A stretch of 64,000 bases of DNA, taken from positions 1 to 64,000 of the forward strand of contig NZ_AUIS01000008.1 of the NCBI RefSeq assembly GCF_000423825.1, given 5' to 3'. This stretch comes from Thermithiobacillus tepidarius DSM 3134. GTDB taxonomy: Bacteria > Pseudomonadota > Gammaproteobacteria > Acidithiobacillales > Thermithiobacillaceae. A program made the translations under genes and the position numbers. Below are positions 1 to 64,000 of this stretch, one piece after another. Within the stretch, counting starts at the first letter, position 1. Every line of letters begins with the position of its first letter. The notes beneath the pieces were generated by a model. That model saw only the letters and a program-made list of their open reading frames with translations. It was not told the DNA's origin and searched no databases.

Positions 1-291
1 CTTGCCGGCCCACGGCGGATCGACCTGGCGGACGCTGCCATCGGGCAGCTTTACCCGGGGGACACGCACTTCCAGGAAGCACTCGTGCTGGAAGAAGTTC
101 AGGTGCCGGTAACGCTTGGCGACGGTGTCGTGAACCGGATGCTGGCCCTCCACGCCAGCCAGCGCGAAGCGGCTGCCGGCGATGAAGTCCACCCGGATGG
201 TGAGCGTCTTGGCCGCCAAATCGAAGTCCGCGCCCGTCACCTGCCACGGCGGAGAGACCCCCAAGGCAGCCTCAAACAGCTTGTCAGTCAT
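1..291 (-). CDS. ISL3-family transposase, N-terminal fragment
   Basis: Ninety-seven codons are visible from the ATG at 291, open to the edge of the window. The product starts MTDKLFEAALGVSPPW and continues with a basic, aromatic segment (HDTVAKRYRHLNFFQHECFL) ending in a V-P-R-V-K-L-P-D-G pattern. This is the N-terminal region of ISL3-type (IS204/IS1001/IS1096/IS1165) DDE transposases, just ahead of the zinc-binding and helix-turn-helix part. The catalytic domain lies outside the window, so whether the copy is intact cannot be judged. It marks the left border of the respiratory gene region. Confidence 0.75.
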   Translation of the reverse strand, partial: MTDKLFEAALGVSPPWQVTGADFDLAAKTLTIRVDFIAGSRFALAGVEGQHPVHDTVAKRYRHLNFFQHECFLEVRVPRVKLPDGSVRQVDPPWAGK

Positions 292-347
292 ACCCGATCC
301 CGTACCTGCTCAGGTCCAGCTTACCCACTCGAAATTGAAAAGAGGCC
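1..347 (-). mobile_element. Truncated ISL3-type insertion sequence end
   Basis: The window opens inside an insertion sequence whose transposase gene runs off the left edge. Reading inward on the minus strand, the probable terminal inverted repeat starts near 347 with GGCCTCTTTTCAATTTCG, which resembles ISL3-family tips. The bases just outside (348-355) could be the expected 8-bp target duplication. The other end of the element is not visible, so boundary and duplication are inferences. Confidence 0.6.
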
Positions 348-433
348 GTTTTTTTACCTGATGCTGCGGGATGTGCGCTTTAACGCTGCCGTCACCCGCA
401 TCGCGGCCAGGCGCCAAGCCACCGCAAGACGAT

Positions 434-456
434 ACGCGCCGGCTTGCCCGGCGCGT
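434..456. terminator. Hairpin downstream of the thioredoxin-fold gene
   Basis: A perfect 9-bp stem (ACGCGCCGG / CCGGCGCGT) with a 5-nt loop lies in the 281-bp gap between the insertion sequence and the minus-strand gene ending at 573. No T-run follows, so a terminator role is only positional. I see no gene in the rest of this gap. Confidence 0.3.
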
Positions 457-572
457 GATGCAGTACGGAAACTGTGTGGGGCGCAGCCTGGAACTGCCCA
501 CGGACGGGCGAAAGGCCGCCGGCAGGCTTTATATTTCCCCGGAAGGCAAGGAGACCGGCGGCGGGCCCGCCC

Positions 573-821
573 CTAAGCGGCGCTGTCCACCATCTTCAGG
601 GCCTCGCCCAGGGAGTGCACGCCCACCGCCTTCAGCTTGCCGTCCACCACCAGGGCGGGCACGGACTTGATGCGCAGGTTGCTGACCAGGGTGCGTCCCG
701 CCTTGTCGGCCACGTCGAGGACCTGATACTCGATCGGCCGCTGGCGGGCGACTTCCGACCAGACTTTCTCCGCTTCGGGGCAGGTGGGGCACCATTTGGA
801 GGTAAGCAGGGTGACTTGCAT
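573..821 (-). CDS. Small thioredoxin/glutaredoxin-fold protein (CPTC)
   Basis: This is an 82-residue cytosolic thioredoxin-fold protein. A CPTC redox motif sits at residues 11-14 after a first beta strand (MQVTLLTSKW). The cis-proline loop is visible as SVPALVVDGK, so both active-site halves are present. The ATG at 821 is preferred over an upstream one at 857 because AAGGAG lies 7 nt upstream of it. A general thiol-disulfide or glutaredoxin-like role is likely; the partner is unknown. It stands alone, divergent from the hemerythrin gene that starts at 1043. Confidence 0.75.
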   Translation of the reverse strand: MQVTLLTSKWCPTCPEAEKVWSEVARQRPIEYQVLDVADKAGRTLVSNLRIKSVPALVVDGKLKAVGVHSLGEALKMVDSAA

Positions 822-943
822 GACTGACTCCTTGTGACATGCGAACGGACGCGACATCGCCGGGTGCGCGGACCCCCGAGGCGCGTCACGGCAAGGCGGC
901 GCGCCTCAGAAACCAATGTACGCCCGCCGCCGGCCGGAGCGCC

Positions 944-957
944 TTGATTTGGGTCAA
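944..957. promoter_or_regulatory. FNR/DNR-type box upstream of hemerythrin gene
   Basis: TTGATTTGGGTCAA matches the TTGAT-N4-ATCAA consensus with one change in the right half. It is centred 92 bp upstream of the hemerythrin start at 1043, consistent with anaerobic activation. Confidence 0.75.
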
Positions 958-1042
958 GGACGCTTCCCGGCATTTAGACAAGAATGGAAGGCAGGTTGCG
1001 GCAGGACGGCGCAACGGGCCTGAACCAACGGGAGAAGCGAGC

Positions 1043-1486
1043 ATGGAGACTTTGCAGGCGGCTTTCATCGAGGATCATCACCGGGCCGACGCCTTGTTCG
1101 AAGCGGCGCGCCAAGCCATCGGCGCTGGCGATTGGGCGCTGGCGCAGGAGCATTTCAGCGCCTTCCGACGCGGCATCGAGAACCACATGCGGGTGGAGGA
1201 GACCTTTCTCTTTCCGGCCTTCGAGGGCGCGCCCGGGAACGCGGATGACCCGCTGACCCACATCCTGCGCAAGGGGCACAAGGACCTGCGCGCCTTTTTC
1301 GAGGAGGTCCTGGAGGCCATCCTGTCCCAGGACGCCGAGGAGGCATTGGAGGTCATGGGCACGGTGCAGGTGATCCTGGAACAGCACGACGCCAAGGAGG
1401 AAAACGAGCTGTATCCGGCCATCGACGGGCTGCTGCAGCCGCAATCGGCCACCGTGCTGTCGGAACTGGCGGCGCGGGCCGCCTGA
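1043..1486 (+). CDS. Hemerythrin HHE-domain protein
   Basis: This is a 147-residue all-helical hemerythrin-like protein. The di-iron ligand pattern is visible: HH near residue 12, H with a following EE in the H-M-R-V-E-E segment, HILRKGHKDL, and a C-terminal EQHDAKEENELYP. Cytosolic bacterial hemerythrins of this kind bind oxygen or nitric oxide at a non-haem di-iron site and are often linked to NO stress. The ATG at 1043 opens the conserved METLQAAF segment and is preferred to an in-frame upstream start. An FNR-type box lies about 90 bp upstream. It faces a second hemerythrin gene ending at 1523. Confidence 0.85.
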   Translation: METLQAAFIEDHHRADALFEAARQAIGAGDWALAQEHFSAFRRGIENHMRVEETFLFPAFEGAPGNADDPLTHILRKGHKDLRAFFEEVLEAILSQDAEEALEVMGTVQVILEQHDAKEENELYPAIDGLLQPQSATVLSELAARAA

Positions 1487-1515
1487 GGCGCACCCCCGCC
1501 GGCCGAAGCACCGGC

Positions 1516-1540
1516 GACCGGCTCAGTGGCTGAGCCGGTC
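1516..1540. terminator. Bidirectional hairpin between convergent hemerythrin genes
   Basis: A perfect 11-bp stem, GACCGGCTCAG / CTGAGCCGGTC, with a 3-nt loop lies between the converging genes ending at 1486 and 1523 and includes the last codons of the latter. A T-rich tail is missing, as is common in GC-rich genomes. Confidence 0.6.
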
Positions 1541-2242
1541 GTCCTCGCTGCCCGCCAGGATGCCCTTGACGCGCTCCAGCAGCGCGGCCTGCTCGGCCTC
1601 GGCGTGCCGGAGCTTCAGGGCGGCGTCCCAAAGGGGGAAGAGGTTCTGCTCCTCGCGCGCCTCGTGCTTGGCCAGGGAACCGGACAGCAGAGCGAAGAAG
1701 GGCGCCACCTCCCCCGCCGCCGGCAGCCCGTCCTCGAAGAAGGACGCCAGGATGTCCAGCTGCTCGACGATGCGCTCGTGCTCCTCCAGCATCACCGTCA
1801 CCGGCTCCCGCGGCACTTCGAGGGCCGGGGCCAAAATGAGGTTTTCCACGTGCACGTGGCGCCGCAGGCCAAGGGTGTAGGAGTCCAGCAGCGGCGCGGC
1901 GGTCGGCACGTCATTGGCGTTGACCCTGTGCAGCGCCTCGGCGAAGAGCCGGTCGAGCCGCTCGTGGTCGCGGCCCAGCAGCTCCATCAGGGTGCCCGGC
2001 TCCACGTCGTCGCGGTGCCGCAGCTCGACGCGCCAGCCGCCGGCCGCCATGGGCTCGGCTTCCCAGTGCAGGCGGTGGCGCACCTGCAGATTGACGCTCT
2101 GCATCAGGAGCGTGGGCTCCTCCGCCACCAGCAATCCCGCCGTCTGCCCCGGATGCAGGTCGCGCGCCAGCGCAAAGGCCTGGCTGCGCACCGCCACCGG
2201 GTCCTGTCCCCGCAAATCGCGGAAAGGATGAAATGCCTGCAT
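1523..2242 (-). CDS. DUF2249-hemerythrin fusion protein
   Basis: This 239-residue protein has two parts. Residues about 1-75 resemble DUF2249, a TusA-like fold (HPFRDLRG, LHPGQTAGLLV, LHWEAEPMAAGGWRVELRHR). The remainder is a hemerythrin HHE domain (GRDHERLDRLF, RRHVHVENLILAPALE, EEHERIVEQLD, KHEAREEQNLFPLW). DUF2249 and hemerythrin are also adjacent but separate genes at 2309-3101 and 13575-14265, so this fusion supports a functional partnership. It probably has its own promoter, because an FNR-type box is centred 63 bp upstream of the start. The domain calls are firm; a role in NO or redox handling is inferred. Confidence 0.85.
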   Translation of the reverse strand: MQAFHPFRDLRGQDPVAVRSQAFALARDLHPGQTAGLLVAEEPTLLMQSVNLQVRHRLHWEAEPMAAGGWRVELRHRDDVEPGTLMELLGRDHERLDRLFAEALHRVNANDVPTAAPLLDSYTLGLRRHVHVENLILAPALEVPREPVTVMLEEHERIVEQLDILASFFEDGLPAAGEVAPFFALLSGSLAKHEAREEQNLFPLWDAALKLRHAEAEQAALLERVKGILAGSEDDRLSH

Positions 2243-2298
2243 GGTTCACCTCCTCGGATCGGATGTCCCCAGCTTGCCAGCATCCGGCCCGCCCGGCA

Positions 2299-2312
2299 TT
2301 GATCTGCGTCAA
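2299..2312. promoter_or_regulatory. FNR/DNR-type box upstream of DUF2249-hemerythrin gene
   Basis: TTGATCTGCGTCAA, centred 63 bp upstream of the start at 2242. It overlaps the stop codon of the preceding hemerythrin gene. Confidence 0.75.
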
Positions 2313-2839
2313 GCGCCGGCCTTGCGCCGCTCGGCCATGTGCCGGCCCAGGACCTGCAGATCGGCCGCCGACAGCACTTGCCGCGCCAAAGGCAGGATGT
2401 GTTCGTCTTCGGTGGCCATGTGCGCGTGGTAGAGCTCGGCGAAGCGTGCCACCGGCAACGCTTCCGGCGCCACCATCTCGCCCTGGGCCAGTCGGCGCAG
2501 CAGGGGCGCCAGCTCCGCCCAGGCCTGTTCCATCGCCCGGTGCTGCGTTTCGAGCTGATGCAGGGTCTGCAACACGGCATGGCCGCCGGTGGCGGTGGCG
2601 TGGCGGTGCAGGATCGGAAAGAGATTCGCTTCCTCGTCCTCGTGGTGATGGCGGCCGGCGCTGTCGAAGTAGCGCAGGGCCTTGGCCGCCGCCTGGCGCA
2701 CCTGCTCGTCGCAGCCGTGCGTCCGCAGGTAATCGGGCAGGCGCAGCAGGGTGGCGCACTGGGCCTTGATGCGGCCGTGGCAGGCGCCCAGCAGGCCCAG
2801 GGGATCGCTGAAGTCCGGGGCGGGGCTGGAGAGCTGCAT
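2309..2839 (-). CDS. Hemerythrin HHE-domain protein
   Basis: This 176-residue protein starts MQLSSPAPDFSDPLGLLGACH. Hemerythrin metal-ligand segments are visible: an early H in GACHGRIKAQ, RHHHEDEEANLFPIL, LETQHRAMEQ and YHAHMATEDEHILPL. The ATG at 2839 lies 4 nt after the stop of the DUF2249 gene, so the two are cotranscribed and probably translationally coupled; a longer in-frame version would overlap that gene and is rejected. It is the last gene of the HdrB-like / truncated globin / DUF2249 / hemerythrin operon. Di-iron binding of O2 or NO is expected. Confidence 0.82.
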   Translation of the reverse strand: MQLSSPAPDFSDPLGLLGACHGRIKAQCATLLRLPDYLRTHGCDEQVRQAAAKALRYFDSAGRHHHEDEEANLFPILHRHATATGGHAVLQTLHQLETQHRAMEQAWAELAPLLRRLAQGEMVAPEALPVARFAELYHAHMATEDEHILPLARQVLSAADLQVLGRHMAERRKAGA

Positions 2840-2843
2840 GGCC

Positions 2844-3101
2844 TTAGCGCCGGGTGAAGTCGATGACGATCTGGCCCGGCTGCCGCTCCACGTACTCGAT
2901 CTGCACGCCGTCGCCGTAGCGCGCGTGCAGTTGATCGAGCAGCGGCAGGGGATCGTGGTCGTTGGTAAAGCGCATGGTCTCCCCCGGCTGCAGCGCGTCC
3001 AGCGCCCCGAAGATGGCGGCATGGCGGAAGCGCTTGGCGACGCCGCGGGCGTCGAAGGGATGGACCGGCTTGGGGGAAAAGGTGGCGATTTCTGCGTGCA
3101 T
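2844..3101 (-). CDS. DUF2249 protein (TusA-like fold)
   Basis: This 85-residue protein has the DUF2249 layout: KPVHPFDARGVAKRFRHAAIFGALDALQPGETM, then NDHDPLPLLDQLHARYG and a final strand VQIEYVERQPGQIVIDF. The family has a TusA/SirA-like alpha-beta fold; its biochemical function is not established. The ATG at 3101 opens the conserved region and is 26 nt after the globin stop. It precedes a hemerythrin gene by 4 nt, the same pairing seen at 13575-14265 and as a fusion at 1523-2242. Confidence 0.75.
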   Translation of the reverse strand: MHAEIATFSPKPVHPFDARGVAKRFRHAAIFGALDALQPGETMRFTNDHDPLPLLDQLHARYGDGVQIEYVERQPGQIVIDFTRR

Positions 3102-3127
3102 GGCAAACTCCTTGGACTGAATGCCGA

Positions 3128-3550
3128 TCAGGGTGTCGGTTGCTGCTCTTGGTAGAACTCGCACATGAGCCGCAGGGAGCGACCCATGTTGACCGCCCGT
3201 TCCAGCCAGGCGGCGGCCAGTTCGGGCGGCAGGTGGTCGGCCAGGGTCTGGGCGAAGAGTGCGAGCCAGTCGTCGATCAGGGCCGGGGTCACGCCGACCG
3301 GAGCGTGCTTGTCGATCAGGTTGTAGCCGTCCGGCCGGAAGCGCGGGCCGCCCAGGCTGATCCACCAGAAATGGGTGAGGTGGGCCTTGTGCTCGTCCCA
3401 GTCGCTTACGATGCCGAAGGGCTCGGCCAGGGTGGGATGCCGCTGGATGCGGTCGTAGAAGTCATCCACCACCGCGCGGATGCGCGGCAGGCCGATCTCC
3501 GCGAAAGTCGGCCGCAGCCGCTTGCCCGTCTGTTCCGCACTCGACGCCAT
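3128..3550 (-). CDS. Group III truncated hemoglobin
   Basis: This 140-residue globin has group III (Ctb-like) hallmarks. The segment W-D-E-H-K-A-H-L-T-H-F-W (residues 51-62) is followed by LGGPRF and by KHAPVGVT, where His82 is the likely proximal haem ligand. Group III globins bind O2 and NO and are linked to nitrosative stress in Campylobacter. It starts 13 nt after the stop of the HdrB-like gene and precedes DUF2249 and hemerythrin genes, forming an operon of diatomic-gas-binding proteins under an FNR-type box at 5073. Confidence 0.85.
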   Translation of the reverse strand: MASSAEQTGKRLRPTFAEIGLPRIRAVVDDFYDRIQRHPTLAEPFGIVSDWDEHKAHLTHFWWISLGGPRFRPDGYNLIDKHAPVGVTPALIDDWLALFAQTLADHLPPELAAAWLERAVNMGRSLRLMCEFYQEQQPTP

Positions 3551-3563
3551 GCTTCATGTCTCC

Positions 3564-4928
3564 TTAAATTGGGCCGACCTGCTGGGCACTCACCAGCGCC
3601 AGGTTGGGGTCGTACAGGTATTCGACGTTGCCGGCCTCGACTTGTTTCAGGTACTGCTCGAATTGCTTCTTGGCCTCGGACCAGGAGATGCCCATCTTCT
3701 CGACCAGCTCCTCGCAGGGCGAGGCATGCCACTGCAGCTGCACGATCTTGAAGGGATCGGCGCCGCAGGCCAGCGCCGCGAACTGCACGTCGGCCATGAT
3801 CGGCATGGAGTAGTTCTTCTCGTGGGCACGGCCGATCCACTGGTTCTTGTCCATGGTGGTGATGCAGCCGGTGTCATGTCCCACCATGACGTCGGCCTTG
3901 GCCTCTTCCTGCGCCACCTTGATCTTGCGGTCGATGGTGAAGGAACGGGTGAATTCGCGCTCGGAGATGATGTGCCGGAAGCCGAAGCCGCAGCAGTCAT
4001 ACCAGGTGGAATAATCGATCACTTGCGCGCCCAGGGCCATCAGCACCGAGGTGGTGACGGCCACCCGGTTGCCGCCCAGCACATCCGGATCGTAGATGGC
4101 ATCCTCGGGCACCATCTTGTAGACGTGGCAGGCCGGATGCACGGTGGTCCGGATGTGGGACACGTCGATCTTCTGCAGGTCGGAGGCGATGCGATTGCGC
4201 ATGACGTGCAGCCACTCGGAGTAGTGCACGATCTCCTCGGGGATGACGATCTTGCCGTCCACCAAGCGGCCGATCTTGCCGAGGATCTTCTTCACCTTCT
4301 CGCGCAGCTCGGCGCTCTCGATCAGATACTTGCGCACCTCCTTGTAATTGCCGAAGGAGGTGCCGCAGTGCACCAGGGGATAGAAATAGCCGGGACCATA
4401 GCCGTGCTGCTTGCCCGAGACGTAGGCCTGGTGGAAATTGCGCAGGAACACGGCGGCCAGCGACTCGACGTTGCCGATGCCGGAGCCGTGATAGTTCCAG
4501 GCCGTGCAGGAGGTCTGGTCGGTCTCGTCCAGATAGTCGCGCCCCGGCACCTGGCCGAGCTCGTTCATGAGCCACAGGAGGCTCGTCGGGTAGCCTGGGA
4601 TGTTGCCGCACTGGCCACAGGACTTGTGATGCCAGAGCTGCTTGGTGGGGATGCGCTTGTCCCAGCCGTACAGCGTTTTCGTCATCACCGGCGCGTGCTC
4701 GTCGCGGATGCGGTGGACGATGATCTCGCCCTCCTTCTCCAGCTCCCACATGTGGTCGCGGATGTCGTCGATGCGCTCGCCGAGGTCGATGGTGCGCCGG
4801 TCCACGTGCTTGCGCACCCAGGAGGTGGCGCGCTCCGCCTCATCGGTGCTGAGATTGGTGGCCTGGAAAAAAGCCCCGTGGCCGGCGATGCCCTGCGCTT
4901 GCGTATCCATGGAATCATTCGTACCCAT
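3564..4928 (-). CDS. Heterodisulfide reductase subunit B-like CCG-domain protein
   Basis: This 454-residue soluble protein resembles HdrB-type CCG proteins. Cysteines visible from the chosen start are C104 and C107 (CGQC), C141 (SCTAWNYHGSG), C188, C267 (VHPACH), C312-C313 (DCCGFG), C355 (HDTGC) and C388. The C-terminal set follows the CCG layout, but the final CxxC reads D-T-G-C, so one canonical ligand is missing. The start at 4928 is chosen because AGGAGG lies 5 nt upstream; an adjacent ATG at 4931 is too close. No hdrA or hdrC is present. It leads an operon with globin, DUF2249 and hemerythrin. HdrB relatives handle disulfides, for example in the sHdr sulfur-oxidation complex; the substrate here is unknown. 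Confidence 0.7.
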   Translation of the reverse strand: MGTNDSMDTQAQGIAGHGAFFQATNLSTDEAERATSWVRKHVDRRTIDLGERIDDIRDHMWELEKEGEIIVHRIRDEHAPVMTKTLYGWDKRIPTKQLWHHKSCGQCGNIPGYPTSLLWLMNELGQVPGRDYLDETDQTSCTAWNYHGSGIGNVESLAAVFLRNFHQAYVSGKQHGYGPGYFYPLVHCGTSFGNYKEVRKYLIESAELREKVKKILGKIGRLVDGKIVIPEEIVHYSEWLHVMRNRIASDLQKIDVSHIRTTVHPACHVYKMVPEDAIYDPDVLGGNRVAVTTSVLMALGAQVIDYSTWYDCCGFGFRHIISEREFTRSFTIDRKIKVAQEEAKADVMVGHDTGCITTMDKNQWIGRAHEKNYSMPIMADVQFAALACGADPFKIVQLQWHASPCEELVEKMGISWSEAKKQFEQYLKQVEAGNVEYLYDPNLALVSAQQVGPI

Positions 4929-5072
4929 CATCTCCTCCTTGCATGTCCAATGAAGCCCCATACCCGAGCAAATCACTCAAGAATTGGCGCGCAGGCCAGG
5001 GTGCGCACCACCCCGCCGCGCAGCACGCTGCCCAGGATGCATCCATCCTAGCCCAGCGGCAGGGGCGGCGCC

Positions 5073-5086
5073 TTGATCTGGATCAA
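5073..5086. promoter_or_regulatory. FNR/DNR box upstream of the HdrB-like operon
   Basis: TTGATCTGGATCAA is a perfect consensus palindrome (CCTTGATCTGGATCAAGG extended), centred about 150 bp upstream of 4928. It overlaps the stop codon of nsrR, so the operon downstream can be switched independently of the nor cluster. Confidence 0.85.
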
Positions 5087-5514
5087 GGCCGCATATAGCC
5101 CAGCGCCGGCGCCGGCATCCGCAGGAAATCGGCCAGGGTGTAGCGGTCCAGCGCCGCCAGGAACTGTTCCAGCGCCTCGTGCAGTGCGCCCTTCAGAGCG
5201 CAGCTGTGCTCGATCACGCAGCGCCGGCCGCAGCTGCCGAAGCAGTCGACGAGATGCAGGTCCTCTTCGGCGCGGCGCACCACCTCGCCGACGTTGATGG
5301 CCTCCGGGGCGCGGGCCAGCTGGATGCCGCCCCCGCGGCCCCGCACGCTGCGGATGTAGCCCCAGTTGCCCAGGTGGTGCACCACCTTGATCAAGTGGTT
5401 CTTGGAAATGCCGTGGTAGCGCGCGATCTCGCCGGTGGTGGTCAGGAGGTCGCGCTGGCGGCCGAGATAGATGAGCACGCGCAGGGCATAGTCGGTGTAA
5501 AGGGTCAGGTGCAT
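5083..5514 (-). CDS. nsrR: NsrR, Rrf2-family nitric-oxide-sensing repressor
   Basis: This 143-residue Rrf2 protein starts MHLTLYTDYALRVLIYLG, with a winged helix including SKNHLIKVVHHLG. The iron-sulfur loop holds C91, C95, C99 and C105 (CFGSCGRRC ... C), and the tail ALEQFLAALDRYTLADFL is typical of NsrR. NsrR carries a cluster that NO destroys, lifting repression of NO-detoxifying genes. It lies 39 bp downstream of norD on the same strand, and a matching operator candidate lies upstream of norC at 13327, so the nor cluster probably encodes its own repressor. Confidence 0.92.
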   Translation of the reverse strand: MHLTLYTDYALRVLIYLGRQRDLLTTTGEIARYHGISKNHLIKVVHHLGNWGYIRSVRGRGGGIQLARAPEAINVGEVVRRAEEDLHLVDCFGSCGRRCVIEHSCALKGALHEALEQFLAALDRYTLADFLRMPAPALGYMRP

Positions 5515-5553
5515 GGCCGGCTCCTCGATGCGGTGGCGACCGTCCGCGGATCG

Positions 5554-7389
5554 TCAACGGGTCAGCTGGGCATAAAGCAGCGGCAGGCGCCGCGGCAGCT
5601 CCGCGGGCTTGCGGATCACCACGTAGCCGCCGGGCCCGAACAGGTGCGGCAGATAGCCGCCGGCTTTTTCGTCGATGGTGACGCAGAAAGGCAGCAGGCC
5701 GCGCCGGCGCGCCTCCAGCACCGCCTGCCGGGTGTCCTCCACGCCGTAGCGCCCTTCGTACTGGTCCAAGTCGTTGGGCTTGCCGTCGGTCAGGAGCAGC
5801 AGCAGGCGCTGTCCGGCGCGCTCGCGCTCGAGGAGCACGCTGGCGTGGCGGATGGCCGCGCCCATGCGCGTGTAGTAGCCGGGCTTGACCGCGGCGATGC
5901 GGCCGCGCACCTGGGCGCCGTAGCTCTCGCCGAAGTCCTTCAGGGTGTGGAAGCGCACGTTGTCGCGGCGCAGGGAGCTGAAGCCGTAGAGGGCGAAGCG
6001 GTCCTGGCTGGCGGACAGCGCTTCGGCGAAGAGGAAAAGGCCGTCGCGGATCACGTCGATGACGCGCGCCTCGTCGCTCACCCAGGCGTCGGTGGACAGG
6101 GACAGATCGGCCAGCAGCAGGCAGGCCAGATCGCGATCGCGGCGATGCTGCGCCCGGTACAGGCCACGCTCGCCGGCCAAGGCGCCGCTGTGCCGCTCGG
6201 CGCTGTCCCGCACGCAGGCGTCCAGATCCAGGTCGGGACCGTCGAACTGGCCCTTGAGCCAGACCCGCGCCGGGGCCAGGGCCTGGAACTGGCTGCGGAT
6301 GCGCCGCGCGGTGGCCGCCAAGTGGGACGGCAGGGCGCAGGGGACGGCCCGCTGGGCGATCAGGGGCTGGACGCGGCAGTGCTCGGGCTGCATCGCCCGC
6401 TTGCGGTAGTGCCACTCCGGCAGCAGGATGCCGCCGCCCAGCGGGACGTCGTCCACCGCGGCGGAAGGCAGATCCAGATCAAAGCGCAGGCGCGAGGCCA
6501 CGGCTTTCTGGTCGCGGGCCACGCTCAAACGGTCCAGATCGTCGGCGGCCTGCTCGGCGCCGGTCGCGTCGTCCTCCTCGGTGGGACGGTTCACGCGCAC
6601 GTACTCGGCCCAGCTGAGAATGCTCTCGGCACGGAAGAACAGCATGAAGCCGCTCTTGTTGTCCGGCATTTCCACCCGCTCGGCCTGCCGGCGGCGCTGA
6701 TCCGCCGCATTCCGGCTGCCGCCGTCGCACTCCGGCGGCGGCAGCTCCGCCGCTCCGGCCACGTTGTCCGCTGCGCCGACGGGCGGATTGGGATGCAGCC
6801 ACAGGTGCACGGGATGGGGCGGGCGCCTGGCGGGCGGCAGGGCAGCGACGCTGCCGGGCTGCCGGAGCGCGGCGCGAATGGCGCGCTCCTGCGCCGCCTC
6901 GTCGGCAGGCAGCCGCTCGGGCGCCGGACGCAGGGCCAGCGCCGGCTCCAACAGCCGCGCGTAGCGTGCGCGCATGCCCGGAAAGCGCGCGAAGGCCTGC
7001 AGCGTGGCCTGCTGGCTGCGCAGCAGCCAGGGCTGCTCCGCCGCCGCGGACGTGGCCGCCAGGGCAATGAGCCAGAGATAGAGATCGCGGTTCAGCGCGC
7101 GCGTGGGGAAAAGATCGATGGCCCCCGGCAGGCGCAGGGTCGCCTCGTCCAGCCAAGTCAGCTCCACTTTCCGGCTGTCGCCGGCCAGGCGCTGCAGCAT
7201 GCCGCGGCGGGCGCCGTGGGCGGTCGCCGTGGCGGCCTCGACGGTCAGGCCGCCGTCACCGCCCAGGGCGCGAAACAGGATGCCCGCGGTCTTGCCGAGG
7301 CCGTCGAGGGTCACCGCCGCTTCCGGGTAGCGCCGCTCGGCGGCGCGGGTAATCAGGCGATGCCACAGGGCGCCGATCTGCTCCTCCAT
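5554..7389 (-). CDS. norD: NorD, nitric oxide reductase activation protein
   Basis: This 611-residue protein has a C-terminal von Willebrand factor A domain. The MIDAS motif is visible as LADLSLSTD, followed by LLLLLTDGKPNDLDQYEG and the terminal GPGGYVVIRKP region. NorD works with the AAA ATPase NorQ to insert the non-haem iron into cNOR. The ATG at 7389 has GGAGG 7 nt upstream and is favoured over an upstream in-frame codon at 7431. It starts 1 nt after the stop of the NapH-like gene, in the long minus-strand nor operon. Confidence 0.9.
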   Translation of the reverse strand: MEEQIGALWHRLITRAAERRYPEAAVTLDGLGKTAGILFRALGGDGGLTVEAATATAHGARRGMLQRLAGDSRKVELTWLDEATLRLPGAIDLFPTRALNRDLYLWLIALAATSAAAEQPWLLRSQQATLQAFARFPGMRARYARLLEPALALRPAPERLPADEAAQERAIRAALRQPGSVAALPPARRPPHPVHLWLHPNPPVGAADNVAGAAELPPPECDGGSRNAADQRRRQAERVEMPDNKSGFMLFFRAESILSWAEYVRVNRPTEEDDATGAEQAADDLDRLSVARDQKAVASRLRFDLDLPSAAVDDVPLGGGILLPEWHYRKRAMQPEHCRVQPLIAQRAVPCALPSHLAATARRIRSQFQALAPARVWLKGQFDGPDLDLDACVRDSAERHSGALAGERGLYRAQHRRDRDLACLLLADLSLSTDAWVSDEARVIDVIRDGLFLFAEALSASQDRFALYGFSSLRRDNVRFHTLKDFGESYGAQVRGRIAAVKPGYYTRMGAAIRHASVLLERERAGQRLLLLLTDGKPNDLDQYEGRYGVEDTRQAVLEARRRGLLPFCVTIDEKAGGYLPHLFGPGGYVVIRKPAELPRRLPLLYAQLTR

Positions 7390-7390
7390 G

Positions 7391-8413
7391 CTATCCTCCC
7401 CGCCTGGCGGAAGAGGCCAGGCCGTGTGCAATCAGCGGCTTCACTTCTCCCGCCGCGCCGGCGCGCGGGAAGCAGTGGCCCGGCGACGGCGGATGCTGCC
7501 CGAAGTCGCGGGCCGATTTGTCCAGGGCGCAGTCGCCCTGCACCCACTGCAGCAGCGATCCCTGCGGGTTGCCGCGCTGGACCTCGCCGCAGGCGCTTGC
7601 GCAGCGGCCGCACTGGGTGCAGGCGAACATCTGGCGCTTGATGCTGCGCGGCCGCAGTCGCATCGGGCAGGCATGCTCGCAGGCGGCGTTGCAGTCGGCG
7701 CAAGCCGCCGCCCGGCGGCGGTCATAGCCGATCACCAGCGCCCGCCGGTTGGCCATCCAGGCGAAGCTCTGAAACAGGCCGACGGCGCAGCCGAAGCGGC
7801 AGAACAGGTGGCGGGCGAGGGTGAAATCGATGAAGAACAGCAGCGTGCCGGCGCCGATGAACAGGGCCTGATTGCGGGTCAGGGCGCCATGCCACAGGTT
7901 GCCGTAAACCACCGCCGGCGGCAGCAGATAAGTGAGCAGCACCGTGGCCCAGACGAAGGCGACGGCCAGGCCCGCGGGCGTCAGCAGCAGCCAGTACCAG
8001 CGATTCGGCCGCACGCGGCTGCCGTCGGGGTCCTGCTCCGGCAACCGCTGGCGGTCCCACAGGCTGTGCTTGCCGATGGCGCGGCGCATCAATCCGTTGA
8101 GGCTTTCCACCACCGAGAAGTGGGGGCACAGCCAGCCGCAGTAGAGCCGGCCGTAGCGCAGCGACATCCAGATGCCCGCGCCGACCACCGCCGCGATCGG
8201 CAGAAAGCCGCGCAACGTCAGATTGACCATGGCCTCGCCGATGCCGATGCGCCCGGCGGCCAGATCATCCAGGCCCAGCGTCCAGTGCAGCCCGAAAAAG
8301 AAGAAGTGCTTCTGGTACAGGTCCAGCCGGAAAATGTCGAAAACCGGCGCCAGGATGAACAGCAGCAGAAAGCCGGCCTGGAAGTAGCGGCGTTGTCGCT
8401 GCGTCTTATGCAT
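7391..8413 (-). CDS. NapH/NosR-like membrane polyferredoxin in nor operon
   Basis: This 340-residue membrane protein has about four to five hydrophobic segments, a [12 protein letters not shown] motif typical of NapH/NosR/CcoG-type proteins and a similar FCRFGCAVG motif. Its C-terminal ferredoxin domain has [13 protein letters not shown] and [13 protein letters not shown], consistent with two 4Fe-4S clusters. Such proteins pass electrons from the quinone pool or assist maturation. The ATG at 8413 overlaps the preceding chemoreceptor gene by 8 nt, so it is co-translated with the nor operon. A specific role in NO reduction is inferred from position only. Confidence 0.78.
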
Positions 8414-9569
8414 GTGCCTGCTCCCGCACGCCGGCGTGGGCCATGTCCCTTCCAACGTCCGATTCACCCAAAATCCCGTGGCGCCGGAGCATCCGTCCGA
8501 AGCCGTCCATGACCACCGCGTGCGCCTGCTCCATGCGACCCAGCGCCTCCATCGCCGCCTCGCGCTCGCCGGCATGGTGGCACGTCACGGCGCGGCGGGC
8601 GTGCACGTGCACCGCCTTGTGCGGCTCCTCCAGCTCCCGATAGCCGGGTATGTGGGAAAACAACGCCTTGCCTTCGCCCGCGTAATACCACTGTCCCAGG
8701 CTGCACCCGGTCTCATCGGGAATGTCGTCGGCTGTCATCGGCGACAGGCCCATGAGCACCTTGTACACCTCCAGCTTGAGCAAGAGCTCCTCGATATTGG
8801 CCAACTGGATGTTGCTCAGCAGGGAAGAACCGGAAATGGCGCCCTCCATGCGCCGGGAGAGGTCGAGCAGCTTTTCCATGCTGTGCATGGCGGCACTGCT
8901 CTCTTCGCTGAAGCGGCGCGTATCGGCGGACCGGACTTCCATCACCTGCCGGGCCTGCCGCATTTCCTCGCGGATGTAAGCCACCAGGCTGGAGATCTCG
9001 CCGGTAGCCCGCGTCGTCCGTTCGGCGAGTTTGCGCACCTCGTCGGCAACCACCGTAAAGCCGCGCCCCTGCTCGCCGGCCCGTGCCGCCTCGATGGCCG
9101 CGTTCAGGGCCAGCAGATTGGTTTGGTCGGCGATCTCCTGGATGAGCTGCACGATGCCTTCGATCTCATTGACGCGCCCGTTGAGCGCGTCGACGCTAGC
9201 AACGGTTTCCCGGGTGCCCGCCAGCATGAGCCGCAGGTTTTCGGTGATGCGCTGGAATGCCAGCCGGTTGCCGTCCGATTCGCTGGCGGCCAGCAGGACG
9301 GATTCCCGCTCGGCGTGCAGGATGCGGGCCAGCTCGGCGAAGGACAGTCGCACGCCGCCGATGGAATCGCCGAAAGCGGCCAGTTTCGCAAACAGTTGTC
9401 CGCTCCAGGTGCGCTGCGCTTCCAGCATCTCGCTCCGCGCATGCCAATGATCGCGCTCCTCCTGCAGGGCGGCGAGCTGCGCCTGGAGGGCGGCGTTCTC
9501 CCGACTCAAGCGCTGGCAATCTGTTTCCAGGATCGCCACGCGGGCTTTGCTTTTGGACCATAGCATCAT
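8406..9569 (-). CDS. Soluble chemoreceptor with C-terminal CZB domain
   Basis: This is a methyl-accepting chemotaxis protein of 387 residues without membrane segments. It starts with a coiled coil (about 15-55), then the signalling hairpin with the signature [20 protein letters not shown] and [13 protein letters not shown]. The C-terminus resembles a CZB zinc-binding domain ([37 protein letters not shown]), but the usual first histidine appears replaced (LLLKLEVYK). Two starts are possible; 9569 has GAGGTG 5 nt upstream and is favoured over a GTG at 9575. It lies between norQ and the NapH-like gene with near-zero spacing, so it is expressed with NO reductase. Confidence 0.85.
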
Positions 9570-9576
9570 CGGCACC

Positions 9577-10410
9577 TCACCGCGCGAAAAGGGTTTGCAC
9601 CACTTCCATCAAGGCCGCCGCCGTCTCCTCGTCGTCGGTGAGCGGCTCGACCAGCGCGGCCCGGCAGGCCTCCAGGGGATCGAAGCCGCCCTGGATGAGC
9701 TTGGCGGCGTAGACCAGCAGCCGGGTGCTGGCCACTTCCTCCAGATCGTGCTCCCGCAACGCGCGCAAGGCCTGGGCCAGGGAGACCAGACGCTTGGCCG
9801 CCGGCCCGTCGATGCCGGTCTCCGCCATGACGATCTCCTGCTCCGCGGCTGGTGCCGGGAAGTCGAAGCGCAGCGAGACGAAGCGCTGGCGCGTGCTGGG
9901 CTTCATGCTCTTGAGGAAATTCTGGTAGCCGGGGTTGTAGGACACCACCAGCATGAACTCCGGCGGCGCCTGCAGCGTCTCGCCGGTGCGCTCGATGGGC
10001 AGGATGCGTCGGTCGTCGGACAGCGGATGCAGGACCACGGTGGTGTCCTTGCGCGCCTCCACCACTTCGTCCAAATAGCAGATGCCGCCCTCGCGCACGG
10101 CGCGGGTCAGCGGACCGTCGCTCCAGTAGGTGGCGCCGTCGCCGATCAGATGCCGGCCGATCAGATCGGCGGCGCTCAGGTCGTCGTGGCAGGCCACGGT
10201 GTAGAGCGGCCGCCCCAGACGCTGCGCCATGTATGAGACGAAGCGCGTCTTGCCGCAGCCGGTCGGTCCCTTGATGAGCAGCGGCAGCTGGTTGCGCCAG
10301 GCGTGTTCGAAGAGCGCGATTTCATGCGCCGCGGGCTGGTAGAAGGGCAGCGCCTGTTCGGTTTCGCGCGGCGCGGGCGCCACGGCCAGATTGGAAGCGT
10401 TGTGTCGCAT
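9577..10410 (-). CDS. norQ: NorQ, AAA ATPase for NO reductase maturation
   Basis: This 277-residue MoxR-type AAA+ ATPase has Walker A GPTGCGKT at residues 48-55 and Walker [14 protein letters not shown]. The sensor region reads [26 protein letters not shown], characteristic of NirQ/NorQ/CbbQ. With NorD it activates cNOR. Its position after norCBEF supports NorQ rather than CbbQ. The start codon at 10410 gives the full family length. Confidence 0.93.
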
Positions 10411-10443
10411 GGGATTCGCCTCTTGCGTAGATAAGTCCGAAAA

Positions 10444-10728
10444 TCAGGCCGCCAGCAGATAGGCGGCGGCCACCATGCCCCCGACCGTCAGCAGGTAGGA
10501 GGCCATCACGAAGCGCCACAGGAAGGCCGCCCGGCGCAGCCCCATGAAGTGGCTCGCCACCAGGCGCCCCTTGAGCAGGGCCAGCGCCAACACGAAAAGC
10601 ATGACCGCCGTGCCGCCCAGCTGCGCCTCGCCGATGGCGAAGCTGACCAGGGTCAGCAGCACCAGCAGCAGCCAGATGCGGGTGCAGGGCCGCATGCGCA
10701 GGCTTGTTTTCCGATCGTCCGAGTGCAT
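10444..10728 (-). CDS. norF: NorF-like small membrane protein (COX4_pro type)
   Basis: This 94-residue protein has three hydrophobic helices (IWLLLVLLTLVSFAIG, GGTAVMLFVLALALLKGRLVASHFMG, FVMASYLLTVGGMVAAAYLL). This matches NorF and prokaryotic cytochrome oxidase subunit IV-like proteins that accompany NorE. It lies 7 bp after norE. It is dispensable but stimulatory for NO reductase in known systems. Confidence 0.8.
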   Translation of the reverse strand: MHSDDRKTSLRMRPCTRIWLLLVLLTLVSFAIGEAQLGGTAVMLFVLALALLKGRLVASHFMGLRRAAFLWRFVMASYLLTVGGMVAAAYLLAA

Positions 10729-10735
10729 GGCGCCC

Positions 10736-11326
10736 TCACCGAATGATGTAAACCAGCGCGAACAGCACGATCCAGACCAGGTCCACCATGTGCCAGTAGG
10801 AGGCGCCGGTCTCCACGCCCGTGTGCTCCGCCGCGCTGTAGGCGCCGCGCCGGGCCTTGTGCATCACCACCGCCAGGATCACCATGCCCAGCAGCACGTG
10901 CATGAAGTGGAACATGGTCAGGGACAGGTAGAACATGTAGAAGGTGTTGGTGCTCAGGGAGATGCCGGCCGAGAACTTGGCGTGGAACTCCGCGAGCTTG
11001 ATGACGATGAACACGCCGCCCAGGCCCAGGGTGCCCAGCAGCCAGTGGGCGCAGGCGCGTGCCTGGCCCAGCTTGATGGCCGCCACGGCGCGGGCCGCGA
11101 AGTAGCTGCTGGTGATGAGCACCAGGGTATTGGCCAGGCCCGCCGCCCGGTTGAGGGTAAGCTGGGAAGCGTTGAACAGCTCCACATGCTGGCTGCGCGC
11201 AAAGGCGTAGGCCAGGAACAGGATGCCGAAAACCAGCAGTTCGGCGAAGATGAAGACCCAAATGGCGAAGTCGCCCGGCAGGGCGCCGGCATGCGGCTCA
11301 TCCGCGCTGATGCTTTGTGCTTGCAT
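10736..11326 (-). CDS. norE: NorE, cytochrome oxidase subunit III-like protein
   Basis: This five-helix membrane protein of 196 residues resembles haem-copper oxidase subunit III (IWVFIFAELLVFGILFLAYAF, then SYFAARAV, and YLSLTMFHFMHVLLGMVIL). NorE assists NO reductase function without being part of the purified NorCB core. The ATG at 11326 has GGAG 6 nt upstream; an ATG two codons earlier would sit right on that site. It lies between norB and norF. Confidence 0.88.
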   Translation of the reverse strand: MQAQSISADEPHAGALPGDFAIWVFIFAELLVFGILFLAYAFARSQHVELFNASQLTLNRAAGLANTLVLITSSYFAARAVAAIKLGQARACAHWLLGTLGLGGVFIVIKLAEFHAKFSAGISLSTNTFYMFYLSLTMFHFMHVLLGMVILAVVMHKARRGAYSAAEHTGVETGASYWHMVDLVWIVLFALVYIIR

Positions 11327-11411
11327 GGTCATCTCCAGTCACAACGAGCTTGGTGGGAGGGCCGGGAGGAGGCGGGATGCCCCCTTCCCGATGCCCCAGT
11401 GCCTTGAGCGC

Positions 11412-13269
<1,858 letters not shown>

Positions 13270-13326
13270 GTTCTCTCCCAGAATACGCTGAAGTCCGAAT
13301 ACCAGTGCTCCGCGAACGGAGCGTCA

Positions 13327-13349
13327 AAGATATATATTGAATGCATGTT
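13327..13349. promoter_or_regulatory. Probable NsrR operator upstream of norC
   Basis: The 23-bp AT-rich segment starting AAGATATATAT and ending GAATGCATGTT fits the 11-1-11 NsrR palindrome (AAGATGYATTT-N-AAATRCATCTT) at 18 of 22 positions. It lies 58-80 bp upstream of norC, and nsrR is in the same cluster. Assignment is by eye. Confidence 0.6.
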
Positions 13350-13452
13350 TTTGGACGGAGACCTCCCTTGTTCGGCAACTGATCGGCGCTGCCGAACGCG
13401 GATGCCGCCGGCAACTTGGAAAGCAGCTTAGCGCCTGCCGGGCGGTCCTGCC

Positions 13453-13466
13453 TTGATCTGGATCAA
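13453..13466. promoter_or_regulatory. FNR/DNR box between norC and hemerythrin operon
   Basis: TTGATCTGGATCAA, a perfect consensus, lies in the divergent norC/hemerythrin region, 115 bp before the hemerythrin start at 13575 and about 190 bp before norC. It may serve either or both directions. The rest of this 305-bp spacer holds the NsrR-like site; I see nothing else in it. Confidence 0.8.
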
Positions 13467-13574
13467 AGATTCTCCGAGCGGATTGGTCAACAATTTTTCC
13501 AGGGCCGCAACCGGGTGTCCCACGCCGGCATCCGGCCGGACCGCCTGCCAACCTCATCTATTCAGGACATGACC

Positions 13575-14036
13575 ATGGACAGCATCAGCCGTTATCTGGG
13601 ATCCGATCACCACCATTGCGACGACCTCTTCGCCCAAGCCGAAGATGCCGCCGCGCGGCGCGACTGGGCGGCCTGCGAGGCCGGCTTCCGCGCCTTTGCC
13701 GAGGCCACGGCCCAGCACTTCCGCATGGAGGAGGAAGTGCTCTTTCCCGCGCTGGAGGCGCAGACCAGCCCGCTTGGCCCGACCCGCATCATGCGCATGG
13801 AACACCGGCAGATGGAGGAGTTGCTGGAGGGCATGAAGCAAGCGCTGGCGCAGCGCCGGGCCGAGGACTTCCTGGGCGGGGCGGAGACGCTGCTGATCAT
13901 GATGCAGCAGCACAACCTCAAGGAAGAACAGGTCCTCTACCCCATGGCCGACCAGGTGCTGCAGGCCGGCCGGGCGGCGCTGATCGCCCGCATGGATGCG
14001 CTCGCCGGGCGGGCCGAGGCGGTGGGACATGGCTGA
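13575..14036 (+). CDS. Hemerythrin HHE-domain protein
   Basis: This 153-residue hemerythrin starts MDSISRYLGSDHHHCDDLF. Ligand segments are visible: DHHH near the N-terminus, QHFRMEEEVLFPALE, RMEHRQMEELL and QQHNLKEEQVLYPMADQ. The ATG at 13575 is preferred over one two codons upstream because AGGA lies 7 nt before it. Its stop overlaps the start of a DUF2249 gene by 8 nt. It is divergent from norC and downstream of a perfect FNR-type box, consistent with a role in NO or O2 handling during denitrification. Confidence 0.88.
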   Translation: MDSISRYLGSDHHHCDDLFAQAEDAAARRDWAACEAGFRAFAEATAQHFRMEEEVLFPALEAQTSPLGPTRIMRMEHRQMEELLEGMKQALAQRRAEDFLGGAETLLIMMQQHNLKEEQVLYPMADQVLQAGRAALIARMDALAGRAEAVGHG

Positions 14037-14265
14037 GGAACGGGTCATCGACGTGCGCGGCCTGGAGCCGCCGGAACCCATGGAGCGGGTGCTGGCGGCG
14101 CTCGCCTCCCTGGCGCCGAACCAGCACCTGCGCATGGTGCACCACCGGGAGCCCCGCCTGCTCTACCCCATCCTCGACAAGCGCGGCTACGCCCACGACA
14201 CCCGGCAGGCGGCGGACGACTGCTACGAAATCCGCATCTGGCGCCGTGAGCCGGCGCCGGGCTGA
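14029..14265 (+). CDS. DUF2249 protein (TusA-like fold)
   Basis: This 78-residue protein is a clear DUF2249 member: VIDVRGLEPPEPMERVLAAL, then APNQHLRMVHHREPRLLYPI, LDKRGYAHDT and a final strand YEIRIWRR. The start ATG overlaps the end of the hemerythrin gene (ATGGCTGA), implying translational coupling. The function of the family is not established. The consistent pairing with hemerythrin in this window is the best clue. Confidence 0.85.
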   Translation: MAEERVIDVRGLEPPEPMERVLAALASLAPNQHLRMVHHREPRLLYPILDKRGYAHDTRQAADDCYEIRIWRREPAPG

Positions 14266-14279
14266 GCAGGAGGCGATCC

Positions 14280-15572
14280 GTGTCCGCTCCCGGCCTCTCC
14301 TTCGAGCAGGCGCCGCCGCTCGGCGTGCCGCTGCGTTTTTTTCTCAGCGCCCCGCCTTTTCTGCTGCTGGCCGCCGTGGTGCTGCTGTGGCAGGGCCCCA
14401 CCCTGCTCGCCAGCCGCTGGTCGCCGGGCCTGCTGGCGGTCACCCACGCTTTCACCCTCGGTTTCCTGGGGCTGGTGATGATCGGCGCCCTGCTGCAGAT
14501 GCTGCCGGTGGTCGCCGGCGCGCCGGTGGCGCGGCCGCGGCAGACCGCCATGGCCGTCCACGTGCCGCTGGCATTCGGCATTCTGGGCCTCATGGGCGGC
14601 TTCCTGTTCCAGCGCCCGTTCCTCTTCCAACTGGCGCTGCCGCTGCTGGGCGCCGGCTTCGCCGTCTTCCTGGCAGCCGTGGGCCTGGCTCTGACCCGTG
14701 CCGCCCGCAATCCCACCGTCACCGCCATGGGCCTGGCCGCCCTGGCGCTGCTGGCCACCGTGCTGCTGGGGCTGGTCCTGGCGAGCCGCTACGCCTGGCC
14801 CTGGCCGCTGGCGGCGCGCCTGCGGCTGGTCGACCTGCACCTGGCCTGGGGGCTCTTGGGCTGGGTCGGCCTGCTGATCGTCGGCGTGGCCTACCAGGTG
14901 GTGCCCATGTTCCAATTGACGCCGGCCTACCCGAAGCGCCTGGCGCGCTGGCTGGCGCCCGCCGCCTTCGCCCTGCTGGCGGCCTGGTCCGCCGCCGCCT
15001 GGAGCGGGCATGAGGGCGCCGCCGCCCTGGCCGGGCTTGCCTTGGCGGCCGTCCTGGCCGCCTTTGCCGGCGTCACCCTGCGCCTGCAGGCGCGCCGGCG
15101 GCGGCGCCAGCCCGACGCCACCCTGCTCTTCGCGCGCGCCGCCATGCTCAGCCTGCTGCTGGCGGTGGGGCTCTGGATCAGCGGAAGATTGCTGCCTGCC
15201 GTGGCGGCCCTGCCCGCCTATGAGCCGCTGCTCGGGATGCTGGTGATCGCGGGCTTCGCCGTGTCCATGGTCAACGGCATGCTGTACAAGATCGTGCCCT
15301 TTCTGGTCTGGTTCCACTTGCAGAGCCAGCGCGGCGCGGCGCCCAACATCCGGCTCATCGTGCCCGAGCAGCACACGCGCGGGCAGTTCTGGCTGCACTG
15401 CCTGGCCCTGGCGCTGCTGGCCCTGGCCATCCTGCGCCCGCAGCCCTTCCTCTACCCAGCCGCCCTGCTCCTGGCCGCCTCGGCGGGATGGCTGTGGTTC
15501 AACCTTTATGGGGCTTACCGGGTCTACCGCTTCGAGCACGGCCACGGCCGAGCGGCGGCCGCCGCCCGCTAG
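14280..15572 (+). CDS. Twelve-helix membrane protein of the nor neighbourhood
   Basis: This 430-residue polytopic protein has about twelve helices. It starts at a GTG at 14280 with AGGAGG 6 nt upstream. Conserved-looking histidines lie in helices: VTHAFTLGFLGLVMIGALLQ, VDLHLAWGLLGWVGLL and a late KIVPFLVWFHLQSQ. The layout recalls NnrS or haem-copper oxidase subunit I relatives, and haem binding is possible. I do not recognise a named family with confidence. It follows hemerythrin and DUF2249 genes with a 14-bp gap, so it belongs to that operon. It shares a CTAG with the convergent next gene so that both stop codons overlap. Confidence 0.6.
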   Translation: MSAPGLSFEQAPPLGVPLRFFLSAPPFLLLAAVVLLWQGPTLLASRWSPGLLAVTHAFTLGFLGLVMIGALLQMLPVVAGAPVARPRQTAMAVHVPLAFGILGLMGGFLFQRPFLFQLALPLLGAGFAVFLAAVGLALTRAARNPTVTAMGLAALALLATVLLGLVLASRYAWPWPLAARLRLVDLHLAWGLLGWVGLLIVGVAYQVVPMFQLTPAYPKRLARWLAPAAFALLAAWSAAAWSGHEGAAALAGLALAAVLAAFAGVTLRLQARRRRRQPDATLLFARAAMLSLLLAVGLWISGRLLPAVAALPAYEPLLGMLVIAGFAVSMVNGMLYKIVPFLVWFHLQSQRGAAPNIRLIVPEQHTRGQFWLHCLALALLALAILRPQPFLYPAALLLAASAGWLWFNLYGAYRVYRFEHGHGRAAAAAR

Positions 15573-16048
15573 CGGAACAGCCAGCCGCCGTGGACGCCGA
15601 TCATGGCGCCGAGAATGGTGATGAGGCTCACGCTCAGCAGCACCCAGTGCAGGCGCTGGATCAAGGCGAAGGTCCCCAACGGATCGCGCGCCGCGCGCGC
15701 GTGAAACCAGCGGTGCAGGAAGAAGGGCTCGAGCACGAAGAGCATCAGGGTGAAGAGCAGCCACACCGCCGTCATGGCGTGCACCCACCAGTACGCCGGC
15801 TGGGCGTAGCGGCCCCAGGCATGCAGGACGTGCAGCATGTAAAAGCCGCTCAGGCCGGTGAGCAGAGTGGTCCAGCGCGCCTGGCGGGCGAAGCGACCCT
15901 CGATGCGCTCGAAGAAAGCCAGACGCTCGCCGGGCGCGCTGAAATCCCGCGCCGCCGGCAGCAGCACGGTGGTCACCATGGCCACCCCGCCGATCCACAA
16001 CACCACGCCAAGCACGTGCAGCGCCCGCGCGATTACCAGATCCGTCAT
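15569..16048 (-). CDS. CopD-like four-helix membrane protein
   Basis: This 159-residue integral membrane protein has four hydrophobic helices. It begins IARALHVLGVVLWIGGVAMV, the histidine-containing first helix typical of CopD and related haem-binding membrane proteins, and has further histidines in FYMLHVLHAW, YWWVHAM and LQRLHWVLL-type positions. The ATG at 16048 has GGAGGTGA upstream and is preferred to one at 16105. Possible haem b or copper-related role; not established. It is followed downstream by the membrane gene ending at 15572 in convergent orientation. Confidence 0.6.
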   Translation of the reverse strand: MTDLVIARALHVLGVVLWIGGVAMVTTVLLPAARDFSAPGERLAFFERIEGRFARQARWTTLLTGLSGFYMLHVLHAWGRYAQPAYWWVHAMTAVWLLFTLMLFVLEPFFLHRWFHARAARDPLGTFALIQRLHWVLLSVSLITILGAMIGVHGGWLFR

Positions 16049-16101
16049 GCTCGTCACCTCCGTCGGCCCAGGATAGCGCACCGCGCCCACCGGCGCCTGG
16101 A

Positions 16102-16779
16102 TCAATGGCCGTAGCCGCGCAACCGCTCCAGATCGTGCACCTGGATCTCGCGGCCGTCGACGCTGATCAATCCCGCCGTGCCCAGGTCGTGCAGGATGCG
16201 GGAGAAGGTCTCCGGCGACAGGTTCAGGCGCGAGGCGATGAGGCCCTTGCTGGCCGGGAGCCGGATGCGCAGCGTCTGGTCCGCGCCGGCCTCCTCCGCC
16301 TCGTGGCGCAGCAGATAACCGATCACCCGCGCCGTGGCGGAACGCAGGGAATAGGCTTCCACGTCGCTGACCAGGGTGTGCAGGCGCCGGCTGAGGCCGG
16401 CCAGCATCTTGCGCCCGAAGGCGGGATTGCGCTCGAGCTCGGCGAAGACCGCCGCCTTGCCGATGTGCAGCAGGAGGGAGTCGGCGATGGCCTGGGCATA
16501 GACCAGATACGGCTTGTCCATGAACATCACCGCCTCGCCGAAGCTCTGGCCGGCGCCGACAATGTCGACCACCTTTTCCGCGCCCTGAGGCGTGCAGAAA
16601 GCCAGCTTGGTCTGGCCGTAGACGACGATGTAAAAGCCCTGCGGCGTGTCGCCCTTCTGGAACAGGACCTCGCCGCGGGCGGCGTGCAGCTCGCGGGTGC
16701 CGCGCGCGATCCGCCCGATCTCCGCGGGATCGGCCTCTCTGAACAGCGGAATGTTGGACAGGATGGCGTGGACTTTCAT
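16102..16779 (-). CDS. Crp/Fnr-family regulator, DNR type
   Basis: This 225-residue regulator has a cyclic-nucleotide-like beta barrel, a dimer helix (RKMLAGLSRRLHTLVSDVEAYS) and a winged helix with recognition helix SPETFSRIL. The E-x-x-S-R pattern fits FNR-type half-sites (TTGAT). It lacks the N-terminal cysteine cluster of FNR, which points to a DNR/NNR-type nitric oxide responder. It lies between a CopD-like gene and nrdG. The twelve boxes in this window are candidate targets for it, for the second DNR-type protein (58264) and for FNR (20584). Confidence 0.82.
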   Translation of the reverse strand: MKVHAILSNIPLFREADPAEIGRIARGTRELHAARGEVLFQKGDTPQGFYIVVYGQTKLAFCTPQGAEKVVDIVGAGQSFGEAVMFMDKPYLVYAQAIADSLLLHIGKAAVFAELERNPAFGRKMLAGLSRRLHTLVSDVEAYSLRSATARVIGYLLRHEAEEAGADQTLRIRLPASKGLIASRLNLSPETFSRILHDLGTAGLISVDGREIQVHDLERLRGYGH

Positions 16780-16805
16780 GCGCTCACCGCATTGCCGCGC
16801 CCGGG

Positions 16806-17501
16806 TTAGGCTCTCACGCTGAAGTGCTCGAACAAAGCACTCAGCTCCGCGCAGAGGCCCGGATCCGGAAAGCTGCCGGCGGGCGGCTCGCGCAGCGGCG
16901 CGTCTTCGCAGCCGCGGCTGCGGAAAGCCTGCAGCACGAAGCGCCGCGCGCCCAGCTCGGCCAGCCCTCGGGCCAGCGCCCGCACGGCCTCCCGGCTCAG
17001 CAGCGCCGGGTGCACCGTGCTGCGGAACTCGTGGGGCACGCCGCTGGCCAGCACCAGGCGGGCGCTGGCCAGGGCCCGCGCCCCGCTGCCGCGCACGCCG
17101 GTCACCGGCGCATAGTCCGCAAAGGGCGCCTTGATGTCCATGCCGATCCAGTCCAGATACGGCAGCACCTGCGCCAGCCGCGCCGGATGCGGGCCGGCGC
17201 TGTGCAGGCCGACGCGGAAGCCCAGCGCCCGCACCTCGCGCAACGCCGCCGGCAGGGCGTCCTGCAGGGTGGGCTCGCCGCCGCTGAACACCACGGCATC
17301 CAGCAGACCCTGCCGGCGTCGCAGAAAATCGAGAATTTGCGCCCAATCCAGCATGGCCGCAGCGCGGCGCGGCAGCAGATGCGGGTTGTGGCAGTAGGGA
17401 CAGCGCCAGGGGCAGCCCTGGCAGAACACCACCGCCGCCAGGGCGTCCGGAAAATCGGTGGCGCTCAGCGGGACGAAGCCGCCCACGCGCAGCGGCGGCA
17501 T
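16806..17501 (-). CDS. nrdG: NrdG, class III RNR activating enzyme
   Basis: This 231-residue radical SAM protein has the cluster motif C30-P-W-R-C34-P-Y-C37-H-N and SGGEPTLQ for SAM binding. It generates the glycyl radical on NrdD using SAM and a 4Fe-4S cluster. The N-terminal LRVGGFVPLSATDFPDALA resembles the NrdG subtype found in denitrifiers. It follows the small glycyl-radical-domain gene by 7 bp and forms the operon nrdD - small subunit - nrdG. Confidence 0.92.
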   Translation of the reverse strand: MPPLRVGGFVPLSATDFPDALAAVVFCQGCPWRCPYCHNPHLLPRRAAAMLDWAQILDFLRRRQGLLDAVVFSGGEPTLQDALPAALREVRALGFRVGLHSAGPHPARLAQVLPYLDWIGMDIKAPFADYAPVTGVRGSGARALASARLVLASGVPHEFRSTVHPALLSREAVRALARGLAELGARRFVLQAFRSRGCEDAPLREPPAGSFPDPGLCAELSALFEHFSVRA

Positions 17502-17508
17502 GGCGTCC

Positions 17509-17703
17509 TCAGCCGCCCAGCCGGGCCCGGCTTTCGCGGAAGCAGCGGCGCTCCCGGTGCTCGCCCTGCTTGCCGATGTTGAAGGACGCCACCGGCCGGT
17601 GGTAGCCCATGACCCGGGTCCAGATCTCGCAGGGCTGGCGCTCCGCGTCGCTCAGGGTGATCTCGGCCGCTGCCGGGTGGGGTGCTTTGACGGATTCGCT
17701 CAT
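17509..17703 (-). CDS. Separate glycyl-radical domain of class III RNR (NrdD C-terminus)
   Basis: This 64-residue protein carries C-E-I-W-T-R-V-M-G-Y-H-R-P-V followed by FNIGKQGEHRERRCF. That matches the extreme C-terminus of many NrdD proteins, where the glycine of an RVxGY-type motif holds the stable radical. The preceding large NrdD gene ends shortly after its zinc site and has no such glycine motif. The ATG overlaps the NrdD stop (ATGA), so coupling is likely. The two probably assemble into one functional enzyme. A small stand-alone NrdD-tail protein appears to be known from other proteobacteria, but I cannot verify its distribution here. Confidence 0.78.
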   Translation of the reverse strand: MSESVKAPHPAAAEITLSDAERQPCEIWTRVMGYHRPVASFNIGKQGEHRERRCFRESRARLGG

Positions 17704-19766
17704 GGGATCTCCTCCTTGGCTTGGATGCTGGACAGGGCCCGGCGCTTCTCGGCGAGCAGGGCCTCGTCGCAGCGGGGGCAGAAGGGGTGCTCGCCGCTCA
17801 GGTAGCCGTGTTTCGGGCAGATGGAAAAGGTCGGCGTCACCGTGATGTAGGGCTGGCCGAAGCGCTCCAGGGCCCGGCGCACCAGGGTCTTGCAGGCCTG
17901 GGCGCTGGAGATGCGCTCGCTCATGTAAAGGTGCAGCACCGTGCCGCCGGTGTACTTGCGCTGCAGCGGCTCCTGCCGCTCCAGGGCCTCGAAGGGATCG
18001 TCGGTGAAGCCCACCGGCAGTTGCGAGGAATTGGTGTAGTAAGGCGTGTCCGCGGTGCCCGCCTGCCGGATGTCCGGAAAACGCTTGCGGTCCTCCTTGG
18101 CGAAGCGGTAGGTGGTGCCCTCGGCCGGCGTGGCCTCCAGGTTGTACATGTGGCCGGTCTCTTCCTGGAAAGCCAGCATCCGGGCCCGCACGTGATCGAG
18201 CAGGCGCAGGGCGAAGGCACGTCCCCCGGGCGTTGTGATGTCCTCGGCGTCGTCCGTGAAGTTGCGGATCATTTCGTTGATGCCGTTCACGCCGATGGTG
18301 GAGAAATGATTGCGCAGGGTGCCGAGATAGCGCTTGGTGTAGGGAAAGAGGCCGGCGTCCATGTGGCGCTGGATCACCTTGCGCTTGATCTCCAGGCTGT
18401 CGCGGGCGATCTCCAGCAGCCGGTCCAGGCGCCGATACAGCCCCGCCTCGTCGCCCTTGTGCAGGTAGCCCAGGCGCGCGCAGTTGACCGTGACCACGCC
18501 CACCGAGCCGGTCTGCTCGGCGGAGCCGAAGAGGCCGTTACCGCGCTTCAGCAGCTCGCGCAGGTCGAGCTGCAGGCGGCAGCACATGGAGCGGATCATG
18601 TTCGGCTGCAGGTCGGAGTTGATGAAATTCTGGAAATAGGGCAGCCCGTACTTGGCCGTCATGGCGAAGAGGCGCTCGGCATTCTCGCTGTCCCAGGGGA
18701 AATCGCGGGTCATGTTGTAGGTGGGGATGGGGAAGGTGAAGACCCGGCCCTTGGCGTCGCCCGCGGTCATCACCTCGATGTAGGCGCGGTTGATCATGTC
18801 CATCTCGGTCTGCAGCTCGCCGTAGGTGAACGGCATCTCCTCGCCGCCGATCAGCGGCACCTGCTCGCGCAGATCCTCCGGGCAGGTCCAGTCGAAGGTG
18901 AGATTGGTGAAGGGGGTCTGGGTGCCCCAGCGCGACGGCACGTTGAGGTTGTAGATGAGCTCCTGGATGTACTGCCGCACCTCGGCATAGGAGAGGCCGT
19001 CCTTGCGGATGAAGGGCGCCATGTAGGTATCGAAGGAGCTGAAGGCCTGCGCGCCGGCCCATTCGTTCTGCAGGGTGCCGAGGAAATTGACGATCTGGCC
19101 GACCGCGCTCGACATGTGCCGCGGCGGGCCGGCCTCGACCTTGCCGGGCACGCCGTTGAGTCCCTCGTTGAGCAGAGTGCGCAGCGACCAGCCGGCGCAG
19201 TAGCCGGCCAGCATGTCCAGATCGTGGACGTGCAGGTCGCCGTCCCGATGCGCTTCCCCCACCGCCGGCGGATAGACGTGGTTCAGCCAATAATTGGCCA
19301 CCACCTTGCCGGACACGTTCAGGATCAGGCCGCCCAGGGAGTAGCCCTGGTTGGCGTTGGCATTGACCCGCCAGTCGGCGCGCTCCAGGTACTCGTTGAC
19401 CGAGCTCGCCACGTCCACCAGGGTCTGGCGGTCCCGGCGCAGCTTGGCGTGGCTTTCGCGGTAGATGATGTAGGCGCGCGCGGTGCGAAAGTGGTCGGCG
19501 GCGATCAGCACCTGCTCCACCACGTCCTGGATGCGCTCGATCGCGGGCGGCTCCTGGCGGTGCTGATGGCTCAACACCTTGAGCACCTGTTCGGCAAGGC
19601 GGGCGGCCGCGGCCGCGTCGAACTCACCGGTGGCCGCCCCGGCGCGGCGGATGGCGGCGCGGATCTTGCCGGCGTCGAAGGGCGCGAGGCTGCCGTCGCG
19701 CTTGCGCACCTGCCGAAAGGGAAATGCGGGATCCGATGCCGTACCCGTCTGCGCGTCCGCCGTCAT
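17700..19766 (-). CDS. nrdD: NrdD, anaerobic ribonucleoside-triphosphate reductase large fragment
   Basis: This 688-residue class III reductase has an N-terminal ATP-cone (VRKRDGSLAPFDAGKIRAAI), a ten-stranded barrel core and a C-terminal zinc region (TFSICPKHGYLSGEHPFCPRC). It makes deoxynucleotides without oxygen. The glycyl-radical tail is absent and appears in the next gene. The ATG at 19766 has AGGAGGAG upstream and is preferred over one at 19799. An FNR-type box lies about 90 bp upstream, fitting anaerobic expression. Confidence 0.93.
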   Translation of the reverse strand: MTADAQTGTASDPAFPFRQVRKRDGSLAPFDAGKIRAAIRRAGAATGEFDAAAAARLAEQVLKVLSHQHRQEPPAIERIQDVVEQVLIAADHFRTARAYIIYRESHAKLRRDRQTLVDVASSVNEYLERADWRVNANANQGYSLGGLILNVSGKVVANYWLNHVYPPAVGEAHRDGDLHVHDLDMLAGYCAGWSLRTLLNEGLNGVPGKVEAGPPRHMSSAVGQIVNFLGTLQNEWAGAQAFSSFDTYMAPFIRKDGLSYAEVRQYIQELIYNLNVPSRWGTQTPFTNLTFDWTCPEDLREQVPLIGGEEMPFTYGELQTEMDMINRAYIEVMTAGDAKGRVFTFPIPTYNMTRDFPWDSENAERLFAMTAKYGLPYFQNFINSDLQPNMIRSMCCRLQLDLRELLKRGNGLFGSAEQTGSVGVVTVNCARLGYLHKGDEAGLYRRLDRLLEIARDSLEIKRKVIQRHMDAGLFPYTKRYLGTLRNHFSTIGVNGINEMIRNFTDDAEDITTPGGRAFALRLLDHVRARMLAFQEETGHMYNLEATPAEGTTYRFAKEDRKRFPDIRQAGTADTPYYTNSSQLPVGFTDDPFEALERQEPLQRKYTGGTVLHLYMSERISSAQACKTLVRRALERFGQPYITVTPTFSICPKHGYLSGEHPFCPRCDEALLAEKRRALSSIQAKEEIP

Positions 19767-19852
19767 GCCCTGCTCCTCCTGGCCCACCGTCCCAAACACT
19801 ACATATTGTAGCCGTTGAGACAGGATGCTACCCGGGCTTGTGCCGGACTTTC

Positions 19853-19866
19853 CTTGACTTATGTCA
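19853..19866. promoter_or_regulatory. FNR/DNR-type box between nrdD and a radical SAM gene
   Basis: TTGACTTATGTCAA is centred 94 bp upstream of nrdD (minus) and 72 bp upstream of the radical SAM gene at 19932 (plus). It could serve both divergent transcripts. Confidence 0.75.
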
Positions 19867-19931
19867 AAGCACGGCGCAAAAAAAATGGAATACTAGGCTG
19901 ACCAACGACCGTCATTGCCAAGGCAAGTCCC

Positions 19932-20564
19932 ATGTCCAGGCGCACCGGCTCCGTGATCCGATTGAAGCGCAGCGTCATCGCCTACCCCCAGGGCGACCGG
20001 CTCTATCTGAACGTTACCAATACCTGCAGTCTGCGCTGCAGCTTCTGCCCGAAAACGGGCGGCGACTGGCGCATCGGCGGCCGCCATCTGCGGCTGCAGC
20101 ATGAGCCGACGCTGGAGGAGATCGTGGCCGCGGTGGGTGATCCGGGGGCTTACCGGGAGGTGGTGTTTGCCGGACTGGGCGAGCCGACCATGCGGCTCTA
20201 CACGGTGCTGGAGGCGGGGAAGGAAATCCGCCGGCTGGGCGGGCGCGTGCGGCTGGATACGGACGGCTTGGCCAACCTGCGCCACGACCGCGACATCACG
20301 GCGGATCTGGAAGGCCACATCGATGCCCTGTCGGTCTCGCTCAACGCCCAGGACGACAGCACCTACAATCGCTACTGCCGACCCCGGCACGCCCACAGCC
20401 GCGGGGCGGTGCTGGATTTCGCGGACCGGGCCTGCGACTTCGTGCCCGAAGTCACGCTGACCGCCATCGCGGGCCTGCCGGGGGTGGATCTCGCCGCCTG
20501 CGAAGGCATCGCGGCGACCATGGGCGCGGATTTCCGCCAGCGCACGCTCGGCGTCATCGACTGA
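19932..20564 (+). CDS. TatD-linked radical SAM protein
   Basis: This 210-residue radical SAM protein has cluster motif C32-S-L-R-C36-S-F-C39 after LYLNVTNT, and GLGEPTMRL in place of the usual GGE motif. The short length and the LNAQDDSTYNRYCRP segment match the radical SAM family usually found beside TatD nucleases. No tatD is next to it here. Its substrate is unknown. An FNR-type box shared with nrdD lies 66 bp upstream, which suggests anaerobic use. Confidence 0.8.
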   Translation: MSRRTGSVIRLKRSVIAYPQGDRLYLNVTNTCSLRCSFCPKTGGDWRIGGRHLRLQHEPTLEEIVAAVGDPGAYREVVFAGLGEPTMRLYTVLEAGKEIRRLGGRVRLDTDGLANLRHDRDITADLEGHIDALSVSLNAQDDSTYNRYCRPRHAHSRGAVLDFADRACDFVPEVTLTAIAGLPGVDLAACEGIAATMGADFRQRTLGVID

Positions 20565-20583
20565 CGCGAGCCGGCGGCCGGCT

Positions 20584-21342
20584 TCAGGCGGGGACGCTCT
20601 CCCGGCCGACCGCCTCGGCGCAGCCGGCCAGCTTCTTCAGCCGCGCCATGTCGCGGATCTCCAGCAGGCGCCGCTCGACCGTGATCAGGCCGTCTTTCTG
20701 CAGCTTGGAAAAGGTGCGGCTGACGGTCTCCAGCTTCATGCCCAGATAATTGCCGATTTCCTCGCGGGACATGCTGAGGTGCAGCGCGCTGGGGGAAAAG
20801 CCCCGGCGCTGCAGGCGCTCGGACAGATCCAGCAGGAACGCGGCCAGGCGCTCCTCGGCCTGCATGGAACCCAGCACCGTCATGGCGTTCCAGTCCTGCA
20901 GGATCTCGGCGCTCAGGAAGCGGTAAATCTGCCGCTGCAGCGCCGGCACCTGCTGGGCCAGTTCCTCCAGGCGCGCGAAGGGCACCTCGCAGACATGGCT
21001 GTCTTCCAAGGCCATCGCATTGACGGCGTACACGCCGGTGCTGATGGCGCCCAGGCCGAAGAGCTCGCCGGGCAGATGGAAGCCCAGCACCTGCTCCTTG
21101 CCGTCGGCGCTGAGCCGATACAGCTTGAAGACGCCGGAGCGGATGGCATAAAGGGAACGGAAGGGCTCGCCAGCCCGGTAGACGTGCTGGCCCGCCTGGA
21201 CGCGCTGGCGCAGATTCAGGATGGCATCCAGTTTGTCGAGGTCGGCGGGCGACAGGCCCACGGGCAGACAGAGCTGGCGCAGGTTGCAGCTGGAGCAGGC
21301 AACCTTGAGCTTGGCCTCGGTGGATCGGCGGGGGTTCGTCAT
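20584..21342 (-). CDS. fnr: FNR, oxygen-sensing transcription regulator
   Basis: This 252-residue Crp/Fnr protein has the FNR cluster ligands C16, C19 and C25 (CSSCNLRQLC) plus C118 (DSHVCEVP). The recognition helix MKLETVSRTFSKLQ contains the E-x-x-S-R pattern for TTGAT half-sites. The 4Fe-4S form is active without oxygen and is destroyed by O2. The ATG at 21342 opens the MTNPRR segment just before the cluster; an ATG 22 codons upstream is less likely. It is the most probable reader of the FNR-type boxes across this window. Confidence 0.95.
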   Translation of the reverse strand: MTNPRRSTEAKLKVACSSCNLRQLCLPVGLSPADLDKLDAILNLRQRVQAGQHVYRAGEPFRSLYAIRSGVFKLYRLSADGKEQVLGFHLPGELFGLGAISTGVYAVNAMALEDSHVCEVPFARLEELAQQVPALQRQIYRFLSAEILQDWNAMTVLGSMQAEERLAAFLLDLSERLQRRGFSPSALHLSMSREEIGNYLGMKLETVSRTFSKLQKDGLITVERRLLEIRDMARLKKLAGCAEAVGRESVPA

Positions 21343-21496
21343 GGGGGATCCTTTGCTAGCTGCTGCAAGCTCGAGGCGGCTCTCCGGGTGCCGGAAGGGC
21401 ACTGCCACTCTTGCAAGATAGCCAAGCCGTCCCCGCTATGCAAGTACCCGCGCAAGGGGCCGCACGCAGGGGCGCAGAGCCGAAAAGCCGCCGTCT

Positions 21497-21510
21497 TTGA
21501 CATGGGTCAA
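21497..21510. promoter_or_regulatory. FNR/DNR-type box upstream of the moaA unit
   Basis: TTGACATGGGTCAA lies 103 bp upstream of the small frameshifted gene at 21613 that precedes moaA. It is also within the spacer upstream of fnr (start 21342), so autoregulation is possible. Confidence 0.75.
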
Positions 21511-21612
21511 GGATTTTCCAGGGTTCCTTGCTTAGAGTGGCATTGGGAGGATAAGTGCCTGCCGCGATCCGCCGGGTCCGGGCTTCCCTTCCACGGGCTC
21601 AAGGAGACCGCC

Positions 21613-21910
21613 ATGCCAGCAGAGCTGTCGAAGGGGCTGCGTCGGGGATGATCATTTCCCCTCCGTGCTGCGGCATACCGAGGCGCGCTCCATCACTTTG
21701 CAACTGATGCGCCTGCTGATTTACCCCACGGTGCGCAAACCCATCGAGGCGGGCGAGCTTTTCCTGCACGGCTGGCACTACATCCTCGAGGAATACGCGG
21801 TGAAGAGCCTGGATCCCGACAGCGGTCGCTTCCCGCTCCAAGAGCCCACGCCCCCGGCACTGGTGGCGTGGGGCGATGACCTGACGGAGGCCGGAGCTTG
21901 CCATGGATAA
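21613..21910 (+). pseudogene. Small unrecognised gene upstream of moaA, frame interrupted
   Basis: AAGGAG at 21601 is followed 6 nt later by ATG at 21613, but this frame stops after 12 codons (MPAELSKGLRRG). Skipping one G of the run at 21644-21647 joins it to an open frame reading DDHFPSVLRHTEARSITLQL and continuing to 21910. The joined protein would be about 98 residues and its stop overlaps the moaA start. I do not recognise the family. The interruption may be a real mutation, a programmed or variable frame, or a sequencing error in the G-run. A GTG at 21665 could start a shorter product. Confidence 0.55.
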
Positions 21911-22892
21911 GAACATACGCACCCTGAGTGACCGGGCCGGCCGGCGCATCGACTACCTGCGCCTGTCGGTCACCGACCGCTGCGATCTGCGCTGCAGCTA
22001 CTGCCTGCCCAAGGGCTTCAAGGGCTTCGAGGAGCCGGCGCAGTGGCTGTCCTTCGCCGAAATCGAGCGCCTGGCCGGCCTCTTCGCCCGCCTCGGAGTC
22101 AGCCGGGTGCGGCTGACCGGCGGCGAGCCGCTGCTGCGGCGCGACCTGGCCGAGCTGGCCGGCCGGCTCACCGCCATCCCCGACATCGCGGACCTCTCCC
22201 TGTCCACCAACGGCACGCAGCTGGCCCGGCACGCGCCGGCGCTGGCGCGGGCCGGGGTCGGCCGCATCAACGTCAGCCTGGACTCGCTGCGGCGGGAGCG
22301 GCTGGCGCGGATCACCGGGCGCGACTGCCTGGACGAGGTGCTGGCCGGCCTGGCGGCGGCGCAGGCGGCCGGCCTGCGCCCGATCAAGATCAACATGGTG
22401 GTGATGGGCGGCGTCAACGATGACGAGATCGACGACATGGTCGCCTTCTGCCTGGACCGGGGCTTCGTCCTGCGCCTGATCGAGACCATGCCCGTCGGCG
22501 AGACCGGCCGGCAGGCGGGCTACCTGGATCTGCAGCCGGTCCGGCGCCGGCTGCAGGCGCGCTTCGACCTGGTCGACAGCGTCGAGCCGGGCGGCGGGCC
22601 GGCGCGCTATCTGCGCAGCCGCGACGGCGCCTTCGCCCTCGGCTTCATCACGCCCATCTCCCAGCACTTCTGCGAGACCTGCAACCGCCTGCGCATCGGC
22701 GTGGACGGCGCGCTGCACACCTGCCTCGGAGAGGAAGGTAGCGTCGCCCTGGGTCCGCTGCTGCGCGGGCAGGCGCCCGACGCGGTCCTGGAAGCCGCCA
22801 TCCGCGCCGCGCTGGAGCTGAAGCCGCTGCGCCACGAGTTCCGCGAGCAGCCGCACAAGGTGCTGCGCTTCATGGCAATGACCGGCGGCTGA
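21903..22892 (+). CDS. moaA: MoaA, GTP 3',8-cyclase
   Basis: This 329-residue radical SAM enzyme makes the first molybdenum cofactor intermediate from GTP. The N-terminal cluster motif is C27-D-L-R-C31-S-Y-C34, with LTGGEPLLR, and the second cluster is in HFCETCNRLR and HTCLG. The C-terminus ends in the expected GG. It overlaps the small gene upstream by 8 nt. Both nitrate reductases in this window need the cofactor, which explains an FNR-linked moaA copy here. Confidence 0.96.
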   Translation: MDKNIRTLSDRAGRRIDYLRLSVTDRCDLRCSYCLPKGFKGFEEPAQWLSFAEIERLAGLFARLGVSRVRLTGGEPLLRRDLAELAGRLTAIPDIADLSLSTNGTQLARHAPALARAGVGRINVSLDSLRRERLARITGRDCLDEVLAGLAAAQAAGLRPIKINMVVMGGVNDDEIDDMVAFCLDRGFVLRLIETMPVGETGRQAGYLDLQPVRRRLQARFDLVDSVEPGGGPARYLRSRDGAFALGFITPISQHFCETCNRLRIGVDGALHTCLGEEGSVALGPLLRGQAPDAVLEAAIRAALELKPLRHEFREQPHKVLRFMAMTGG

Positions 22893-22898
22893 GGCGCC

Positions 22899-23363
22899 TC
22901 AGCCGTCCACCCGCGCCATAATCGGCTGCAGCAACCGCTCGACCCAGGCGGGCGGCTCCAGCGCGTCCAGGGTGTTCTTGACCAGCAAACCCAGCTCCGT
23001 GTCGCCCTCCATGAGCAGCCGGCGGCTGAAAAAGAGCGTGTCAGGATCCTCCCGGCGCAGGGCCAGCAGCAGAAAATCATAGGCGCTGGCGCTGATGGCC
23101 AGGTCCGCCGGGCCGGGCCGGCAGGCGTGGAAGCCGCCGCCGCCCACGCCCACGAAGAAGCTCAGCCCGGCGTCGGCGACCCGGATGCGCAAGCGTTTGC
23201 CGCGCAGGGCTTGCAGCAGCTCCGCCCCGAGCCGGCGGCCGAGGGCCTGGTTCAGGGCGGCCGCGAACAGCAGCGAGTGGGGGTAGGCCGGCAAGCGGGC
23301 CAGCAGTCTAGTCATGCCCTTCGGCAAGGTGAGCCGGCTGGCCGGCGGTGTCGTTTCCCTCAT
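22899..23363 (-). CDS. ubiT: UbiT, SCP2-domain protein of anaerobic ubiquinone synthesis
   Basis: This 154-residue protein has an SCP2-like lipid-binding fold (LRIRVADAGLSFFVGVG, PADLAISASAYDFLLLALRREDPDTLFFSRRLLMEGDTELGL). The last stretch is characteristic of YhbT/UbiT. UbiT acts with UbiU and UbiV in oxygen-independent ubiquinone synthesis. The ATG at 23363 has GGAGGAG 6 nt upstream, so it is preferred over a start at 23315, although it overlaps the previous gene by 56 nt. It is the last gene of the ubiUV operon and converges on moaA. Confidence 0.88.
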   Translation of the reverse strand: MRETTPPASRLTLPKGMTRLLARLPAYPHSLLFAAALNQALGRRLGAELLQALRGKRLRIRVADAGLSFFVGVGGGGFHACRPGPADLAISASAYDFLLLALRREDPDTLFFSRRLLMEGDTELGLLVKNTLDALEPPAWVERLLQPIMARVDG

Positions 23364-24942
23364 GCTTCACTCCTCCCGATTGCGTCCTGTCCGTGCCGGG
23401 CACGCCCTGCATCACCCGCCGCAGCAGCGCCACCTCCAGCCGCGCCTGCGCCTGAAAGGTGCCGGCGTAGGCCTGCTCCTCCTGCTGCAGCTCGTAGCAG
23501 TTGGAGCCGCTGATGTCCATGAGCAGCGCCGGCATGCCCGCCTCGCGGAAGGCCCGGTGGCGCTTGATGAAGAAGTTGCTGCAGCACATGCCCACATAGG
23601 CCTGCACGCCCTGGGCCCGCATGCGCGCCAGGGTGGCGACCAGGTGCTCGTAATTGTTGATGGAGGTCACCGGCATGCCGCGCTCGCGGGCCAGGCGGTA
23701 GGCCTCCCCCACCTCGCACTTGCCGCATTCGGTGCAGCCATCCAGATGGCGCCACTTGCACCAGGCCGGCTTGGCGCAGTAGGGCACCAGCATCGCCTGC
23801 GCGCGCTCGAGCACGGCGTCGGCAGTCCCGGCGTGCAGCATCAGCGCGTTGGCCTCGGCGACACTCAAGCCCAGGCGCTGGCGCAGGGCGAACTTGTCCA
23901 AGGCGAGCTGCAGCACCCGCTGCAGGTCTGCGGCATCGCAACCCAGCAGATCGGCCCGCTGCCTTTGCAGCACGTGCGCCACGCAGGCGCCGGCCAGCGG
24001 CACGGGCAGATCCGCCATGGCCGCCTGCAGGGTCTCCAGCAGGGTCGCGGGCCGCAGGTGCAGGTCGGCGGCGAATTCCGCCCAGCGGATGCGTTTGCCT
24101 TCGGCATCCAGGGTGACGCGGGCGCGCAGCACGCCGCCCGCCGTCCGCCACAGGGCTTCCAGCGCCTCGCCGCGCGGCTCGCTCCAGTCGATGCGCCGCG
24201 CCTCGGCCGCCTCCTGCGCCGGCGTCGGACGCAAGCCGGCGCACAAGTGCGCGTCGGCCGGCTGAAAGCGCAGACCCAGCTCGGCGCCCAGGCCGGCCAG
24301 CAAGGACTCCTGCAGCACCGCCGGCGCCGGGCTGCGCCCCAGGCATTGGCCGAGGGTGATCAGCCGTTCGCGCGCGCCGGCCAGCCCCGAGGGAGACAGC
24401 TTCTCGGTGGGCACGCGCAAGGCCTGGAGCATGCAGCGCACGTCCGCCTCCAGCAGCAGGAATGCCTGAAACAGCAGCGACTCGCCCTCGCCGGTCAGGA
24501 AAGCCGAGGCCAGCTTGCGCCCGCCCACTTCCAGGTCGTTGGGCGCCTTGAAGGCGGCCGCCAGGCCCAAGCGCCGCAGCCCACGGGCCAGGCCCCGGCA
24601 GAAGGCCTGCAGCATCGTGCCCATATCCCCGCCGTGCCAAGCCGGCGGGCGCGGGATGATCAGGCTGAGCGCCAGTTGCCCGGCATCCTGGTAAAGGGCA
24701 CCGCCGCCGCTGGGACGGCGCAGCACCTCGATGCCCTGACGCCGGCAGTAATCCAGGCGCAGCTCGCGGTCCAGGGCCTGATGGCGGCCCACGCTGGCGC
24801 TGGGCTGGTAACGGTGGAAACGCAGCAGGTTCGAGCAGTTGCCGAGGGCGTGCTCATGCAGCCACTGGCGGTCGAGAGCCAGGTTCTCGCTGCCGGCCCG
24901 CAGGCCGCTGTCCCAGACCCGGACCGGGATGCCGGCGCTCAT
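23308..24942 (-). CDS. Lipoate-protein ligase-like / DUF116 fusion
   Basis: This 544-residue two-part protein has an N-terminal half that is LplA/LipB-like: SNLLRFHRYQPSASVGRHQ, the signature RRPSGGGALYQD, NDLEVGGRKLAS and LQALRVPTEKLSPSGL. The C-terminal part (about 360-540) is DUF116-like, cysteine-rich: KPAWCKWRHLDGCTECGKC, VGMCCSNFFIKRH and DISGSNCYEL. The ATG overlaps the ubiV stop (ATGA). A lipoyl or octanoyl transfer role is likely for the first half; the DUF116 function is unknown. It sits inside the ubi operon, although lipoate has no known link to UbiTUV. A candidate acceptor protein lies at 57686. Confidence 0.78.
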   Translation of the reverse strand: MSAGIPVRVWDSGLRAGSENLALDRQWLHEHALGNCSNLLRFHRYQPSASVGRHQALDRELRLDYCRRQGIEVLRRPSGGGALYQDAGQLALSLIIPRPPAWHGGDMGTMLQAFCRGLARGLRRLGLAAAFKAPNDLEVGGRKLASAFLTGEGESLLFQAFLLLEADVRCMLQALRVPTEKLSPSGLAGARERLITLGQCLGRSPAPAVLQESLLAGLGAELGLRFQPADAHLCAGLRPTPAQEAAEARRIDWSEPRGEALEALWRTAGGVLRARVTLDAEGKRIRWAEFAADLHLRPATLLETLQAAMADLPVPLAGACVAHVLQRQRADLLGCDAADLQRVLQLALDKFALRQRLGLSVAEANALMLHAGTADAVLERAQAMLVPYCAKPAWCKWRHLDGCTECGKCEVGEAYRLARERGMPVTSINNYEHLVATLARMRAQGVQAYVGMCCSNFFIKRHRAFREAGMPALLMDISGSNCYELQQEEQAYAGTFQAQARLEVALLRRVMQGVPGTDRTQSGGVKHEGNDTAGQPAHLAEGHD

Positions 24943-25835
24943 CGTCCGCCCCCGTGGCCGGCCAGCACCAAGCCCGGCCCGCCGTGCCAGTAGCCGTCGC
25001 ACGGCACGTCGGGCATTAGCGCCGCCAGCGCCTGCGCCGCCGCGACCGGCGCCAGGCGGCCGTCCAGGGCCTCGCGGAAAAGCCGAATGACGTGCTCCGT
25101 GTGCCGGGACTGCGGGCTGAGCCGCAGCACGTCCACACCCAAATCGCGCAGCTCGTCCACCGCTGCGATGAGGTTGTACACCGCGGCGGATTGGGTCTGG
25201 GTGCCGTTGAGCACCAGGAAGCCCTGGCCCTCGCGGGTGTGCAGAGTCAGCCCGTCATCCGCCTCCAGGCAGCGGAAACGGCAATCATCCTTGCTCAGAT
25301 TGTGGTGGCGCGCGGTGAAGCAACGCGCCGAAAAGGCCAGCGGCAGGCGGCCGTAGGCGAAGACCTCCGTCTCCATGGCCGGGCGCTGCCGCTGCAGATG
25401 GCCCAGGGCCTCACGCCCCATTTCCACCGGCATCACCCAGCGGCGCGCCCCCAGCCCCGCCAGCCAGGCGAGGGTGGGCGGATTGTAGACGTTGAGATGG
25501 GGCCCGGCGACGAAAGGTCGGCCCGCCAGCAGGCGCAGCGCTCCCGTGTCGTTGGCCTCGACGGTGAAGCGCTCCTGATCGGCCAGCGCCCGCATGACCT
25601 TGAGGTCGGACTCGGACTCGATCAGGGCCTGGGTGCTCAGCACCACCGCCTTGCCGGCGGCGGCCAGCCGCTCCGCCAGCGCCAGCCAGTCGGGCAGGCG
25701 CAGCTCGTGGCGCCGGGAACAGACCACTTCACCGAGATAAACGATGTCCACGGGCGCGGCGGCAATCATCTCGTAGAAATCCAGGAGCCGCTGCCGCGGC
25801 CAGTAATACAGGACAGGACCCAGGGCCAGCTTCAT
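24939..25835 (-). CDS. ubiV: UbiV, U32-family protein of anaerobic ubiquinone synthesis
   Basis: This 298-residue U32-peptidase-family protein starts MKLALGPVLYYWPRQRLLDFY. Four conserved-type cysteines are visible: C39 (GEVVCSRR) and a C-terminal group in ARCFTARHHNLSKDDCRFRC. They hold a 4Fe-4S cluster in UbiV. With UbiU it performs the oxygen-independent hydroxylations. The ATG at 25835 lies 7 nt after the ubiU stop. Confidence 0.93.
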   Translation of the reverse strand: MKLALGPVLYYWPRQRLLDFYEMIAAAPVDIVYLGEVVCSRRHELRLPDWLALAERLAAAGKAVVLSTQALIESESDLKVMRALADQERFTVEANDTGALRLLAGRPFVAGPHLNVYNPPTLAWLAGLGARRWVMPVEMGREALGHLQRQRPAMETEVFAYGRLPLAFSARCFTARHHNLSKDDCRFRCLEADDGLTLHTREGQGFLVLNGTQTQSAAVYNLIAAVDELRDLGVDVLRLSPQSRHTEHVIRLFREALDGRLAPVAAAQALAALMPDVPCDGYWHGGPGLVLAGHGGGR

Positions 25836-25842
25836 GCGCACC

Positions 25843-26856
25843 TCACTTCCAGGGACGGTGATAGGCGCCAAGGGTGTGCTGCTGCCCCTCGGCCACGCGA
25901 TCCAGCGCGCGGACCCAGTCCGGCCGCGCGGCATAGCCGGCGGGATCGCGCTTGCACGCGTCGATGGCCACGCGCCACACCCGCGCCACCTGGGCGACGT
26001 AGGCCGGGCTGCGCTGCCGCCCTTCGATCTTGATCGCGGCCACGCCCATGCGCAGCATGGCCGGCAACAGCGCCAGGGTGTTGAGGCTGGTCGGCTCCTC
26101 GATGGCGTAGTAGGTCTCGCCGTTCACCTGGAAGCGGCCCTTGCACAGGGTCGGGTAGCCGGCGTTCTCGTCCGCCGCGTAGCGGTCGATGAGCACGCCG
26201 TTCAGGCGCGACTCCAGGCCCCGGGCGGTGTGCTGCCAGCGCACCATCTTGGCCGGCGAGCAGACGCCGCAGGTATTGGGCGACTCGCCGGTGACGTAGG
26301 AGGACAGCGCGCAGCGCCCCTCCACCATGACGCACAGGCTGCCGAAGCCGAACAGCTCGATCTCCACCCGGCTGTGCCGCAGCACCTGCTCGACCTGGGC
26401 CAGGGACAGCACCCGCGGCAGCACCGCCCGGCACACCCCGAACTGCTCGTGATAGAAGTTGATCGCCTCGTGATTGGTGGCCGAACCCTGCACGGACAGG
26501 TGCAGGCGCAGATCCGGGTAGTTGTCCGCGGCGTAGCGCATCAGGCCCGGGTCGGCCAGGATCACGGCGTCCACGCCGAGCGCCGCCGCCTTGTCGATGG
26601 CACCATGCCACTGCTGCCAGTCCGCCGCCTGGGGGTAGGTGTTCAGAGCCAGGAACACCCGGGCGCCGCGATCGCGGGCGTAGCGGATGCCCTCGCGGGC
26701 GCCCGCCGCATCGAAGTTCAGGCCGCTGAAGTTGCGGGCGTTGGTGTTGTCGCGAAAGCCGAGATACACGCAGTCGGCGCCGTTGTCCACGGCGGCCTTG
26801 AGGGCGGGCAGGCTGCCCGCCGGGCAGACCAGCTCCAGAAGGGCATCAGATGGCAC
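25843..26856 (-). CDS. ubiU: UbiU, U32-family protein of anaerobic ubiquinone synthesis
   Basis: This 337-residue protein starts LLELVCPAGSLPALKAAVDNGADCVYLG, the standard U32 opening. The cluster cysteines are visible as LCVMVEGRCALS, NTCGVCSPAK and YPTLCKGR. It partners UbiV. Its start overlaps the upstream radical SAM gene by 11 nt. E. coli ubiUV is known to be FNR-controlled; here an FNR-type box lies upstream of the operon at 27850. Confidence 0.95.
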   Translation of the reverse strand: MPSDALLELVCPAGSLPALKAAVDNGADCVYLGFRDNTNARNFSGLNFDAAGAREGIRYARDRGARVFLALNTYPQAADWQQWHGAIDKAAALGVDAVILADPGLMRYAADNYPDLRLHLSVQGSATNHEAINFYHEQFGVCRAVLPRVLSLAQVEQVLRHSRVEIELFGFGSLCVMVEGRCALSSYVTGESPNTCGVCSPAKMVRWQHTARGLESRLNGVLIDRYAADENAGYPTLCKGRFQVNGETYYAIEEPTSLNTLALLPAMLRMGVAAIKIEGRQRSPAYVAQVARVWRVAIDACKRDPAGYAARPDWVRALDRVAEGQQHTLGAYHRPWK

Positions 26857-27793
26857 GTTGCGCTTCCTCCTTCATCATTGCGGGTGGGACGAGCTGGCCG
26901 CGGCCGCGCCGCTGCAGCTCGCGCTCGATGCCGTTGAGCACCCGCCACTTGCCCACGCACCAGTCGGGAGCCAGCAGCAGCGGCGCCGGCGCCGTGCCGG
27001 TCAGCCGGTGGAAGACCACCTGCGCCGGCGTGCGCTGGACCAGATCGGCGGCGATGTCCACGTACTCGTCCAAAGCCAGCGGCCGGTAATCGCCGCGCCG
27101 CCACTCCCGGGCCAGCTGCGTGCCCCGGACCACGTGCAGCGGGTGCAGCTTGAGGCCGTCCACGCCGAGCTCCAGCACGATATCCAGGCTGCGCCGGCAG
27201 TGCGCCGCCGTCTCGCCCGGCAGGCCGGCGATGAGGTGGGTGCAGACCGGAATGCCGCGCGCGCGGGCGGCGCGGACCGCCTGCCGGTACTCGGCCAGGC
27301 CGTGGCCGCGCCGCACCCGCGCCAGGGTCTCGTCGCAGGCCGACTGCAAGCCCAGCTCCAGCCAGACCTCCAGCCCGCCGCGGCGGTAGTCGGCCAGGAG
27401 ATCCAGCACCGTGTCGGGCACGCAGTCCGGGCGCGTGCCGACGGCCAGGCCGATGACGTCCGGCTCCGCCAGCGCCTGGTCGTAGAGCGCGGCCAGCACC
27501 TCGCGCGCGGCATAGGTGTTGGTGTAGGCCTGGAAGTAGGCCAGGAAGAGCCGCGCCTTGCTGAGCCCGCCGATCACCCGCCGACCGTCGGCGAGCTGCG
27601 CCGCGATGACCGCCGGCCGGCGCCCGGCCGGATTGAAGGAGGCGTTGTTGCAGAAGGTGCAGCCGCCGTGCCCCTTGCTGCCATCCCGATTCGGGCAGGT
27701 GAAGCCGGCGTGAAGAGCCAGCTTGTGCACGCGCTCGCCGTAGCGTTGCAGCATTGCTTGCCCGAAGGTGTTCACGTAGTCGGATAGCGCCAT
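26846..27793 (-). CDS. YhcC-type radical SAM protein
   Basis: This 315-residue radical SAM protein has a spaced cluster motif: FTCPNRDG then GHGGCTFCNN (C33, C45, C48), which is the YhcC/TIGR01212 pattern. LAVGTRPDCVPD, LGLQSACDETL and THLIAGLPGE follow as in that family. Its substrate is not established. The ATG at 27793 matches the family N-terminus (MALSDYVNTFGQAM). It is the first gene of the operon leading to ubiU, ubiV, the lipoate ligase-DUF116 fusion and ubiT. Confidence 0.85.
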   Translation of the reverse strand: MALSDYVNTFGQAMLQRYGERVHKLALHAGFTCPNRDGSKGHGGCTFCNNASFNPAGRRPAVIAAQLADGRRVIGGLSKARLFLAYFQAYTNTYAAREVLAALYDQALAEPDVIGLAVGTRPDCVPDTVLDLLADYRRGGLEVWLELGLQSACDETLARVRRGHGLAEYRQAVRAARARGIPVCTHLIAGLPGETAAHCRRSLDIVLELGVDGLKLHPLHVVRGTQLAREWRRGDYRPLALDEYVDIAADLVQRTPAQVVFHRLTGTAPAPLLLAPDWCVGKWRVLNGIERELQRRGRGQLVPPAMMKEEAQRAI

Positions 27794-27849
27794 GGGCCCC
27801 CCGCCTGGTTGACGAAGCCTCAACTTAGCCCGGCCGGCGGACCGAAACC

Positions 27850-27863
27850 TTGACGCGCGTCAA
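27850..27863. promoter_or_regulatory. FNR/DNR-type box upstream of the ubiUV-containing operon
   Basis: TTGACGCGCGTCAA is centred 63 bp upstream of the first gene (27793). It begins 4 bp after the end of the nitronate monooxygenase-like gene, so the ubi operon can be expressed separately. Confidence 0.75.
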
Positions 27864-27867
27864 CGAT

Positions 27868-29019
27868 TCACGCATTCGCCTGCAGCAGATGCGCCAGCAG
27901 CTCGCCCACCGGACGGATCTCCGCGCCGAAGGGCAGGCGCCCCGCCCCCCGGAAGAAGAGCCCCTTGTCCACCTCGCCGCGCAGCGCGGCAGCCAGCTGG
28001 GCATCGATGCAGAACTGCCCCGCCCGCGCATTGCCGTCGCGCAGGCCGCAGTGGCTCAGGCAATCCAGCGCGATGGCGCAGCGCCGCCGGTCGGCCTGGG
28101 CGCAGGCCTGCAGCCGGCTTTCGCGCTTGAGATAATTTTTCAGCCAGGGCGTAAGCACCGCGCGGGCCGGCAGCCCCGCCACGCTCATGAAGGTGACGAT
28201 GTCCTCCGGCCCGGCCTCGGCCAGGACGCGCTTGAAGTTGGGATGGGCGTCACCCTCCGCGGTCACGGCGAAGGGCGTGCCGATCTGCACGGCGCTGGCG
28301 CCCAGCGCAAGCAGTTCGCGGATCTGCGCGTGGCTGTGAATGCCGCCGGCCGGGATCAGGGGCACGGACTCGCGCTCGATGCCGAGTTCCCGGAACACCG
28401 CGAACACCCCTTCCAGCACCGTGGGAAAGTCGAAGCGCGGGTCCTGGATGTCCTCCGCCTTGGGCGCGCCCAGATGCCCGCCGGCGTAGCGGGGGTGCTC
28501 GAGGACGATGGCGTCTGGCAGGCGCTGCTTGCGCATCCACTTCTTCAGGACCAGGGCCGCGCCGCGCGCATCCGAGAGAATCGGAATGAGCGCCACTGCG
28601 GGAAAATCGGCGGTCAGCTCGGGCAGGTCCAGCGGCAGGCCCGCGCCCATGACGATGGCCTGGGCGCCGCTGGCGCAGGCCTGGCGCACGTAGTCCGCGT
28701 GGGCGCTGACCGCCTTCATGACGTTCACCGCCACCAGCCCCTCCCCCGCGGCCAGCTGCAGGGCGGCGCGCACTTCGCGGTCGAGGGCGAGCAGATTGAT
28801 GCGTTCCAGCTCGTCCTTGTCGCGGCAGCGGCGGGTCTGCGCCAACAGGTCGGCATGGTGATGGCGCAGGTCGATGCTGGCGATGGTGCCCACCGCCCCA
28901 TGGCTCGCCACCGTGCCAGCCAGGCGGTGCGCCGACACGCCGACCCCCATGCCGCCCTGAACGACGGGCAACAGCCGTTTTTCCCTGATGCGCAGCAACG
29001 GCAGATCGGTATTCAGCAT
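27868..29019 (-). CDS. Nitronate monooxygenase-like flavoprotein
   Basis: This 383-residue TIM-barrel FMN enzyme of the nitronate monooxygenase / 2-nitropropane dioxygenase superfamily starts LLPVVQGGMGVGVSAHRLAGTVASHGAVGTIAS. Phosphate-binding glycine motifs are IPAGGIHSHAQIRELLALGASAVQIGTPF. The C-terminal extension contains cysteines (QACAQADRRRCAIALDCLSHC). Members oxidise alkyl nitronates or act as NADH:quinone reductases; the substrate here is unknown. It lies 25 bp after the TauE-like gene at the end of the first nar region. Confidence 0.78.
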   Translation of the reverse strand: MLNTDLPLLRIREKRLLPVVQGGMGVGVSAHRLAGTVASHGAVGTIASIDLRHHHADLLAQTRRCRDKDELERINLLALDREVRAALQLAAGEGLVAVNVMKAVSAHADYVRQACASGAQAIVMGAGLPLDLPELTADFPAVALIPILSDARGAALVLKKWMRKQRLPDAIVLEHPRYAGGHLGAPKAEDIQDPRFDFPTVLEGVFAVFRELGIERESVPLIPAGGIHSHAQIRELLALGASAVQIGTPFAVTAEGDAHPNFKRVLAEAGPEDIVTFMSVAGLPARAVLTPWLKNYLKRESRLQACAQADRRRCAIALDCLSHCGLRDGNARAGQFCIDAQLAAALRGEVDKGLFFRGAGRLPFGAEIRPVGELLAHLLQANA

Positions 29020-29044
29020 GCCAGTCCTCCGGACTCCTCCGTCT

Positions 29045-29797
29045 TCACAAGACGCTTTTCAACAGGATGTAGCTGGCCACGAAGACCAGAAACACGGCGA
29101 ATCCGCGCTTCAGGACCTCGGCGGGCAGATGGCGGCACAGCCAGGCGCCGGCGAAGCTGCCGGCGATGGCCACGCCGGTGAACAGGGCCATCAGCAGGAA
29201 GTCGATCTCCACCGCCCCCAGGTAGCCGATGAAGCCCGCGTAGGACTTGGCCGCCACCACCGCCAGCGAGGTGCCCACCGCCTCCTTCATGGGAATGCCC
29301 GAGAGCAGCACCAGGGCGGGCACGATCAGGAAGCCGCCACCCACGCCCACCAGGCCGGTCAGCAGGCCCACGGCCAGGCCGTGCAGGGCGATGCGGCCCT
29401 GGCGCGGCGCCGGAGCGTCCGCCGCGGGCGCGCCGGCGGGCGCCGGCTTCGGCCGCAGCATCTTGTAGGCGGCCAGGTACATCACCAGCGCGAAGAGGGC
29501 GAGCTGCACGCTCGCCGGCACCCGCACGCCCAGACGGGCGCCGGCGTAGGTGCCGATCACGCCCCACAGACCGAAGACGGCGGCCACCGGCAGCTTCACG
29601 TTGCCGCGGCGCCAATGGTCGACGGCGGAGATGCTGGCGGTGACGGCGACGATGCCGAGGCTCATGGCGATGGCAGGCTTGGCGCCGACGTGCAGCAGGT
29701 AGAGCAGCGCGGGGACGGCGATGATCGAGCCGCCGCTGCCGAAGAGGCCCAGCAGGATGCCGGTGGCGATGCCCGCCAGGACGACCAAGGGACTCAT
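29045..29797 (-). CDS. TauE/SafE-family sulfite/anion exporter
   Basis: This 250-residue membrane protein has about eight helices and the two glycine-rich repeats of the TauE/SafE family ([19 protein letters not shown] and [18 protein letters not shown]). Members export sulfite, sulfoacetate or related anions. The ATG at 29797 has GGGGAGA upstream. It follows narI after an 81-bp gap containing a hairpin, so it may be weakly linked to the nar operon. The substrate cannot be told from sequence. Confidence 0.82.
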
Positions 29798-29837
29798 GAC
29801 GCATCTCCCCGAAACCGGCGGCCGCCGGACTGTGGAA

Positions 29838-29867
29838 GTCCTGTCCGGATACTGGCCCGGACAGGAC
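29838..29867. terminator. Hairpin downstream of narI (first nar operon)
   Basis: An 11-bp perfect stem (GTCCTGTCCGG / CCGGACAGGAC) with an 8-nt loop begins 11 bp past the narI stop. It is a plausible terminator or 3' stabiliser for narGHJI. Confidence 0.55.
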
Positions 29868-29878
29868 GGACGGCTTGC

Positions 29879-30577
29879 TCAGCGGGACAGCGCGGGCCGC
29901 TTGGTGCGCACGATCTGGTAGGGGCGCCGCAGGTAGGCGAGCGGCACGCTCCAGACGTGCACCAGGCGGGTGAAGGGGAAGAGCAGGAACACCGTCATGC
30001 CGAAGAAGAGATGGACCTTGAAGATGGTGTCCACCCCGGCGATGAGCGACGGCTGTGGCTGGAAGGTGACGATGCTCTGCGCCCATTCCGCCAAGGCGAT
30101 CATCACACCCGGATTGCCGTGCTGGGCATGGCCCAGGGACACGGGGATGGTGGACAGGCCGAGCAGGAGCGTGACCAGGATCCAGCTCAGGATCAGCTTG
30201 TCGGAGAAGCGGCTGGCCGACGAGATGCGCGGGTTGAACATGCGCCGGAGCCAGAGCATGACGCCGCCGATCAGGCACATGGTCCCGAAGATGGAACCCG
30301 CCGCGATGGCGATGTACTGGTGGGTCATGTCGGACACGCCGAGGCTCAGGAAAAAGGCGTGCGGGGTCAGCAGGCCGACGAGATGGCCGAAGAAGATGGA
30401 GATGATGCCCACGTGGAAGAGATTGCTGGCCAGGCGCATGTGCTTTCTGGACAGCAGCTGGCTGGAGTCGCTCTTCCAGGTGTACTGCTCGTGGTCGAAG
30501 CGCACCCAACTGCCGATCAGGAAAATGGTCCCCGCCAGGTAGGGGTAGACGCCGTAGAGGAAATTGTGCAGGTTCAT
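29879..30577 (-). CDS. narI: NarI, cytochrome b subunit of nitrate reductase (set 1)
   Basis: This 232-residue five-helix subunit oxidises quinol and passes electrons to NarH. Haem-ligand histidines are visible in LASNLFHVGIISIFFGHLVG and in KVHLFFGMTVFLLFPFTRLVH. It starts MNLHNFLYGVYPYLAG at 30577; an upstream in-frame codon is inside narJ and is rejected. It follows narJ by 10 bp. The paralogue at 45593 has the same layout. Confidence 0.96.
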   Translation of the reverse strand: MNLHNFLYGVYPYLAGTIFLIGSWVRFDHEQYTWKSDSSQLLSRKHMRLASNLFHVGIISIFFGHLVGLLTPHAFFLSLGVSDMTHQYIAIAAGSIFGTMCLIGGVMLWLRRMFNPRISSASRFSDKLILSWILVTLLLGLSTIPVSLGHAQHGNPGVMIALAEWAQSIVTFQPQPSLIAGVDTIFKVHLFFGMTVFLLFPFTRLVHVWSVPLAYLRRPYQIVRTKRPALSR

Positions 30578-30587
30578 GGTCGACTCC

Positions 30588-31109
30588 TTAAGCGGCCTGG
30601 CTGACCAGACGGCCGCGATGTTCAATCAGACGGACGAGCGGCGCGTAGGGGCTGTGCGCCTTTTCCAGGTTGGCGGCCAGCACGTTCAGCACCTTGGCCG
30701 CATCCGCCAGGAAGAAGCGCCCCTCCGTTTCCTCCAGGGTGGAGGCGTACTCCAGGAGCAGCGGCAGGTAGTCCGGCAGCTCGCCCTCGACCGCCTCCAG
30801 CTCGTAGCTCTTGTAGTGCTCGGCAATGTCCACCATGGCCGGCCCGCGCTCGCGGTCCTCGTCGCCGAAGAGATGATGGGTCAGGTGCAGGCTGTGCTCC
30901 GGCGTCAGGTCGAAGGTCTGCACGTAATGGCCCTCCAGCGCGTAGGGGTCGGCCGCCCGCATCCAGTGCAGGAAGTCCAGCAGCGTGTCCCGCTCCGCCT
31001 CGTCGAGGCCCGGATCGGCCTCGATCCGGGCGGCGATTTCCGGCAGGTGCTCGCGCAGGGCCTGGTCCGGGTAGTCCAGCAGTCGTGACAGGATTCTGTA
31101 GATCAGCAT
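30588..31109 (-). CDS. narJ: NarJ, nitrate reductase maturation chaperone (set 1)
   Basis: This 173-residue helical chaperone of the TorD/NarJ family has MLIYRILSRLLDYPDQALREHLPE at the start, then YVQTFDLTPEHSLHLTHHLFGDEDRERG, the NarJ signature region. It keeps NarG competent for molybdenum cofactor insertion. The ATG at 31109 is 11 bp after narH. Confidence 0.93.
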   Translation of the reverse strand: MLIYRILSRLLDYPDQALREHLPEIAARIEADPGLDEAERDTLLDFLHWMRAADPYALEGHYVQTFDLTPEHSLHLTHHLFGDEDRERGPAMVDIAEHYKSYELEAVEGELPDYLPLLLEYASTLEETEGRFFLADAAKVLNVLAANLEKAHSPYAPLVRLIEHRGRLVSQAA

Positions 31110-31120
31110 GGGTATCTCCT

Positions 31121-32671
31121 TTAGCCCTTGATCTTGGCGCGCGGCACGAAGTGCAGCGGCTCCACCGTTTCCTTGCGCCGGTCGGGGAAGAGCGAGAAGC
31201 CGCTGCGGCCGGCCGAGCTGTCGTTGCCGAAGGCGAAGCCGTTCTGGCCCTGGAAGGCGTAGAAGTCCTCCAGGCGCAGCTCCTCGTGGCTGGTGGGGAT
31301 GACGAAGCGGTCCTCGTAGTTGGCAATGGCCAGGTAGCGGTACATCTCCTTGGCGGTCGCCTCGTCGAGGCCGGCGGCCTCCAGGGCGCGGGTGTCGGCC
31401 TGGCCCTCCACGTGCACCGAGCGCATGTAGCTGCGCATGGCGATGAGCCGGTTCAGGGCGCTGACGATGGGCGCCTCCTGGCCGGCGGTGAGCAGGTTGG
31501 CCAAGTACTTCACCGGCAGGCGCAGGGCGTCGGCGCGCGGGATGACCCCGTCCGGCCCGGTCGGCAGGGCGCCCTGGTCGATCTGCGACTGCACCGGCGA
31601 CAGCGGCGGCACGTACCAGACCATGGGCAGGGTGCGGAACTCGGGGTGCATCGGGAAGGCGATCTTCCAGTCGATGGCCATCTTGTAGATGGGCGAGCGC
31701 TGGGCGGCCTCGATCCAGGAATCCGGCACGCCGTCGGCGCGCGCCTGGGCGATCACCGCCGGATCGTTGGGGTCGAGGAAGATGTCCATCTGCGCCTTGT
31801 AGAGGTCCTGGACGCTGTCCTGGCTGGCGGTGTCCAGGATGCGGTCGGCGTCGTAGAGGACGATGCCGTTGTAGCGGATGCGCCCGACGCAGGATTCGGA
31901 GCAGACCGTGGGCAGGCCCGATTCCACGCGCGGATAGCAGCCGATGCACTTCTCGGCCTTGCCGGACTCCCAGTTGTAGAACACCTTCTTGTAGGGGCAG
32001 CCGCTGATGCACATGCGCCAGCCGCGGCACTTGTCCTGGTCCACCAGCACGATGCCGTCTTCCTCGCGCTTGTAGACCGAGCCCGAGGGACAGGCCGCCA
32101 CGCAGGCCGGATTCAGGCAGTGATTGCAGATGCGCGGCAGGTACATGTGGAAGGTGTTCTCGAACTCGGCGTAGATCTGCTTCTGGATCTTGTCGAAGTT
32201 CTTGTCGGCCGCGCGCTTCTCGAACTCGCCGGCGAGGTCGTCCTCCCAGTTGGGTCCCCAGGTGACCTTCTCCATGCGGCTGCCGTCGATCTGCGACAGG
32301 GGCCGCGCCGTGGGCGCCGCCTCGGACAGGGGCGCCGTCTGCAGGTGGGCGTAGTCGTAGGTGAAGGGCTCGTAGTAGTCGTCGATCTCCGGCAGCTTCG
32401 GGTTGTTGAAGATGTTGACCAACTTGCTGGCGCGGCCGCCGGCCTTGAGCTCCAGCTTGCCGTTGCGCTTCTCCCAGCCCCCCTCCCAGATGTCCTGGTT
32501 CTCCCACTGCTTGGGATAGCCGATGCCGGGCTTCGACTCGACGTTGTTGAACCAGGCGTATTCGACACCCTTGCGATTGGTCCAGACGTTCTTGCAGGTC
32601 ACCGAGCAGGTGTGGCAACCGATGCACTTGTCCAGGTTGAACACGAAGGCAAACTGTGCGCGGACTTTCAT
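31121..32671 (-). CDS. narH: NarH, iron-sulfur subunit of nitrate reductase (set 1)
   Basis: This 516-residue subunit carries four cysteine groups: CIGCHTCSVTCKN near residue 16, CNHCLNPACVAACPSG, CRGWRMCISGCP with the tryptophan that yields the 3Fe-4S cluster, and CSESCVG. It wires NarI to NarG at the cytoplasmic face. A 93-bp spacer with a long inverted repeat separates it from narG, unlike set 2, where the gap is 30 bp. Confidence 0.97.
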   Translation of the reverse strand: MKVRAQFAFVFNLDKCIGCHTCSVTCKNVWTNRKGVEYAWFNNVESKPGIGYPKQWENQDIWEGGWEKRNGKLELKAGGRASKLVNIFNNPKLPEIDDYYEPFTYDYAHLQTAPLSEAAPTARPLSQIDGSRMEKVTWGPNWEDDLAGEFEKRAADKNFDKIQKQIYAEFENTFHMYLPRICNHCLNPACVAACPSGSVYKREEDGIVLVDQDKCRGWRMCISGCPYKKVFYNWESGKAEKCIGCYPRVESGLPTVCSESCVGRIRYNGIVLYDADRILDTASQDSVQDLYKAQMDIFLDPNDPAVIAQARADGVPDSWIEAAQRSPIYKMAIDWKIAFPMHPEFRTLPMVWYVPPLSPVQSQIDQGALPTGPDGVIPRADALRLPVKYLANLLTAGQEAPIVSALNRLIAMRSYMRSVHVEGQADTRALEAAGLDEATAKEMYRYLAIANYEDRFVIPTSHEELRLEDFYAFQGQNGFAFGNDSSAGRSGFSLFPDRRKETVEPLHFVPRAKIKG

Positions 32672-32693
32672 ATCTTTCTCCTGAATTCAAAGG

Positions 32694-32756
32694 GTGGAGA
32701 ATGAGCCATGGGGATGGACGAGAGAGTTACCCATGGGGCGTTGCCTCATTCTCCAC
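32694..32756. other. Inverted repeat in the narG-narH spacer
   Basis: Arms GTGGAGAATGAG (32694-32705) and CTCATTCTCCAC (32745-32756) are perfect complements. Inside them, CCATGGGG occurs twice (32706-32713, 32731-32738) and its palindromic CCATGG core can extend the stem. No T-run follows, so an mRNA processing or stability element is more likely than a terminator. Confidence 0.75.
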
Positions 32757-32764
32757 AAAACTTG

Positions 32765-35700
32765 CTAGCGGACGCCGGGCGGGTTGAGCGCGGCTTCGCG
32801 CTCCGGCGTCAGTCCCCGCTCCAGCCAGTTGACGTCGCGGTCCTCGATCTTGTGCAGCACCACGTACTCGTCGCGCTGCGAACCGACCGTGCCGTAGTAG
32901 TTGAAGCTGTAGCTCAGCTGGGCGTAGCCGCCGATCATGTGGGTCGGCTTGACCACCACCCGGGTCACGCTGTTCAAGATGCCGCCGCGCTTGCCCGTGG
33001 ACGGCGATCCGGGCACGTTCACGATCTTCTCCTGGGCGTGGTACATCATGGCCATGCCGCGCGGGATGCGCTGGCTCACCACCACGCGCGCCACCGTGGC
33101 GCCGTTGGCGTTGACCGCTTCCACCCAGTCGTTGTCCTGCAGCCCGATGGAGCGGGCGTCGGCCTCGGCCACCCACACCGTGGGGCCGCCGCGGAACAGG
33201 TTCAGCATGCGCAGGTTGTCGTTGTAGGTGCTGTGAATGCCCCACTTGCTGTGCGGCGTGATCCAGTTGAGCACCAAGTGCGGCTTGCCGCGCACCGCCG
33301 CCGGGATGCTGCTGTGGGCCCTGAGGTCGACCGGCGGGCGGTAGGCGCAGAAGCCCTCGCCGAAGTCCAGCATCCATTCGTGGTCCTGGTAGAACTGGGC
33401 GCGCCCGGTCAGCGTGCGGAACGGGATGTGCTCGTGGATGTTGGTGTAGCCGGCGGTGTAGCTCACGTGCTCGGACTCGATGCCGCTCCAGGTGGGCGCC
33501 GTGATGATCTTGCGCGGCTGCGCCTGGATGTCGCGGTAGTGGATCTTGTCCTCGCGCCGGCCCTCGCACAGATGCAGGTGGTCGACGCCGGTCTTCTGCG
33601 AGAGCCTGGTCCAGGACTTGTGCGCCACCTCGCCGTTGGTCTCGGGCGCCATCAGGAGCACCGTATCGCAGACGTGGATGTCCTCGGCCAGCGAGGGCAT
33701 GCCCTGGCTGATGCCTTCATCCTGGATGGTGCCGTTGAGGTGCTTGAGCTCCTCGTACTCGGCTTCGGTGTTCCAGTCGATGCCCTTGACGTTGTTGCCG
33801 GCCTTGCTCATCAACGGGCCCAGGGCGGTGAATTTCTTGTAGGTGTTGGCGTAGTCGCGCTCCACCAGCTTCAGCAGCGGCAGGGTCTTGCCCGGCACCG
33901 GCTCGCACTCGCCCTTCTTCCAGTCCTTGACGCCCAGCGGCTGGGCCAGCTCCATGGGCGAGTCGTGCATCATGGGCACCGCCAGCAGATCCTTGCGGGT
34001 GCCGAGGTGCTTGGCCGCCAGCGCCGAGAACTGCCTGGCGATGGTCTTGAAGATCTGCCAGTCGGACTTGGACTCCCAGCCCGGCGTCACCGCCTCGCTC
34101 AACGGGTGGATGAAGGGATGCATGTCCGTGGTGTTGAGGTCGTTCTTCTCATACCAGGTGGCGGTCGGCAGGATGATGTCCGAGTAGGCGCCGGTGGAGT
34201 TCAGGCGGAAGTTGATGTCCACCAGCAGGTCGAGCTTGGCGATGGGCGCCTCCTCGCGCCAGCGGATTTCCTTGGACTCGCGGCCTTCCGTGCCGTCCGT
34301 CATCACGCCGTTCTGGGCGCCCAGCAGATGCTTCAGGAAATACTCGTGGCCCTTGGCGCTGGAGCCCAGCAGATTGGCGCGCCAGACGAAGAGGTTGCGC
34401 GGGAAGTTGGCCGGGTTGTCGATGTCCTCGGATGCGAAGGCCAGCTTGCCGCTCTTGAGCTGCTCCACCACGTACTTGGCCACCCCGGCCTCGTCCTTGG
34501 CGCCGGCCTTTTCCGCCGCGGCGACGATCTCCAGGGGATTGCGGTCGAAGTGCGGGGCCGAGGGCAGCCAGCCCAGCCGCTGAGACACCACGTTGTAGTC
34601 GCCCAGGCTATAGCCCCGGTACTTGCCCTTGGCCGTGTCGGCCAGGAGCTCGTCGGCGGCCACGCGCTCGTAGCGCCACTGGTCGGTATGGAAGTAGAAG
34701 AAGGTGGTGCCGTTCATGGTGCGCGACGGCCGGTGCCAGTCCTGGGCGAAGGCCACCGGCGCCCAGCCGGCCTGCGGCCGCAGCTTCTCCTGGCCCACGT
34801 AGTGCGCCCAGCCGCCGCCGCTCTGACCCACGCAGCCGCACAGGTGCAGCAGGTTCATGATGGCGCGGTAGTTCATGTCGTTGTGGAACCAGTGGTTGAT
34901 CGCCGCGCCCAGGATGACCATGGACTTGCCCTGGGTCTTGGCGGCGTTGTCGGCGAACTCGCGGCCGGTGCGGATCACGTCGGCGCGCTTGACGCCGGTG
35001 ATCTTCTCCTGCCATGCCGGGGTGTAGGGCACCCGGGCGTCGTCGTAGGAACTGGCCACGTTCTCCCCGCCCAGACCGCGGTCCAGGCCGTACTGGGCCA
35101 CCTGCAGGTCGAAGACCGAGGCGACGTAGGCTTCCTCGCCGCCGGCCAGCCGGATCCGGCGCACCGGCACATTGCGGTAGAGGAGCGAGGACTCGCCCGG
35201 CGTGAAGTGCGGGAAGCCGACCGGCACCACCGCGTCATGGTGCTCGATGCAGGACAGCTCCGCCCGGATCGCGGACTGGTCGGCGGCGTTCTTGGGCAGC
35301 AGGTTCCACTTGCCCTCCTCGCCCCAGCGGTAGCCGATGGAGCCGTTGGGCGCCACGAAGGCTCCGCTCACTTCGTCATAGACGATGGTCTTCCACTCGG
35401 GATTGTTGGCTTCGCCGAGCTGGCCGTCGAAGTCGGAAGCGCGCAGGAAACGGTCGCTGGCGTAGCCTTGGCCGTGCGGGCGCAGGATCACCTGCATGGG
35501 CAGGTCGGTGTAGGTGCGGGCGTAGTCCAGGAAATAGGGTTCCTGGCGCTCGAGGAAGAACTCCCTGAGCACCACGTGGCCCATGGCCATGAAGACGGCG
35601 GCGTCCGTGCCCTGGCGCACCGGCATCCACAGATCGGCGAACTTCACGTACTCGGCGTAATCCGGGGCCATGGACACCACCTTGGCGCCCTTGTAGCGCA

Positions 35701-36511
35701 CTTCCGAGTAGAAGTGGGCGTCCGGGGTGCGGGTCATGGGCAGGTTGGCGCCGCAGACGATGAGATAGGTGGAGTTGTACCAGTCGGCCGCTTCCGGCAC
35801 GTCGGTCTGCTCGCCCCAGACCTGCGGGCTCGAAGGCGGCAGGTCGCAGTACCAGTCGTAGAAGGACAGCGGCACGCCGCCGATCAGCGACAGGTAGCGC
35901 GAGCCCGCCGCATAGCTGATCATGGACATGGCCGGGATCGGCGAGAAGCCGATCACCCGGTCCGGGCCGTGCTGCTTGATAGTGTGGACGTTGGCGGCGG
36001 CGATCAGCTCCGTCACCTCGTCCCAGTTGCTGCGCACGAACCCGCCCAGGCCGCGCACGGCGGTGTACTGCTTGCGCTTGGCCGGATCGGCCTGGATGGC
36101 GGCCCAGGCTTCCACCGGGTCCTTGCCGGCGGCGCGCTCGGCGCGGTAGAGCTCCAGCAGGCGGCCGCGGATCATGGGGTGCTTGATCCGGTGGGGGCTG
36201 TACAGGTACCAGGAGTAGCTGGCGCCGCGCTGGCAACCGCGCGGCTCGTGGTTGGGCATGTCCGGACGGGTGCGCGGATAATCGGTCTGCTGGATCTCGA
36301 AGGCCACCAAACCGTTCTTGACGTGAATTTTCCAGCTGCAGCCGCCCGTACAGTTCACCCCGTGGGTGGAGCGCACCACCTTGTCGAATTGCCAGCGCCG
36401 CCGGTAGGCATCCTCCCATTGCCGGTCCTCGCTGGTCACGATCCCGTGTCCCTTGGAGAACGTGTCCTGGACCTTGTTGAAAAACTTCAGACGATCGATA
36501 AAGTGGCTCAT
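32765..36511 (-). CDS. narG: NarG, catalytic subunit of nitrate reductase (set 1)
   Basis: This 1248-residue molybdenum subunit is essentially the usual length. The N-terminal FS0 cluster ligands are H50, C54, C58 ([13 protein letters not shown]) and C93 (EPRGCQRG). The molybdenum-binding region includes [16 protein letters not shown]. There is no Tat-type twin-arginine start, consistent with cytoplasmic NarG. It has its own upstream FNR-type box at 36602 and is separated from the narK pair by a hairpin. Confidence 0.97.
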   Translation of the reverse strand: MSHFIDRLKFFNKVQDTFSKGHGIVTSEDRQWEDAYRRRWQFDKVVRSTHGVNCTGGCSWKIHVKNGLVAFEIQQTDYPRTRPDMPNHEPRGCQRGASYSWYLYSPHRIKHPMIRGRLLELYRAERAAGKDPVEAWAAIQADPAKRKQYTAVRGLGGFVRSNWDEVTELIAAANVHTIKQHGPDRVIGFSPIPAMSMISYAAGSRYLSLIGGVPLSFYDWYCDLPPSSPQVWGEQTDVPEAADWYNSTYLIVCGANLPMTRTPDAHFYSEVRYKGAKVVSMAPDYAEYVKFADLWMPVRQGTDAAVFMAMGHVVLREFFLERQEPYFLDYARTYTDLPMQVILRPHGQGYASDRFLRASDFDGQLGEANNPEWKTIVYDEVSGAFVAPNGSIGYRWGEEGKWNLLPKNAADQSAIRAELSCIEHHDAVVPVGFPHFTPGESSLLYRNVPVRRIRLAGGEEAYVASVFDLQVAQYGLDRGLGGENVASSYDDARVPYTPAWQEKITGVKRADVIRTGREFADNAAKTQGKSMVILGAAINHWFHNDMNYRAIMNLLHLCGCVGQSGGGWAHYVGQEKLRPQAGWAPVAFAQDWHRPSRTMNGTTFFYFHTDQWRYERVAADELLADTAKGKYRGYSLGDYNVVSQRLGWLPSAPHFDRNPLEIVAAAEKAGAKDEAGVAKYVVEQLKSGKLAFASEDIDNPANFPRNLFVWRANLLGSSAKGHEYFLKHLLGAQNGVMTDGTEGRESKEIRWREEAPIAKLDLLVDINFRLNSTGAYSDIILPTATWYEKNDLNTTDMHPFIHPLSEAVTPGWESKSDWQIFKTIARQFSALAAKHLGTRKDLLAVPMMHDSPMELAQPLGVKDWKKGECEPVPGKTLPLLKLVERDYANTYKKFTALGPLMSKAGNNVKGIDWNTEAEYEELKHLNGTIQDEGISQGMPSLAEDIHVCDTVLLMAPETNGEVAHKSWTRLSQKTGVDHLHLCEGRREDKIHYRDIQAQPRKIITAPTWSGIESEHVSYTAGYTNIHEHIPFRTLTGRAQFYQDHEWMLDFGEGFCAYRPPVDLRAHSSIPAAVRGKPHLVLNWITPHSKWGIHSTYNDNLRMLNLFRGGPTVWVAEADARSIGLQDNDWVEAVNANGATVARVVVSQRIPRGMAMMYHAQEKIVNVPGSPSTGKRGGILNSVTRVVVKPTHMIGGYAQLSYSFNYYGTVGSQRDEYVVLHKIEDRDVNWLERGLTPEREAALNPPGVR

Positions 36512-36601
36512 ATTGCCTCCAAGTCAGCCCCTGATCGGCATTTCAGAATCTTCTGATGCCTTTGTCGGTTGTTATCACACCACGAAGCGGGGCGACGGTT
36601 G

Positions 36602-36615
36602 TTGATGTATGTCAA
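36602..36615. promoter_or_regulatory. FNR/DNR-type box upstream of narG (set 1)
   Basis: TTGATGTATGTCAA is centred 97 bp upstream of narG at 36511, in the 211-bp spacer after narK. Confidence 0.75.
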
Positions 36616-36680
36616 AAAAGCCCGATTCGCTTCCGGTCCGTCCACGCGCGCGCTCATCCCCTTTGGCGCGCGGACGGACG

Positions 36681-36714
36681 CGGGGCGCGGCCGCGAATGC
36701 GCGACCGCGCCCCG
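36681..36714. terminator. Hairpin downstream of the first narK pair
   Basis: A 10-bp perfect stem (CGGGGCGCGG / CCGCGCCCCG) with a 14-nt loop that can itself pair (CGCG...CGCG) begins 8 bp past the narK stop. It probably separates narK transcription from narG. Confidence 0.55.
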
Positions 36715-36722
36715 GATGCCCC

Positions 36723-38108
36723 TCAGCTCGGCATTTCCGCGTTCTTGCGCGAATAGAACCACCAGGTAATCAGCAGGCAGCTCACGTAGAAGGCGATGAA
36801 GACGTAGAGTGCCGCCTGCGGGCCGCCGGTCATGGCCATGGAGGTGCCGAAGCCCTTGGGGATGAAAAAGGCCCCGTAGGCGCCCACCGCCGAGCTGAAG
36901 CCGAGCACCGCGGCCGCCTCCCGGTTGGCGTCCTTGACCGCCTGCTCCTCGGCGGCCCGCCCCTTGCCGGCCGCGGCGCGCTGGTGATGGGTGGTGAAGA
37001 TCACCGGGATCATGCGGAAGGTGGAGGCGTTGCCCACGCCGCTGGCGGCGAAGAGCACCATGAACATGGCGAAGAACATCCAGAAATTGCCGCCGGCGCC
37101 GTCATGGGGCAGGAAGGCCAGCACGCCGAACACCGCCAGCGCCATCACGATGAAGGTCCAGAAGGTCACCACCGCGCCGCCCAGCTTGTCGGAGATCCAG
37201 CCGCCGGCCACCCGCGCCAAGGCGCCGATCAGCGGCCCCAGGAAAGCGTACTGGGTCGGATTCACGTCGGGAAACTGGGTCTTGGTGAAGAGCGGGAAGC
37301 CCGCGGAGTAGCCGATGAAGGAGCCGAAGGTGCCGATGTAGAGCCAGCACATCAGCCAATTGTGCTTGCGCTTGAAGATCACCGCCTGCTCGGCGAAGGA
37401 GGCCTTGGCGGCATCCAGGTCGTGCATGCCGAACCAGGCGGCCAGGGTCGCCAGCGCGATGAAGGGCACCCAGATGAAGCCGGCGTTCTGCAGCCACATG
37501 TCCTTGCTCACGCCGTCCTTGAGCCAAGTCTGCGAGTCGCCGCCCAGGGCGCCGAACACCCCGGCCGTGATCACCAGCGGCACCAGGAACTGCATGGCGC
37601 TCACCCCCAGGTTGCCGAGCCCGGCGTTGAGGCCCAAGGCCGTGCCCTTCTCCGCCTTGGGGAAGAAAAAGCTGATGTTGGCCATGCTGGAGGCGAAGTT
37701 GCCGCCGCCGAAGCCGCTCAGGATGGCGAGCAGCACCATGGTGCTGTAGGGCGTGTCCGGGTTCTGCACGGCGAAGCCGATGCCCAGGGCCGGGATCAGC
37801 AGCGAGGCGGTGCTCAGGGTGGTCCACTTGCGCCCGCCGAAGATCGGCACCATGAACGAGTAGAAGATGCGCAGGGTGGCCCCCGACAGGCCGGGCAGCG
37901 CTGCCAGCCAGAAGAGTTGGTTGTTGTCGTACTTGAAGCCGACGTTGGGCAGGTTCACCACCACCATGCTCCACACCATCCACACCGCGAAGGCGAGGAA
38001 CAGGGCCGGAATGGAGATCCACAGGTTGCGCCGGGCGATCGCCTTGCCCTCCGCTTTCCAGAAGAGCTGGTCTTCCGGATTCCAACGGGTTAATACATGG
38101 GCTGCCAT
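36723..38108 (-). CDS. narK: NarK-type nitrate/nitrite antiporter (set 1, second narK)
   Basis: This 461-residue MFS transporter of the nitrate/nitrite porter family starts MAAHVLTRWNPEDQLFWKAEGKAIARRNLWISIPALFLAFAVWM, typical of the type II NarK group. Nitrate-signature glycine motifs are visible in GFGGGNFASSMANISFFFP and GFSSAVGAYGAFFIP. The start at 38108 has AAGGAGGA upstream. It follows the type I narK by 40 bp. Long stretches are almost identical to the paralogue at 52336. Confidence 0.93.
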   Translation of the reverse strand: MAAHVLTRWNPEDQLFWKAEGKAIARRNLWISIPALFLAFAVWMVWSMVVVNLPNVGFKYDNNQLFWLAALPGLSGATLRIFYSFMVPIFGGRKWTTLSTASLLIPALGIGFAVQNPDTPYSTMVLLAILSGFGGGNFASSMANISFFFPKAEKGTALGLNAGLGNLGVSAMQFLVPLVITAGVFGALGGDSQTWLKDGVSKDMWLQNAGFIWVPFIALATLAAWFGMHDLDAAKASFAEQAVIFKRKHNWLMCWLYIGTFGSFIGYSAGFPLFTKTQFPDVNPTQYAFLGPLIGALARVAGGWISDKLGGAVVTFWTFIVMALAVFGVLAFLPHDGAGGNFWMFFAMFMVLFAASGVGNASTFRMIPVIFTTHHQRAAAGKGRAAEEQAVKDANREAAAVLGFSSAVGAYGAFFIPKGFGTSMAMTGGPQAALYVFIAFYVSCLLITWWFYSRKNAEMPS

Positions 38109-38148
38109 GACTTCCTCCTTTCACTCAGGGTGGGTTCAGCCGTAATGC

Positions 38149-39420
38149 TCACACTCGTTGCGCCACGGCGCCGGCGACCGGACTCGGCTTCCGGCCCTCC
38201 TTGCGCGCGGGCACGATTTCGGTCCAGTACATCCACACCAGGGACACCAGGGTGATGCCCCACAGCAGCATGAAGATGCTGGAATTGACGCCGGTGAAGT
38301 CCAGCAGCACGCCGAACATGATGGGCAGCAGGAAGCCGCCCAGGCCGCCGGCCAGGCCGACCACGCCGGACACCACGCCCATGTTCTGCTTGTAATCGTC
38401 GGCGATGTATTTGAAGACCGAGGCCTTGCCGATGGCCCAGGCCGTGCCCATGACGAACATGATCACGGTGAACACCGGCGGCGTGAGGCCGATGGCGAAG
38501 TGCATCTCGCCGTGCTGGGTGCGGACGGTCAGCTCGGTTTGCGGATAGGCCAGGAAAAAGAGGCACACCCAGGAGACGAGCAGCACCCACCAGGTGACCG
38601 GGTGCGCGCCCCACTTGTCCGACAGCCAGCCGCCGAAGGCGCGCAGCACGCCGCCCGGCAGCGAGAAGGCCGCCGCCAGCAGCGCCGCCGTTTTCAGATC
38701 GAATCCGTATTCGGCGACGTAGTACTTGGTCATCCACAGGGCCAGCGCCACGTAGCCGCCGAAGACCAGGGAATAATATTGGGAGTACTTCCAGACCTTG
38801 GGATCGCGCAGGGCGAGCAGCTGGTCCCGGAAGGTCACGTGCCGGGGCGCGCAATGCGCCGGGTCGGAGTAGGTCAGGAACCAGAACAACAATGCCACGA
38901 CGAGCATGGCGGCGGCGTAGACGGTCGGCACCATGGTCCAGCCGTAGGCCACCACGATGGACGGCGCCACGAACTTGGTCAGCGCCGCGCCGGCGTTGCC
39001 GGCGCCGAAGATGCCCATGGCCAGGCCCTGGCGCGTCTTGCCGAACCAATGGGCCACGTAGCTGATGCCTACCGAGAAGGCGCCGCCGGCCAACCCCACG
39101 AAGAGCCCCAGCAGCAGAAACTGCCAGTACTGTGTTGCCCGCCCAACAAGATAAATGGGTATGATTGTCCCTAACATGACCGCAAAAAAAACGCTGCGGC
39201 CGCCGAGCTTGTCGGTCAGCATGCCGAGCGGCAGGCGCACCAGGGCGCCGGTCAGGATCGGGGTGGCGGCCAGCAGGCCGAACTGGGTCTCGTTGAGTCC
39301 GAGCTGCTCTTTGATCGGGATGCCGATGATGGAGAACATGACCCACACGGCGAAACACGTGGTGAAGGCCACGGTGCTCATCGTCAGGACCGACATCTGT
39401 TTGTAGCGTTGACTTGCCAT
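38149..39420 (-). CDS. narK: NarK-type nitrate/proton symporter (set 1, first narK)
   Basis: This 423-residue MFS protein is of the type I NarK group. The signature GLFVGLAGGAFSVGISYVAHWF and a second GVVGLAGGLGGFLLPI are present. It starts MASQRYKQMSVLTMSTVAF at 39420 with GGGAGG 7 nt upstream; a longer version is rejected. The FNR-type box at 39495 is centred 82 bp upstream. Pairing of type I and type II NarK is typical of denitrifiers. Confidence 0.93.
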   Translation of the reverse strand: MASQRYKQMSVLTMSTVAFTTCFAVWVMFSIIGIPIKEQLGLNETQFGLLAATPILTGALVRLPLGMLTDKLGGRSVFFAVMLGTIIPIYLVGRATQYWQFLLLGLFVGLAGGAFSVGISYVAHWFGKTRQGLAMGIFGAGNAGAALTKFVAPSIVVAYGWTMVPTVYAAAMLVVALLFWFLTYSDPAHCAPRHVTFRDQLLALRDPKVWKYSQYYSLVFGGYVALALWMTKYYVAEYGFDLKTAALLAAAFSLPGGVLRAFGGWLSDKWGAHPVTWWVLLVSWVCLFFLAYPQTELTVRTQHGEMHFAIGLTPPVFTVIMFVMGTAWAIGKASVFKYIADDYKQNMGVVSGVVGLAGGLGGFLLPIMFGVLLDFTGVNSSIFMLLWGITLVSLVWMYWTEIVPARKEGRKPSPVAGAVAQRV

Positions 39421-39494
39421 GGCGCGCCTCCCGTCCTCCTGATTGAAGGGCTTGACCGACGCGCTCAAGGTGACATGAAGCAAGGGCCGGAACC

Positions 39495-39508
39495 TTGATG
39501 CAAGTCAA
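39495..39508. promoter_or_regulatory. FNR/DNR-type box upstream of narK (set 1)
   Basis: TTGATGCAAGTCAA, centred 82 bp upstream of narK (39420) in a divergent spacer. A second box 50 bp away faces the plus-strand gene. Confidence 0.75.
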
Positions 39509-39557
39509 AAAAAACGCTTTTCAGGGGGCCGGGCCGGCGGGCGGAATCCGTGTTTTT

Positions 39558-39571
39558 TTGACCTTGATCAA
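39558..39571. promoter_or_regulatory. FNR/DNR-type box upstream of a radical SAM gene
   Basis: TTGACCTTGATCAA, centred 93 bp upstream of the plus-strand gene at 39658. Confidence 0.75.
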
Positions 39572-39657
39572 GGCCGGTGGACGCGGCCGCACCAGACAAT
39601 GCCGATACAGAGCCGGCCTCCGGGCCGGGACACACCCTGACCCACAGGAGGTGCGCC

Positions 39658-40518
39658 GTGCCCCATGCGTCCCAGGTGCTGAGCTTTGACGAGCACAGCC
39701 GCAACAGCGCCGGACTGAGCTACGTCTATCCGGTGATCTCGCGCCGCACCGGCGGCGTTTCAATCGGCATCAATCTGAATCCCAACCACGCCTGCAACTG
39801 GCGCTGCGTCTATTGCCAGGTGCCCGCACCCAGGCGCGGCGCGGCGCCGCCGATCCACATCGGCCTGTTGGCCCGGGAATTGCGTGGTTTTCTGCGGCAA
39901 GTGCTGGATGGCGATTTCATGATCCGGCGAGTGCCGCCCGAGGCACGCCGGCTGAGCGATATCGCCCTGTCCGGCAATGGCGAACCGACGCTCTCCCCCA
40001 ACTTCGACGAGGTGCTCGAATGCATCGCGCAGATCATGGATGAGTTCCACCTGAACGGACGAATCAAGCTGCTCCTGTTGACCAACGGCAGCCTGCTTTC
40101 CCGCCTGCGTGTACGGCAGGGGCTGACGCAGATGGCGGCGCGCAACGGCGAGATCTGGTTCAAGGTGGACAGCGCCAGCCGCATGGGCATGTATCGAATC
40201 AACGGCATCCGCCAAGTGGTGAAGCGCATGACCCACAACATCGCCTTGGCCGCGCGCACCTGTCCCACCTGGCTGCAGACCTGCCTCTTCGCCTGGGACG
40301 GCCAGCCGCCGCCTCCGGAGGAAACCCAGGCCTATCTGAAACTGCTGCGCAACCTGCAGGCGGACTGCGTACCCCTGCGCGGCGTGCACCTCTACGGACC
40401 AAGCCGGCCCGTCCAACGCCCCGAAGCGGTGCACGTGTCGCGGCTGCCGGCGGCCTGGATGCGGGACTTCGCCCTCAGGGTCGAGGGCCTGGGCATCCCG
40501 GTCAAGCTGGTGACCTGA
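39658..40518 (+). CDS. Radical SAM protein (wyosine/COG0731-like)
   Basis: This 286-residue radical SAM protein starts at a GTG with AGGAGG 6 nt upstream. Cluster motif: C46-N-W-R-C50-V-Y-C53, followed by ALSGNGEPTLSP for SAM binding. The N-terminus VLSFDEHSRNSAGLSYVYPVISRRTGG and the later VKRMTHNIALAAR are distinctive, but the substrate is not known to me. It is divergent from narK, has its own FNR-type box, and precedes an outer-membrane barrel and nnrS. Confidence 0.78.
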   Translation: MPHASQVLSFDEHSRNSAGLSYVYPVISRRTGGVSIGINLNPNHACNWRCVYCQVPAPRRGAAPPIHIGLLARELRGFLRQVLDGDFMIRRVPPEARRLSDIALSGNGEPTLSPNFDEVLECIAQIMDEFHLNGRIKLLLLTNGSLLSRLRVRQGLTQMAARNGEIWFKVDSASRMGMYRINGIRQVVKRMTHNIALAARTCPTWLQTCLFAWDGQPPPPEETQAYLKLLRNLQADCVPLRGVHLYGPSRPVQRPEAVHVSRLPAAWMRDFALRVEGLGIPVKLVT

Positions 40519-40566
40519 AGCAGGACCTACGTTGTACCGGCTGCATCACCCACAAAGGAGAAAGCC

Positions 40567-41850
40567 ATGCGCAAGCCCCACCCCCTCTCCCTGTCCGCGG
40601 CCCTGCTGCTGGCCCTGAACCTGTCCGCGCCGGCAGCAAGCGCGGACGTGCTGAGCGACGCCATCAGCGGCGGCAAAGTCAGCCTGCAGCTGCGCCCGCG
40701 CTATGAGTTCGTGAACCAGGACGGCAAGACCGAGAACGCCCAGGCCTTCACCATGCGCACCCTGCTCGGCTACAGCACCCGGCCGGTGGCCGGCCTCGGC
40801 GCCACCCTGCAGCTCAGCAACGTCACTCATCTGGCCAACGACGCCTTCTTCGACGGCAGCAACGGCAAGACCCAGTACCCAACCGTGGCCGACGCGGAGC
40901 GGACCGCGGTCAATCAGGCGCTGCTGAGCTACACGGGCCTGCCGCAGACCACCCTGAAGCTGGGCCGACAGATCATCACCCTGGACAACCATCGCTTCAT
41001 CGGCAACGTGGACTGGCGCCAGAACATGCAGACTTTCGACGGCGTGAGCTTGGAGAACAAAAGCTTGGCGGGCGTGACCCTGTATGCCGCCTATCTGACC
41101 CGGGTGCATGCCAGCTACGCTCACTTCCAGCCGCCGGTGGGACAAAACGAAAACCTGCAACCGGTACGCCTGACCCTGCTGCGCGCCGGCATCGAGCCGG
41201 TCAAGGGCACGACCCTGGCCGGCTTCGGCTACTTCTACGACGACCGCACCAAGGCCGACGGGGCAGCCAACAACCTGTCCAACGGCATCACCGGCCTGCG
41301 CCTGGACGGCGGCTATCCATTGGGCGGGGTGAAGGCGCTGTACACGGCCGAGTACGCCAAACAACTGGCCTACGCCGGCGGCCGCGCCGGGCTCAACACC
41401 GATTACTGGCACCTGGGCGCCGGCCTGAGTTGGCCGCAGTTCCACAACATCAGCGCCAGATTCGATTACGAAGTGCTCGGCACCAACGCCAACGCCACTT
41501 ACGGCTTCCAGACGCCGCTGGCGACCAGGCACGCCTTCAACGGCTGGGCCGACCTCTTCCTGACCACCCCCGGCAACGGCCTGCGCGATCTCTTCGCTAC
41601 CCTGGGCGCCACCGTCGCCAAGGCGCAGCTCTCCATGGTCTACCACGATTACCGCTCCGATGCCGGCGACGTGCGCTTCGGCAGCGAAATCGACTTTCTG
41701 GCAACTTATCCGCTGATGCAGCGTCTGACCCTGGGGGCCAAGTACGCCGATTACCGCGCCGACGAGCAGGCCGGCGTCAACTTCCCCGGCACAGCCCAAG
41801 CCAACGTGGATATCCAGAAGACCTGGGTGTTCATGACCTACAATTACTGA
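40567..41850 (+). CDS. Outer-membrane beta-barrel protein (alginate-export/porin-like)
   Basis: This 427-residue secreted protein has signal peptide MRKPHPLSLSAALLLALNLSAPAASA. The mature part is rich in alternating amphipathic strands and ends in an aromatic residue (FMTYNY), as outer-membrane barrels do. LRPRYEFVNQDGK and AFTMRTLLGYSTRP resemble the alginate-export barrel family. AAAGGAG lies ahead of the ATG. It probably serves as a channel for anions such as nitrate or nitrite; that is inference from position. Its stop overlaps the nnrS start (TGATG). Confidence 0.75.
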   Translation: MRKPHPLSLSAALLLALNLSAPAASADVLSDAISGGKVSLQLRPRYEFVNQDGKTENAQAFTMRTLLGYSTRPVAGLGATLQLSNVTHLANDAFFDGSNGKTQYPTVADAERTAVNQALLSYTGLPQTTLKLGRQIITLDNHRFIGNVDWRQNMQTFDGVSLENKSLAGVTLYAAYLTRVHASYAHFQPPVGQNENLQPVRLTLLRAGIEPVKGTTLAGFGYFYDDRTKADGAANNLSNGITGLRLDGGYPLGGVKALYTAEYAKQLAYAGGRAGLNTDYWHLGAGLSWPQFHNISARFDYEVLGTNANATYGFQTPLATRHAFNGWADLFLTTPGNGLRDLFATLGATVAKAQLSMVYHDYRSDAGDVRFGSEIDFLATYPLMQRLTLGAKYADYRADEQAGVNFPGTAQANVDIQKTWVFMTYNY

Positions 41851-43160
41851 TGAGCAAGACGACTTTCCCGCGCCCGGGGCTGGCGGAACAGCTCCCGGCT
41901 GCGCGGCCCGGCATGGAGGAGGAAAAAGGCGTGGCTGGCAAACTCTCCTGGTGGCGCCAGCTCGGTGCCGCCCCGCACCGGCTCATGTTTCTGTTCGGGG
42001 CGCTGCAGGCCGTCGGCGCCATGCTGTGGTGGCTCGTGGATCTGCTGGGCCGTTATGCCCAAGTCTACGCGCCGCTGCCGTGGAGCATTCCGCCCGCCTG
42101 GGGGCACGCCTTCCTGCTGATCTACGGCTTCTTTCCCTTCTACATCTTCGGCTTCCTGATGACCACCTACCCCAACTGGCTGAACGGGGCGAAGGTCCCG
42201 CCGGCGCGCTTTGTGCCGGCGGCCCTGCTGATGGCGGCGGGCATGCTGCTGTTCTACGTCGGACTGGTCGCCGGCCGGGCGCTGCTGCCCGGCGCCGTGC
42301 TGCTGCTCCTGGCCGGCTGGGGCCTGGGGCTCGCCACCCTGCTGGAGATCCAGTGGCGCAGCCGGGAGGCCGACAAGCGCCATGCCCGCGTCACCAGCCT
42401 GGGCCTGAGCCTGGGCTGGCTGGGGGCCGCCGCCTTCGGCCTGGGGCTGCTCGGCGGCAACCCGCGCTGGATCGAGATCAGCCGCGGCGTGGGCGTCTGG
42501 CTCTTCCTGCTGCCGGTCTTCTTCACCGTCAGCCACCGCATGATCCCCTTCTTCTCCAGCCGCGTGCTGGCCCCCTACGTCATTTATCGGCCGTACTGGG
42601 TGTTCGGGGCCGTGCTGGCCGGCGCCGCCGGGCATGTCCTGCTGGAACTGCTCGGCCTTCTTGCCTGGCGCTGGCTCGTCGACCTGCCCCTGCTGGCCAT
42701 CGCCGTCCTGCTGTCCTGGCGCTGGGGGCTGCGGCGCAGCTTGCAGGCGCGCCTGCTGGCCGTGCTGCACCTGTCCTTCCTGTGGCTGGCCGTGGCCCTC
42801 GCCCTCTACGGCCTGCAAAGCCTGGGCGCGCTGCGGGATCCCGCTGGCGTGCCGTTCGGGCTCGCCCCCCTGCACGCCCTGGCCATCGGCTTTTTCGCTT
42901 CCATGGTCATCGGCATGGCCTCGCGCGTGACCCTGGGCCACTCGGGCCGGCCGCTGGTGGCTGACGCGATCACCTGGGCGCTCTTCCTGGGCATGCAGGC
43001 CACCGCCCTGCTGCGCGTTCTCCCCGACCTGGGCCTGCCGCTCGCCCCCGGGCTGGCCTACCCCCTGGCCGCCCTGGTCTGGCTGGCCAGCGTCGGCCCC
43101 TGGGCGGCCAAATACGCGCCGCTCTACTGGCGGCCCCGGGCCGACGGCAAGCCGGGCTGA
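41850..43160 (+). CDS. nnrS: NnrS-family haem-copper membrane protein
   Basis: This 436-residue twelve-helix protein of the NnrS family contains GAAPHRLMFLFGALQAVGAMLWWL, GHAFLLIYGFFPFYIFGFLMTTYPNW, FTVSHRMIPFFSS and HALAIGFFASMVIGMASRVTLGHSG, all NnrS hallmarks. NnrS binds haem and copper and protects cells from nitrosative stress. The ATG overlaps the stop of the barrel gene, so it is translationally coupled to it. Confidence 0.93.
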   Translation: MSKTTFPRPGLAEQLPAARPGMEEEKGVAGKLSWWRQLGAAPHRLMFLFGALQAVGAMLWWLVDLLGRYAQVYAPLPWSIPPAWGHAFLLIYGFFPFYIFGFLMTTYPNWLNGAKVPPARFVPAALLMAAGMLLFYVGLVAGRALLPGAVLLLLAGWGLGLATLLEIQWRSREADKRHARVTSLGLSLGWLGAAAFGLGLLGGNPRWIEISRGVGVWLFLLPVFFTVSHRMIPFFSSRVLAPYVIYRPYWVFGAVLAGAAGHVLLELLGLLAWRWLVDLPLLAIAVLLSWRWGLRRSLQARLLAVLHLSFLWLAVALALYGLQSLGALRDPAGVPFGLAPLHALAIGFFASMVIGMASRVTLGHSGRPLVADAITWALFLGMQATALLRVLPDLGLPLAPGLAYPLAALVWLASVGPWAAKYAPLYWRPRADGKPG

Positions 43161-43180
43161 GGCACGCCCCCCCTGAAACG

Positions 43181-43205
43181 CCTTGCCCGCCAGCGGCGGG
43201 CAAGG
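43181..43205. terminator. Bidirectional hairpin between nnrS and the SQR-like gene
   Basis: A perfect 11-bp stem, CCTTGCCCGCC / GGCGGGCAAGG, with a 3-nt loop lies between two convergent genes. Confidence 0.65.
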
Positions 43206-43230
43206 TCGCAACGCACGCCGGCCGCCGCGC

Positions 43231-44763
43231 TCAGGGGGCGCCGGCCTCGAACTCCGCCCCCGGTCGCCGTTCCGGCAGCTCGGCGAGCACGATCTGCCGG
43301 CGCGCCCGTTCCACGTCTTCCCGCAAGCGCCCGCCGATCAGGGCACGGGCATCCTTGAGGGCGGCGCTCAGCAGCTCGGCGGCGACGCTGCCTTCGTCGC
43401 GGCCGAACACCTGGGCCAGGGCCCGGAGTTCGTAATCCAGTTCCTGCTGCACGGGCACATCCAGGTGGGTTGCCGCCCGCCCAGCGGCCGGCAGCGGCGC
43501 GGCCTGCCCCTGGCTGGACTCCAGGCGGCGCACCACGGTGGCCACGCTGCTGGCCCCGGCCGTGGGCCCGAGCTTGATCTTGTTGAGGAAATAGTTTTCG
43601 AAATCCACCTTGGCCAGATGCACCCAGCGCCCCTGCTTGAGCCAATTGATGTCGCGCAGCGGCACCTGGGGCGCAGACAGGTAGGCAGCGCCGGTCTCGC
43701 CCATGTCCGCCAGCCAGCGGGCCCGCAGCGGCGCCGAACTGGCCGGCGCCTGCCCGTCGCGGGCCGCCAGGATGTTGTGCACCACGCTGTCGACCTCCTG
43801 CTGGATGGAATAGACCGAGGCCGGCGCACCGATGGGCACCGGCGTGGGCGCCACCGGCGGGCGCGATACGCAGACGCCGGCGGCGAACACCTCGGGGTGC
43901 CCGGGATTGCGCAGGTATTCGTCGACGCGCACGAAGCCGCGCTCGTCGGTCAGGTCGGGACTGGCCCGCAGGGCGGCGACGCCGCGGAAGGCGGGCCAGT
44001 ACACGCTGAAGGCGAAGGGCAGCGCATGGGCCTGGGTTTCGCGGCCGCTGCCGTCGTGCTCCATGACGTGGATCTGGCCCGCCTCCACCCGCAGGGTCCT
44101 GGCGTTGCACAGATAGCCGATCTTCGCCTCGTGCAGCGCCGCCTCCAGCAGACTGCGCGCCTCGCTGTCGCCGATGCCCAGGTGTCCCACGTAGGGCTCC
44201 GGGGTCACCAGGGTGATGGGGATGCGCTCGCGCATGCCCCGCCGGCGCAGATCGGCGTCCAGCAGGAAAGCGTATTCATATACCGGGCCCAGGATGGACG
44301 CGCCCTGGGCGGCGCCGATGACGATCGGCCCCGGCTTGGCGAGAAAATCCCGATAGGCGGCCCGGGTCCGCAGCGCCTGCTCCAGGTGGATGACCGCATG
44401 GGTATGGGCGGCGAGCCCGTCGATCTCGTCGAAGGCCGCTTCCAGGCCGGTGGCCAGCACCAGGAAATCATAGTCCAGGCCGCCGCCGTCGGCGAGTTCC
44501 AGCCGCTTGCCCGCGGCATCGACGCGGGCCACCGGCCGGGCGAGGAAGTCGATGCCGCGCTCGGCCAGATAGGGACCGATGGGAAAGGCGATGTCGTTGC
44601 GATCGCGCCAGCCCGCGGCCAGCCAGGGGTTGGAAGGGACGAAATGGAAGTAGTCCCGGTCGGACAGGACCGTCACCCGGTCCTGCGGCCCGAGCCGCTC
44701 CCGCAGGGCGTAGGCCGCCGGCACGCCGGCGATACCCGCGCCCACCACTGCCACATGTGTCAT
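43231..44763 (-). CDS. SQR/FCSD-like FAD-dependent oxidoreductase
   Basis: This 510-residue flavoprotein has the FAD Rossmann motif VAVVGAGIAGVPAA, then DYFHFVPSNPWLAAGW and FLVLATGLEAAF as in sulfide:quinone oxidoreductases and flavocytochrome c sulfide dehydrogenases. Candidate cysteines are in YLCNART and AAGVCVSRPPVAPTPVPIG, but the canonical three-cysteine SQR set is not obvious. An approximately 150-residue C-terminal extension has helical, charged character. AAGGAGG precedes the ATG. It follows the second nar operon; a role in feeding electrons from sulfur compounds to the quinone pool is plausible but not shown. Confidence 0.68.
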   Translation of the reverse strand: MTHVAVVGAGIAGVPAAYALRERLGPQDRVTVLSDRDYFHFVPSNPWLAAGWRDRNDIAFPIGPYLAERGIDFLARPVARVDAAGKRLELADGGGLDYDFLVLATGLEAAFDEIDGLAAHTHAVIHLEQALRTRAAYRDFLAKPGPIVIGAAQGASILGPVYEYAFLLDADLRRRGMRERIPITLVTPEPYVGHLGIGDSEARSLLEAALHEAKIGYLCNARTLRVEAGQIHVMEHDGSGRETQAHALPFAFSVYWPAFRGVAALRASPDLTDERGFVRVDEYLRNPGHPEVFAAGVCVSRPPVAPTPVPIGAPASVYSIQQEVDSVVHNILAARDGQAPASSAPLRARWLADMGETGAAYLSAPQVPLRDINWLKQGRWVHLAKVDFENYFLNKIKLGPTAGASSVATVVRRLESSQGQAAPLPAAGRAATHLDVPVQQELDYELRALAQVFGRDEGSVAAELLSAALKDARALIGGRLREDVERARRQIVLAELPERRPGAEFEAGAP

Positions 44764-44811
44764 GGTGTGCCTCCTTGAGCGGACGGGCGCGGCCCGTCGC
44801 GCATGCTGTCG

Positions 44812-45576
44812 CTACTGTACCAGCGGCGTTTCCGCCCCCGTCAGCTCGATGCCGTGGATCACGGCCTGGCCGACCAGGATCTGCAGGTACTGGTGGATCG
44901 CCCGGCGGCGGGCCGCCTCGCTCATGTAGCCGGCGATGCATTCCCGCACCGCCTCGAAGGGCAGCTGCACGCCGTCGATCCGGCGCTCCACCTTGACGAT
45001 GTGCAGGCCGAAGCGCGTTTCCAGCAGGCGGCTGCGGATCTCGCCGCTGCGCATGCGAAAGACCACCGCCTCGAATTCCGGCACGCTCTGCCCGCGCGAG
45101 AGCTGGCCGAGATTGCCGCCGGCCGCGCCGGAAGGGCAGTTGGAATAGCGGCGCGCCAGCTCCCCGAAGCGCTCGGGCTGCGCCAGGACCTCCTGCAGCA
45201 CCTCGTTGGCCTTGGCGCGAATCAGCGCCAGCGGCGATCCTTCGTTGATCTGGAACAGGATGTGGCTGGCTTCCACCAAATCGCCGCTGCGAAAGCGCTC
45301 GGGATGATTGGCGTAATAGGTCCGGCACTCGGCCTCGGTCGGCTCCGGCACCCGCACCTCCTGCGCGATGAGCTGCTCGATCAGCGCTTCGGCACGCTCG
45401 CCCGCGTCAGCCGCCGCGGCCGTCAGTCCTAGCCTTTCCGCCTCCTGCAGCAGGACATGCCGCAGCACCAGGGCCTGCGCCGCCGACCGCAGCGGCGCTT
45501 CGGCCGCGGCGTGGAAGGGCAGCTCCCGCTCCACGTCCTGGTCGGTGATCTCGATGCCGTTCACGGTAATGGACAT
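44812..45576 (-). CDS. Parvulin-type peptidyl-prolyl isomerase in nar operon
   Basis: This 254-residue protein has an N-terminal helical SurA/NifM-like part and a parvulin domain (about 100-215): VEASHILFQINEGSP, FGELARRYSNCPSGAAGGNLGQLSRGQSVPEFE, and RFGLHIVKVERR. It has no signal peptide, so it is cytosolic and probably assists nitrate reductase folding. It lies 16 bp after narI of set 2, an arrangement common in denitrifier nar operons. Confidence 0.88.
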   Translation of the reverse strand: MSITVNGIEITDQDVERELPFHAAAEAPLRSAAQALVLRHVLLQEAERLGLTAAAADAGERAEALIEQLIAQEVRVPEPTEAECRTYYANHPERFRSGDLVEASHILFQINEGSPLALIRAKANEVLQEVLAQPERFGELARRYSNCPSGAAGGNLGQLSRGQSVPEFEAVVFRMRSGEIRSRLLETRFGLHIVKVERRIDGVQLPFEAVRECIAGYMSEAARRRAIHQYLQILVGQAVIHGIELTGAETPLVQ

Positions 45577-45592
45577 GCCGCTCCTCCTCGGA

Positions 45593-46276
45593 TCATTTTG
45601 GCCGCACCACCTGATAGCTGCGCCAGGGATAGGCGACGGCGGCGAAACCGCTCCAGACGTGCACCAGCCGGCTGAAGGGGAAGAGCACGAACACGGTCAT
45701 GCCGAACCAGATGTGGATCTTGTAGATGATCGGCACGGGCGCGATGAGTTCCACGGCGCCGCCGCGGAAGGTCAGGATGTGCTGCGCCCAGCCGGCCAGC
45801 AGCAGCATGACGCTGCCGTCGCGGTGCTGATAGGAGAAATAGGTGGTGATGAGTCCCAGGACCAGCGTGATCAGCAGCCAGAACAGCACCACCAGATCCA
45901 TGGGCCGGGTGGTGGCGCGGATGCGCGGCTCGACCAGGCGCCGGTGGATCAGCAGCACCAGGCCCACCAGGCAGATCATGCCGGCGATGCCGCCGCTGAT
46001 GATGGCGAGCATCTGCTTGTCGGGCGTGGACAGCCCGAAGGATTCATAGAGCCAGTGGGGCGTGAGCAGGCCGAAGAGGTGGCCGAAAAAGAGAAAGAGA
46101 ATGCCGATGTGGAAGAGATTGCTGCCCAGGCGCAGCTGCCCGAGCCGCAGGAGCTGGCTGGAGTCGCTCTTCCAGGTGTACTGCTCGCGCTCGAAGCGGA
46201 ACAGGCTGCCCAGCAGAAAGATCGCCAGCCCCACGTAGGGATAGATGCCGAAAAGCAGGTAATCCAGGTTGTCCAT
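45593..46276 (-). CDS. narI: NarI, cytochrome b subunit of nitrate reductase (set 2)
   Basis: This 227-residue quinol-oxidising subunit has haem-ligand segments LGSNLFHIGILFLFFGHLFGLL and YKIHIWFGMTVFVLFPFSRLVH. The conserved FEREQYTWKSDSSQLLRL motif matches the set 1 copy almost exactly. The remainder is clearly diverged, so the two copies are not a recent simple duplication throughout. Confidence 0.96.
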   Translation of the reverse strand: MDNLDYLLFGIYPYVGLAIFLLGSLFRFEREQYTWKSDSSQLLRLGQLRLGSNLFHIGILFLFFGHLFGLLTPHWLYESFGLSTPDKQMLAIISGGIAGMICLVGLVLLIHRRLVEPRIRATTRPMDLVVLFWLLITLVLGLITTYFSYQHRDGSVMLLLAGWAQHILTFRGGAVELIAPVPIIYKIHIWFGMTVFVLFPFSRLVHVWSGFAAVAYPWRSYQVVRPK

Positions 46277-46318
46277 GGCCGAATCTCCCGTGTCGCGATG
46301 CCGAATCGATGCAAACCG

Positions 46319-46990
46319 CTACGCCTGACCGATGCCGGTCGGCGCCCGCGAGCCCGGCCGGGGCGGGTCCACGTAGGCCACCTGCGGCTTGGGCGTCAGC
46401 AGGGGCTCGACGCCGTCCGCCCCCGGCCCGAACCGCACCAGGGCGTCTTCCATGTCGCGCGATGGCTGCTCGGCCAGCGGCGCGGCCGCCACCGGCGAGA
46501 GCGCCTCCAGCACCCGGAAGATGCCCTGGTAGGGGCTGCCGTCCCGGGCCAGGCGCCCACCGATCAGCGCCAGCACGTCCACCGCTTCGCCCAGCAGGGC
46601 CAGCGCCTCGTCCTCCGGCCGCAGGGACAGATACTCCAGGAAGAGCGGCAGGTAGTCCGGCAGCTCGTCGGCGTCGATCTCCAGGCCGTGCTGCCGGTAT
46701 TCCTGCAGCAGGCTCACCATGGCCTCCCCGCGCTCCCGCGACTCGCCGTGGATATGCTCGAAAAGATGCAGCGAGTGGGCCGGATTGCGGTCGAAGGTGG
46801 CCACGTAGTGCTGCTGCAGCTCGATCAGCCGCTCGCCGCGCAGGTGCTGCAGCAGCGCGCTCAGCGAGCCTGCCGCCGCGCCGTTGGAGGCCGTCTCCTC
46901 GACCAGGACCGCCTCCACTTCGTCGAGGGCGGCCAGCCAGGCCGGCTCCGGATAGGTGAGCAGCAACGCCAATGCCTTGAAAGTTTTCAT
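46319..46990 (-). CDS. narJ: NarJ, nitrate reductase maturation chaperone (set 2)
   Basis: This 223-residue NarJ/TorD-family chaperone carries the signature YVATFDRNPAHSLHLFEHIHGESRERGEAM. It is about 50 residues longer than the set 1 copy because of a proline-rich tail (LTPKPQVAYVDPPRPGSRA) with no obvious function. The start overlaps the narH stop. Confidence 0.92.
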   Translation of the reverse strand: MKTFKALALLLTYPEPAWLAALDEVEAVLVEETASNGAAAGSLSALLQHLRGERLIELQQHYVATFDRNPAHSLHLFEHIHGESRERGEAMVSLLQEYRQHGLEIDADELPDYLPLFLEYLSLRPEDEALALLGEAVDVLALIGGRLARDGSPYQGIFRVLEALSPVAAAPLAEQPSRDMEDALVRFGPGADGVEPLLTPKPQVAYVDPPRPGSRAPTGIGQA

Positions 46991-48534
46991 GAAGGCAGCC
47001 CTCCCGTGGACTTGGGGCGCGGATGGTAGTGCAGCCGCTGCGTCTTGCGGGTGCCGAAGAGGCCCGCCTTGGACACGCCGTCGGAGCAGGTGTTGCCGAA
47101 GGAGAAGCCGCAGTAGCCCTTGTCGGTGAAGGCCTCCTCCGACACCTCGCGGCGCACGGTGGGGATGACGAAGCGGTCCTCGTAGTTGGCGATGGCCAGG
47201 TAGCGGTACATCTCCTCCACCTGCGCCTCGCTCAGCCCCACCTGGCTGAGCACCTCGGTATTGGCGCGGCCCTCCACCGACTTGCCGCGCATGTAGGCGC
47301 GCATGGCGAGCATGCGGTCCAGCGCCCGGACCACGGGCGCCTCGTCGCCGGCGGTGAGCAGGTTGGCCAGGTATTTCACCGGGATGCGCAGCGAGCGGGT
47401 GTCGGGAATGATGCCGTTCATGCCCATGCGGCCGCTCTCGGCGGCGGCCTGGATCGGCGACAGGGGCGGCACGTACCAGACCATGGGCAGGGTGCGGAAC
47501 TCGGGGTGCAGGGGGAAGGCGATTTTCCAGTCCATGGCCAGCTTGTACACCGGCGAGCGGCGCGCCGCCTCGAGCCAGGCCTCGGCGATGCCGTTGCGGC
47601 GCGCCTGGTCGATCACCACCGGGTCGTTGGGGTCGAGGAAGATGCCCAATTGCGCTTCGTAGAGATCCTGCTCGTCGGCGACGCTGGCCGCCTCGCGGAT
47701 GCCGTCGGCGTCATAGAGCAGCACGCCTAGGTAGCGGATGCGCCCGACGCAGGATTCCGAGCAGACCGTCGGCTGCCCGACCTCGATGCGCGGGAAGCAG
47801 AAGATGCACTTTTCCGCCTTGCCCGATTTCCAGTTGTAGTAGACCTTCTTATAGGGGCAGCCGCTGATGCACATGCGCCAGCCGCGGCACTTGTCCTGGT
47901 CCACCAGCACGATGCCGTCCTCGGCGCGCTTGTAGATGGAGCCCGAGGGACAGGAGGCCACGCAGGTGGGATTGAGGCAGTGCTCGCACAGGCGCGGCAG
48001 GTACATCATGAAGGTGTTCTCGAAGGTGGCGTACATCTCCTTCTGCACGTCGTCGAAGCAGATGTCGCGACTGCGCGATTCGAACTCGCCGCCGAGATCG
48101 TCCTCCCAATTTGGCCCCCAGACCACCTTGTCCATCTTGTCGCCGGTGATGATGGACACCGGCCGCGCCGTGGGCGGGGTCTCGGACAGCGGCGCGTCGT
48201 GCAGGCGCTGGTAGTCGAAGGTGAAGGGCTCGTAGTAGTCGTCAATGGCGGGCAGGTTGGGGTTGGCGAAAATATTGGCGAGGATGCGCCACTGGCTGCC
48301 CTGGCGCGGCTGGATCTCGCCGTCGCCCTTGTGCGCCCAGCCCCCGTTCCAGCGCTCCTGGTTCTCCCACTCCTTGGGATAACCGATGCCGGGCTTGGTC
48401 TCGACGTTGTTGTACCAGACGTATTCCATGCCGTCGCGGAAGGTCCAGACGTTCTTGCAGGTGATGGAACAGGTGTGGCAGCCGATGCACTTATCCAGGT
48501 TCATCACCATGGCGATTTGCGCTCTCACTCTCAT
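46987..48534 (-). CDS. narH: NarH, iron-sulfur subunit of nitrate reductase (set 2)
   Basis: This 515-residue subunit has the four cysteine groups CIGCHTCSITCKN, CEHCLNPTCVASCPSG, CRGWRMCISGCP and CSESCVG in the same spacing as set 1. It lies 30 bp after narG without the inverted repeat present in the set 1 spacer. The last four bases overlap narJ. Confidence 0.97.
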   Translation of the reverse strand: MRVRAQIAMVMNLDKCIGCHTCSITCKNVWTFRDGMEYVWYNNVETKPGIGYPKEWENQERWNGGWAHKGDGEIQPRQGSQWRILANIFANPNLPAIDDYYEPFTFDYQRLHDAPLSETPPTARPVSIITGDKMDKVVWGPNWEDDLGGEFESRSRDICFDDVQKEMYATFENTFMMYLPRLCEHCLNPTCVASCPSGSIYKRAEDGIVLVDQDKCRGWRMCISGCPYKKVYYNWKSGKAEKCIFCFPRIEVGQPTVCSESCVGRIRYLGVLLYDADGIREAASVADEQDLYEAQLGIFLDPNDPVVIDQARRNGIAEAWLEAARRSPVYKLAMDWKIAFPLHPEFRTLPMVWYVPPLSPIQAAAESGRMGMNGIIPDTRSLRIPVKYLANLLTAGDEAPVVRALDRMLAMRAYMRGKSVEGRANTEVLSQVGLSEAQVEEMYRYLAIANYEDRFVIPTVRREVSEEAFTDKGYCGFSFGNTCSDGVSKAGLFGTRKTQRLHYHPRPKSTGGLPS

Positions 48535-48564
48535 GCGGATCTCCTCGTTTTGCGGCGGCGGACG

Positions 48565-51500
48565 TCATCGCGCCCGGGCCGGGCTGCGCATGGCCTCCCG
48601 CTCCGGGGTCAGCGGCCCTTCCATCCAGTCCACGTGCTGCATCTTGCGCACGATGACGTATTCGTCGCGGTTGGAGCCGACGGTGCCGTAGTAGTTGAAG
48701 GCGTAGCTCAGCTGGGCGTAGCCGCCGATCATGTGGGTCGGCTTGGTGATCGTGCGCGTCACGCTGTTGTGGATGCCGCCGCGGAAGCCGCTGGTCTCCG
48801 CGCCGGGCACATTCACGATCTTCTCCTGGGCGTGGTACATGAGCGCCATGCCGCGCGGCACGCGCTGGCTCACCACGGCGCGCGCGGTCAACGTGCCGTT
48901 GACGTTGAAGACCTCGACCCAGTCATTGTCGCGGATGCCCGCCTCGCGCGCCTCCACTTCGGAAATCCAGATGTGGGGACCGCCGCGCGACAGGGTCAGC
49001 ATGTGGCCGGTGTCGGTGTAGGTGCTGTGGATGCCCCATTTCTGGTGCGGCGTGATCCAGTTGAGCACGAGATGCGGCTGGCCGTTGCCGAAGCGGTCGA
49101 TGGCCGGCTGGACGGTCTTGGTGGCGATGGGGGGCTTGTACACGCACAGGCCCTCGCCGAAGTCCAGCATCCACTTGTGGTCCTGGTAGAACTGCTGGCG
49201 GCCGGTCAGGGTGCGCCAGGGGATGAGCTCGTGCACGTTGATGTAGCCGGCGGTGTAGCTCACCTCCTCGGATTCGATGCCGCTCCAGATGGGCGAGGAG
49301 ATGATCTTGCGCGGCTGCGCCACGATGTCGCGGAAGCGGATCTTGTCGTGCTCCCGCGGCAGCGCCAGGTGGGTGTGGTCGCGGCCCGTGATGGTGGACA
49401 GCGCCTCCCACGATTTCACCGCCACGTGCCCGTTGGTCTCCGGCGCCAGCATCAGGATCACTTCGCAGGCGTCGACGGCGGTGTCGATGCGCGGCCGCCC
49501 CTGGCTGACGCCCTCGGCCTGCACGGTCCGGTTGAGCTCGGCCAGCTGCCTGAGCTCGACGTCCGTGTTCCAGTTGATGCCCTTGCCGCCGTTGCCGAGC
49601 TTGTCCAGCAGCGGACCCAGCGCGGTGAATTTCTTGTAGGTGTCGCCGTATTCGCGCGTCACCACCACCACATGGGGCAGGGTCTTGCCCGGCACCGGCT
49701 CGCACTCGCCCTTCTTCCAGTCGCGCACGTCCAGCGGCTGGCCCAGCTCGGAGGGGGTGTCGTGCTGCAGAGGCACGAGCACCAGGTCCTTGCGGGTGCC
49801 CAGGTGCTCGGCGGCCAGCGCCGAGAACTGCTTGGCGATGGCTTTGTAGATCTCCCAGTCGCTGCGGCTCTGCCACAGGGGCTGCACCGCCTCGGTCAGC
49901 GGGTGGATGAAGGGGTGCATGTCGGAGGTGTTGAGATCGTCCTTCTCGTACCAGGTGGCGGAAGGCAGCACCACGTCCGAGTAGAGGGCGGTGGTGGACA
50001 TGCGGAAGTCCAGGGTCACCAGCAGATCCAGCTTGCCCTCCGCCGCCTGCTCGTGCCACACGACCTCGTTGGGCTTGGGCTCCCCGAGCTCGCCCAGATC
50101 CGGCCCCAGCACGGCGTTCTGGGTGCCCAGCAGGTATTTCAGGAAATACTCGTGGCCCTTGCCGCTGGAACCGAGCAGATTGGAGCGCCAGACGAAGAGG
50201 TTGCGCGGGAAATTCCGGGGATTGTCCGGATCCTCGCTGGCAAAGCGCAGGGCGCCGGATTTCAGCTGCTCCACCGCGTACTTGACCGGGTCCAGGCCCA
50301 GCGCTTCCGCCTGCTGCACCACCTCGATCGGATTGCTCTCCAACTGCGGGGCGGACGGCAGCCAGCCCATGCGCTCGGCGCGCACGTTGAAGTCGATCAG
50401 GCGCTGGTCGACCAGGGCGGGGTCGGCGGTGGGCGACAGGATTTCGTCGACCTTGAGCTTTTCGTGCCGCCACTGGCTGCTGTGGTTGTAGAAAAACGAG
50501 GTGCCGTTCATCTGCCGCGGCGGCCGGTGCCAGTCGAGGGCGAAGGCCAGCGGCGTCCAGCCGGTCAGCGGCCGCAGCTTTTCCTGTCCCACGTAGTGCG
50601 CCCAGCCGCCGCCCGACTGGCCGACGCAGCCGCACATCACCAGCATGTTGATGATGCCGCGGTAGATCATGTCGTTGTGGTACCAGTGATTGAGGCCCGC
50701 CCCCAGGATGACCATGGACTTGCCCTGGGTCTTGTCGGCGTTGTCGGCGAACTCGCGGGCCACGGTGACGATGTCGGCGCGCTTGACGCCGGTGATCTTC
50801 TCCGCCCAGGCCGGCGTATAGGGCACGTCCTCGTCGTAGCTGGCGGCCACGTTCTCCCCGCCCAGCCCGCGGTCGATGCCGTAATTGGCCAGCAGCAGAT
50901 CGTAGACCGTGGCCACCAGGGTCTCCCGGCCGTTCACGGACAGGCGCTTGACCGGCACCTGGCGGGCCAGCAGCGCGTCACGGTCGCCGCCGAAGTAGGG
51001 GAAGCTCACCGCCGCCACCTCGTCCTGCACCCCCATGAGGCTCAGCCGCGGCTTGATCTCCTGGCCGCTGGCGGCGTCCCGGAGCTCCAGGTTCCACACG
51101 CCGACCTCGCCCCAGCGGTGGCCGATGCTGCCGTTGGGCGACACCAGATAGCCGGTGAGCTCATCGATCACCACGGCCTTCCACTCGGGATTGTTGGCCT
51201 GCCCCAGCCCGCCCTCCAGGTCGGCGGCGCGCAGCAGGCGGTCCGCCACCAGGGTGCCGTCGTGCTCGCGCAAGGTGACCAGCATGGGCATGTCGGTGTA
51301 CTGGCGGCAATAGGCGTCGAAGTAGGCGCTCTTGCCGGGCAGGTGGAACTCCTTCAGGATCACGTGGCCCATGGCCAGCGCCAGGGCCGCGTCCGTGCCC
51401 TGCTTCGGGGCGAGCCAGATGTCCCCGAACTTCACGTATTCGCCGTAGTCGCTGGCGATGGCCACGGTCTTGGTGCCCTTGTAGCGCACCTCGGTGTAGA

Positions 51501-52296
51501 AGTGGGCGTCGGGGGTGCGGGTCTGCGGCAGGTTGGAGCCCCAGACCAGCAGATAGGTGGAGTTGTACCAATCGGCCGACTCCGGCACGTCGGTCTGCTC
51601 GCCCCAGACCTGCGGGCTCGAAGGCGGCAGGTCGCAGTACCAGTCGTAGAAGGACAGCAGCACGCCGCCGATCAGGGACAGGTAGCGGGCGCCGGCGGCG
51701 TAGCTGACCATGGACATGGCCGGGATCGGCGAGAAGCCGATCACCCGGTCCGGGCCGTGCTGCTTGATGGTGTGGACGTTGGCGGCGGCGATCAGCTCCG
51801 TCACCTCGTCCCAGTTGCTGCGCACGAAGCCGCCCAGGCCGCGCACGGCGGTGTACTGCCTGCGCTTGGCCGGATCGGCCTGGATGGCGGTCCAGGCCTC
51901 CACCGGCCCCAGGCGGCTGCGCGCTTCGCGCCACAGCTCCATCAGGCGTCCGCGCACCAGCGGATACTTCAGGCGCTGGGCGCTGTAGACGTACCAGGAA
52001 TAGCTGGCGCCGCGCGGGCAGCCGCGCGGCTCGTGGTTGGGCAGGTCCGGACGGGTGCGCGGATAATCGGTCTGCTGGATTTCCCAGGTGATGAGCCCGC
52101 TCTTGACATAGATCTTCCAGGAGCACGATCCCGTGCAGTTCACCCCGTGGGTGGAGCGCACCACCTTGTCGGTCTGCCAGCGCATCCGGTAGGCGTCCTC
52201 CCATTCGCGATCCTCCTTCACCACCACGCCCAGGCCGTCGGCGAAGTGCCCCACGTTTTTTCGGAAGAACAGCATCCGGTCGAGAAAATGGCTCAT
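48565..52296 (-). CDS. narG: NarG, catalytic subunit of nitrate reductase (set 2)
   Basis: This 1243-residue subunit has FS0 ligands H50, C54, C58 ([13 protein letters not shown]) and a matching C93 (EPRGCPRG). [16 protein letters not shown] is present near the molybdenum site. Parts, such as 51590-51890, are nearly identical in DNA to set 1, while others diverge strongly. It starts 39 bp after narK with no promoter-like box between, so it is probably transcribed from the narK promoter. Confidence 0.97.
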
Positions 52297-52335
52297 GAGA
52301 TCACTCCTTGTTCCAATAGGCTGCGCCGGGCGCGT

Positions 52336-53673
52336 TCAAGAAGGCACTTCCGCGCCGCGGCGGGCGTAGTACCACCAGCTGACCGCGATGCAGGTCACGT
52401 AGAACAGCAGAAAGGTGTACAGGGCCGCCTGCGGCCCGCCGGTCATGGCGATGGAGGTGCCGAAGGCCTTGGGGATGAAGAAGGCCCCATAGGCGCCCAC
52501 CGCCGAGCTGAAGCCGAGCAGGGCGGCGGACAGCATGCCCGCTTCCTTGCGCAGCGCCTCCTCCGACAGCGCCGTGCCGCGCGCCTCGGTCTCGCGCCGA
52601 AACATGGTCGAGCAGATCACCGGGATCATGCGGAAGGTGGAGCCGTTGCCGATGCCGGTGCTGAAAAAAAGCAGCAGGAACATGGCCATGAAGCCCCAGA
52701 ACACGCCGCCATGCGCCTCGCCGCGCAGGAAATAGAGCACGCCCAGTACCGCCAGCGCCATGACGATGAAGGTCCAGAAGGTCACCCGCGCACCGCCGAC
52801 CTTGTCCGCCACCCAGCCGCCCAGCGGGCGGGACAACGCGCCGATCAGCGGCCCCAGGAAGGCGTACTGGGTCGGGTCCACGTCGGGAAACTGGTACTTG
52901 GTCAGGAGCGGCAGTCCGGCGGAAAAGCCGATGAAGGAGCCGAAGGTGCCCAGGTAAAGCCAGCTCATGATCCAGGTGTGCCGGCGCTTGAAGATCACCG
53001 CCTGCTCGGCGAAGGAGGCCTTGGCCGAGGCGATGTCGTGCATGCCGAACCAGGCGGCCAGGGTCGCCAGCGCGATGAAGGGTACCCAGATGAAGCCGGC
53101 GTTCTGCAGCCACATGTCGCGGGTCGCCCCTCCCTTGACCCAGGTCTGCGGCTCGCCGCCCAGGGCGCCGAATACCCCGGCCGTGATCACCAGCGGCACC
53201 AGGAACTGCATGGCGCTCACCCCCAGGTTGCCGAGCCCGGCGTTGAGGCCCAAGGCCGTGCCCTTCTCCGCCTTCGGGAAGAAAAAGCTGATGTTGGCCA
53301 TGCTGGAAGAAAAATTGCCGCCGCCGAAGCCGCAGAGCAGAGCCAGGATCAGGAAGACCGCAGACACGTCCGCGGTGCTCAGGGTGGTCCACTTGCGCCC
53401 GCCGAAGATCGGCACCATGAACGAGTAGAAGATGCGCAGGGTCGCCCCCGATAGGCCCGGTGCCGCCGCCAGCCAGAAGAGCTGATTCTCGCTGAAGCGG
53501 AAGCCGACGTTGGGCAGGTTCACCACCACCATGCTCCACACCATCCACACCGCGAAGGCGAGGAACAGGGCCGGAATGGAGATCCACAGATTGCGCCGGG
53601 CGATCGCCTTGCCCTCGCGCTCCCAGAAGGCCCGGTCTTCCGGGTTCCAGCTCGTCAGCACATGCGTGGCCAT
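52336..53673 (-). CDS. narK: NarK-type nitrate/nitrite antiporter (set 2, second narK)
   Basis: This 445-residue MFS transporter is of the type II NarK group and starts MATHVLTSWNPEDRAFWEREGKAIARRNLW. The ATG at 53673 has GGGGGAGA about 5 nt upstream and is preferred over one at 53688. Signature motifs GFGGGNFSSSMANISFFFP and GFSSAVGAYGAFFIP match the set 1 copy. It lacks a stretch present there near residue 110. It lies 40 bp after the type I narK and 39 bp before narG. Confidence 0.92.
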   Translation of the reverse strand: MATHVLTSWNPEDRAFWEREGKAIARRNLWISIPALFLAFAVWMVWSMVVVNLPNVGFRFSENQLFWLAAAPGLSGATLRIFYSFMVPIFGGRKWTTLSTADVSAVFLILALLCGFGGGNFSSSMANISFFFPKAEKGTALGLNAGLGNLGVSAMQFLVPLVITAGVFGALGGEPQTWVKGGATRDMWLQNAGFIWVPFIALATLAAWFGMHDIASAKASFAEQAVIFKRRHTWIMSWLYLGTFGSFIGFSAGLPLLTKYQFPDVDPTQYAFLGPLIGALSRPLGGWVADKVGGARVTFWTFIVMALAVLGVLYFLRGEAHGGVFWGFMAMFLLLFFSTGIGNGSTFRMIPVICSTMFRRETEARGTALSEEALRKEAGMLSAALLGFSSAVGAYGAFFIPKAFGTSIAMTGGPQAALYTFLLFYVTCIAVSWWYYARRGAEVPS

Positions 53674-53713
53674 GCCTGTCTCCCCCATGGTGTCCCGCGC
53701 ATCCGATCGCCCC

Positions 53714-54979
53714 TCATTCCAGCACGTCCCCCGCCGCGGCCCGCTGCCGCTCCCGGGCCGCCGCCATGGGCCGCACTTCGGTCCAGTACATCCACATCAG
53801 CGACACCCAGATGATGCCGAACAGGAGCATGAAGACCGACGAGCGCACGCCGGTGAGATCCACCAGGGCGCCGAAGAGGATGGGCAGGATGAAGCCGCCC
53901 AGGCCGCCCATCAGCCCGACGATGCCGGAGATCACGCCGATGTTGTGCGGATACTGATCGGAGATGTACTTGAACACCGACGCCTTGCCGAAGGCCCAGG
54001 CCACGCCGACCACGAAGAGCAGCGCGGTGAAGACCCAGGCACTGAGCCCGATGTGGAAGGTCCGAGGACCGTCCACGGTATGAACGACGAAATCGGTGCG
54101 CGGATAGGACAGGAAAAATAGCGCCACCAGCGACACCCACAGCACCCACCAGGTGACGGTATGGGCGCCGTAGCGGTCGGCCAACCAGCCGCCGAAGGCG
54201 CGCAGCACGCCGCCCGGCAGCGAAAAGGCGGCGGCGAACAGGGCGGCGATCCGGATGTCAAAGCCGTATTCGGCGACGTAGTACTTGGTCATCCACAGGG
54301 CCAGCGCCACGTAGCCGCCGAAAACGATGGAATAGTACTGACAGTAGCGCCACACCCGCGGGTCCTTGAGCGCACGCAGCTGCTCGCCCACGGTCACCGT
54401 GGCCGACACCCGGTGCGCCGGGTCGGAGTAGGTCAGGAACCAGAAGAGCAATGCCATGACGAGCATGGCGGCGGCGTAGACGGTCGGCACCATGGTCCAG
54501 CCGTAGGCCACCACGATGGACGGCGCCACGAACTTGGTCAGCGCCGCCCCGGCGTTGCCGGCGCCGAAGATGCCCATGGCCAGGCCCTGGCGCGCCTTGC
54601 CGAACCAGCGGGCCACGTAGCTGATGCCCACCGAAAAGGCGCCGCCGGCCAGCCCCACGAAGAGCCCCAGCAGCAGAAACTGCCAGAACTCGCGGGCTTG
54701 GCCGATGAGGTAGAGGGGCAGGACGGTACTCAGCATCAGCGCGAAGAAAACGCTGCGGCCGCCGTACTTGTCGGTCAGCATGCCGAGCGGCAGGCGCACC
54801 AGGGAGCCGGTGAGCACGGGCGTGGCGGCCAGCAGGCCGAACTGGGTCTCGTTGAGTCCGAGCTGCTCCTTGATCGGAATGCCGATCACGGCAAACATCA
54901 TCCACACCGCGAAGCAAACGGTGAAAGCCAGCGTGCTCATGGTGAGCACGGCTATCTGCTGGTGGGTTTGCGTCGCCAT
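53714..54979 (-). CDS. narK: NarK-type nitrate/proton symporter (set 2, first narK)
   Basis: This 421-residue type I NarK has GLFVGLAGGAFSVGISYVARWF and GIVGLMGGLGGFILPI. It starts MATQTHQQIAVLTMSTLAF at 54979; an upstream ATG at 55081 is rejected because the extension is not NarK-like and would cover the regulatory region. It heads an apparently continuous operon narK-narK-narGHJI-ppiase. The NarL-like site at 55094 is 115 bp upstream. Confidence 0.92.
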   Translation of the reverse strand: MATQTHQQIAVLTMSTLAFTVCFAVWMMFAVIGIPIKEQLGLNETQFGLLAATPVLTGSLVRLPLGMLTDKYGGRSVFFALMLSTVLPLYLIGQAREFWQFLLLGLFVGLAGGAFSVGISYVARWFGKARQGLAMGIFGAGNAGAALTKFVAPSIVVAYGWTMVPTVYAAAMLVMALLFWFLTYSDPAHRVSATVTVGEQLRALKDPRVWRYCQYYSIVFGGYVALALWMTKYYVAEYGFDIRIAALFAAAFSLPGGVLRAFGGWLADRYGAHTVTWWVLWVSLVALFFLSYPRTDFVVHTVDGPRTFHIGLSAWVFTALLFVVGVAWAFGKASVFKYISDQYPHNIGVISGIVGLMGGLGGFILPILFGALVDLTGVRSSVFMLLFGIIWVSLMWMYWTEVRPMAAARERQRAAAGDVLE

Positions 54980-55093
54980 GGCTGTCCCTGGGTCCTGGAT
55001 AGGCGCATCGCTCTCATCGATGGATGAGACCTTTCCGTCGGGCCGCGGTTTGGCGGGCAGCCGGTGCGCGCCGGCCGGCAAAAGCGGCCGCCT

Positions 55094-55109
55094 ACCACCA
55101 AAGTGGTAG
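55094..55109. promoter_or_regulatory. NarL-like 7-2-7 palindrome between narK (set 2) and narX
   Basis: TACCACC-AA-AGTGGTA forms two inverted heptamers with a 2-bp spacer, the geometry bound by NarL/NarP (TACYYMT consensus, partly matched). The flanking bases extend the symmetry (CTACCAC...GTGGTAG). It lies 115 bp upstream of narK and about 130 bp upstream of narX. No FNR-type box is in this spacer. Confidence 0.65.
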
Positions 55110-55237
55110 CTTGATGAACGGCTAAGTTATTGCTAAAAATGAGATTTGCAGCTGGAAACTCGCGGGCGGAGCCCCCTGGCGGCTCCTTGGAGGTATCACC
55201 TCTGCTTCGGGAGGACGGTCGGTCGGACCGGAACCAC

Positions 55238-56760
55238 ATGCGGACATTGCAGAAGCTCTTCGCATCATCGCTGCTGCTGCGGCTGGGGGCGGGCCTGGGC
55301 GCTGTCGTCCTGCTGACCGTGCTCGGCATCGGCAGCGCCGCCATCCTGGCCAATACCCTGCCCGGTTCCACGGCCCAATGGGTGCGCGGGATCCTCGGCG
55401 CCGCGCTCTTCCTCACCCTGGCCGCCGTGGCGGTGACCCTGTACCACCTGCACACCGAACTGCTCGCTCCCCTGCGCGAACTGCTGCGCTGCGCAACCGC
55501 CTTCCGCCGGGGCGAGCTCGCCGCCCGCACCGCCTACGTGGGCGCCGACGAGTTGGGCCAGCTCGGCAGGGCCTTCAACGGCATGGCGGAAGACCTGGTC
55601 CGGCTGCAGGCCGAACAGGCGGCCCGCGTGGCTGCCAAGACAGCCGACCTGGAGCGCAGCAACCGCGCGCTGAATCTGCTGTACCAGTCCATCGCGCGGG
55701 TCTACAACGGCCCCCTGGCGCGCGAGACCTACCTGATCATGCTCAAGGATCTGGAAAACGGGCTCGGCGCGGAGCGCGGGATTGCCTGTCTGGTCGACGA
55801 GGACCGGGCGCGGGCCCGGGTGCTGGCCTCCACTCTGCGCCGCGAAGCGGATCCCGATTTCTGCCGCTTGAGCGGCTGCGCCGAATGCCTGCGCCGCCGC
55901 GGCGTGCACACGCGCCGGCTCGGCGGCCGGCGCGTGCTGGCTGTTCCCCTGCAGGATGCGCAGCGTCAACACGGCTTGCTGCAACTGCTGTTGCCAGAGC
56001 GCTGGGAAAGCGCCCCCTGGCAGAAACAGCTGCTCGACGCCCTATCCCGCCACTGCGGCGCGGCCATCGGCACCGCACGCCACCAGGAACAGCACCGTCG
56101 CCTGTCGCTGCTGGAGGAGCGCAGTGCCATCGCCCGCGAGCTGCACGACTCCGTCGCCCAGTCCCTGGCCTATATGCGCATCCAGGTGGCCCGCCTCGAA
56201 TCCGCCGTGCGGGAAGCGCCGAAGCAGCCGGCTGCCGACGGCGCCCTGGCGGAGCTCGGCACGGAGCTCGACACCGCCTGCCGCCAACTGCGCGGTCTCC
56301 TGTCCACCTTCCGCCTGAAAATCGAGGGCGGGCTCGGCCCGGCGCTCGAACAAACCGTGCGGGAGTTCGGCGGGCGCGGCAATCTCCCCATCACGCTGGA
56401 CGTGCGGCTGGCCGGCGAGCAGCTCTCGCCCAATGAGGAGATCCACCTGCTGCAGGTGCTGCGCGAGGCCCTGGCCAACGTCGTTCACCACGCCCGCGCC
56501 AGCCGGGCGCAGGTCACCGTGCATGGCGCTCCGGACGGCACGGTCGTGGCCACGGTCGAGGACGACGGCATCGGCATCCGGGCGGCGCCGGCGGCGCATC
56601 ATTACGGTCTGGCGATCATGCAGGAACGGGCGCGCAGCCTGCACGGCACGCTCGCGGTGGAGCCCCGCCGCCCCGCCGCCCCGCCGGCACCCGGGTCACC
56701 CTGGCCTTCACGCCCGCCGGCCGCTGCACGCCGCGCACCGCGAGCGGGAGTCCACGTTGA
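55238..56760 (+). CDS. narX: NarX-type nitrate-responsive histidine kinase, frame broken near the C-terminus
   Basis: This membrane kinase of about 504 residues has two helices (about 15-38 and 51-70), HAMP, a central region with C209, C214 and C217 (CRLSGCAEC), the HisKA_3 box with H303 (IARELHDSVAQS) and an HATPase domain. The loop between the helices is only about 12 residues, so the periplasmic nitrate-binding domain of NarX/NarQ is missing. Three tandem octamers at 56663-56686 shift the frame; deleting one gives the expected end GTRVTLAFTPA and a TGA at 56758 that overlaps the narL ATG. As sequenced, the frame runs on to 57448 through narL. Confidence 0.85.
56663..56686 (+). repeat. narX: Triplicated octamer CCCCGCCG causing a narX frameshift
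   Basis: Three exact tandem copies of CCCCGCCG. Eight bases per copy change the reading frame; two copies give the family-typical kinase C-terminus, three do not. This could be a slippage mutation, a phase-variable switch or an assembly error. Confidence 0.9.
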
Positions 56761-57434
56761 TGCCTCGGCGCCGCTCAGTGCTCGTCATCGACGATCACCC
56801 CCTGTTCCGCAAGGGCGTGGTGCAGCTTCTGCAATCCCGGGACGACTACGAGGTCGCGGGCGAAGCGCCCTCCGGCGCCGAAGGCATCGACTTGGCCCGG
56901 CGGCTGCGGCCCGATTGCATCCTACTGGACCTCAACCTCAAGGACATGAGCGGCATCGACGTGCTGAAATCGCTCAAGGCACACGATGCCGGCGCCTGCG
57001 TGCTCATGTTGACCGTCTCGGACGCGGCGGAGGACCTGGTCGACGCCCTGCGCGGCGGCGCCGATGGCTACCTGCTCAAGGACGCGGATCCGCAGGAACT
57101 GCTGTCGGGCCTGCACGCCGCCGCCCAGGGGCGCGTGGCCGTCAGCAGTCTCCTCACCGGCATCCTGGCCCAGGCCCTGCGCGGGGACGCCCTGCCCAGG
57201 ACACCCGCGGAAGCCGGCCTCACCGCGCAGGAGCGCGCCATCCTCGAACACGTTGCAGATGGGCAGAGCAACAAGGTGATCGCCCGGGAACTGGGCATCA
57301 GCGAGGGCACGGTCAAGGTGCATGTGAAGCACCTGCTGAAAAAACTCCGGCTGCGCTCGCGGGTGGAGGCGGCCGTCTGGGCCGTGGAGCACGGCTACCG
57401 GCCAAATCCCACGCACAACGGCAGTCGCCGGTGA
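56760..57434 (+). CDS. narL: NarL-type response regulator
   Basis: This 224-residue regulator has a receiver domain with D57 (PDCILLDLNL) and the conserved lysine in YLLKDAD, and a LuxR-type helix-turn-helix (LTAQERAILEHVADGQSNKVIARELGISEGTVKVHVKHLL). The sequence is close to NarL/NarP. The ATG at 56760 overlaps the TGA that ends narX in the restored frame (TGATG). Its stop codon lies in the first unit of a heptamer repeat. It probably binds the palindrome at 55094. Confidence 0.93.
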   Translation: MPRRRSVLVIDDHPLFRKGVVQLLQSRDDYEVAGEAPSGAEGIDLARRLRPDCILLDLNLKDMSGIDVLKSLKAHDAGACVLMLTVSDAAEDLVDALRGGADGYLLKDADPQELLSGLHAAAQGRVAVSSLLTGILAQALRGDALPRTPAEAGLTAQERAILEHVADGQSNKVIARELGISEGTVKVHVKHLLKKLRLRSRVEAAVWAVEHGYRPNPTHNGSRR

Positions 57435-57508
57435 TTGGTGATTGGTGATTGGTGATTGGTGATTGGTGATTGGTGATTGGTGATTGGTGATTGGTGATTG
57501 GTGATTGG
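57430..57508 (+). repeat. Heptamer tandem repeat (GGTGATT) downstream of narL
   Basis: Eleven perfect copies of GGTGATT plus two bases run from 57430 to 57508. The first copy includes the narL stop codon. The unit length makes copy-number variation likely; it does not change the narL product because the stop is in the first unit. Confidence 0.95.
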
Positions 57509-57618
57509 CAAGGCTGGGGCGGGACCGGAGCTCGGTCAAGAGGCGCCGTCGCGGCCGCGAACCACTCAGAAGGGCCATCCCCGGCGCCGCGCCCGCCATC
57601 CCATTGCCGCCCCCGGCC

Positions 57619-57641
57619 GTGGGAGCGGGCTTGCCCGCGAT
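57619..57641 (+). repeat. REP-like extragenic palindrome
   Basis: GTGGGAGCGGGCTTGCCCGC followed by GAT has the layout of the GTAGGAGCGAGCTTGCTCGCGAT REP family of Pseudomonas and relatives, with a hairpin GCGGGC/GCCCGC. A second copy in opposite orientation is at 63472. The 251-bp spacer 57435-57685 otherwise holds only the heptamer repeat. Confidence 0.75.
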
Positions 57642-57685
57642 CCGCCGTGCCGGCCGCCCGGATTGCGGAGCCGCCGGTCTACCGC

Positions 57686-58132
57686 TCATTCCGCGCAGCG
57701 CATGCACTGCACGTCGTAGCGGTCGATCCACTTCTGCAGGGCCTCGACGGCGGCCGCGCCGGTCGCCAGGGTGTCGAAGGCGTGCTCGGGGTCGTCGGGG
57801 CGCACCTTGGCGATCCAGGCGTCGTGGTAAGGATCGATGTTGACCAGGTTGGGCATCTCCAGCACCGCTTCGTTGACCGCGACCACGGTACCGGCGAAGG
57901 GGCAGGGCACGCCGCCGGCCCACTTGCCGCTCTCCAGGGTGGCCACGTGCCGGCCGGCCGCCAGGACCGTGCCCACCTTCTTGATGCGGATCTTCTGCAC
58001 CCGCCCGGCCATGGTCTGGGCCGGATCGGTGATGCCCAGGGTGACGGTGCCGTCCTCCTCCGGCCGGATCCACACATAGTCGAGATCGAAGAACAAATCG
58101 TCGGGCAACTCACAACCGCGGTATTCTGCCAT
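57686..58132 (-). CDS. GcvH/LbpA-like lipoyl-carrier protein
   Basis: This 148-residue protein has a biotinyl/lipoyl-type domain: VWIRPEEDGTVTLGITDPAQ at the start, then the lipoyl-lysine hairpin ATLESGKWAG with K70. The E-S-G-K context differs from typical GcvH (E-S-V-K) and resembles the lipoate-binding proteins (LbpA) of sHdr sulfur oxidation. The C-terminus has a C143-M-R-C146 pair. The ATG at 58132 follows GGGAGG and is preferred to one at 58144. No glycine cleavage genes are nearby. A consensus-like FNR box lies about 100 bp upstream. It may be served by the ligase-DUF116 fusion at 23308. Confidence 0.75.
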   Translation of the reverse strand: MAEYRGCELPDDLFFDLDYVWIRPEEDGTVTLGITDPAQTMAGRVQKIRIKKVGTVLAAGRHVATLESGKWAGGVPCPFAGTVVAVNEAVLEMPNLVNIDPYHDAWIAKVRPDDPEHAFDTLATGAAAVEALQKWIDRYDVQCMRCAE

Positions 58133-58225
58133 ACCCCCTCCCATGCCTCGCGGACATCACGCGCCGCGCGGCGGCGCGGCTTTCGGATCTTGGAAAGAGT
58201 CTAGGACCGGACGGCCTCGGCGTCA

Positions 58226-58239
58226 TTGATCTGGGTCAA
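58226..58239. promoter_or_regulatory. FNR/DNR-type box upstream of the lipoyl-carrier gene
   Basis: TTGATCTGGGTCAA, centred 100 bp upstream of 58132, in the 131-bp spacer after a DNR-type regulator gene. Confidence 0.8.
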
Positions 58240-58263
58240 GACGGCCGGGGCGGGTACGTCGGC

Positions 58264-58950
58264 TCAAACGCAGGTTTCGCGCCAGTGCCGCAGCTTGCCC
58301 AGATCGGGAATGCGGATCTGCGGACCGTCCAGCTCGATCAGGCCAAGGTCGCGCAGGGAGGCCAGCACCCGGGAAAAGGTCTCCGGCTTGATGCCCAGCC
58401 GCGAGGCGATGACGTTCTTGTGGGCGGGCAGTTGGAAGGTCGCCGTGCCCGACTGGGCGGGACAGTGCTCGAGCAGATAGCCGGCCACCCGCTGCCCGGC
58501 GGTCTCCAGGCTGAGGGCGCGCACGTCGTTGATGAGCTGATGCAGGCGCAGGCTGATGCTGGCCAGCATCTTCATGGCCATACTGTTGTTGGCCTTGAGG
58601 GTGCGGATGAAATCCGCCATGTCGATGCGCAGCAGCCGGGCCGGTCCCAGGGCCGCGGCGTAGACCGGATAGCGCCCGCCGAGAAAGACCACGGCCTCGG
58701 CGAAGGTCTCGCCCGCCTGAATGAGCTCGATCACCTTCTCGTTGCCGTCCGGCGCCAGCTTGAACAGGCGCATGCCGCCGCTGACGATGAAGTAAAAGGC
58801 GTCCGCCTTGTCCCCCTCGCGAAACAGCAGCGCGCCCGTCTCCAGTTCCAGGGAACGGGCATTGGCCGCGATCTGGGCCAGTTCGTCGGGGCTCAGCGCG
58901 GAAAAAAGCGGCGCCTGCCGCAGCAGCGTGGTGTCGGCGTCATTGAGCAT
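58264..58950 (-). CDS. Crp/Fnr-family regulator, DNR type (second copy)
   Basis: This 228-residue regulator starts MLNDADTTLLRQAPLFSALSPDELAQIAANARSLEL. It has the sensor beta barrel, a dimer helix (MKMLASISLRLHQLINDVRALSLE) and recognition helix KPETFSRVLASLRDLG with the E-x-x-S-R pattern. It lacks FNR-type cysteines, as the copy at 16102 does. Such proteins sense NO through haem in Pseudomonas. The ATG at 58950 is preferred over one at 58998 that adds non-conserved residues. Confidence 0.82.
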   Translation of the reverse strand: MLNDADTTLLRQAPLFSALSPDELAQIAANARSLELETGALLFREGDKADAFYFIVSGGMRLFKLAPDGNEKVIELIQAGETFAEAVVFLGGRYPVYAAALGPARLLRIDMADFIRTLKANNSMAMKMLASISLRLHQLINDVRALSLETAGQRVAGYLLEHCPAQSGTATFQLPAHKNVIASRLGIKPETFSRVLASLRDLGLIELDGPQIRIPDLGKLRHWRETCV

Positions 58951-59032
58951 GGCGGGGGTCCTAGCACGATCATAGTGCATGAACCGGCCCGCCGCCAACC
59001 TCGCGCCGGCCGCCCAGGCGCCGCGGGAATGC

Positions 59033-59551
59033 CTAGCGCTTGTCGCCCAGCGGCGCCAGCATCGGCGCGCCGACCTGGTAAGCCTCGTGGCAGGCGATGC
59101 ACTTGCTCAGAGTGCCGTCCAACTGCCGGAGCGTATGCCGGCCATCGGCGAGGCTTTCCGCATCCAGGGCGATCTGGTCGAAGTCGCTGTGCACGCTGAA
59201 GCCCAGTTGCCGGAACCCGGCCGGCAGCTTGCCCATCAGGCTCGGCGGCATATCATGGGTCGCCTGCCGGCCCATGGCGCGCGCCGCCTTGGCCACGGCG
59301 GCCATGTCATCCTGGGCCAGGGCCTGGGTCATCTGCTGGATGCCGCTCAGAAAGAGGCGCATCTCCTGCAGCAGCATGGCCTGTTCCCGGGGTTCCAGCG
59401 CCAGCGTCCGGCGCTGGTCCACCGGACCGGACAGCGCCGGGGCCGCTTGGCTTGCGCCATGGTGGTCGTGCTCGGCGGCCGGGGCCGCCGCGGCCGGCAA
59501 CAGGCCCAGGATGCCCGCCAGCAAGGTTGCCCGCATGTCTCGCTTCACCAT
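59033..59551 (-). CDS. Cytochrome c'-type periplasmic cytochrome
   Basis: This 172-residue secreted protein has signal peptide around MRATLLAGILGLLPAAAAPAAA-like residues 6-26, then a four-helix cytochrome. The single haem motif C-I-A-C-H lies near residue 153, close to the C-terminus, as in class II cytochromes (c'/c-556). Cytochrome c' binds NO and protects denitrifiers. Internal methionines in HDMPPSLMGKLPAGF may matter for haem ligation. Whether the ATG at 59551 or the one at 59536 is used is uncertain. It is divergent from the persulfide dioxygenase operon. Confidence 0.75.
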   Translation of the reverse strand: MVKRDMRATLLAGILGLLPAAAAPAAEHDHHGASQAAPALSGPVDQRRTLALEPREQAMLLQEMRLFLSGIQQMTQALAQDDMAAVAKAARAMGRQATHDMPPSLMGKLPAGFRQLGFSVHSDFDQIALDAESLADGRHTLRQLDGTLSKCIACHEAYQVGAPMLAPLGDKR

Positions 59552-59620
59552 CCCTCGTCGCTCTTGTTGTAATCGATACTAACCAGCATATCAGCATACC
59601 GAGGCCCGGCGCGGGCAGCC

Positions 59621-59634
59621 TTGACCAGGATCAA
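59621..59634. promoter_or_regulatory. FNR/DNR-type box between cytochrome c' and persulfide dioxygenase genes
   Basis: TTGACCAGGATCAA is centred 117 bp upstream of the plus-strand dioxygenase gene (59745) and 76 bp upstream of the minus-strand cytochrome gene (59551). The spacing favours the cytochrome. Confidence 0.75.
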
Positions 59635-59684
59635 GGACGGCGTGGCGTCGGACCCCTATACTGCGCCCCAAGAGTTGCAAAATT

Positions 59685-59696
59685 CATTAACTAATG
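59685..59696. promoter_or_regulatory. Candidate ArsR operator upstream of persulfide dioxygenase
   Basis: CATTA-AC-TAATG is a perfect short palindrome in an AT-rich patch (AATTCATTAACTAATGTACA) just upstream of the operon that encodes an ArsR-type regulator. It is the only such AT-rich palindrome nearby; the assignment is inference. Confidence 0.45.
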
Positions 59697-59744
59697 TACA
59701 ATTACCCATAACTGGACTGCCCCCAGTGGGCAAAAGGAGCCAAG

Positions 59745-60443
59745 ATGATTTTCCGGCAACTGTTCGATCCGACCACCTCCACCCTCACCTACCTGCTCGG
59801 CGACGAGGCCACGCGCCAGGCGGTGCTCATCGACTCCGTGCTGGAGCAGGTGGACCGCGACCTGGCCTTGCTGCAGGAACTCGGCCTGACCCTGGCCTAT
59901 ACCCTGGAAACCCACATCCACGCCGACCACGTCTCCGGCGCCAAGCGCCTGCGCGAGCTGACCGGCTGCAAGATCAGCGTGCCCGACCCGGCCAAGCTGG
60001 ACTGCGCGGACCTTCTGGTGCGCGAGGGCGAACCGCTGCAGCTGGGCAGCCTGCGCATCGAGCCGTTGCATACGCCCGGGCATACGGACGTGGATTTCTG
60101 CTATCGGGTGGGCGACCGCGTCTTCACCGGCGACACCCTGCTCATCGACGGCTGCGGACGCACCGACTTCCAGAGCGGCGATGCCGCCGCCCTGTACCGT
60201 TCGGTGCAGGACAAGCTCTTCACCCTGCCGGGCGAGACCCTGGTCTACCCGGGCCACGACTACAACCACCGGCGGGTGTCCAGCATCGAGCAGGAGCGCC
60301 TGCGCAATCCGCGCCTGGGCGGCGGCAAGACCCTGGACGAGTTCGTGGCCATCATGGACAACCTGAACCTGCCCAAGCCGGCGCAGATCGAGCGCGCCGT
60401 GCCGGCCAACCTGGGCTGCGGCCGGGCGGCCGCGGGCGCTTAG
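59745..60443 (+). CDS. Persulfide dioxygenase-like metallo-beta-lactamase protein (ETHE1 type)
   Basis: This 232-residue MBL-fold protein has metal motif H57-I-H59-A-D61-H62, then HTPGHTDVDFCY and VYPGHDYNHR. The FTGDTLLIDGCGRTDFQSGD segment is typical of ETHE1-type persulfide dioxygenases, which oxidise glutathione persulfide to sulfite. It opens an operon with an ArsR regulator, an MFS transporter and a rhodanese, a sulfide/persulfide detoxification arrangement. Confidence 0.88.
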   Translation: MIFRQLFDPTTSTLTYLLGDEATRQAVLIDSVLEQVDRDLALLQELGLTLAYTLETHIHADHVSGAKRLRELTGCKISVPDPAKLDCADLLVREGEPLQLGSLRIEPLHTPGHTDVDFCYRVGDRVFTGDTLLIDGCGRTDFQSGDAAALYRSVQDKLFTLPGETLVYPGHDYNHRRVSSIEQERLRNPRLGGGKTLDEFVAIMDNLNLPKPAQIERAVPANLGCGRAAAGA

Positions 60444-60451
60444 GAGGCACC

Positions 60452-60811
60452 GTGGCCAACCCGCGCTTCGCCCTCTTCTCCGAGGTCTTCGCCGCCCTCG
60501 CCCACCCCAAGCGCCTGGAGATCATCCACATTCTGGGCCGCGGCGAGCACACCGCCGGTCAGCTGGTGGAGCTGACCGGCCTGTCCAAGGCCAACGTTTC
60601 CCAACATCTCAACGTCCTCAAGGCACGCGGGCTGGTGCATTGCGAGAAGTGCGGCACCTTCTGCCACTACACCCTGACCACGCCCAAGGTGCTGGAGGCC
60701 TGCGAGCTGATGCGCCAGGTCGTCGTCGAGCAGATGGAGGAATTCACGGAAACGCGCCGGGCCCTGGCGACGGTGCTGCCCTTCCCCGAGGACCAGAAGG
60801 AGCGGGGATGA
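60452..60811 (+). CDS. ArsR-family regulator, possibly persulfide-sensing
   Basis: This 119-residue winged-helix repressor starts at GTG with AGGAGG 4 nt upstream, just after the dioxygenase stop. HTH region: HTAGQLVELTGLSKANVSQHLNVLKARGLV. It has C64, C67 and C71 (HCEKCGTFCHY), so it could be a thiol- or metal-sensing repressor; BigR/SqrR-type members use two cysteines to sense persulfide. The cysteine spacing here is tighter than in those, so the effector is uncertain. Its stop overlaps the MFS gene. Confidence 0.8.
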   Translation: MANPRFALFSEVFAALAHPKRLEIIHILGRGEHTAGQLVELTGLSKANVSQHLNVLKARGLVHCEKCGTFCHYTLTTPKVLEACELMRQVVVEQMEEFTETRRALATVLPFPEDQKERG

Positions 60812-62118
60812 AGGCGGACGCCCTGCACGCCGAGCTGACGCACGGCATCCGCAGCAACCTGTCGCAGTTCCTGCACCAGCTCCTCCAGGTTTTCCTGGTG
60901 GGGCTGACCATCGGCATGATGCGCAACGTGGTGCCGGCCCTGGCCACCACCGAATTCGGCGTACCCCAAGGCTCCTTCACCCTGCTCGCCGCCTTCGTGG
61001 TCGCCTTCGGCTTCGTCAAGGGCACCATGAACTTCGTGGCCGGCCGCCTCTCGGAGCGGCTGGGGCGGCGCAAGGTGCTGTTGCTCGGCTGGCTCAGCGC
61101 CCTGCCCATTCCCTTCCTGATCCTGTATGGCCCGAGCTGGGGCTGGATCGTGGCGGCCACCGTGCTGCTCGGCGCCAACCAGGGCCTTACCTGGTCCATG
61201 ACGCTGACCTCCAAGCTTGATCTCAGCCGGCCGGAGCAGAAGGGCCTCGTCAACGGCCTGAACGAGTTTTCCGGCTACTTCGCCGTGGCCGTGGCGGGCG
61301 TGGTCACCGGCTATCTGGCCAGCGGCCTCGGGCCGCGCCAGGGGCTCTTCGTCTTTGGCCTGATCGTGATCGTGCTGGCCCTGGCGCTGGTGCTGCTCTG
61401 GGTGCGCGACACCCTGCCCTGGGCCAAGGCGGAAAGCGCCCGCTTCGCCGCCGGCAAGGCCGGCGGCCCGGTGGCCCGCTTCCCGCGCAACATCGCCGAC
61501 CAACCCTCCACCTGGGAGGTCTTCACCCTCATGTCCTGGCGCGACAGGCGCATGTTCGCCCTGTGCCAGGCCGGGCTGGTGGAAAAGTTCACGGATGCCA
61601 TCGTCTGGGTCTTCTACCCGGTCTTTCTGTACGGCCGCGGCCTGAGCCTGGCCGAAACCGGCTGGGTCATCGGCGTCTACGGCGCCGTCTGGGGCGCCTC
61701 CCAGCTCGTCACCGGCCCCCTGTCGGACCGCATCGGCCGGCAGAAGCCCATCACCGCCGGCATGCTCCTGTGCGGCGTCGGCGTCGGCCTCATGCAGCTC
61801 GGCAGCGGCGTGGCCTGGTGGTCCGCGTCGGCCGCCATCACCGGCTTCGGCATGGCCCTGCTCTACCCCAACCTGGGCGCGGCGGTGGCCGACATCGCTC
61901 ATCCCAACTGGCGCGGCTCGGCGCTCGGCATCTACCGCTTCTGGCGCGATCTCGGCTACGGCTTCGGCGCCCTGGGCCTGGGCCTGGTGGCGCAGCTGAG
62001 CGGCCAGCTCAGCGCCGGCTTCTGGTTCGTGGCCGCCAGCATGATCATCTCCGGCCTGATCCTCGCCGTGGTCGGCGAGGAAACCCACCCGCGCCTGAAC
62101 CCGGCGCCCGAGGCATGA
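60808..62118 (+). CDS. MFS transporter in persulfide operon
   Basis: This 436-residue twelve-helix major facilitator protein has the loop 2-3 motif AGRLSERLGRRKVLLLG and the loop 8-9 counterpart GPLSDRIGRQKPITAG. The ATG overlaps the ArsR stop (ATGA). Position between the persulfide dioxygenase, ArsR and rhodanese genes suggests export of sulfite or a related product, but the substrate cannot be read from sequence. Confidence 0.82.
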   Translation: MKADALHAELTHGIRSNLSQFLHQLLQVFLVGLTIGMMRNVVPALATTEFGVPQGSFTLLAAFVVAFGFVKGTMNFVAGRLSERLGRRKVLLLGWLSALPIPFLILYGPSWGWIVAATVLLGANQGLTWSMTLTSKLDLSRPEQKGLVNGLNEFSGYFAVAVAGVVTGYLASGLGPRQGLFVFGLIVIVLALALVLLWVRDTLPWAKAESARFAAGKAGGPVARFPRNIADQPSTWEVFTLMSWRDRRMFALCQAGLVEKFTDAIVWVFYPVFLYGRGLSLAETGWVIGVYGAVWGASQLVTGPLSDRIGRQKPITAGMLLCGVGVGLMQLGSGVAWWSASAAITGFGMALLYPNLGAAVADIAHPNWRGSALGIYRFWRDLGYGFGALGLGLVAQLSGQLSAGFWFVAASMIISGLILAVVGEETHPRLNPAPEA

Positions 62119-62127
62119 GGAGGCGCC

Positions 62128-62487
62128 ATGGACCGCTACGAACGCCACCTGCAGCATCTGGAAGCCGCCCTGCCCCACCTCGATCCCACGGCGGTGCAGG
62201 CGCTGCTGAAGCGCGGAGAAGCCGTGCTGGTGGACGTGCGCGAGCCCGACGAATTCGCTGCCGCCCACATCCCCGGCGCCCTCAATCTGCCGCGCTTCCG
62301 GCTGGAAGCACGCATCGAAACCGCCGTCCCCGACCCCGCCGCCCGCCTCATCCTCTACTGCGGCAGCCGCGGCCGCTCCACCCTCGCCGCCGCCACCTTG
62401 CGGGACATGGGCTTGGATGCAATGGTGCTGAAGGGGGGCCTCAGGGCTTGGGAAGAGGCGGGACTGGCGGTGGAAGGAGCCAAATGA
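62128..62487 (+). CDS. Rhodanese-domain protein
   Basis: This 119-residue single-domain rhodanese has VLVDVREPDEFAAAHIPGALNLP and active-site loop C78-G-S-R-G-R-S. Rhodaneses move sulfane sulfur between persulfide carriers. It is the last clear gene of the operon starting at 59745, 9 bp after the MFS gene, with AGGAGG in the spacer. Confidence 0.9.
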   Translation: MDRYERHLQHLEAALPHLDPTAVQALLKRGEAVLVDVREPDEFAAAHIPGALNLPRFRLEARIETAVPDPAARLILYCGSRGRSTLAAATLRDMGLDAMVLKGGLRAWEEAGLAVEGAK

Positions 62488-62623
62488 AGCAAGGCCATCG
62501 CCCTACCTCCGCCCTGGAGGAGCAGGTGCGCGCGATACGTCCGCGCCGGGGCAAAAGGCGCGTCGGGGAACCGAGGCTTACTGTCGAACCTCTTGAAACC
62601 CGTCTCCCAAACACATCCGCGGC

Positions 62624-63397
62624 TTGCATACGGTGCGCAAAAGGCGGGCTCCGGCCATCGGGCCATCCCCGACACCCAAGCCCGTGCCGCTGACCCCCGC
62701 CACCTACGATTCCTGGTATCAAGGGCCGCGCGGCGCCTGGGTCGGCGAAACCGAATACCGGCTCCTCGAACGCCTGCTCGCCCCACGGCCAGGCGAGTCA
62801 CTGCTCGATGTCGGCTGCGGCACCGGCTACTTTACCCGGCGCTTCGTCGCCGATTCCAAGCTGCGGGTCACCGGCGTCGATCCCGACGCTCCCTTCCTGG
62901 GCTATGCCCGAGCGCATGCCGTGGCAGGGGAGCAGTACCTGCCAGGCGATGCCCGCGCCCTGCCCTTTGCCGACGGCAGCTTTGATCTCTGCCTCTCCGT
63001 CACCGCCTTATGTTTCATCCGCGAGCAGCACCAAGCACTGGCGGAAATGCTGCGGGTAACCCGCCGCCGTTTCGCCATCGGCCTGCTCAACCGCCGCAGC
63101 CTGCTCTACCGGCGCAAGGGACGCGGTGGCGGGCAGGGGGCCTACCACGGTGCCCACTGGCATACGCAACGGGAGATCAGAACTTTGCTTGGCGACCTGC
63201 CTGCAACGGATTTGGTGCTGCGCAGTGCAGTATTTCTGCCGCATGGCGGAACCCTGGCGCATATTGTGGAGACACTCCTGCCTGCTTATTTGCCCTGGGG
63301 CGCTTTCCTGGTGGTGGCGGGCAACAAAAGGGCGGAGCACCCGGCTCCGCCCCTAGGTCCCGGCGATGAGATTTTCACGCAGGCCCCGGCGACCTGA
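62624..63397 (+). CDS. Class I SAM-dependent methyltransferase
   Basis: This product of about 237-257 residues has the methyltransferase core LLDVGCGTGYFTRRF, GVDPDAPFLGYARA, LPGDARALPFADGSFDLCLS and a C-terminal strand region. The substrate is unknown. The start is uncertain: the open frame begins with TTG at 62624, and a GTG at 62684 giving VPLTPATYDSW fits the family better. A hairpin GGGCGGAGC/GCTCCGCCC (63330-63352) lies within the last codons, so the tail NKRAEHPAPPLGPGDEIF may be non-native. Confidence 0.75.
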   Translation: MHTVRKRRAPAIGPSPTPKPVPLTPATYDSWYQGPRGAWVGETEYRLLERLLAPRPGESLLDVGCGTGYFTRRFVADSKLRVTGVDPDAPFLGYARAHAVAGEQYLPGDARALPFADGSFDLCLSVTALCFIREQHQALAEMLRVTRRRFAIGLLNRRSLLYRRKGRGGGQGAYHGAHWHTQREIRTLLGDLPATDLVLRSAVFLPHGGTLAHIVETLLPAYLPWGAFLVVAGNKRAEHPAPPLGPGDEIFTQAPAT

Positions 63398-63471
63398 CGC
63401 ACGGGCAATCAGGCTGGCGTGGCCAATCCCGAAAGAGCCTGCAGTCGCCGACCAAAGCCAGCGCCCAGGCC

Positions 63472-63494
63472 ATCGCGAGCCAACTCGCTCCTAC
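63472..63494 (-). repeat. REP-like extragenic palindrome (second copy)
   Basis: Read on the minus strand, GTAGGAGCGAGTTGGCTCGC followed by GAT matches the REP family and the copy at 57619 in opposite orientation. It lies in the 399-bp spacer 63398-63796, in which I see no gene. Confidence 0.75.
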
Positions 63495-63536
63495 CGCTGC
63501 CCTCAAGCGCAGGTGAGTCGGCTGGACTGAGACAGC

Positions 63537-63567
63537 TAGCTTGGACTGAGTGCCGCGAAGCCCAACA
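63537..63567. repeat. Second extragenic palindromic repeat
   Basis: TAGCTTGGACTGAGTGCCGC followed by GAAGCCCAACA resembles the widespread proteobacterial extragenic repeat GTAGGTTGGGCTGAGCGAAG / CGAAGCCCAACA, in degenerate form. Identification is from memory of the repeat family. Confidence 0.5.
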
Positions 63568-63796
63568 CGTTTCTACTGAACTTCCAACCACCGCGAGCGA
63601 CCCAGCGAGTTGCCGCCGCTCCCAGTGCCATCCCAAATACCGCTTGCCTAACCCATCCACCCTTGACAGAATCCATCCTTCCGCTAGTTAAGTAAGTAGT
63701 GAGCTAAAAAATCAGCGCGCTCTGCAGCAGCACGCCGTTTCCTCGGCAGCGGAGCGCCCTTCACACCAAGCGGGTTGGCCCAGCCATCGACGAAGC

Positions 63797-64000
63797 ATGA
63801 TTTCAAACAGGGAAAAAGGTCGACCTGATCCGCAGTCCGCTGCGCTGGACATGCAGATCGACTCGATGATGCACGAGCTGATGGACTTGTCGCCGGACGC
63901 CATTTTTTTCAAGGATGGCAACGGCAGGTGGCTCTGGGTCAACCGCGCCGGAATCCAGCTCTTCGGCCTGCAGGACGTGGCCTACCAGTTCAAGACGGAT
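63797..64000 (+). CDS. PAS-domain protein, N-terminal fragment
   Basis: Sixty-eight codons are visible from the ATG at 63797, open to the right edge. MMHELMDLSPDAIFFKDGNG, RWLWVNRAGIQLFGL and VAYQFKTD form the start of a PAS domain. Such proteins are sensor kinases or diguanylate cyclases; the output domain lies outside the window. There is no signal peptide, so a soluble sensor is likely. Confidence 0.7.
   Translation, partial: MISNREKGRPDPQSAALDMQIDSMMHELMDLSPDAIFFKDGNGRWLWVNRAGIQLFGLQDVAYQFKTD

Follow-up and report, generated by a model that had tools for sequence, protein, structure and literature searches.

The HdrB-like protein encoded in the 64,000-nucleotide stretch of Thermithiobacillus tepidarius DNA analysed here (the window) is, by its sequence relationships, a paralogue of sHdrB1, which is the large HdrB-type subunit in the sHdr (heterodisulfide-reductase-like) system for sulfur oxidation. 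Its gene lies in a small operon beside nitric oxide (NO) genes and is referred to below as the orphan. The cytoplasmic sHdr pathway relies on iron-sulfur clusters and protein-bound lipoate; a second, somewhat divergent sHdrB1 in an NO cluster, preceded by a control element of the low-oxygen/NO type, hints that sulfur oxidation has a variant adapted to denitrifying conditions. The explanation preferred here, held with evenly balanced confidence, is that the orphan would be an isoform, induced by denitrification or NO, that would stand in for the operon-encoded sHdrB1 within the sHdr complex of the host. Its production would accompany denitrification and rising NO, and the exchange would either replace an NO-damaged iron-sulfur subunit or supply a form fit for anoxia. 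The globin and hemerythrin may bind or remove NO or O2 near the orphan, and the outcome would be that electrons from sulfur oxidation pass to denitrification.

Operon architecture and nitric oxide gene surroundings

The operon comprises four minus-strand genes: the HdrB-like gene (3564-4928; 454 aa, later starts possible; Pfam CCG, E 4.8e-7), a truncated haemoglobin (3128-3550; Bac_globin, E 9.5e-11), a DUF2249 protein (2844-3101; Pfam DUF2249, E 3.9e-28) and the hemerythrin Hr1 (2309-2839; PF01814, E 1.1e-14). The successive gaps are 13, 26 and 4 nt. The tight operon given in the preliminary description is thus borne out by the open reading frames, the gaps of 4-26 nt and the Pfam domains. 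Nearby lie a second hemerythrin-domain protein, Hr2 (1523-2242, minus strand, start uncertain; PF01814, E 1.5e-16), a third hemerythrin, Hr3 (1043-1486, plus strand, with an FNR-type box upstream at 944-957), and a small thioredoxin (573-821, minus strand; KWCPTCPE, Thioredoxin_3) of the type that elsewhere adjoins LbpA3, a lipoate-binding protein discussed below.

Immediately upstream of the operon is norCB-norEFQD-nsrR, also on the minus strand. It includes genes for a NorC-like cytochrome c (12844-13269; Cytochrom_C, E 2.4e-12), a NorB-like protein of the COX1 superfamily (11412-12818; COX1, E 9.8e-76), a NorE-like protein of the COX3 family (10736-11332; COX3, E 9.3e-16), a NorQ-like AAA ATPase (9577-10410; AAA_5, CbbQ_C) and a NorD-like VWA protein (5554-7389; VWA domain, synteny with genome G001); the NorC, NorB, NorE and NorD names are inferred, that of NorB from context. 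For the adjoining Rrf2 regulator (5083-5514; Rrf2, E 5.3e-36), NsrR is the best of nine NCBIfam families at 119 bits against an equivalog cut-off of 182, which is not reached; it is therefore called NsrR-like. Neither hdrA nor hdrC was found within the orphan operon, and sHdrC1, sHdrA, sHdrC2 and sHdrB2 are likewise absent there. The earlier statement that the HdrB-like protein stands without HdrA and HdrC therefore holds for the operon but not for the genome, whose contig C5 carries a complete sHdr operon.

The structural matches of the globin include a group III haemoglobin (PDB 2ig3, E 0.0014), which makes group III membership plausible but unproven, since better scores go to other truncated globins. 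The DUF2249 protein contains no cysteine at all and would therefore be unable to carry persulfide in the manner of TusA, which rules out a role as sulfur carrier and the TusA-like label given earlier, as the active-site cysteine is absent. Its 'DARGVAKRFRHAAIFGALDAL' subtype is common to seven orphan loci. A tie between this subtype and sHdrB1 was considered and rejected, since the subtype also occurs in genomes without sHdr.

FNR/DNR-type boxes precede both the orphan operon (TTGATCTGGATCAA at 5073-5086, which runs into the end of the NsrR-like gene) and the Hr2 gene (TTGATCTGCGTCAA at 2299-2312); the former confirms, as a prediction from sequence, the perfect FNR box noted at 5073. When one mismatch at most is allowed, the window has 16 occurrences of the motif TTGAYNNNNRTCAA, where 1.7 would be expected, and none of 100 shuffles reaches 16; the density of FNR-type boxes around the operon exceeds chance. 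Across genomes, an exact box lies within 400 nt upstream of 5/10 orphans of the NO type, compared with 0/9 other orphans, 0/97 operon sHdrB1 genes and 1/90 first operon genes. The other five NO-type orphans have no exact box, which counts against the NO/anoxia isoform reading.

Identity of the orphan

The nearest sequence relatives of the orphan are the sHdrB1 proteins of sHdr operons, and it is 87-88% identical to the sHdrB1 of the complete operon on contig C5 of the same genome. What had been described as an unplaced stand-alone CCG protein is thus a paralogue of an iron-sulfur subunit of a characterised sulfur-oxidation system. A separate stand-alone HdrB-like family was rejected once the operon sHdrB1 turned up in the same genome. 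Nine cysteines are invariant in all 64 full-length sHdrB1 rows (the partial rows L111 and L143 were left out of the column counts), and the window copy has all nine. It differs at 4 of 274 operon-conserved columns; operon copies themselves differ at up to five, the divergent L134 excepted. An AlphaFold2 model of the orphan (mean pLDDT 72.6, pTM 0.78, with low confidence near several cysteines) matches the HdrB fold, with Z 26.2 to 7bkb_B.

A rather unlikely alternative is that the orphan acts on its own in the NO response, as a disulfide/persulfide or S-nitrosothiol reductase whose electron donor would be the small thioredoxin or an unlinked protein. Methanogen HdrB is the disulfide-reducing subunit of its complex, the operon contains neither sHdrC nor sHdrA, and a CxxC thioredoxin of the kind that accompanies LbpA3 lies close by. 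However, the orphan keeps almost all operon-conserved columns. Canonical HdrB non-cubane clusters have five cysteine ligands each; in the orphan, S191 and D352 replace one cysteine per CxxC pair of HdrB 5odc in both CCG motifs, so that a five-cysteine non-cubane site would be incomplete, and operon sHdrB1 has the same reduction. Moreover, all seven genomes with an NO-type orphan also hold an operon sHdrB1, and none lacking sHdr was found among them. Because the operon offers no HdrC-type donor and the protein retains nearly all operon-conserved residues, a subunit of sHdr would fit better than lone thiol repair, which is the less likely of the two. Conservation of an sHdr-like subunit could also have other causes, an observation that counts against a role in the complex.

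Orphan copies across genomes and their history

The combination of an HdrB-like gene with DUF2249 and hemerythrin genes recurs in further genomes, as the neighbourhood check suggested in the preliminary description found. Hemerythrin, DUF2249, globin or thioredoxin genes lie within 4 kb of 9/21 distinct orphan places (11/25 rows), compared with 0/106 operon rows. In the class survey, all 16 single-copy sHdrB1 genes fetched sit inside an sHdr operon. In G002 the sole full sHdrB1 copy is at a contig end and may be either an operon copy or an orphan. A second group of orphans, of the AFE_2586 type, is in most genomes 98-99.9% identical in DNA to the operon copy and lies in unrelated surroundings. 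These copies illustrate that a second sHdrB1 is possible without NO genes, and NO-type orphans are few; both points count against the isoform reading.

That the orphan is a matter of gene dosage or a passenger (a duplicated sHdrB1 that reached NO clusters by chance and is maintained by gene conversion) agrees with these near-identical copies, but it is improbable, since most NO-type copies are old, with third-codon identity of 52-60% to the operon copy and 79-93% of amino acids kept, which points to selection, and since NO neighbours and FNR boxes recur.

Three positions of the orphan show an older state. V269, P274 and V289 are present in 7/9 NO orphans, whereas gamma and beta operon copies mostly have Y/H/T. 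In the outgroup rows V269 and V289 occur in 6/6 and P274 in 5/6; by this alignment V269 and V289 are ancestral, and P274 is probably so. A derived NO signature at these three positions was rejected, as the outgroups carry the same states. The window copy also carries a gene-conversion tract from operon sHdrB1, as judged from its codons: aa 306-425 are almost identical in codons to the operon copy (segment permutation, p 0.0004; a first permutation test on the longest identical-codon run gave p 0.077), and 58/59 amino-acid differences fall outside aa 305-429. Recombination with the operon copy speaks for the isoform reading; against it, gene conversion is a consequence of sequence similarity and does not require shared function.

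The residue pattern is mosaic. The window copy and L110 combine V269/P274/V289, as in outgroups, with M348/I377, as in operon copies; Sulfuriferula-type orphans have Y/H/T at 269/274/289, but L348/V377 like the other NO orphans. A whole-gene tree that unites all nine NO orphans in one clade is rejected by the AU test (p 0.018), so that a single origin requires assumed conversion; a clade of seven rows, chosen post hoc after the data were seen by excluding the two Sulfuriferula-type rows, is not rejected (p 0.50). Several independent recruitments of sHdrB1, as the whole-gene tree would have it, are weakened by the mosaic pattern.

LbpA3 and comparison with known systems

The window also encodes LbpA3, a GcvH-like lipoate-binding protein (57686-58144, minus strand; GCV_H, E 1.1e-34; ESGKW lysine), with an FNR box upstream (58226-58239, a sequence match) and an adjoining Crp/FNR-family regulator (58264-58998, minus strand; cNMP_binding, HTH_Crp_2). 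The alignment gives it the lipoyl lysine context and the N- and C-terminal cysteines by which LbpA proteins are recognised in passages of PMC6067878. Within 4 kb of non-operon LbpA3 genes (21 rows, 20 distinct places), thioredoxin occurs in 18 rows and hemerythrin in 16, and FNR boxes precede the gene in some genomes; as another sHdr part in company like that of the orphan, LbpA3 speaks for the isoform reading. LbpA3 scores above 200 bits in 18/369 class genomes, 17 of which hold sHdrB1.

These associations might indicate that the orphan, LbpA3, the small thioredoxin, hemerythrin and the Crp regulator form a lipoyl-based NO-handling system built from borrowed sHdr parts. Thioredoxin, hemerythrin, globin or DUF2249 genes lie within 4 kb of LbpA3 in 20/21 rows, compared with 0/167 operon LbpA rows; LbpA3 and the orphan share one locus in L118, L111 and L086; and the protein-bound lipoate of pyruvate dehydrogenase is described as an NO target in PMC10444860. 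Such a system is nonetheless quite doubtful, given that many sHdr genomes have LbpA3 without an orphan sHdrB1, which also led to rejection of the idea that LbpA3 belongs specifically with the orphan, and that 53 kb separate the two genes in the window.

More broadly, it is tentatively proposed that sHdr sulfur oxidizers own a second, NO/anoxia-specific lipoate-dependent machinery. It would consist of an ancient sHdrB1 isoform and LbpA3, switched on by FNR/DNR-type regulators along with the globin, hemerythrin, DUF2249 and thioredoxin genes, and swapped into or placed beside the standard complex, with parts plasmid-borne in Acidithiobacillus. If the pairing of sHdrB1 isoform and LbpA3 is true, sHdr function in NO-making organisms becomes testable, and some orphan hdrB genes and the third LbpA beside hemerythrin and thioredoxin acquire a role. 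No NO link of an orphan hdrB or a third LbpA was found in the open-licence full texts of the literature.

Known systems resemble this arrangement in part. Methanogen HdrB (PDB 5odc, 7bkb) shares its fold with the orphan (Z 25.9-26.2 over 285-288 residues), but the orphan is only about 21% identical, has 95 additional N-terminal residues and has its CxxC pairs down to one cysteine. LbpA1 and LbpA2 of sHdr, as described in passages of PMC6067878, agree with LbpA3 in the sequence around the lipoyl lysine and in having a cysteine near each terminus; LbpA3 is 40-48% identical to operon LbpAs, lies outside the operon and is mostly found beside thioredoxin and hemerythrin. Denitrification-linked sets also exist in which the same DUF2249 subtype adjoins hemerythrin and an Rrf2 regulator as in the window; the one on megaplasmid pHG1 of Cupriavidus necator H16, for example, lacks sHdrB1. 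In Acidithiobacillus ferrooxidans, AFE_2586 is an additional hdrB that lies apart from the hdr operon and has a promoter of its own; passages of PMC2754497 and PMC5506826 describe its induction by sulfur along with hdr and the binding of RegA to its regulatory region. AFE_2586, equated with the loci of its kind by description rather than by sequence, is a known orphan hdrB other than the NO-linked type; unlike the window orphan, the fetched copies of this kind lie more than 4 kb from any NO gene and hardly differ from the operon copy. The closest counterpart is the sHdr operon itself, hdrC1B1A-hyp-hdrC2B2, whose sHdrB1 matches the orphan in length class, CCG domain and conserved cysteines, whereas the orphan is the sole sHdr gene of its NO operon, which has an FNR box, carries V269/P274/V289 and has no sHdrC1 or sHdrA neighbours.

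Identity of the HdrB-like protein and its locus

The HdrB-like protein encoded at 3564-4928 (minus strand) is, by sequence, an extra sHdrB1, because a search of the host's 2.96 Mb genome, in which the window forms the first 64 kb of contig C6, gives a second match (88% identity) on contig C5 within a full operon for the heterodisulfide-reductase-like sulfur-oxidation (sHdr) system. This operon is ordered Rhd, TusA, DsrE2, sHdrC1, sHdrB1 (450 aa), sHdrA, Hyp, sHdrC2, sHdrB2 (303 aa), LbpA, DsrE3, LbpA, and shares the hdrC1B1A-hyp-hdrC2B2 gene order already described (PMC6335251). An AlphaFold2 model of the window protein (mean pLDDT 72.6, pTM 0.78) adopts the HdrB fold from residue 95 onward, matching 7bkb_B (Z 26.2, rmsd 2.7, 288 residues) and 5odc_B (Z 25.9). 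The canonical HdrB non-cubane site comprises five cysteines. At the CxxC pairs of 5odc, the window protein has S191 (motif 1) and D352 (motif 2), each replacing one cysteine; both residues are also invariant among operon sHdrB1, and for this reason a five-cysteine site would not be expected in either copy. Nine cysteines of sHdrB1 are conserved, invariant in 64 aligned rows.

The minus strand reads norC-like, norB-like, norE-like, small norF-like, norQ, chemoreceptor-like, NapH-like ferredoxin, norD-like and NsrR-like Rrf2, followed by the HdrB-like, truncated globin, DUF2249 and hemerythrin genes (intergenic gaps 13, 26 and 4 nt) and a second hemerythrin; nor names follow Pfam families and context, while chemoreceptor-like and norF-like are labels given on inspection of the sequence. 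At 5073-5086 a perfect FNR-type box (TTGATCTGGATCAA) extends into the end of the Rrf2 gene; another, at 2299-2312, lies upstream of the second hemerythrin gene. Boxes with at most one mismatch number 16 in the window, against 1.7 expected.

Divergent from norC, 13569-15572 carries a hemerythrin, another DUF2249 and an NnrS-like gene (named by similarity and by eye; a Pfam search gave no match), with an FNR box at 13453-13466 between the two directions. The chemoreceptor-like gene (8406-9539), flanked by norQ and the NapH-like/norD genes, is absent from the nor cluster of the relative G001. At 59745-60443 lies a metallo-beta-lactamase-fold protein, by eye ETHE1-type persulfide dioxygenase-like, followed by a reading frame that resembles ArsR; G001 (locus L111) has a relative with 87% identity.

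Distribution and neighbours of orphan sHdrB1 genes

In the class survey, sHdrB1 occurs in 22 of 369 genomes (E <= 1e-60), and all 16 single-copy loci fetched lie in sHdr operons. Extra copies are found in the host, G001, G049 and G118, and in fragmentary form in G003, a list that leaves G002 aside. Among relatives, 32 of 57 genomes have a match (E <= 0.001), many with two copies. All seven genomes having an NO-type orphan, that is, an sHdrB1 gene outside the sHdr operon with hemerythrin, DUF2249, globin or thioredoxin neighbours (host, G001, G022, G396, G397, G398, G399), also have the operon copy.

Such neighbours (thioredoxins being small ones) lie within 4 kb in 11 of 25 orphan rows versus 0 of 106 operon rows, operon duplicates kept in. 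Merging L139 with L086, L142 with L007, L155 with L083 and the halves L135/L137 leaves 21 distinct orphan places, nine with these neighbours (window, L007, L034, L048, L086, L110, L111, L117, L118); the other 12 have none within 4 kb and are mostly of the Acidithiobacillus AFE_2586 kind. AFE_2586 of A. ferrooxidans is a known orphan hdrB, sulfur-induced and RegA-bound (PMC2754497, PMC5506826). The sHdrB1 gene of L116 is identical to that of L117, without the DUF2249 neighbour; counting L116, an exact FNR-type box stands within 400 nt upstream of 5/10 NO-type orphans (window, L110, L007, L034, L086), 0/9 other orphans, 0/97 operon sHdrB1 genes and 1/90 first operon genes. L116 and L117 each carry a box with a single mismatch.

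A single DUF2249 subtype is common to seven NO-type loci (64-93% identity among themselves, mostly 25-40% to other DUF2249 proteins). G001 keeps a norCBEFQD-nsrR-sHdrB1-DUF2249 arrangement without the globin. On the Acidithiobacillus ferrooxidans plasmid NZ_CP082239 (L118), the orphan is accompanied by globin, FAD reductase, thioredoxin, two hemerythrins, a GcvH/LbpA-like gene and DUF2249, with a Crp/Fnr gene, hcp and NnrS farther away. Plasmids of Cupriavidus, Paraburkholderia and Caballeronia carry the hemerythrin-DUF2249-Rrf2 set but no sHdrB1; since the set exists without it, sHdrB1 seems to have been added in sulfur oxidizers.

Downstream of the NZ_CP082239 orphan, 11077-11535 encodes a member of the carboxymuconolactone decarboxylase family that carries a CAFC motif and by eye resembles AhpD; in other systems AhpD connects lipoyl domains with peroxidases. 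A third G001 sHdrB1 copy (L111, L144) lies beside globin, FAD reductase, Crp and LbpA3 genes, its protein nearly identical to the operon copy. In Acidithiobacillus ferrianus (NZ_WNJL01000050.1; L012, L017) the sHdr operon is seemingly split at sHdrB1 into rhd-tusA-dsrE2-C1-B1 and B1-A-hyp-C2-B2, with two inverted B1 copies ~34 kb apart, which is what a recombination-driven inversion, or a misassembly across this repeat, would produce. Acidithiobacillus sp. HP-2 (L071; L153 on G006:C12) has an extra mini-cluster, B1-C2-B2-C1, with no sHdrA nearby.

Sequence evolution of the orphan copies

Of 274 columns conserved in the operon consensus, the window copy departs at 4, other NO orphans at 4-7 and L086 at 16; among operon copies the median is 1 and the maximum 5, excluding the divergent L134 (38/282). 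Against their own operon copies, most NO-type orphans show third-codon identity (52-60%) far below protein identity (79-93%), which marks them at the codon level as old genes under purifying selection. Closer at third positions are the window copy and its C5 counterpart (81.9%) and the G001 pairs (73-87%).

Codons for aa 306-425 are almost the same in both members of the window pair (permutation p 0.0004); of the 59 amino-acid differences between them, 58 fall outside aa 305-429. The window copy is 96-100% identical to the G001 orphan over aa 78-102 and 253-302, where each reaches 60-80% with its own operon copy. Such a pattern is that of gene conversion affecting part of the gene, around isoform-specific segments. 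V269 (two residues from conserved C267), P274 and V289 occur in 7/9 NO orphans; outgroup rows have V269 and V289 in 6/6 and P274 in 5/6, and gamma/beta operon copies mostly Y/H/T (45, 38 and 39 of 46). From the conversion pattern and these residues, the NO-type gene probably represents an old paralogue, parts of which the operon copy has overwritten in various lineages. This mosaic is something we infer, because the whole-gene tree gives no support for one clade of all nine NO orphans (AU p 0.018).

LbpA3 and the reading of the window protein

The window holds a second sHdr part, a third LbpA (LbpA3; 57686-58144, minus strand), which is GcvH-like and has ESGKW and both terminal cysteines; a Crp-type gene adjoins it (region 57686-58998), and an FNR box is present at 58226-58239. 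This group (>200 bits) occurs in 18 of 369 class genomes, of which 17 have sHdrB1 and the remaining one is a 75% complete assembly. Within 4 kb of LbpA3 (21 rows, 20 distinct), small thioredoxin is found in 18, hemerythrin in 16 and Crp in 10 rows, versus 0/167 operon LbpA rows; the window LbpA3 is one of the exceptions, its near neighbour being only the Crp gene. An exact upstream FNR box is present in 4/20 scanned (window, L186, L171, L111). LbpA1 and LbpA2, and a few cases of three lbpA genes with an hdr cluster, are described in PMC6067878, whose main text mentions neither hemerythrin nor thioredoxin. Across sHdr genomes the genes adjoining LbpA3 are mostly those of small thioredoxins and hemerythrins; a literature search found no published description of this conserved module, and open-licence full texts likewise yielded none of the NO-linked orphan sHdrB1 type.

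The window protein is best read as an sHdrB1 isoform that serves the host complex and is induced by denitrification/NO: it would be made under NO, together with NO/O2-binding helpers, and would enter the complex. Protein-bound lipoate of pyruvate dehydrogenase is an NO target (PMC10444860). DUF2249 proteins and a truncated globin go up in denitrifying Haloferax mediterranei (PMC11218638), Thermus nitrate respiration includes the DUF2249 proteins DrpA/DrpB (PMC6282519), and in Hyphomicrobium denitrificans loss of either sulfur regulator, sHdrR or SoxR, leads to fewer nitrate-respiration transcripts, including nor and nnrS (PMC12423496).

Follow-up and report, generated by a model that had tools for sequence, protein, structure and literature searches.

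Frameshift and mutation hotspots at three tandem copies of a short unit are known from lacI (PMC3485313) and, with GCTGGC as the unit, from mutL (PMC2955026). In lacI of E. coli and P. putida three exact CTGG units lie within the gene, acquiring or losing a single unit changes the frame, which inactivates the protein, and in the P. putida study this tract gave the largest fraction of lacI mutations (PMC3485313). In mutL of Salmonella and E. coli the three units are coding and fall within an ATPase, and a change in their number inactivates the protein (PMC2955026). The gene described here, narX of Thermithiobacillus tepidarius DSM 3134, found in a window of 64,000 nucleotides (the whole stretch of DNA that was analysed, hereafter the 64-kb window), likewise carries three exact coding units, one more or less of which shifts the frame. 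Its unit is 8 bp long as opposed to 4 bp in lacI and 6 bp in mutL, where a change in copy number stays in frame, and three units are the wild-type state of lacI and the functional state of mutL, whereas in narX they appear to be the broken one; also unlike narX, the lacI hotspot was measured and the conversion of mutL was studied experimentally. The NarX kinase and MutL are members of the same GHKL superfamily (see also PMC8199190).

NarX-type kinases show the order TM1, TM2, HAMP, central region, HisKA_3 and HATPase, and their genes lie upstream of narL and adjoin narK/narG (PMC8199190). The NarX of the window shares both the domain order and the gene neighborhood but differs from these kinases in being devoid of the periplasmic P-box domain and in having the last strand of the ATPase domain out of frame.

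The three tandem CCCCGCCG units are located at positions 56663–56686 of the plus strand, on which all the window features given below also lie, and are exact repeats, as the original prediction had stated, with one of them being the putative insertion; the perfect period-8 run spans 25 bp (56662–56686). This is the only period-8 array with at least three units in the 64-kb window, and none appeared when 64 kb was simulated 60 times with an order-5 Markov model. Two-unit octamers, by comparison, are expected by chance about 2.6 times per 64 kb and were observed twice, so it is the third CCCCGCCG copy that needs explanation. The two-unit CCCCGCCG word was not found a second time in the 2.96-Mb genome, nor was any further period-8 array found in the 464 kb of the genome sampled (400 kb of which was taken as stretches and 441 kb called coding).

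With three units, narX is translated without a stop as a 736-aa frame (55238–57448), the final ~260 residues of which are out of frame, and passes through the whole of narL up to the stop at 57446–57448. The long open frame itself is no evidence of anything, as out-of-frame ORFs are common in the GC-rich DNA of this region. When two units are read, the product ends with VEPRRPAGTRVTLAFTPAGRCTPRTASGSPR followed by a TGA (56758–56760) overlapping the narL ATG at 56760 (TGATG). The displaced C-terminal coding stretch, GTRVTLAFTPAGRCTPRTASGSPR with its stop (56686–56760), would thus belong to the NarX frame only in the two-unit state, which is consistent with the alignment of relatives, the profile scores and the codon-usage switch at 56681 described below. 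Both the reading through narL and the recovery of the expected HATPase end with the overlapping TGA upon removal of one unit had been predicted, and translation and, for the latter, comparison with relatives bear them out. A point absent from the original prediction is that one or four units lead to a truncated NarX fused in frame to NarL; the outcome therefore differs among one, two and three units, as in a contingency locus, with four units giving the same frame as one.

The downstream gene narL (56760–57434) codes for an intact NarL-type response regulator with full-length Response_reg and GerE Pfam domains, its start overlapping the two-unit narX stop, and the sequence GGGAG (56746–56750), 9 nt 5′ of the ATG, is its possible ribosome-binding site. 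Directly 3′ of narL, repeat analysis revealed a perfect heptamer array of GGTGATT x11.3 (57430–57508), which stops all three forward frames and supplies the stops of both narL, whose TGA lies in the first unit, and the long narX frame. Among 183 other genomes of the class, two carry three-unit GGTGATT arrays. Other heptamer arrays are present on contig C6 (stretches L156 and L158), namely GTGATTC at 70519–70604 with 10 N inside, CGTCTCA x3.1 at 75060–75081 and ACTCAGC x9.6 at 118130–118196, and no period-7 arrays were found in 320 kb of contig C43.

For comparison, 67 loci with NarX relatives were gathered from genome contigs, and relatives were also taken from genomes within the order and the class. 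Counted from HHYGL to the last residue of GTRV, 63 of the 65 kinases bearing HHYGL have a spacing of exactly 31 residues and the other two, both Burkholderia-type sequences, one of 30; a few of these distances were read by eye, where the pattern missed GS/GTE variants or picked an earlier GT, and a few loci represent one organism fetched twice. The NarX of the window shows the 31-residue spacing only with two units, and with three units no GT motif is present at the expected position. The two-unit reading aligns without gaps through GTRVTLAFTPAG with 35 relatives, and its tail keeps the family consensus GTRVTLxFxPAG, indicating that the tail was coding until recently. The closest three relatives (L034, L035 and L089) are 53–54% identical over residues 49–475 of the window NarX, read EPRxxGGTRVxLxFVPA at this place and have a narX stop adjoining the narL start. 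No relative above ~50% identity was found in the order (31 genomes) or the class (370 sampled), and the search for a second, intact narX copy elsewhere in the genome found none. The comparison with relatives proposed in the original prediction thus yielded no octamer repeat at the equivalent DNA site and a constant spacing that fits two units.

A profile built from the relatives alone scores the two-unit protein at 294.2 bits, while one, three and four units reach 274.5, 271.7 and 272.1 bits, respectively. A frame tracer based on codon usage, which was trained on the window and takes no account of homology, abandons the narX frame at 56680, is in the two-unit frame from 56681 to 56723 and then moves into narL. 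The summed log-odds of the tail are −17.6 for the three-unit frame, −0.7 for the two-unit frame and −0.1 for the third frame; these sums discard the long frame without by themselves singling out the two-unit one, and as the latter two values are both near neutral, the two-unit frame is picked by the path of the tracer instead. Outside the tail narX is open and its codon-position GC resembles that of narL, while the 23-codon tail is too short a stretch for codon-position GC to decide its frame. Relatives, profile scores and codon statistics all lend strong support to the view that two units represent the ancestral state and three the frameshifted one.

According to Pfam, the kinase preceding the repeat possesses HAMP (PF00672, 55460–55600), a HisKA_3 dimerisation and phosphoacceptor domain with an intact H-box (PF07730, 56117–56314) and a HATPase_c domain with intact N-, D- and G-boxes (PF02518, 56435–56659), and together with narL downstream this is the composition of the NarX/NarQ family. 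In the three-unit frame the HATPase_c match ends before the last strand, at position 93–95 of the 111 positions of the profile, whereas the alignments of the solved relatives VraS and DesK continue through GT and the last strand; the complete end GTxVxLxF is absent from the three-unit frame and present only with two units.

The family's P-box sensor (AINxAGSLRMQSYR) was not found in the NarX of the window, a loss that is new here and was missed in the original prediction. Hydropathy, alignment of relatives and Pfam show TM1 (about residues 13–37) and TM2 (about residues 49–66) separated by a loop of only ~10 residues (55274–55435), with no periplasmic nitrate-binding P-box domain, whereas relatives hold ~110–130 extra residues between TM1 and TM2, including the P-box AINxAGSLR. 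The PilJ domain, the NarX sensor in Pfam, is matched in L089, is not matched in the window NarX and was not found in the whole genome, with the E. coli control being positive. By pattern, N-x-A-G-x-x-R is present in 46 of the 55 kinases examined; several of those without it are full length, and in these the P-box probably just diverges from the searched pattern, while others are cut at a contig end or come from an ORF whose length cannot accommodate the domain. In a published survey the P-box was reported as extremely well conserved, although the proteins were picked by their P-box domain, so sensor-less forms fall outside that survey (PMC8199190). The sensor deletion in the window narX is clean and in frame, and the gene may have long lived as a sensor-less kinase or may be on its way out. 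In L134, a single-contig genome of the class, narX carries a frameshift as well, located between the HAMP region and the core of the kinase.

The original prediction had placed phase variation, a fixed mutation and an assembly artefact side by side as equals. All three are kept here, with a slippage mutation favoured over the others on account of the gain of exactly one unit, the small number of frameshifts, the lack of another octamer array, the relatives without the repeat and the position at the 3′ end. Within the window, the shift in narX is the sole same-strand frame change on the tracer's path that deprives a real gene of a stop close by. Across the 464 kb, the tracer flagged five frame switches, two of which remain after reading: narX and a gene for an hsdM-like N6-adenine methylase, in which the frame breaks at the NPPF motif (L141:8338, i.e. 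C43:28338). The switches at C43:111849 and C6:140745 were rejected by eye as ordinary gene boundaries, and the one at C43:276333 as a continuing frame. That the third unit is a sequencing or assembly artefact, the organism having two units and an intact NarX C-terminus, is unlikely in our estimation. The scarcity of gene-breaking shifts, with no other in the window and about two in the 441 kb called coding, speaks against it, as does the fact that the 24-bp array is far below the common short-read length and could be spanned; a gain of precisely one repeat unit is the hallmark of in vivo slippage, even if polymerase slippage during library PCR would look alike. On the other hand, the draft carries N runs, one of them within a heptamer array, contains a run of 25 G at C6:65575–65599 (L156:1575–1599) that could be a hypermutable tract or else an artefact of sequencing, and has the other frameshift in the hsdM-like gene; besides, errors explained 28 of 73 re-sequenced interrupted genes in M. 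smegmatis (PMC1852416). Phase variation by slippage, with two units giving coupled NarX and NarL, three switching NarX off and one or four rarely producing the fusion, seems distinctly unlikely to us, and the evidence for an evolved switch is weak. The perfect array does just reach the most permissive octamer threshold applied to H. influenzae, three units (PMC2651432), three 6-bp copies in mutL were reported as a switch (PMC2955026), copy number sets the frame outcome, and the tail is intact as expected of a gene often in frame. However, typical contingency loci have many units rather than three, the array lies at the 3′ end of narX, the repeat is not retained among relatives, the 464 kb sampled hold no second period-8 array, and the kinase is in any case without a sensor. 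Our literature search for phase-variable NarX or octamers in kinases found nothing relevant. We would regard as highly improbable a three-state narXL switch with two units coupled, three giving a dead NarX with uncoupled narL and one or four a NarX–NarL fusion, in which the sensor-less NarX would answer to a signal from the cytoplasm instead of the periplasm. Ribosomal −1 slippage in the C-runs, which would restore the frame and give a NarX with a loop three residues longer, is the hardest to credit and can be considered extremely unlikely: the shift needed is indeed −1 and the array contains a CCC codon after a C, where one tRNA could re-pair, but no X-XXY-YYZ heptamer in phase is present, the fold is no more stable than that of shuffled sequences (z = 1.0 with DNA parameters), DNA folding at the repeat found no special hairpin, and the repeat is not conserved among relatives.

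It is thus probable that the third unit is a real and recent 8-bp slippage duplication which inactivates the narX kinase in a decaying or repurposed system. A two-unit repeat may have arisen by chance within a GC-rich codon stretch and been extended to three units by replication slippage, a tandem duplication suggested by the perfect structure of the array. The frameshift would then fall just 5′ of the last β-strand and the GT motif of the ATPase domain, and the sequenced allele would produce a kinase that lacks the final strand and ends in ~260 junk residues. Judging from the sequence, kinase function would be lost and the translation or output of narL altered, for the TGATG coupling to narL would be lost with three units, NarL itself being intact and GGGAG possibly still permitting its separate initiation. 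The allele could revert at the rates of repeat hotspots, and nothing shows that the three-unit allele has been selected as a switch. The presence of two lesions in one gene favours decay of nitrate sensing over a switch, and the nitrate-sensing system hit by the frameshift is most likely decaying or repurposed. Two points count against the slippage mutation: apart from the loss of the sensor and the shift narX looks undecayed, and the frameshift in the hsdM-like gene implies either that sequence errors occur or that decay is wider.

Should the third unit prove real, automatic annotation of the genome will list a nitrate-responsive NarXL system even though the kinase is probably dead and sensor-less, and the reading of how the narK/narG cluster is regulated changes. 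If it does switch, a respiratory two-component system would be subject to phase variation, which would be unusual.

Follow-up and report, generated by a model that had tools for sequence, protein, structure and literature searches.

To our knowledge, the number of lipoate-dependent systems is small. The presence of a gene for a lipoyl carrier close to denitrification genes in Thermithiobacillus tepidarius DSM 3134T raises the question of which process this protein serves. The gene is located in a stretch of 64 kb that was analyzed as a whole and is termed the window in the following. An initial annotation of the window took the gene product for an LbpA-like protein outside any gcv or sHdr cluster and for a possible part of a dispersed lipoate-based redox system used during denitrification. 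Even for the LbpA proteins already described, the reason why sulfur oxidizers possess two of them has been stated to be unexplained (PMC6067878).

The carrier protein and its position among GcvH-fold proteins

The features first ascribed to positions 57686-58239, that is an LbpA-like lipoyl carrier with an ESGK motif, a C-terminal CxxC and an FNR-type box upstream, were all seen there. The gene (57686..58132, minus strand) encodes a protein of 148 amino acids with an N-terminal GC and a C-terminal CMRC; the longest open reading frame (57686-58144, minus strand) comprises 152 codons, and the conserved ATG start at 58132 yields the 148-residue form. A match to Pfam GCV_H (E = 1.2e-34), an AlphaFold2 model (pLDDT 83) and Foldseek comparison with lipoylated H-proteins all point to a GcvH fold, and the protein stays below the curated NCBIfam cut-off for GcvH equivalogs (TIGR00527; 79.9 versus 115.85 bits). 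From its sequence, we infer that it is lipoylated on Lys70 of the ESGK motif (numbering of the 148-residue form).

The genome of T. tepidarius DSM 3134T (2,958,498 bases) encodes four GcvH-fold proteins, the fourth of which is the protein from the window. A gcvTHP set with its own GcvH, carrying an ESVK motif, resides on contig C16, and gcvT or gcvP genes are not found within the 64-kb window. Contig C5 harbors a complete sHdr cluster comprising genes for rhodanese, TusA, DsrE, sHdrC1-B1-A, sHdrC2-B2, LbpA1, a DsrE-like protein and LbpA2 together with the lipoate-assembly genes LipS1, sLpl, LipT and LipS2. The location of the carrier gene outside any gcv or sHdr cluster is thus confirmed, and the idea that the genome might be devoid of such systems has to be given up, as both are present in full, each with its own carriers. 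The initial annotation had conceded that a clear position within GcvH with gcvTP elsewhere, or a complete sHdr cluster with its own LbpA, might explain the carrier away; both systems exist, but neither accounts for a protein that falls into a clade of its own.

This clade emerged from a tree of 129 proteins, among them 27 GcvH, 26 LbpA1 and 42 proteins of the new group, including that from the window. The GcvH proteins are separated from the LbpA proteins with a support of 100/100, so that the phylogenetic check proposed with the initial annotation returned an LbpA-type and not a GcvH-type protein. LbpA2 splits off with 98/91, and the window protein lies outside both the LbpA1 and the LbpA2 clades, in a group (99/93) that is sister to LbpA1. 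Judged by this phylogeny, the sHdr-type lipoate-binding proteins comprise a third class, to which the window protein belongs and for which the name LbpA3 is used here. One Aquifex protein falls outside the LbpA3 clade and groups with an Aquifex LbpA. LbpA3 occurs in Acidithiobacillus, Thermithiobacillus, Acidiferrobacter-like MAGs, Thioalkalivibrio and beta- and alphaproteobacterial MAGs. The N-terminal GC and a C-terminal C[ML]RC are present in all of 87 LbpA3 sequences (CMRC in 84, CLRC in three). The ESGKW lipoyl motif is likewise found in 87 of 87. This figure partly reflects how the sequences were collected, LESGKWAG having been one of the two search patterns; the conservation of the cysteines does not.

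It is very improbable that LbpA3 backs up GcvH in glycine cleavage or is a duplicate in decay. It shares the GcvH fold, but it is far from GcvH in the tree, the gcvTHP genes have a GcvH of their own, and across several classes the sequence is kept at 54-79% identity, its motifs being invariant. LbpA3 does not belong to glycine cleavage. In acidithiobacilli and Thioalkalivibrio, several distinct proteins can be concealed under the annotation 'gcvH'.

FNR/DNR-type boxes and the organization of the window

A perfect FNR/DNR-type box (TTGACCCAGATCAA in minus-strand reading; pattern TTGAYN4RTCAA) is situated upstream of LbpA3 at 58226..58239 on the minus strand, and a -10-like TAGACT (58198..58203, minus strand), recognized by pattern only, follows at class-II FNR spacing. 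DNR of Pseudomonas aeruginosa responds to NO. The gene adjoining LbpA3 (58264..58950, minus strand) encodes a Crp/Fnr-family regulator whose closest relative among solved structures is DNR (3dkw; E = 2.6e-45). With a box at promoter distance and a regulator of this family nearby, LbpA3 shows the features of an FNR/DNR-controlled gene.

Altogether, the window contains 12 perfect boxes, whereas 200 first-order Markov simulations averaged 0.04 and never yielded more than one. All 12 sit 12-190 bp upstream of gene starts, and the genes behind them include nar, nor, nrdD, ubi-type, hemerythrin, thioredoxin, sHdrB1 and LbpA3 genes and others, which bears out the original suggestion that the carrier gene shares its boxes with denitrification genes. 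Across LbpA3 loci, the upstream regions, 60 kb in total, contain 41 perfect boxes, 18 times the density of flanking DNA, and a perfect upstream box was observed at 40 loci where 2.3 were expected. Upstream of many Acidithiobacillus LbpA3 genes the consensus box is absent.

At the opposite end of the window, 57 kb from LbpA3 and behind a box of their own, lie homologs of the genes that accompany LbpA3 in related genomes. A thioredoxin-like protein (Thioredoxin_3, CPTC; 573..821, minus strand) and the hemerythrin HHEa (PF01814; 1043..1486, plus strand) are divergently encoded, with a perfect box between them (944..957). They are followed by a gene for a hemerythrin-domain protein of 239 amino acids (1523..2242, minus strand; perfect box upstream at 2299-2312) and by that for the hemerythrin HHEb (PF01814; 2309..2839, minus strand), which is found directly behind LbpA3 in Acidiferrobacter-like loci. 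A gene for a bacterial-like globin (PF01152; 3128..3550, minus strand) separates HHEb from a second full-length sHdrB1 (Pfam CCG domain; 3564..4928, minus strand), upstream of which there is another perfect box (5073-5086). In Acidiferrobacter-like loci the order on the minus strand is DNR, LbpA3, HHEb and then the divergent HHEa and thioredoxin genes. T. tepidarius has the same order of parts, but in two halves, with DNR-LbpA3 at 58 kb and the genes for HHEb, HHEa and thioredoxin far from them at 0.6-2.8 kb; each half has a perfect box, and nar and nor genes lie in between. Denitrification genes may have been inserted between the two halves of one module.

Two nar clusters with narK-type transporter and narGHJI-type genes occupy positions 29879-39483 and 45593-55081 of the window. 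About ten 8-base repeats (GGTGATTG) form an array at approximately 57430-57507, between NarXL-type genes and LbpA3. On the other side of LbpA3, a gene for an ETHE1-type persulfide dioxygenase (59745-60443) is preceded at a distance of 118 bp by a perfect FNR/DNR box (59621-59634).

The HdrB-like protein, the LplA-DUF116 fusion, the DUF2249 proteins and the ETHE1-type gene that had initially been assembled around the carrier are all present in the window. The LplA-DUF116 unit (22899-27823, minus strand; box at 27850) also comprises genes for SCP2-domain and two U32-peptidase-type proteins (UbiT/U/V-like) and a radical SAM protein. The fusion was considered as the ligase for LbpA3 and rejected, being present in only 11 of the 26 LbpA3-bearing relatives; given this distribution and its placement with ubiT/U/V-type genes, it was also dropped from the proposed lipoate system. 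What holds of that dispersed system is the LbpA-type carrier, the shared boxes and a link with sHdr, which is provided by the HdrB-like protein, i.e. the second sHdrB1.

Neighbors, co-inheritance and the relationship with sHdr

Neighbors were counted within 7 kb of LbpA3 at 87 loci, including one from an Aquifex MAG, a phylogenetically non-independent set with a few loci from the same genomes and others from related ones. At 82 of these loci a thioredoxin-like gene stands beside LbpA3; HHEa was found at 50, HHEb at 42 and a DNR-like regulator at 44. Less frequent are a 2Fe-2S/FAD/NAD reductase (24/87) and a single-domain globin (20/87), which are neighbors in acidithiobacilli, and an LplA-type ligase (15/87). 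The thioredoxin-like protein, the hemerythrins and the DNR-like regulator, the most constant partners, had been missed by the initial annotation. In loci from Thioalkalivibrio and relatives (L104, L043, L116, L122 and others), Thioredoxin_3 is fused to a hydrophobic membrane domain, and on the other side of LbpA3 there is a small membrane protein with weak similarity to COX1/NnrS. In the Aquifex MAG HyVt-501 (L137), an LbpA outside the LbpA3 clade nevertheless adjoins a thioredoxin-like gene, hinting that the pairing of LbpA with thioredoxin is old.

The copy number of LbpA3 equals that of thioredoxin in 55 of 57 relatives and that of HHEa in 56 of 57, and genomes with several copies match as well, with two, 3/3/3 and up to 4/4/4 copies of LbpA3/thioredoxin/HHEa. 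Because copy numbers agree across genomes, we regard LbpA3, thioredoxin and hemerythrin as one unit. Three sHdr-bearing genomes that are at least 98% complete (G010, G011, G013) lack all three genes; sHdr can therefore occur without the LbpA3 unit. Literature searches for LbpA3, or for LbpA in connection with hemerythrin, returned nothing relevant.

LbpA3 is hardly ever found in a genome that lacks sHdr. In a class sample of 369 genomes it is encoded in 18, of which 16 also have LbpA1 and LbpA2 (Fisher 1e-17), and one of the remaining two has sHdrA. Most simply, this co-occurrence would mean that LbpA3 depends on lipoate assembly of the sHdr type or that it works together with sHdr. Genomes with LbpA3 and seemingly without sHdr were considered as proof of independence; this was abandoned when G072, G079, G084 and G251 turned out to bear sHdr, and a further candidate, G396, is 75% complete. 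One MAG (G088; loci L306, L120) combines a LipS1-LipT-LipS2-sLpl cluster with genes for LbpA3, thioredoxin and hemerythrin, and sHdr genes were not detected in it; provided that this genome is complete, the exception would be an important one.

Does LbpA3 then act within sHdr itself? It may be an alternative LbpA subunit, produced with a second sHdrB1 under NO or low oxygen so that sulfur oxidation continues during nitrate respiration. Its position as sister of LbpA1 and its co-occurrence with LbpA1 and LbpA2 speak for this, as does the box-bearing second sHdrB1 in the same window, a protein 88% identical to the copy from the sHdr cluster. It has an ortholog in G001 (100/99) that is likewise linked to nor, so that the nor-linked sHdrB1 is conserved in two Thermithiobacillaceae genomes. 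In G001 yet another sHdrB1 follows directly behind LbpA3, and in G028 a single 4.3-kb contig carries reductase, thioredoxin, HHEa, LbpA3, a box, HHEb and sHdrB1. These two arrangements also count in favor of the alternative. Nevertheless, we consider it rather unlikely: sHdrB1 is found within 7 kb of LbpA3 at only three of the 87 loci, no other sHdr gene was detected within that distance, and it is thioredoxin and hemerythrin that accompany LbpA3 constantly. An additional sHdrB1 is encoded in most Acidithiobacillus genomes, too, where it often matches the cluster copy exactly and lies beside unrelated genes; as a general partner of LbpA3 the extra sHdrB1 was rejected for this group, and the position of these copies weakens the alternative further.

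The conserved cysteines at both termini, proposed to bind sulfur in LbpA proteins (PMC6067878), raise another alternative, namely that LbpA3 is a shuttle for sulfane sulfur (persulfide), with thioredoxin or rhodanese on one side and sHdr or an ETHE1-type dioxygenase on the other, when NO meets polysulfide. A rhodanese is encoded near 15 LbpA3 loci, and the ETHE1-type gene with its own box lies near LbpA3 both in the window and in G001. However, the linkage with rhodanese is mostly limited to some acidithiobacilli and Thioalkalivibrio, ETHE1 occurs within 7 kb at only three of 87 loci, and the hemerythrin is left unaccounted for. We judge this role improbable.

Proposed role and comparison with known systems

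The LbpA3 clade, its conserved cysteines, the FNR/DNR boxes, and the linkage and co-inheritance with thioredoxin and hemerythrin can be read directly from the sequences. They are consistent with the view, held here with about as much belief as doubt, that LbpA3 belongs to a lipoyl-thioredoxin-hemerythrin module of sHdr-type sulfur oxidizers that is induced by NO or low oxygen. A DNR/FNR-type regulator would induce LbpA3 under these circumstances, and the sLpl/LipS1/LipS2/LipT proteins encoded in the sHdr cluster would attach the lipoyl group to Lys70, the probable route of maturation as far as gene content tells. Electron exchange would take place between the dihydrolipoyl arm, perhaps together with the C-terminal CxxC, and the small thioredoxin. 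During nitrate respiration or NO exposure, the two proteins could maintain thiols or lipoyl arms, those of sHdr among them, in a reduced state and prevent NO adducts from persisting on them; alternatively, they may feed the di-iron hemerythrin. In mammalian dehydrogenases, lipoyl arms are blocked by NO species and recover in part upon addition of a thiol reductant (PMC9974485). Lipoyl proteins like LbpA are therefore plausible targets of NO, and a thioredoxin is a plausible help. Only tentatively do we go further and propose a dedicated relay of lipoyl protein, thioredoxin and hemerythrin, induced via an NO- or low-oxygen-responsive regulator, that guards sHdr-type sulfur oxidizers from nitrosative damage. 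Protein-bound lipoate would then have a use other than those in 2-oxoacid dehydrogenases, glycine cleavage and sulfur oxidation.

Some observations count against the proposed module. T. tepidarius reduces nitrate to nitrite, but anaerobic growth on nitrate was not seen (PMC5037610). The lack of a consensus box at many Acidithiobacillus loci belongs here as well. Hemerythrins can signal O2 instead of NO, and the near-confinement of LbpA3 to sHdr genomes and the adjacent second sHdrB1 in a few of them would also fit a role inside sHdr. For sHdr sulfur oxidation as such, LbpA3 is probably unnecessary, and the findings suggest a function of lipoic acid under stress or low oxygen, apart from its known roles. 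A third, separately regulated LbpA with constant partners outside sHdr offers a genetic handle on lipoate outside central metabolism and on the NO tolerance of sHdr organisms respiring nitrate.

LbpA proteins have two conserved cysteines, one N- and one C-terminal, that are missing from GcvH (Cao et al., 2018; PMC6067878). LbpA3 resembles LbpA1 and LbpA2 of sHdr in these cysteines, the GcvH fold, the ESGK lysine and the sHdr-bearing hosts (PMC6067878). It differs from them in forming a separate clade, in its location outside the sHdr cluster, its absence from some sHdr genomes, its up to four copies, and its linkage to thioredoxin, hemerythrin and a DNR-like regulator; moreover, it ends in a CxxC whereas LbpA1 and LbpA2 of this genome have a single C-terminal cysteine. 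With GcvH it shares the fold and the position of the lipoyl-lysine, but it is set apart by the 100/100 separation in the tree, ESGK instead of ESVK and the lack of gcvT/gcvP nearby. Being lipoylated by sLpl/LipS1/LipS2 and not by the machinery of E. coli or B. subtilis is a further trait of LbpA proteins. In T. tepidarius, the sLpl(AB)-LipS1/LipS2/LipT assembly (Tanabe et al., 2023; PMC10332631) is encoded within the sHdr cluster and not beside LbpA3, whereas a different LplA-type ligase adjoins LbpA3 in Acidiferrobacter-like loci. As far as literature searches show, a lipoyl protein has not been described in a DNR/NO-responsive regulon. The LbpA3 loci nonetheless resemble such regulons with hemerythrin, globin and NorCB in their DNR-like regulator, their TTGAYN4RTCAA boxes, their hemerythrins and their globin.
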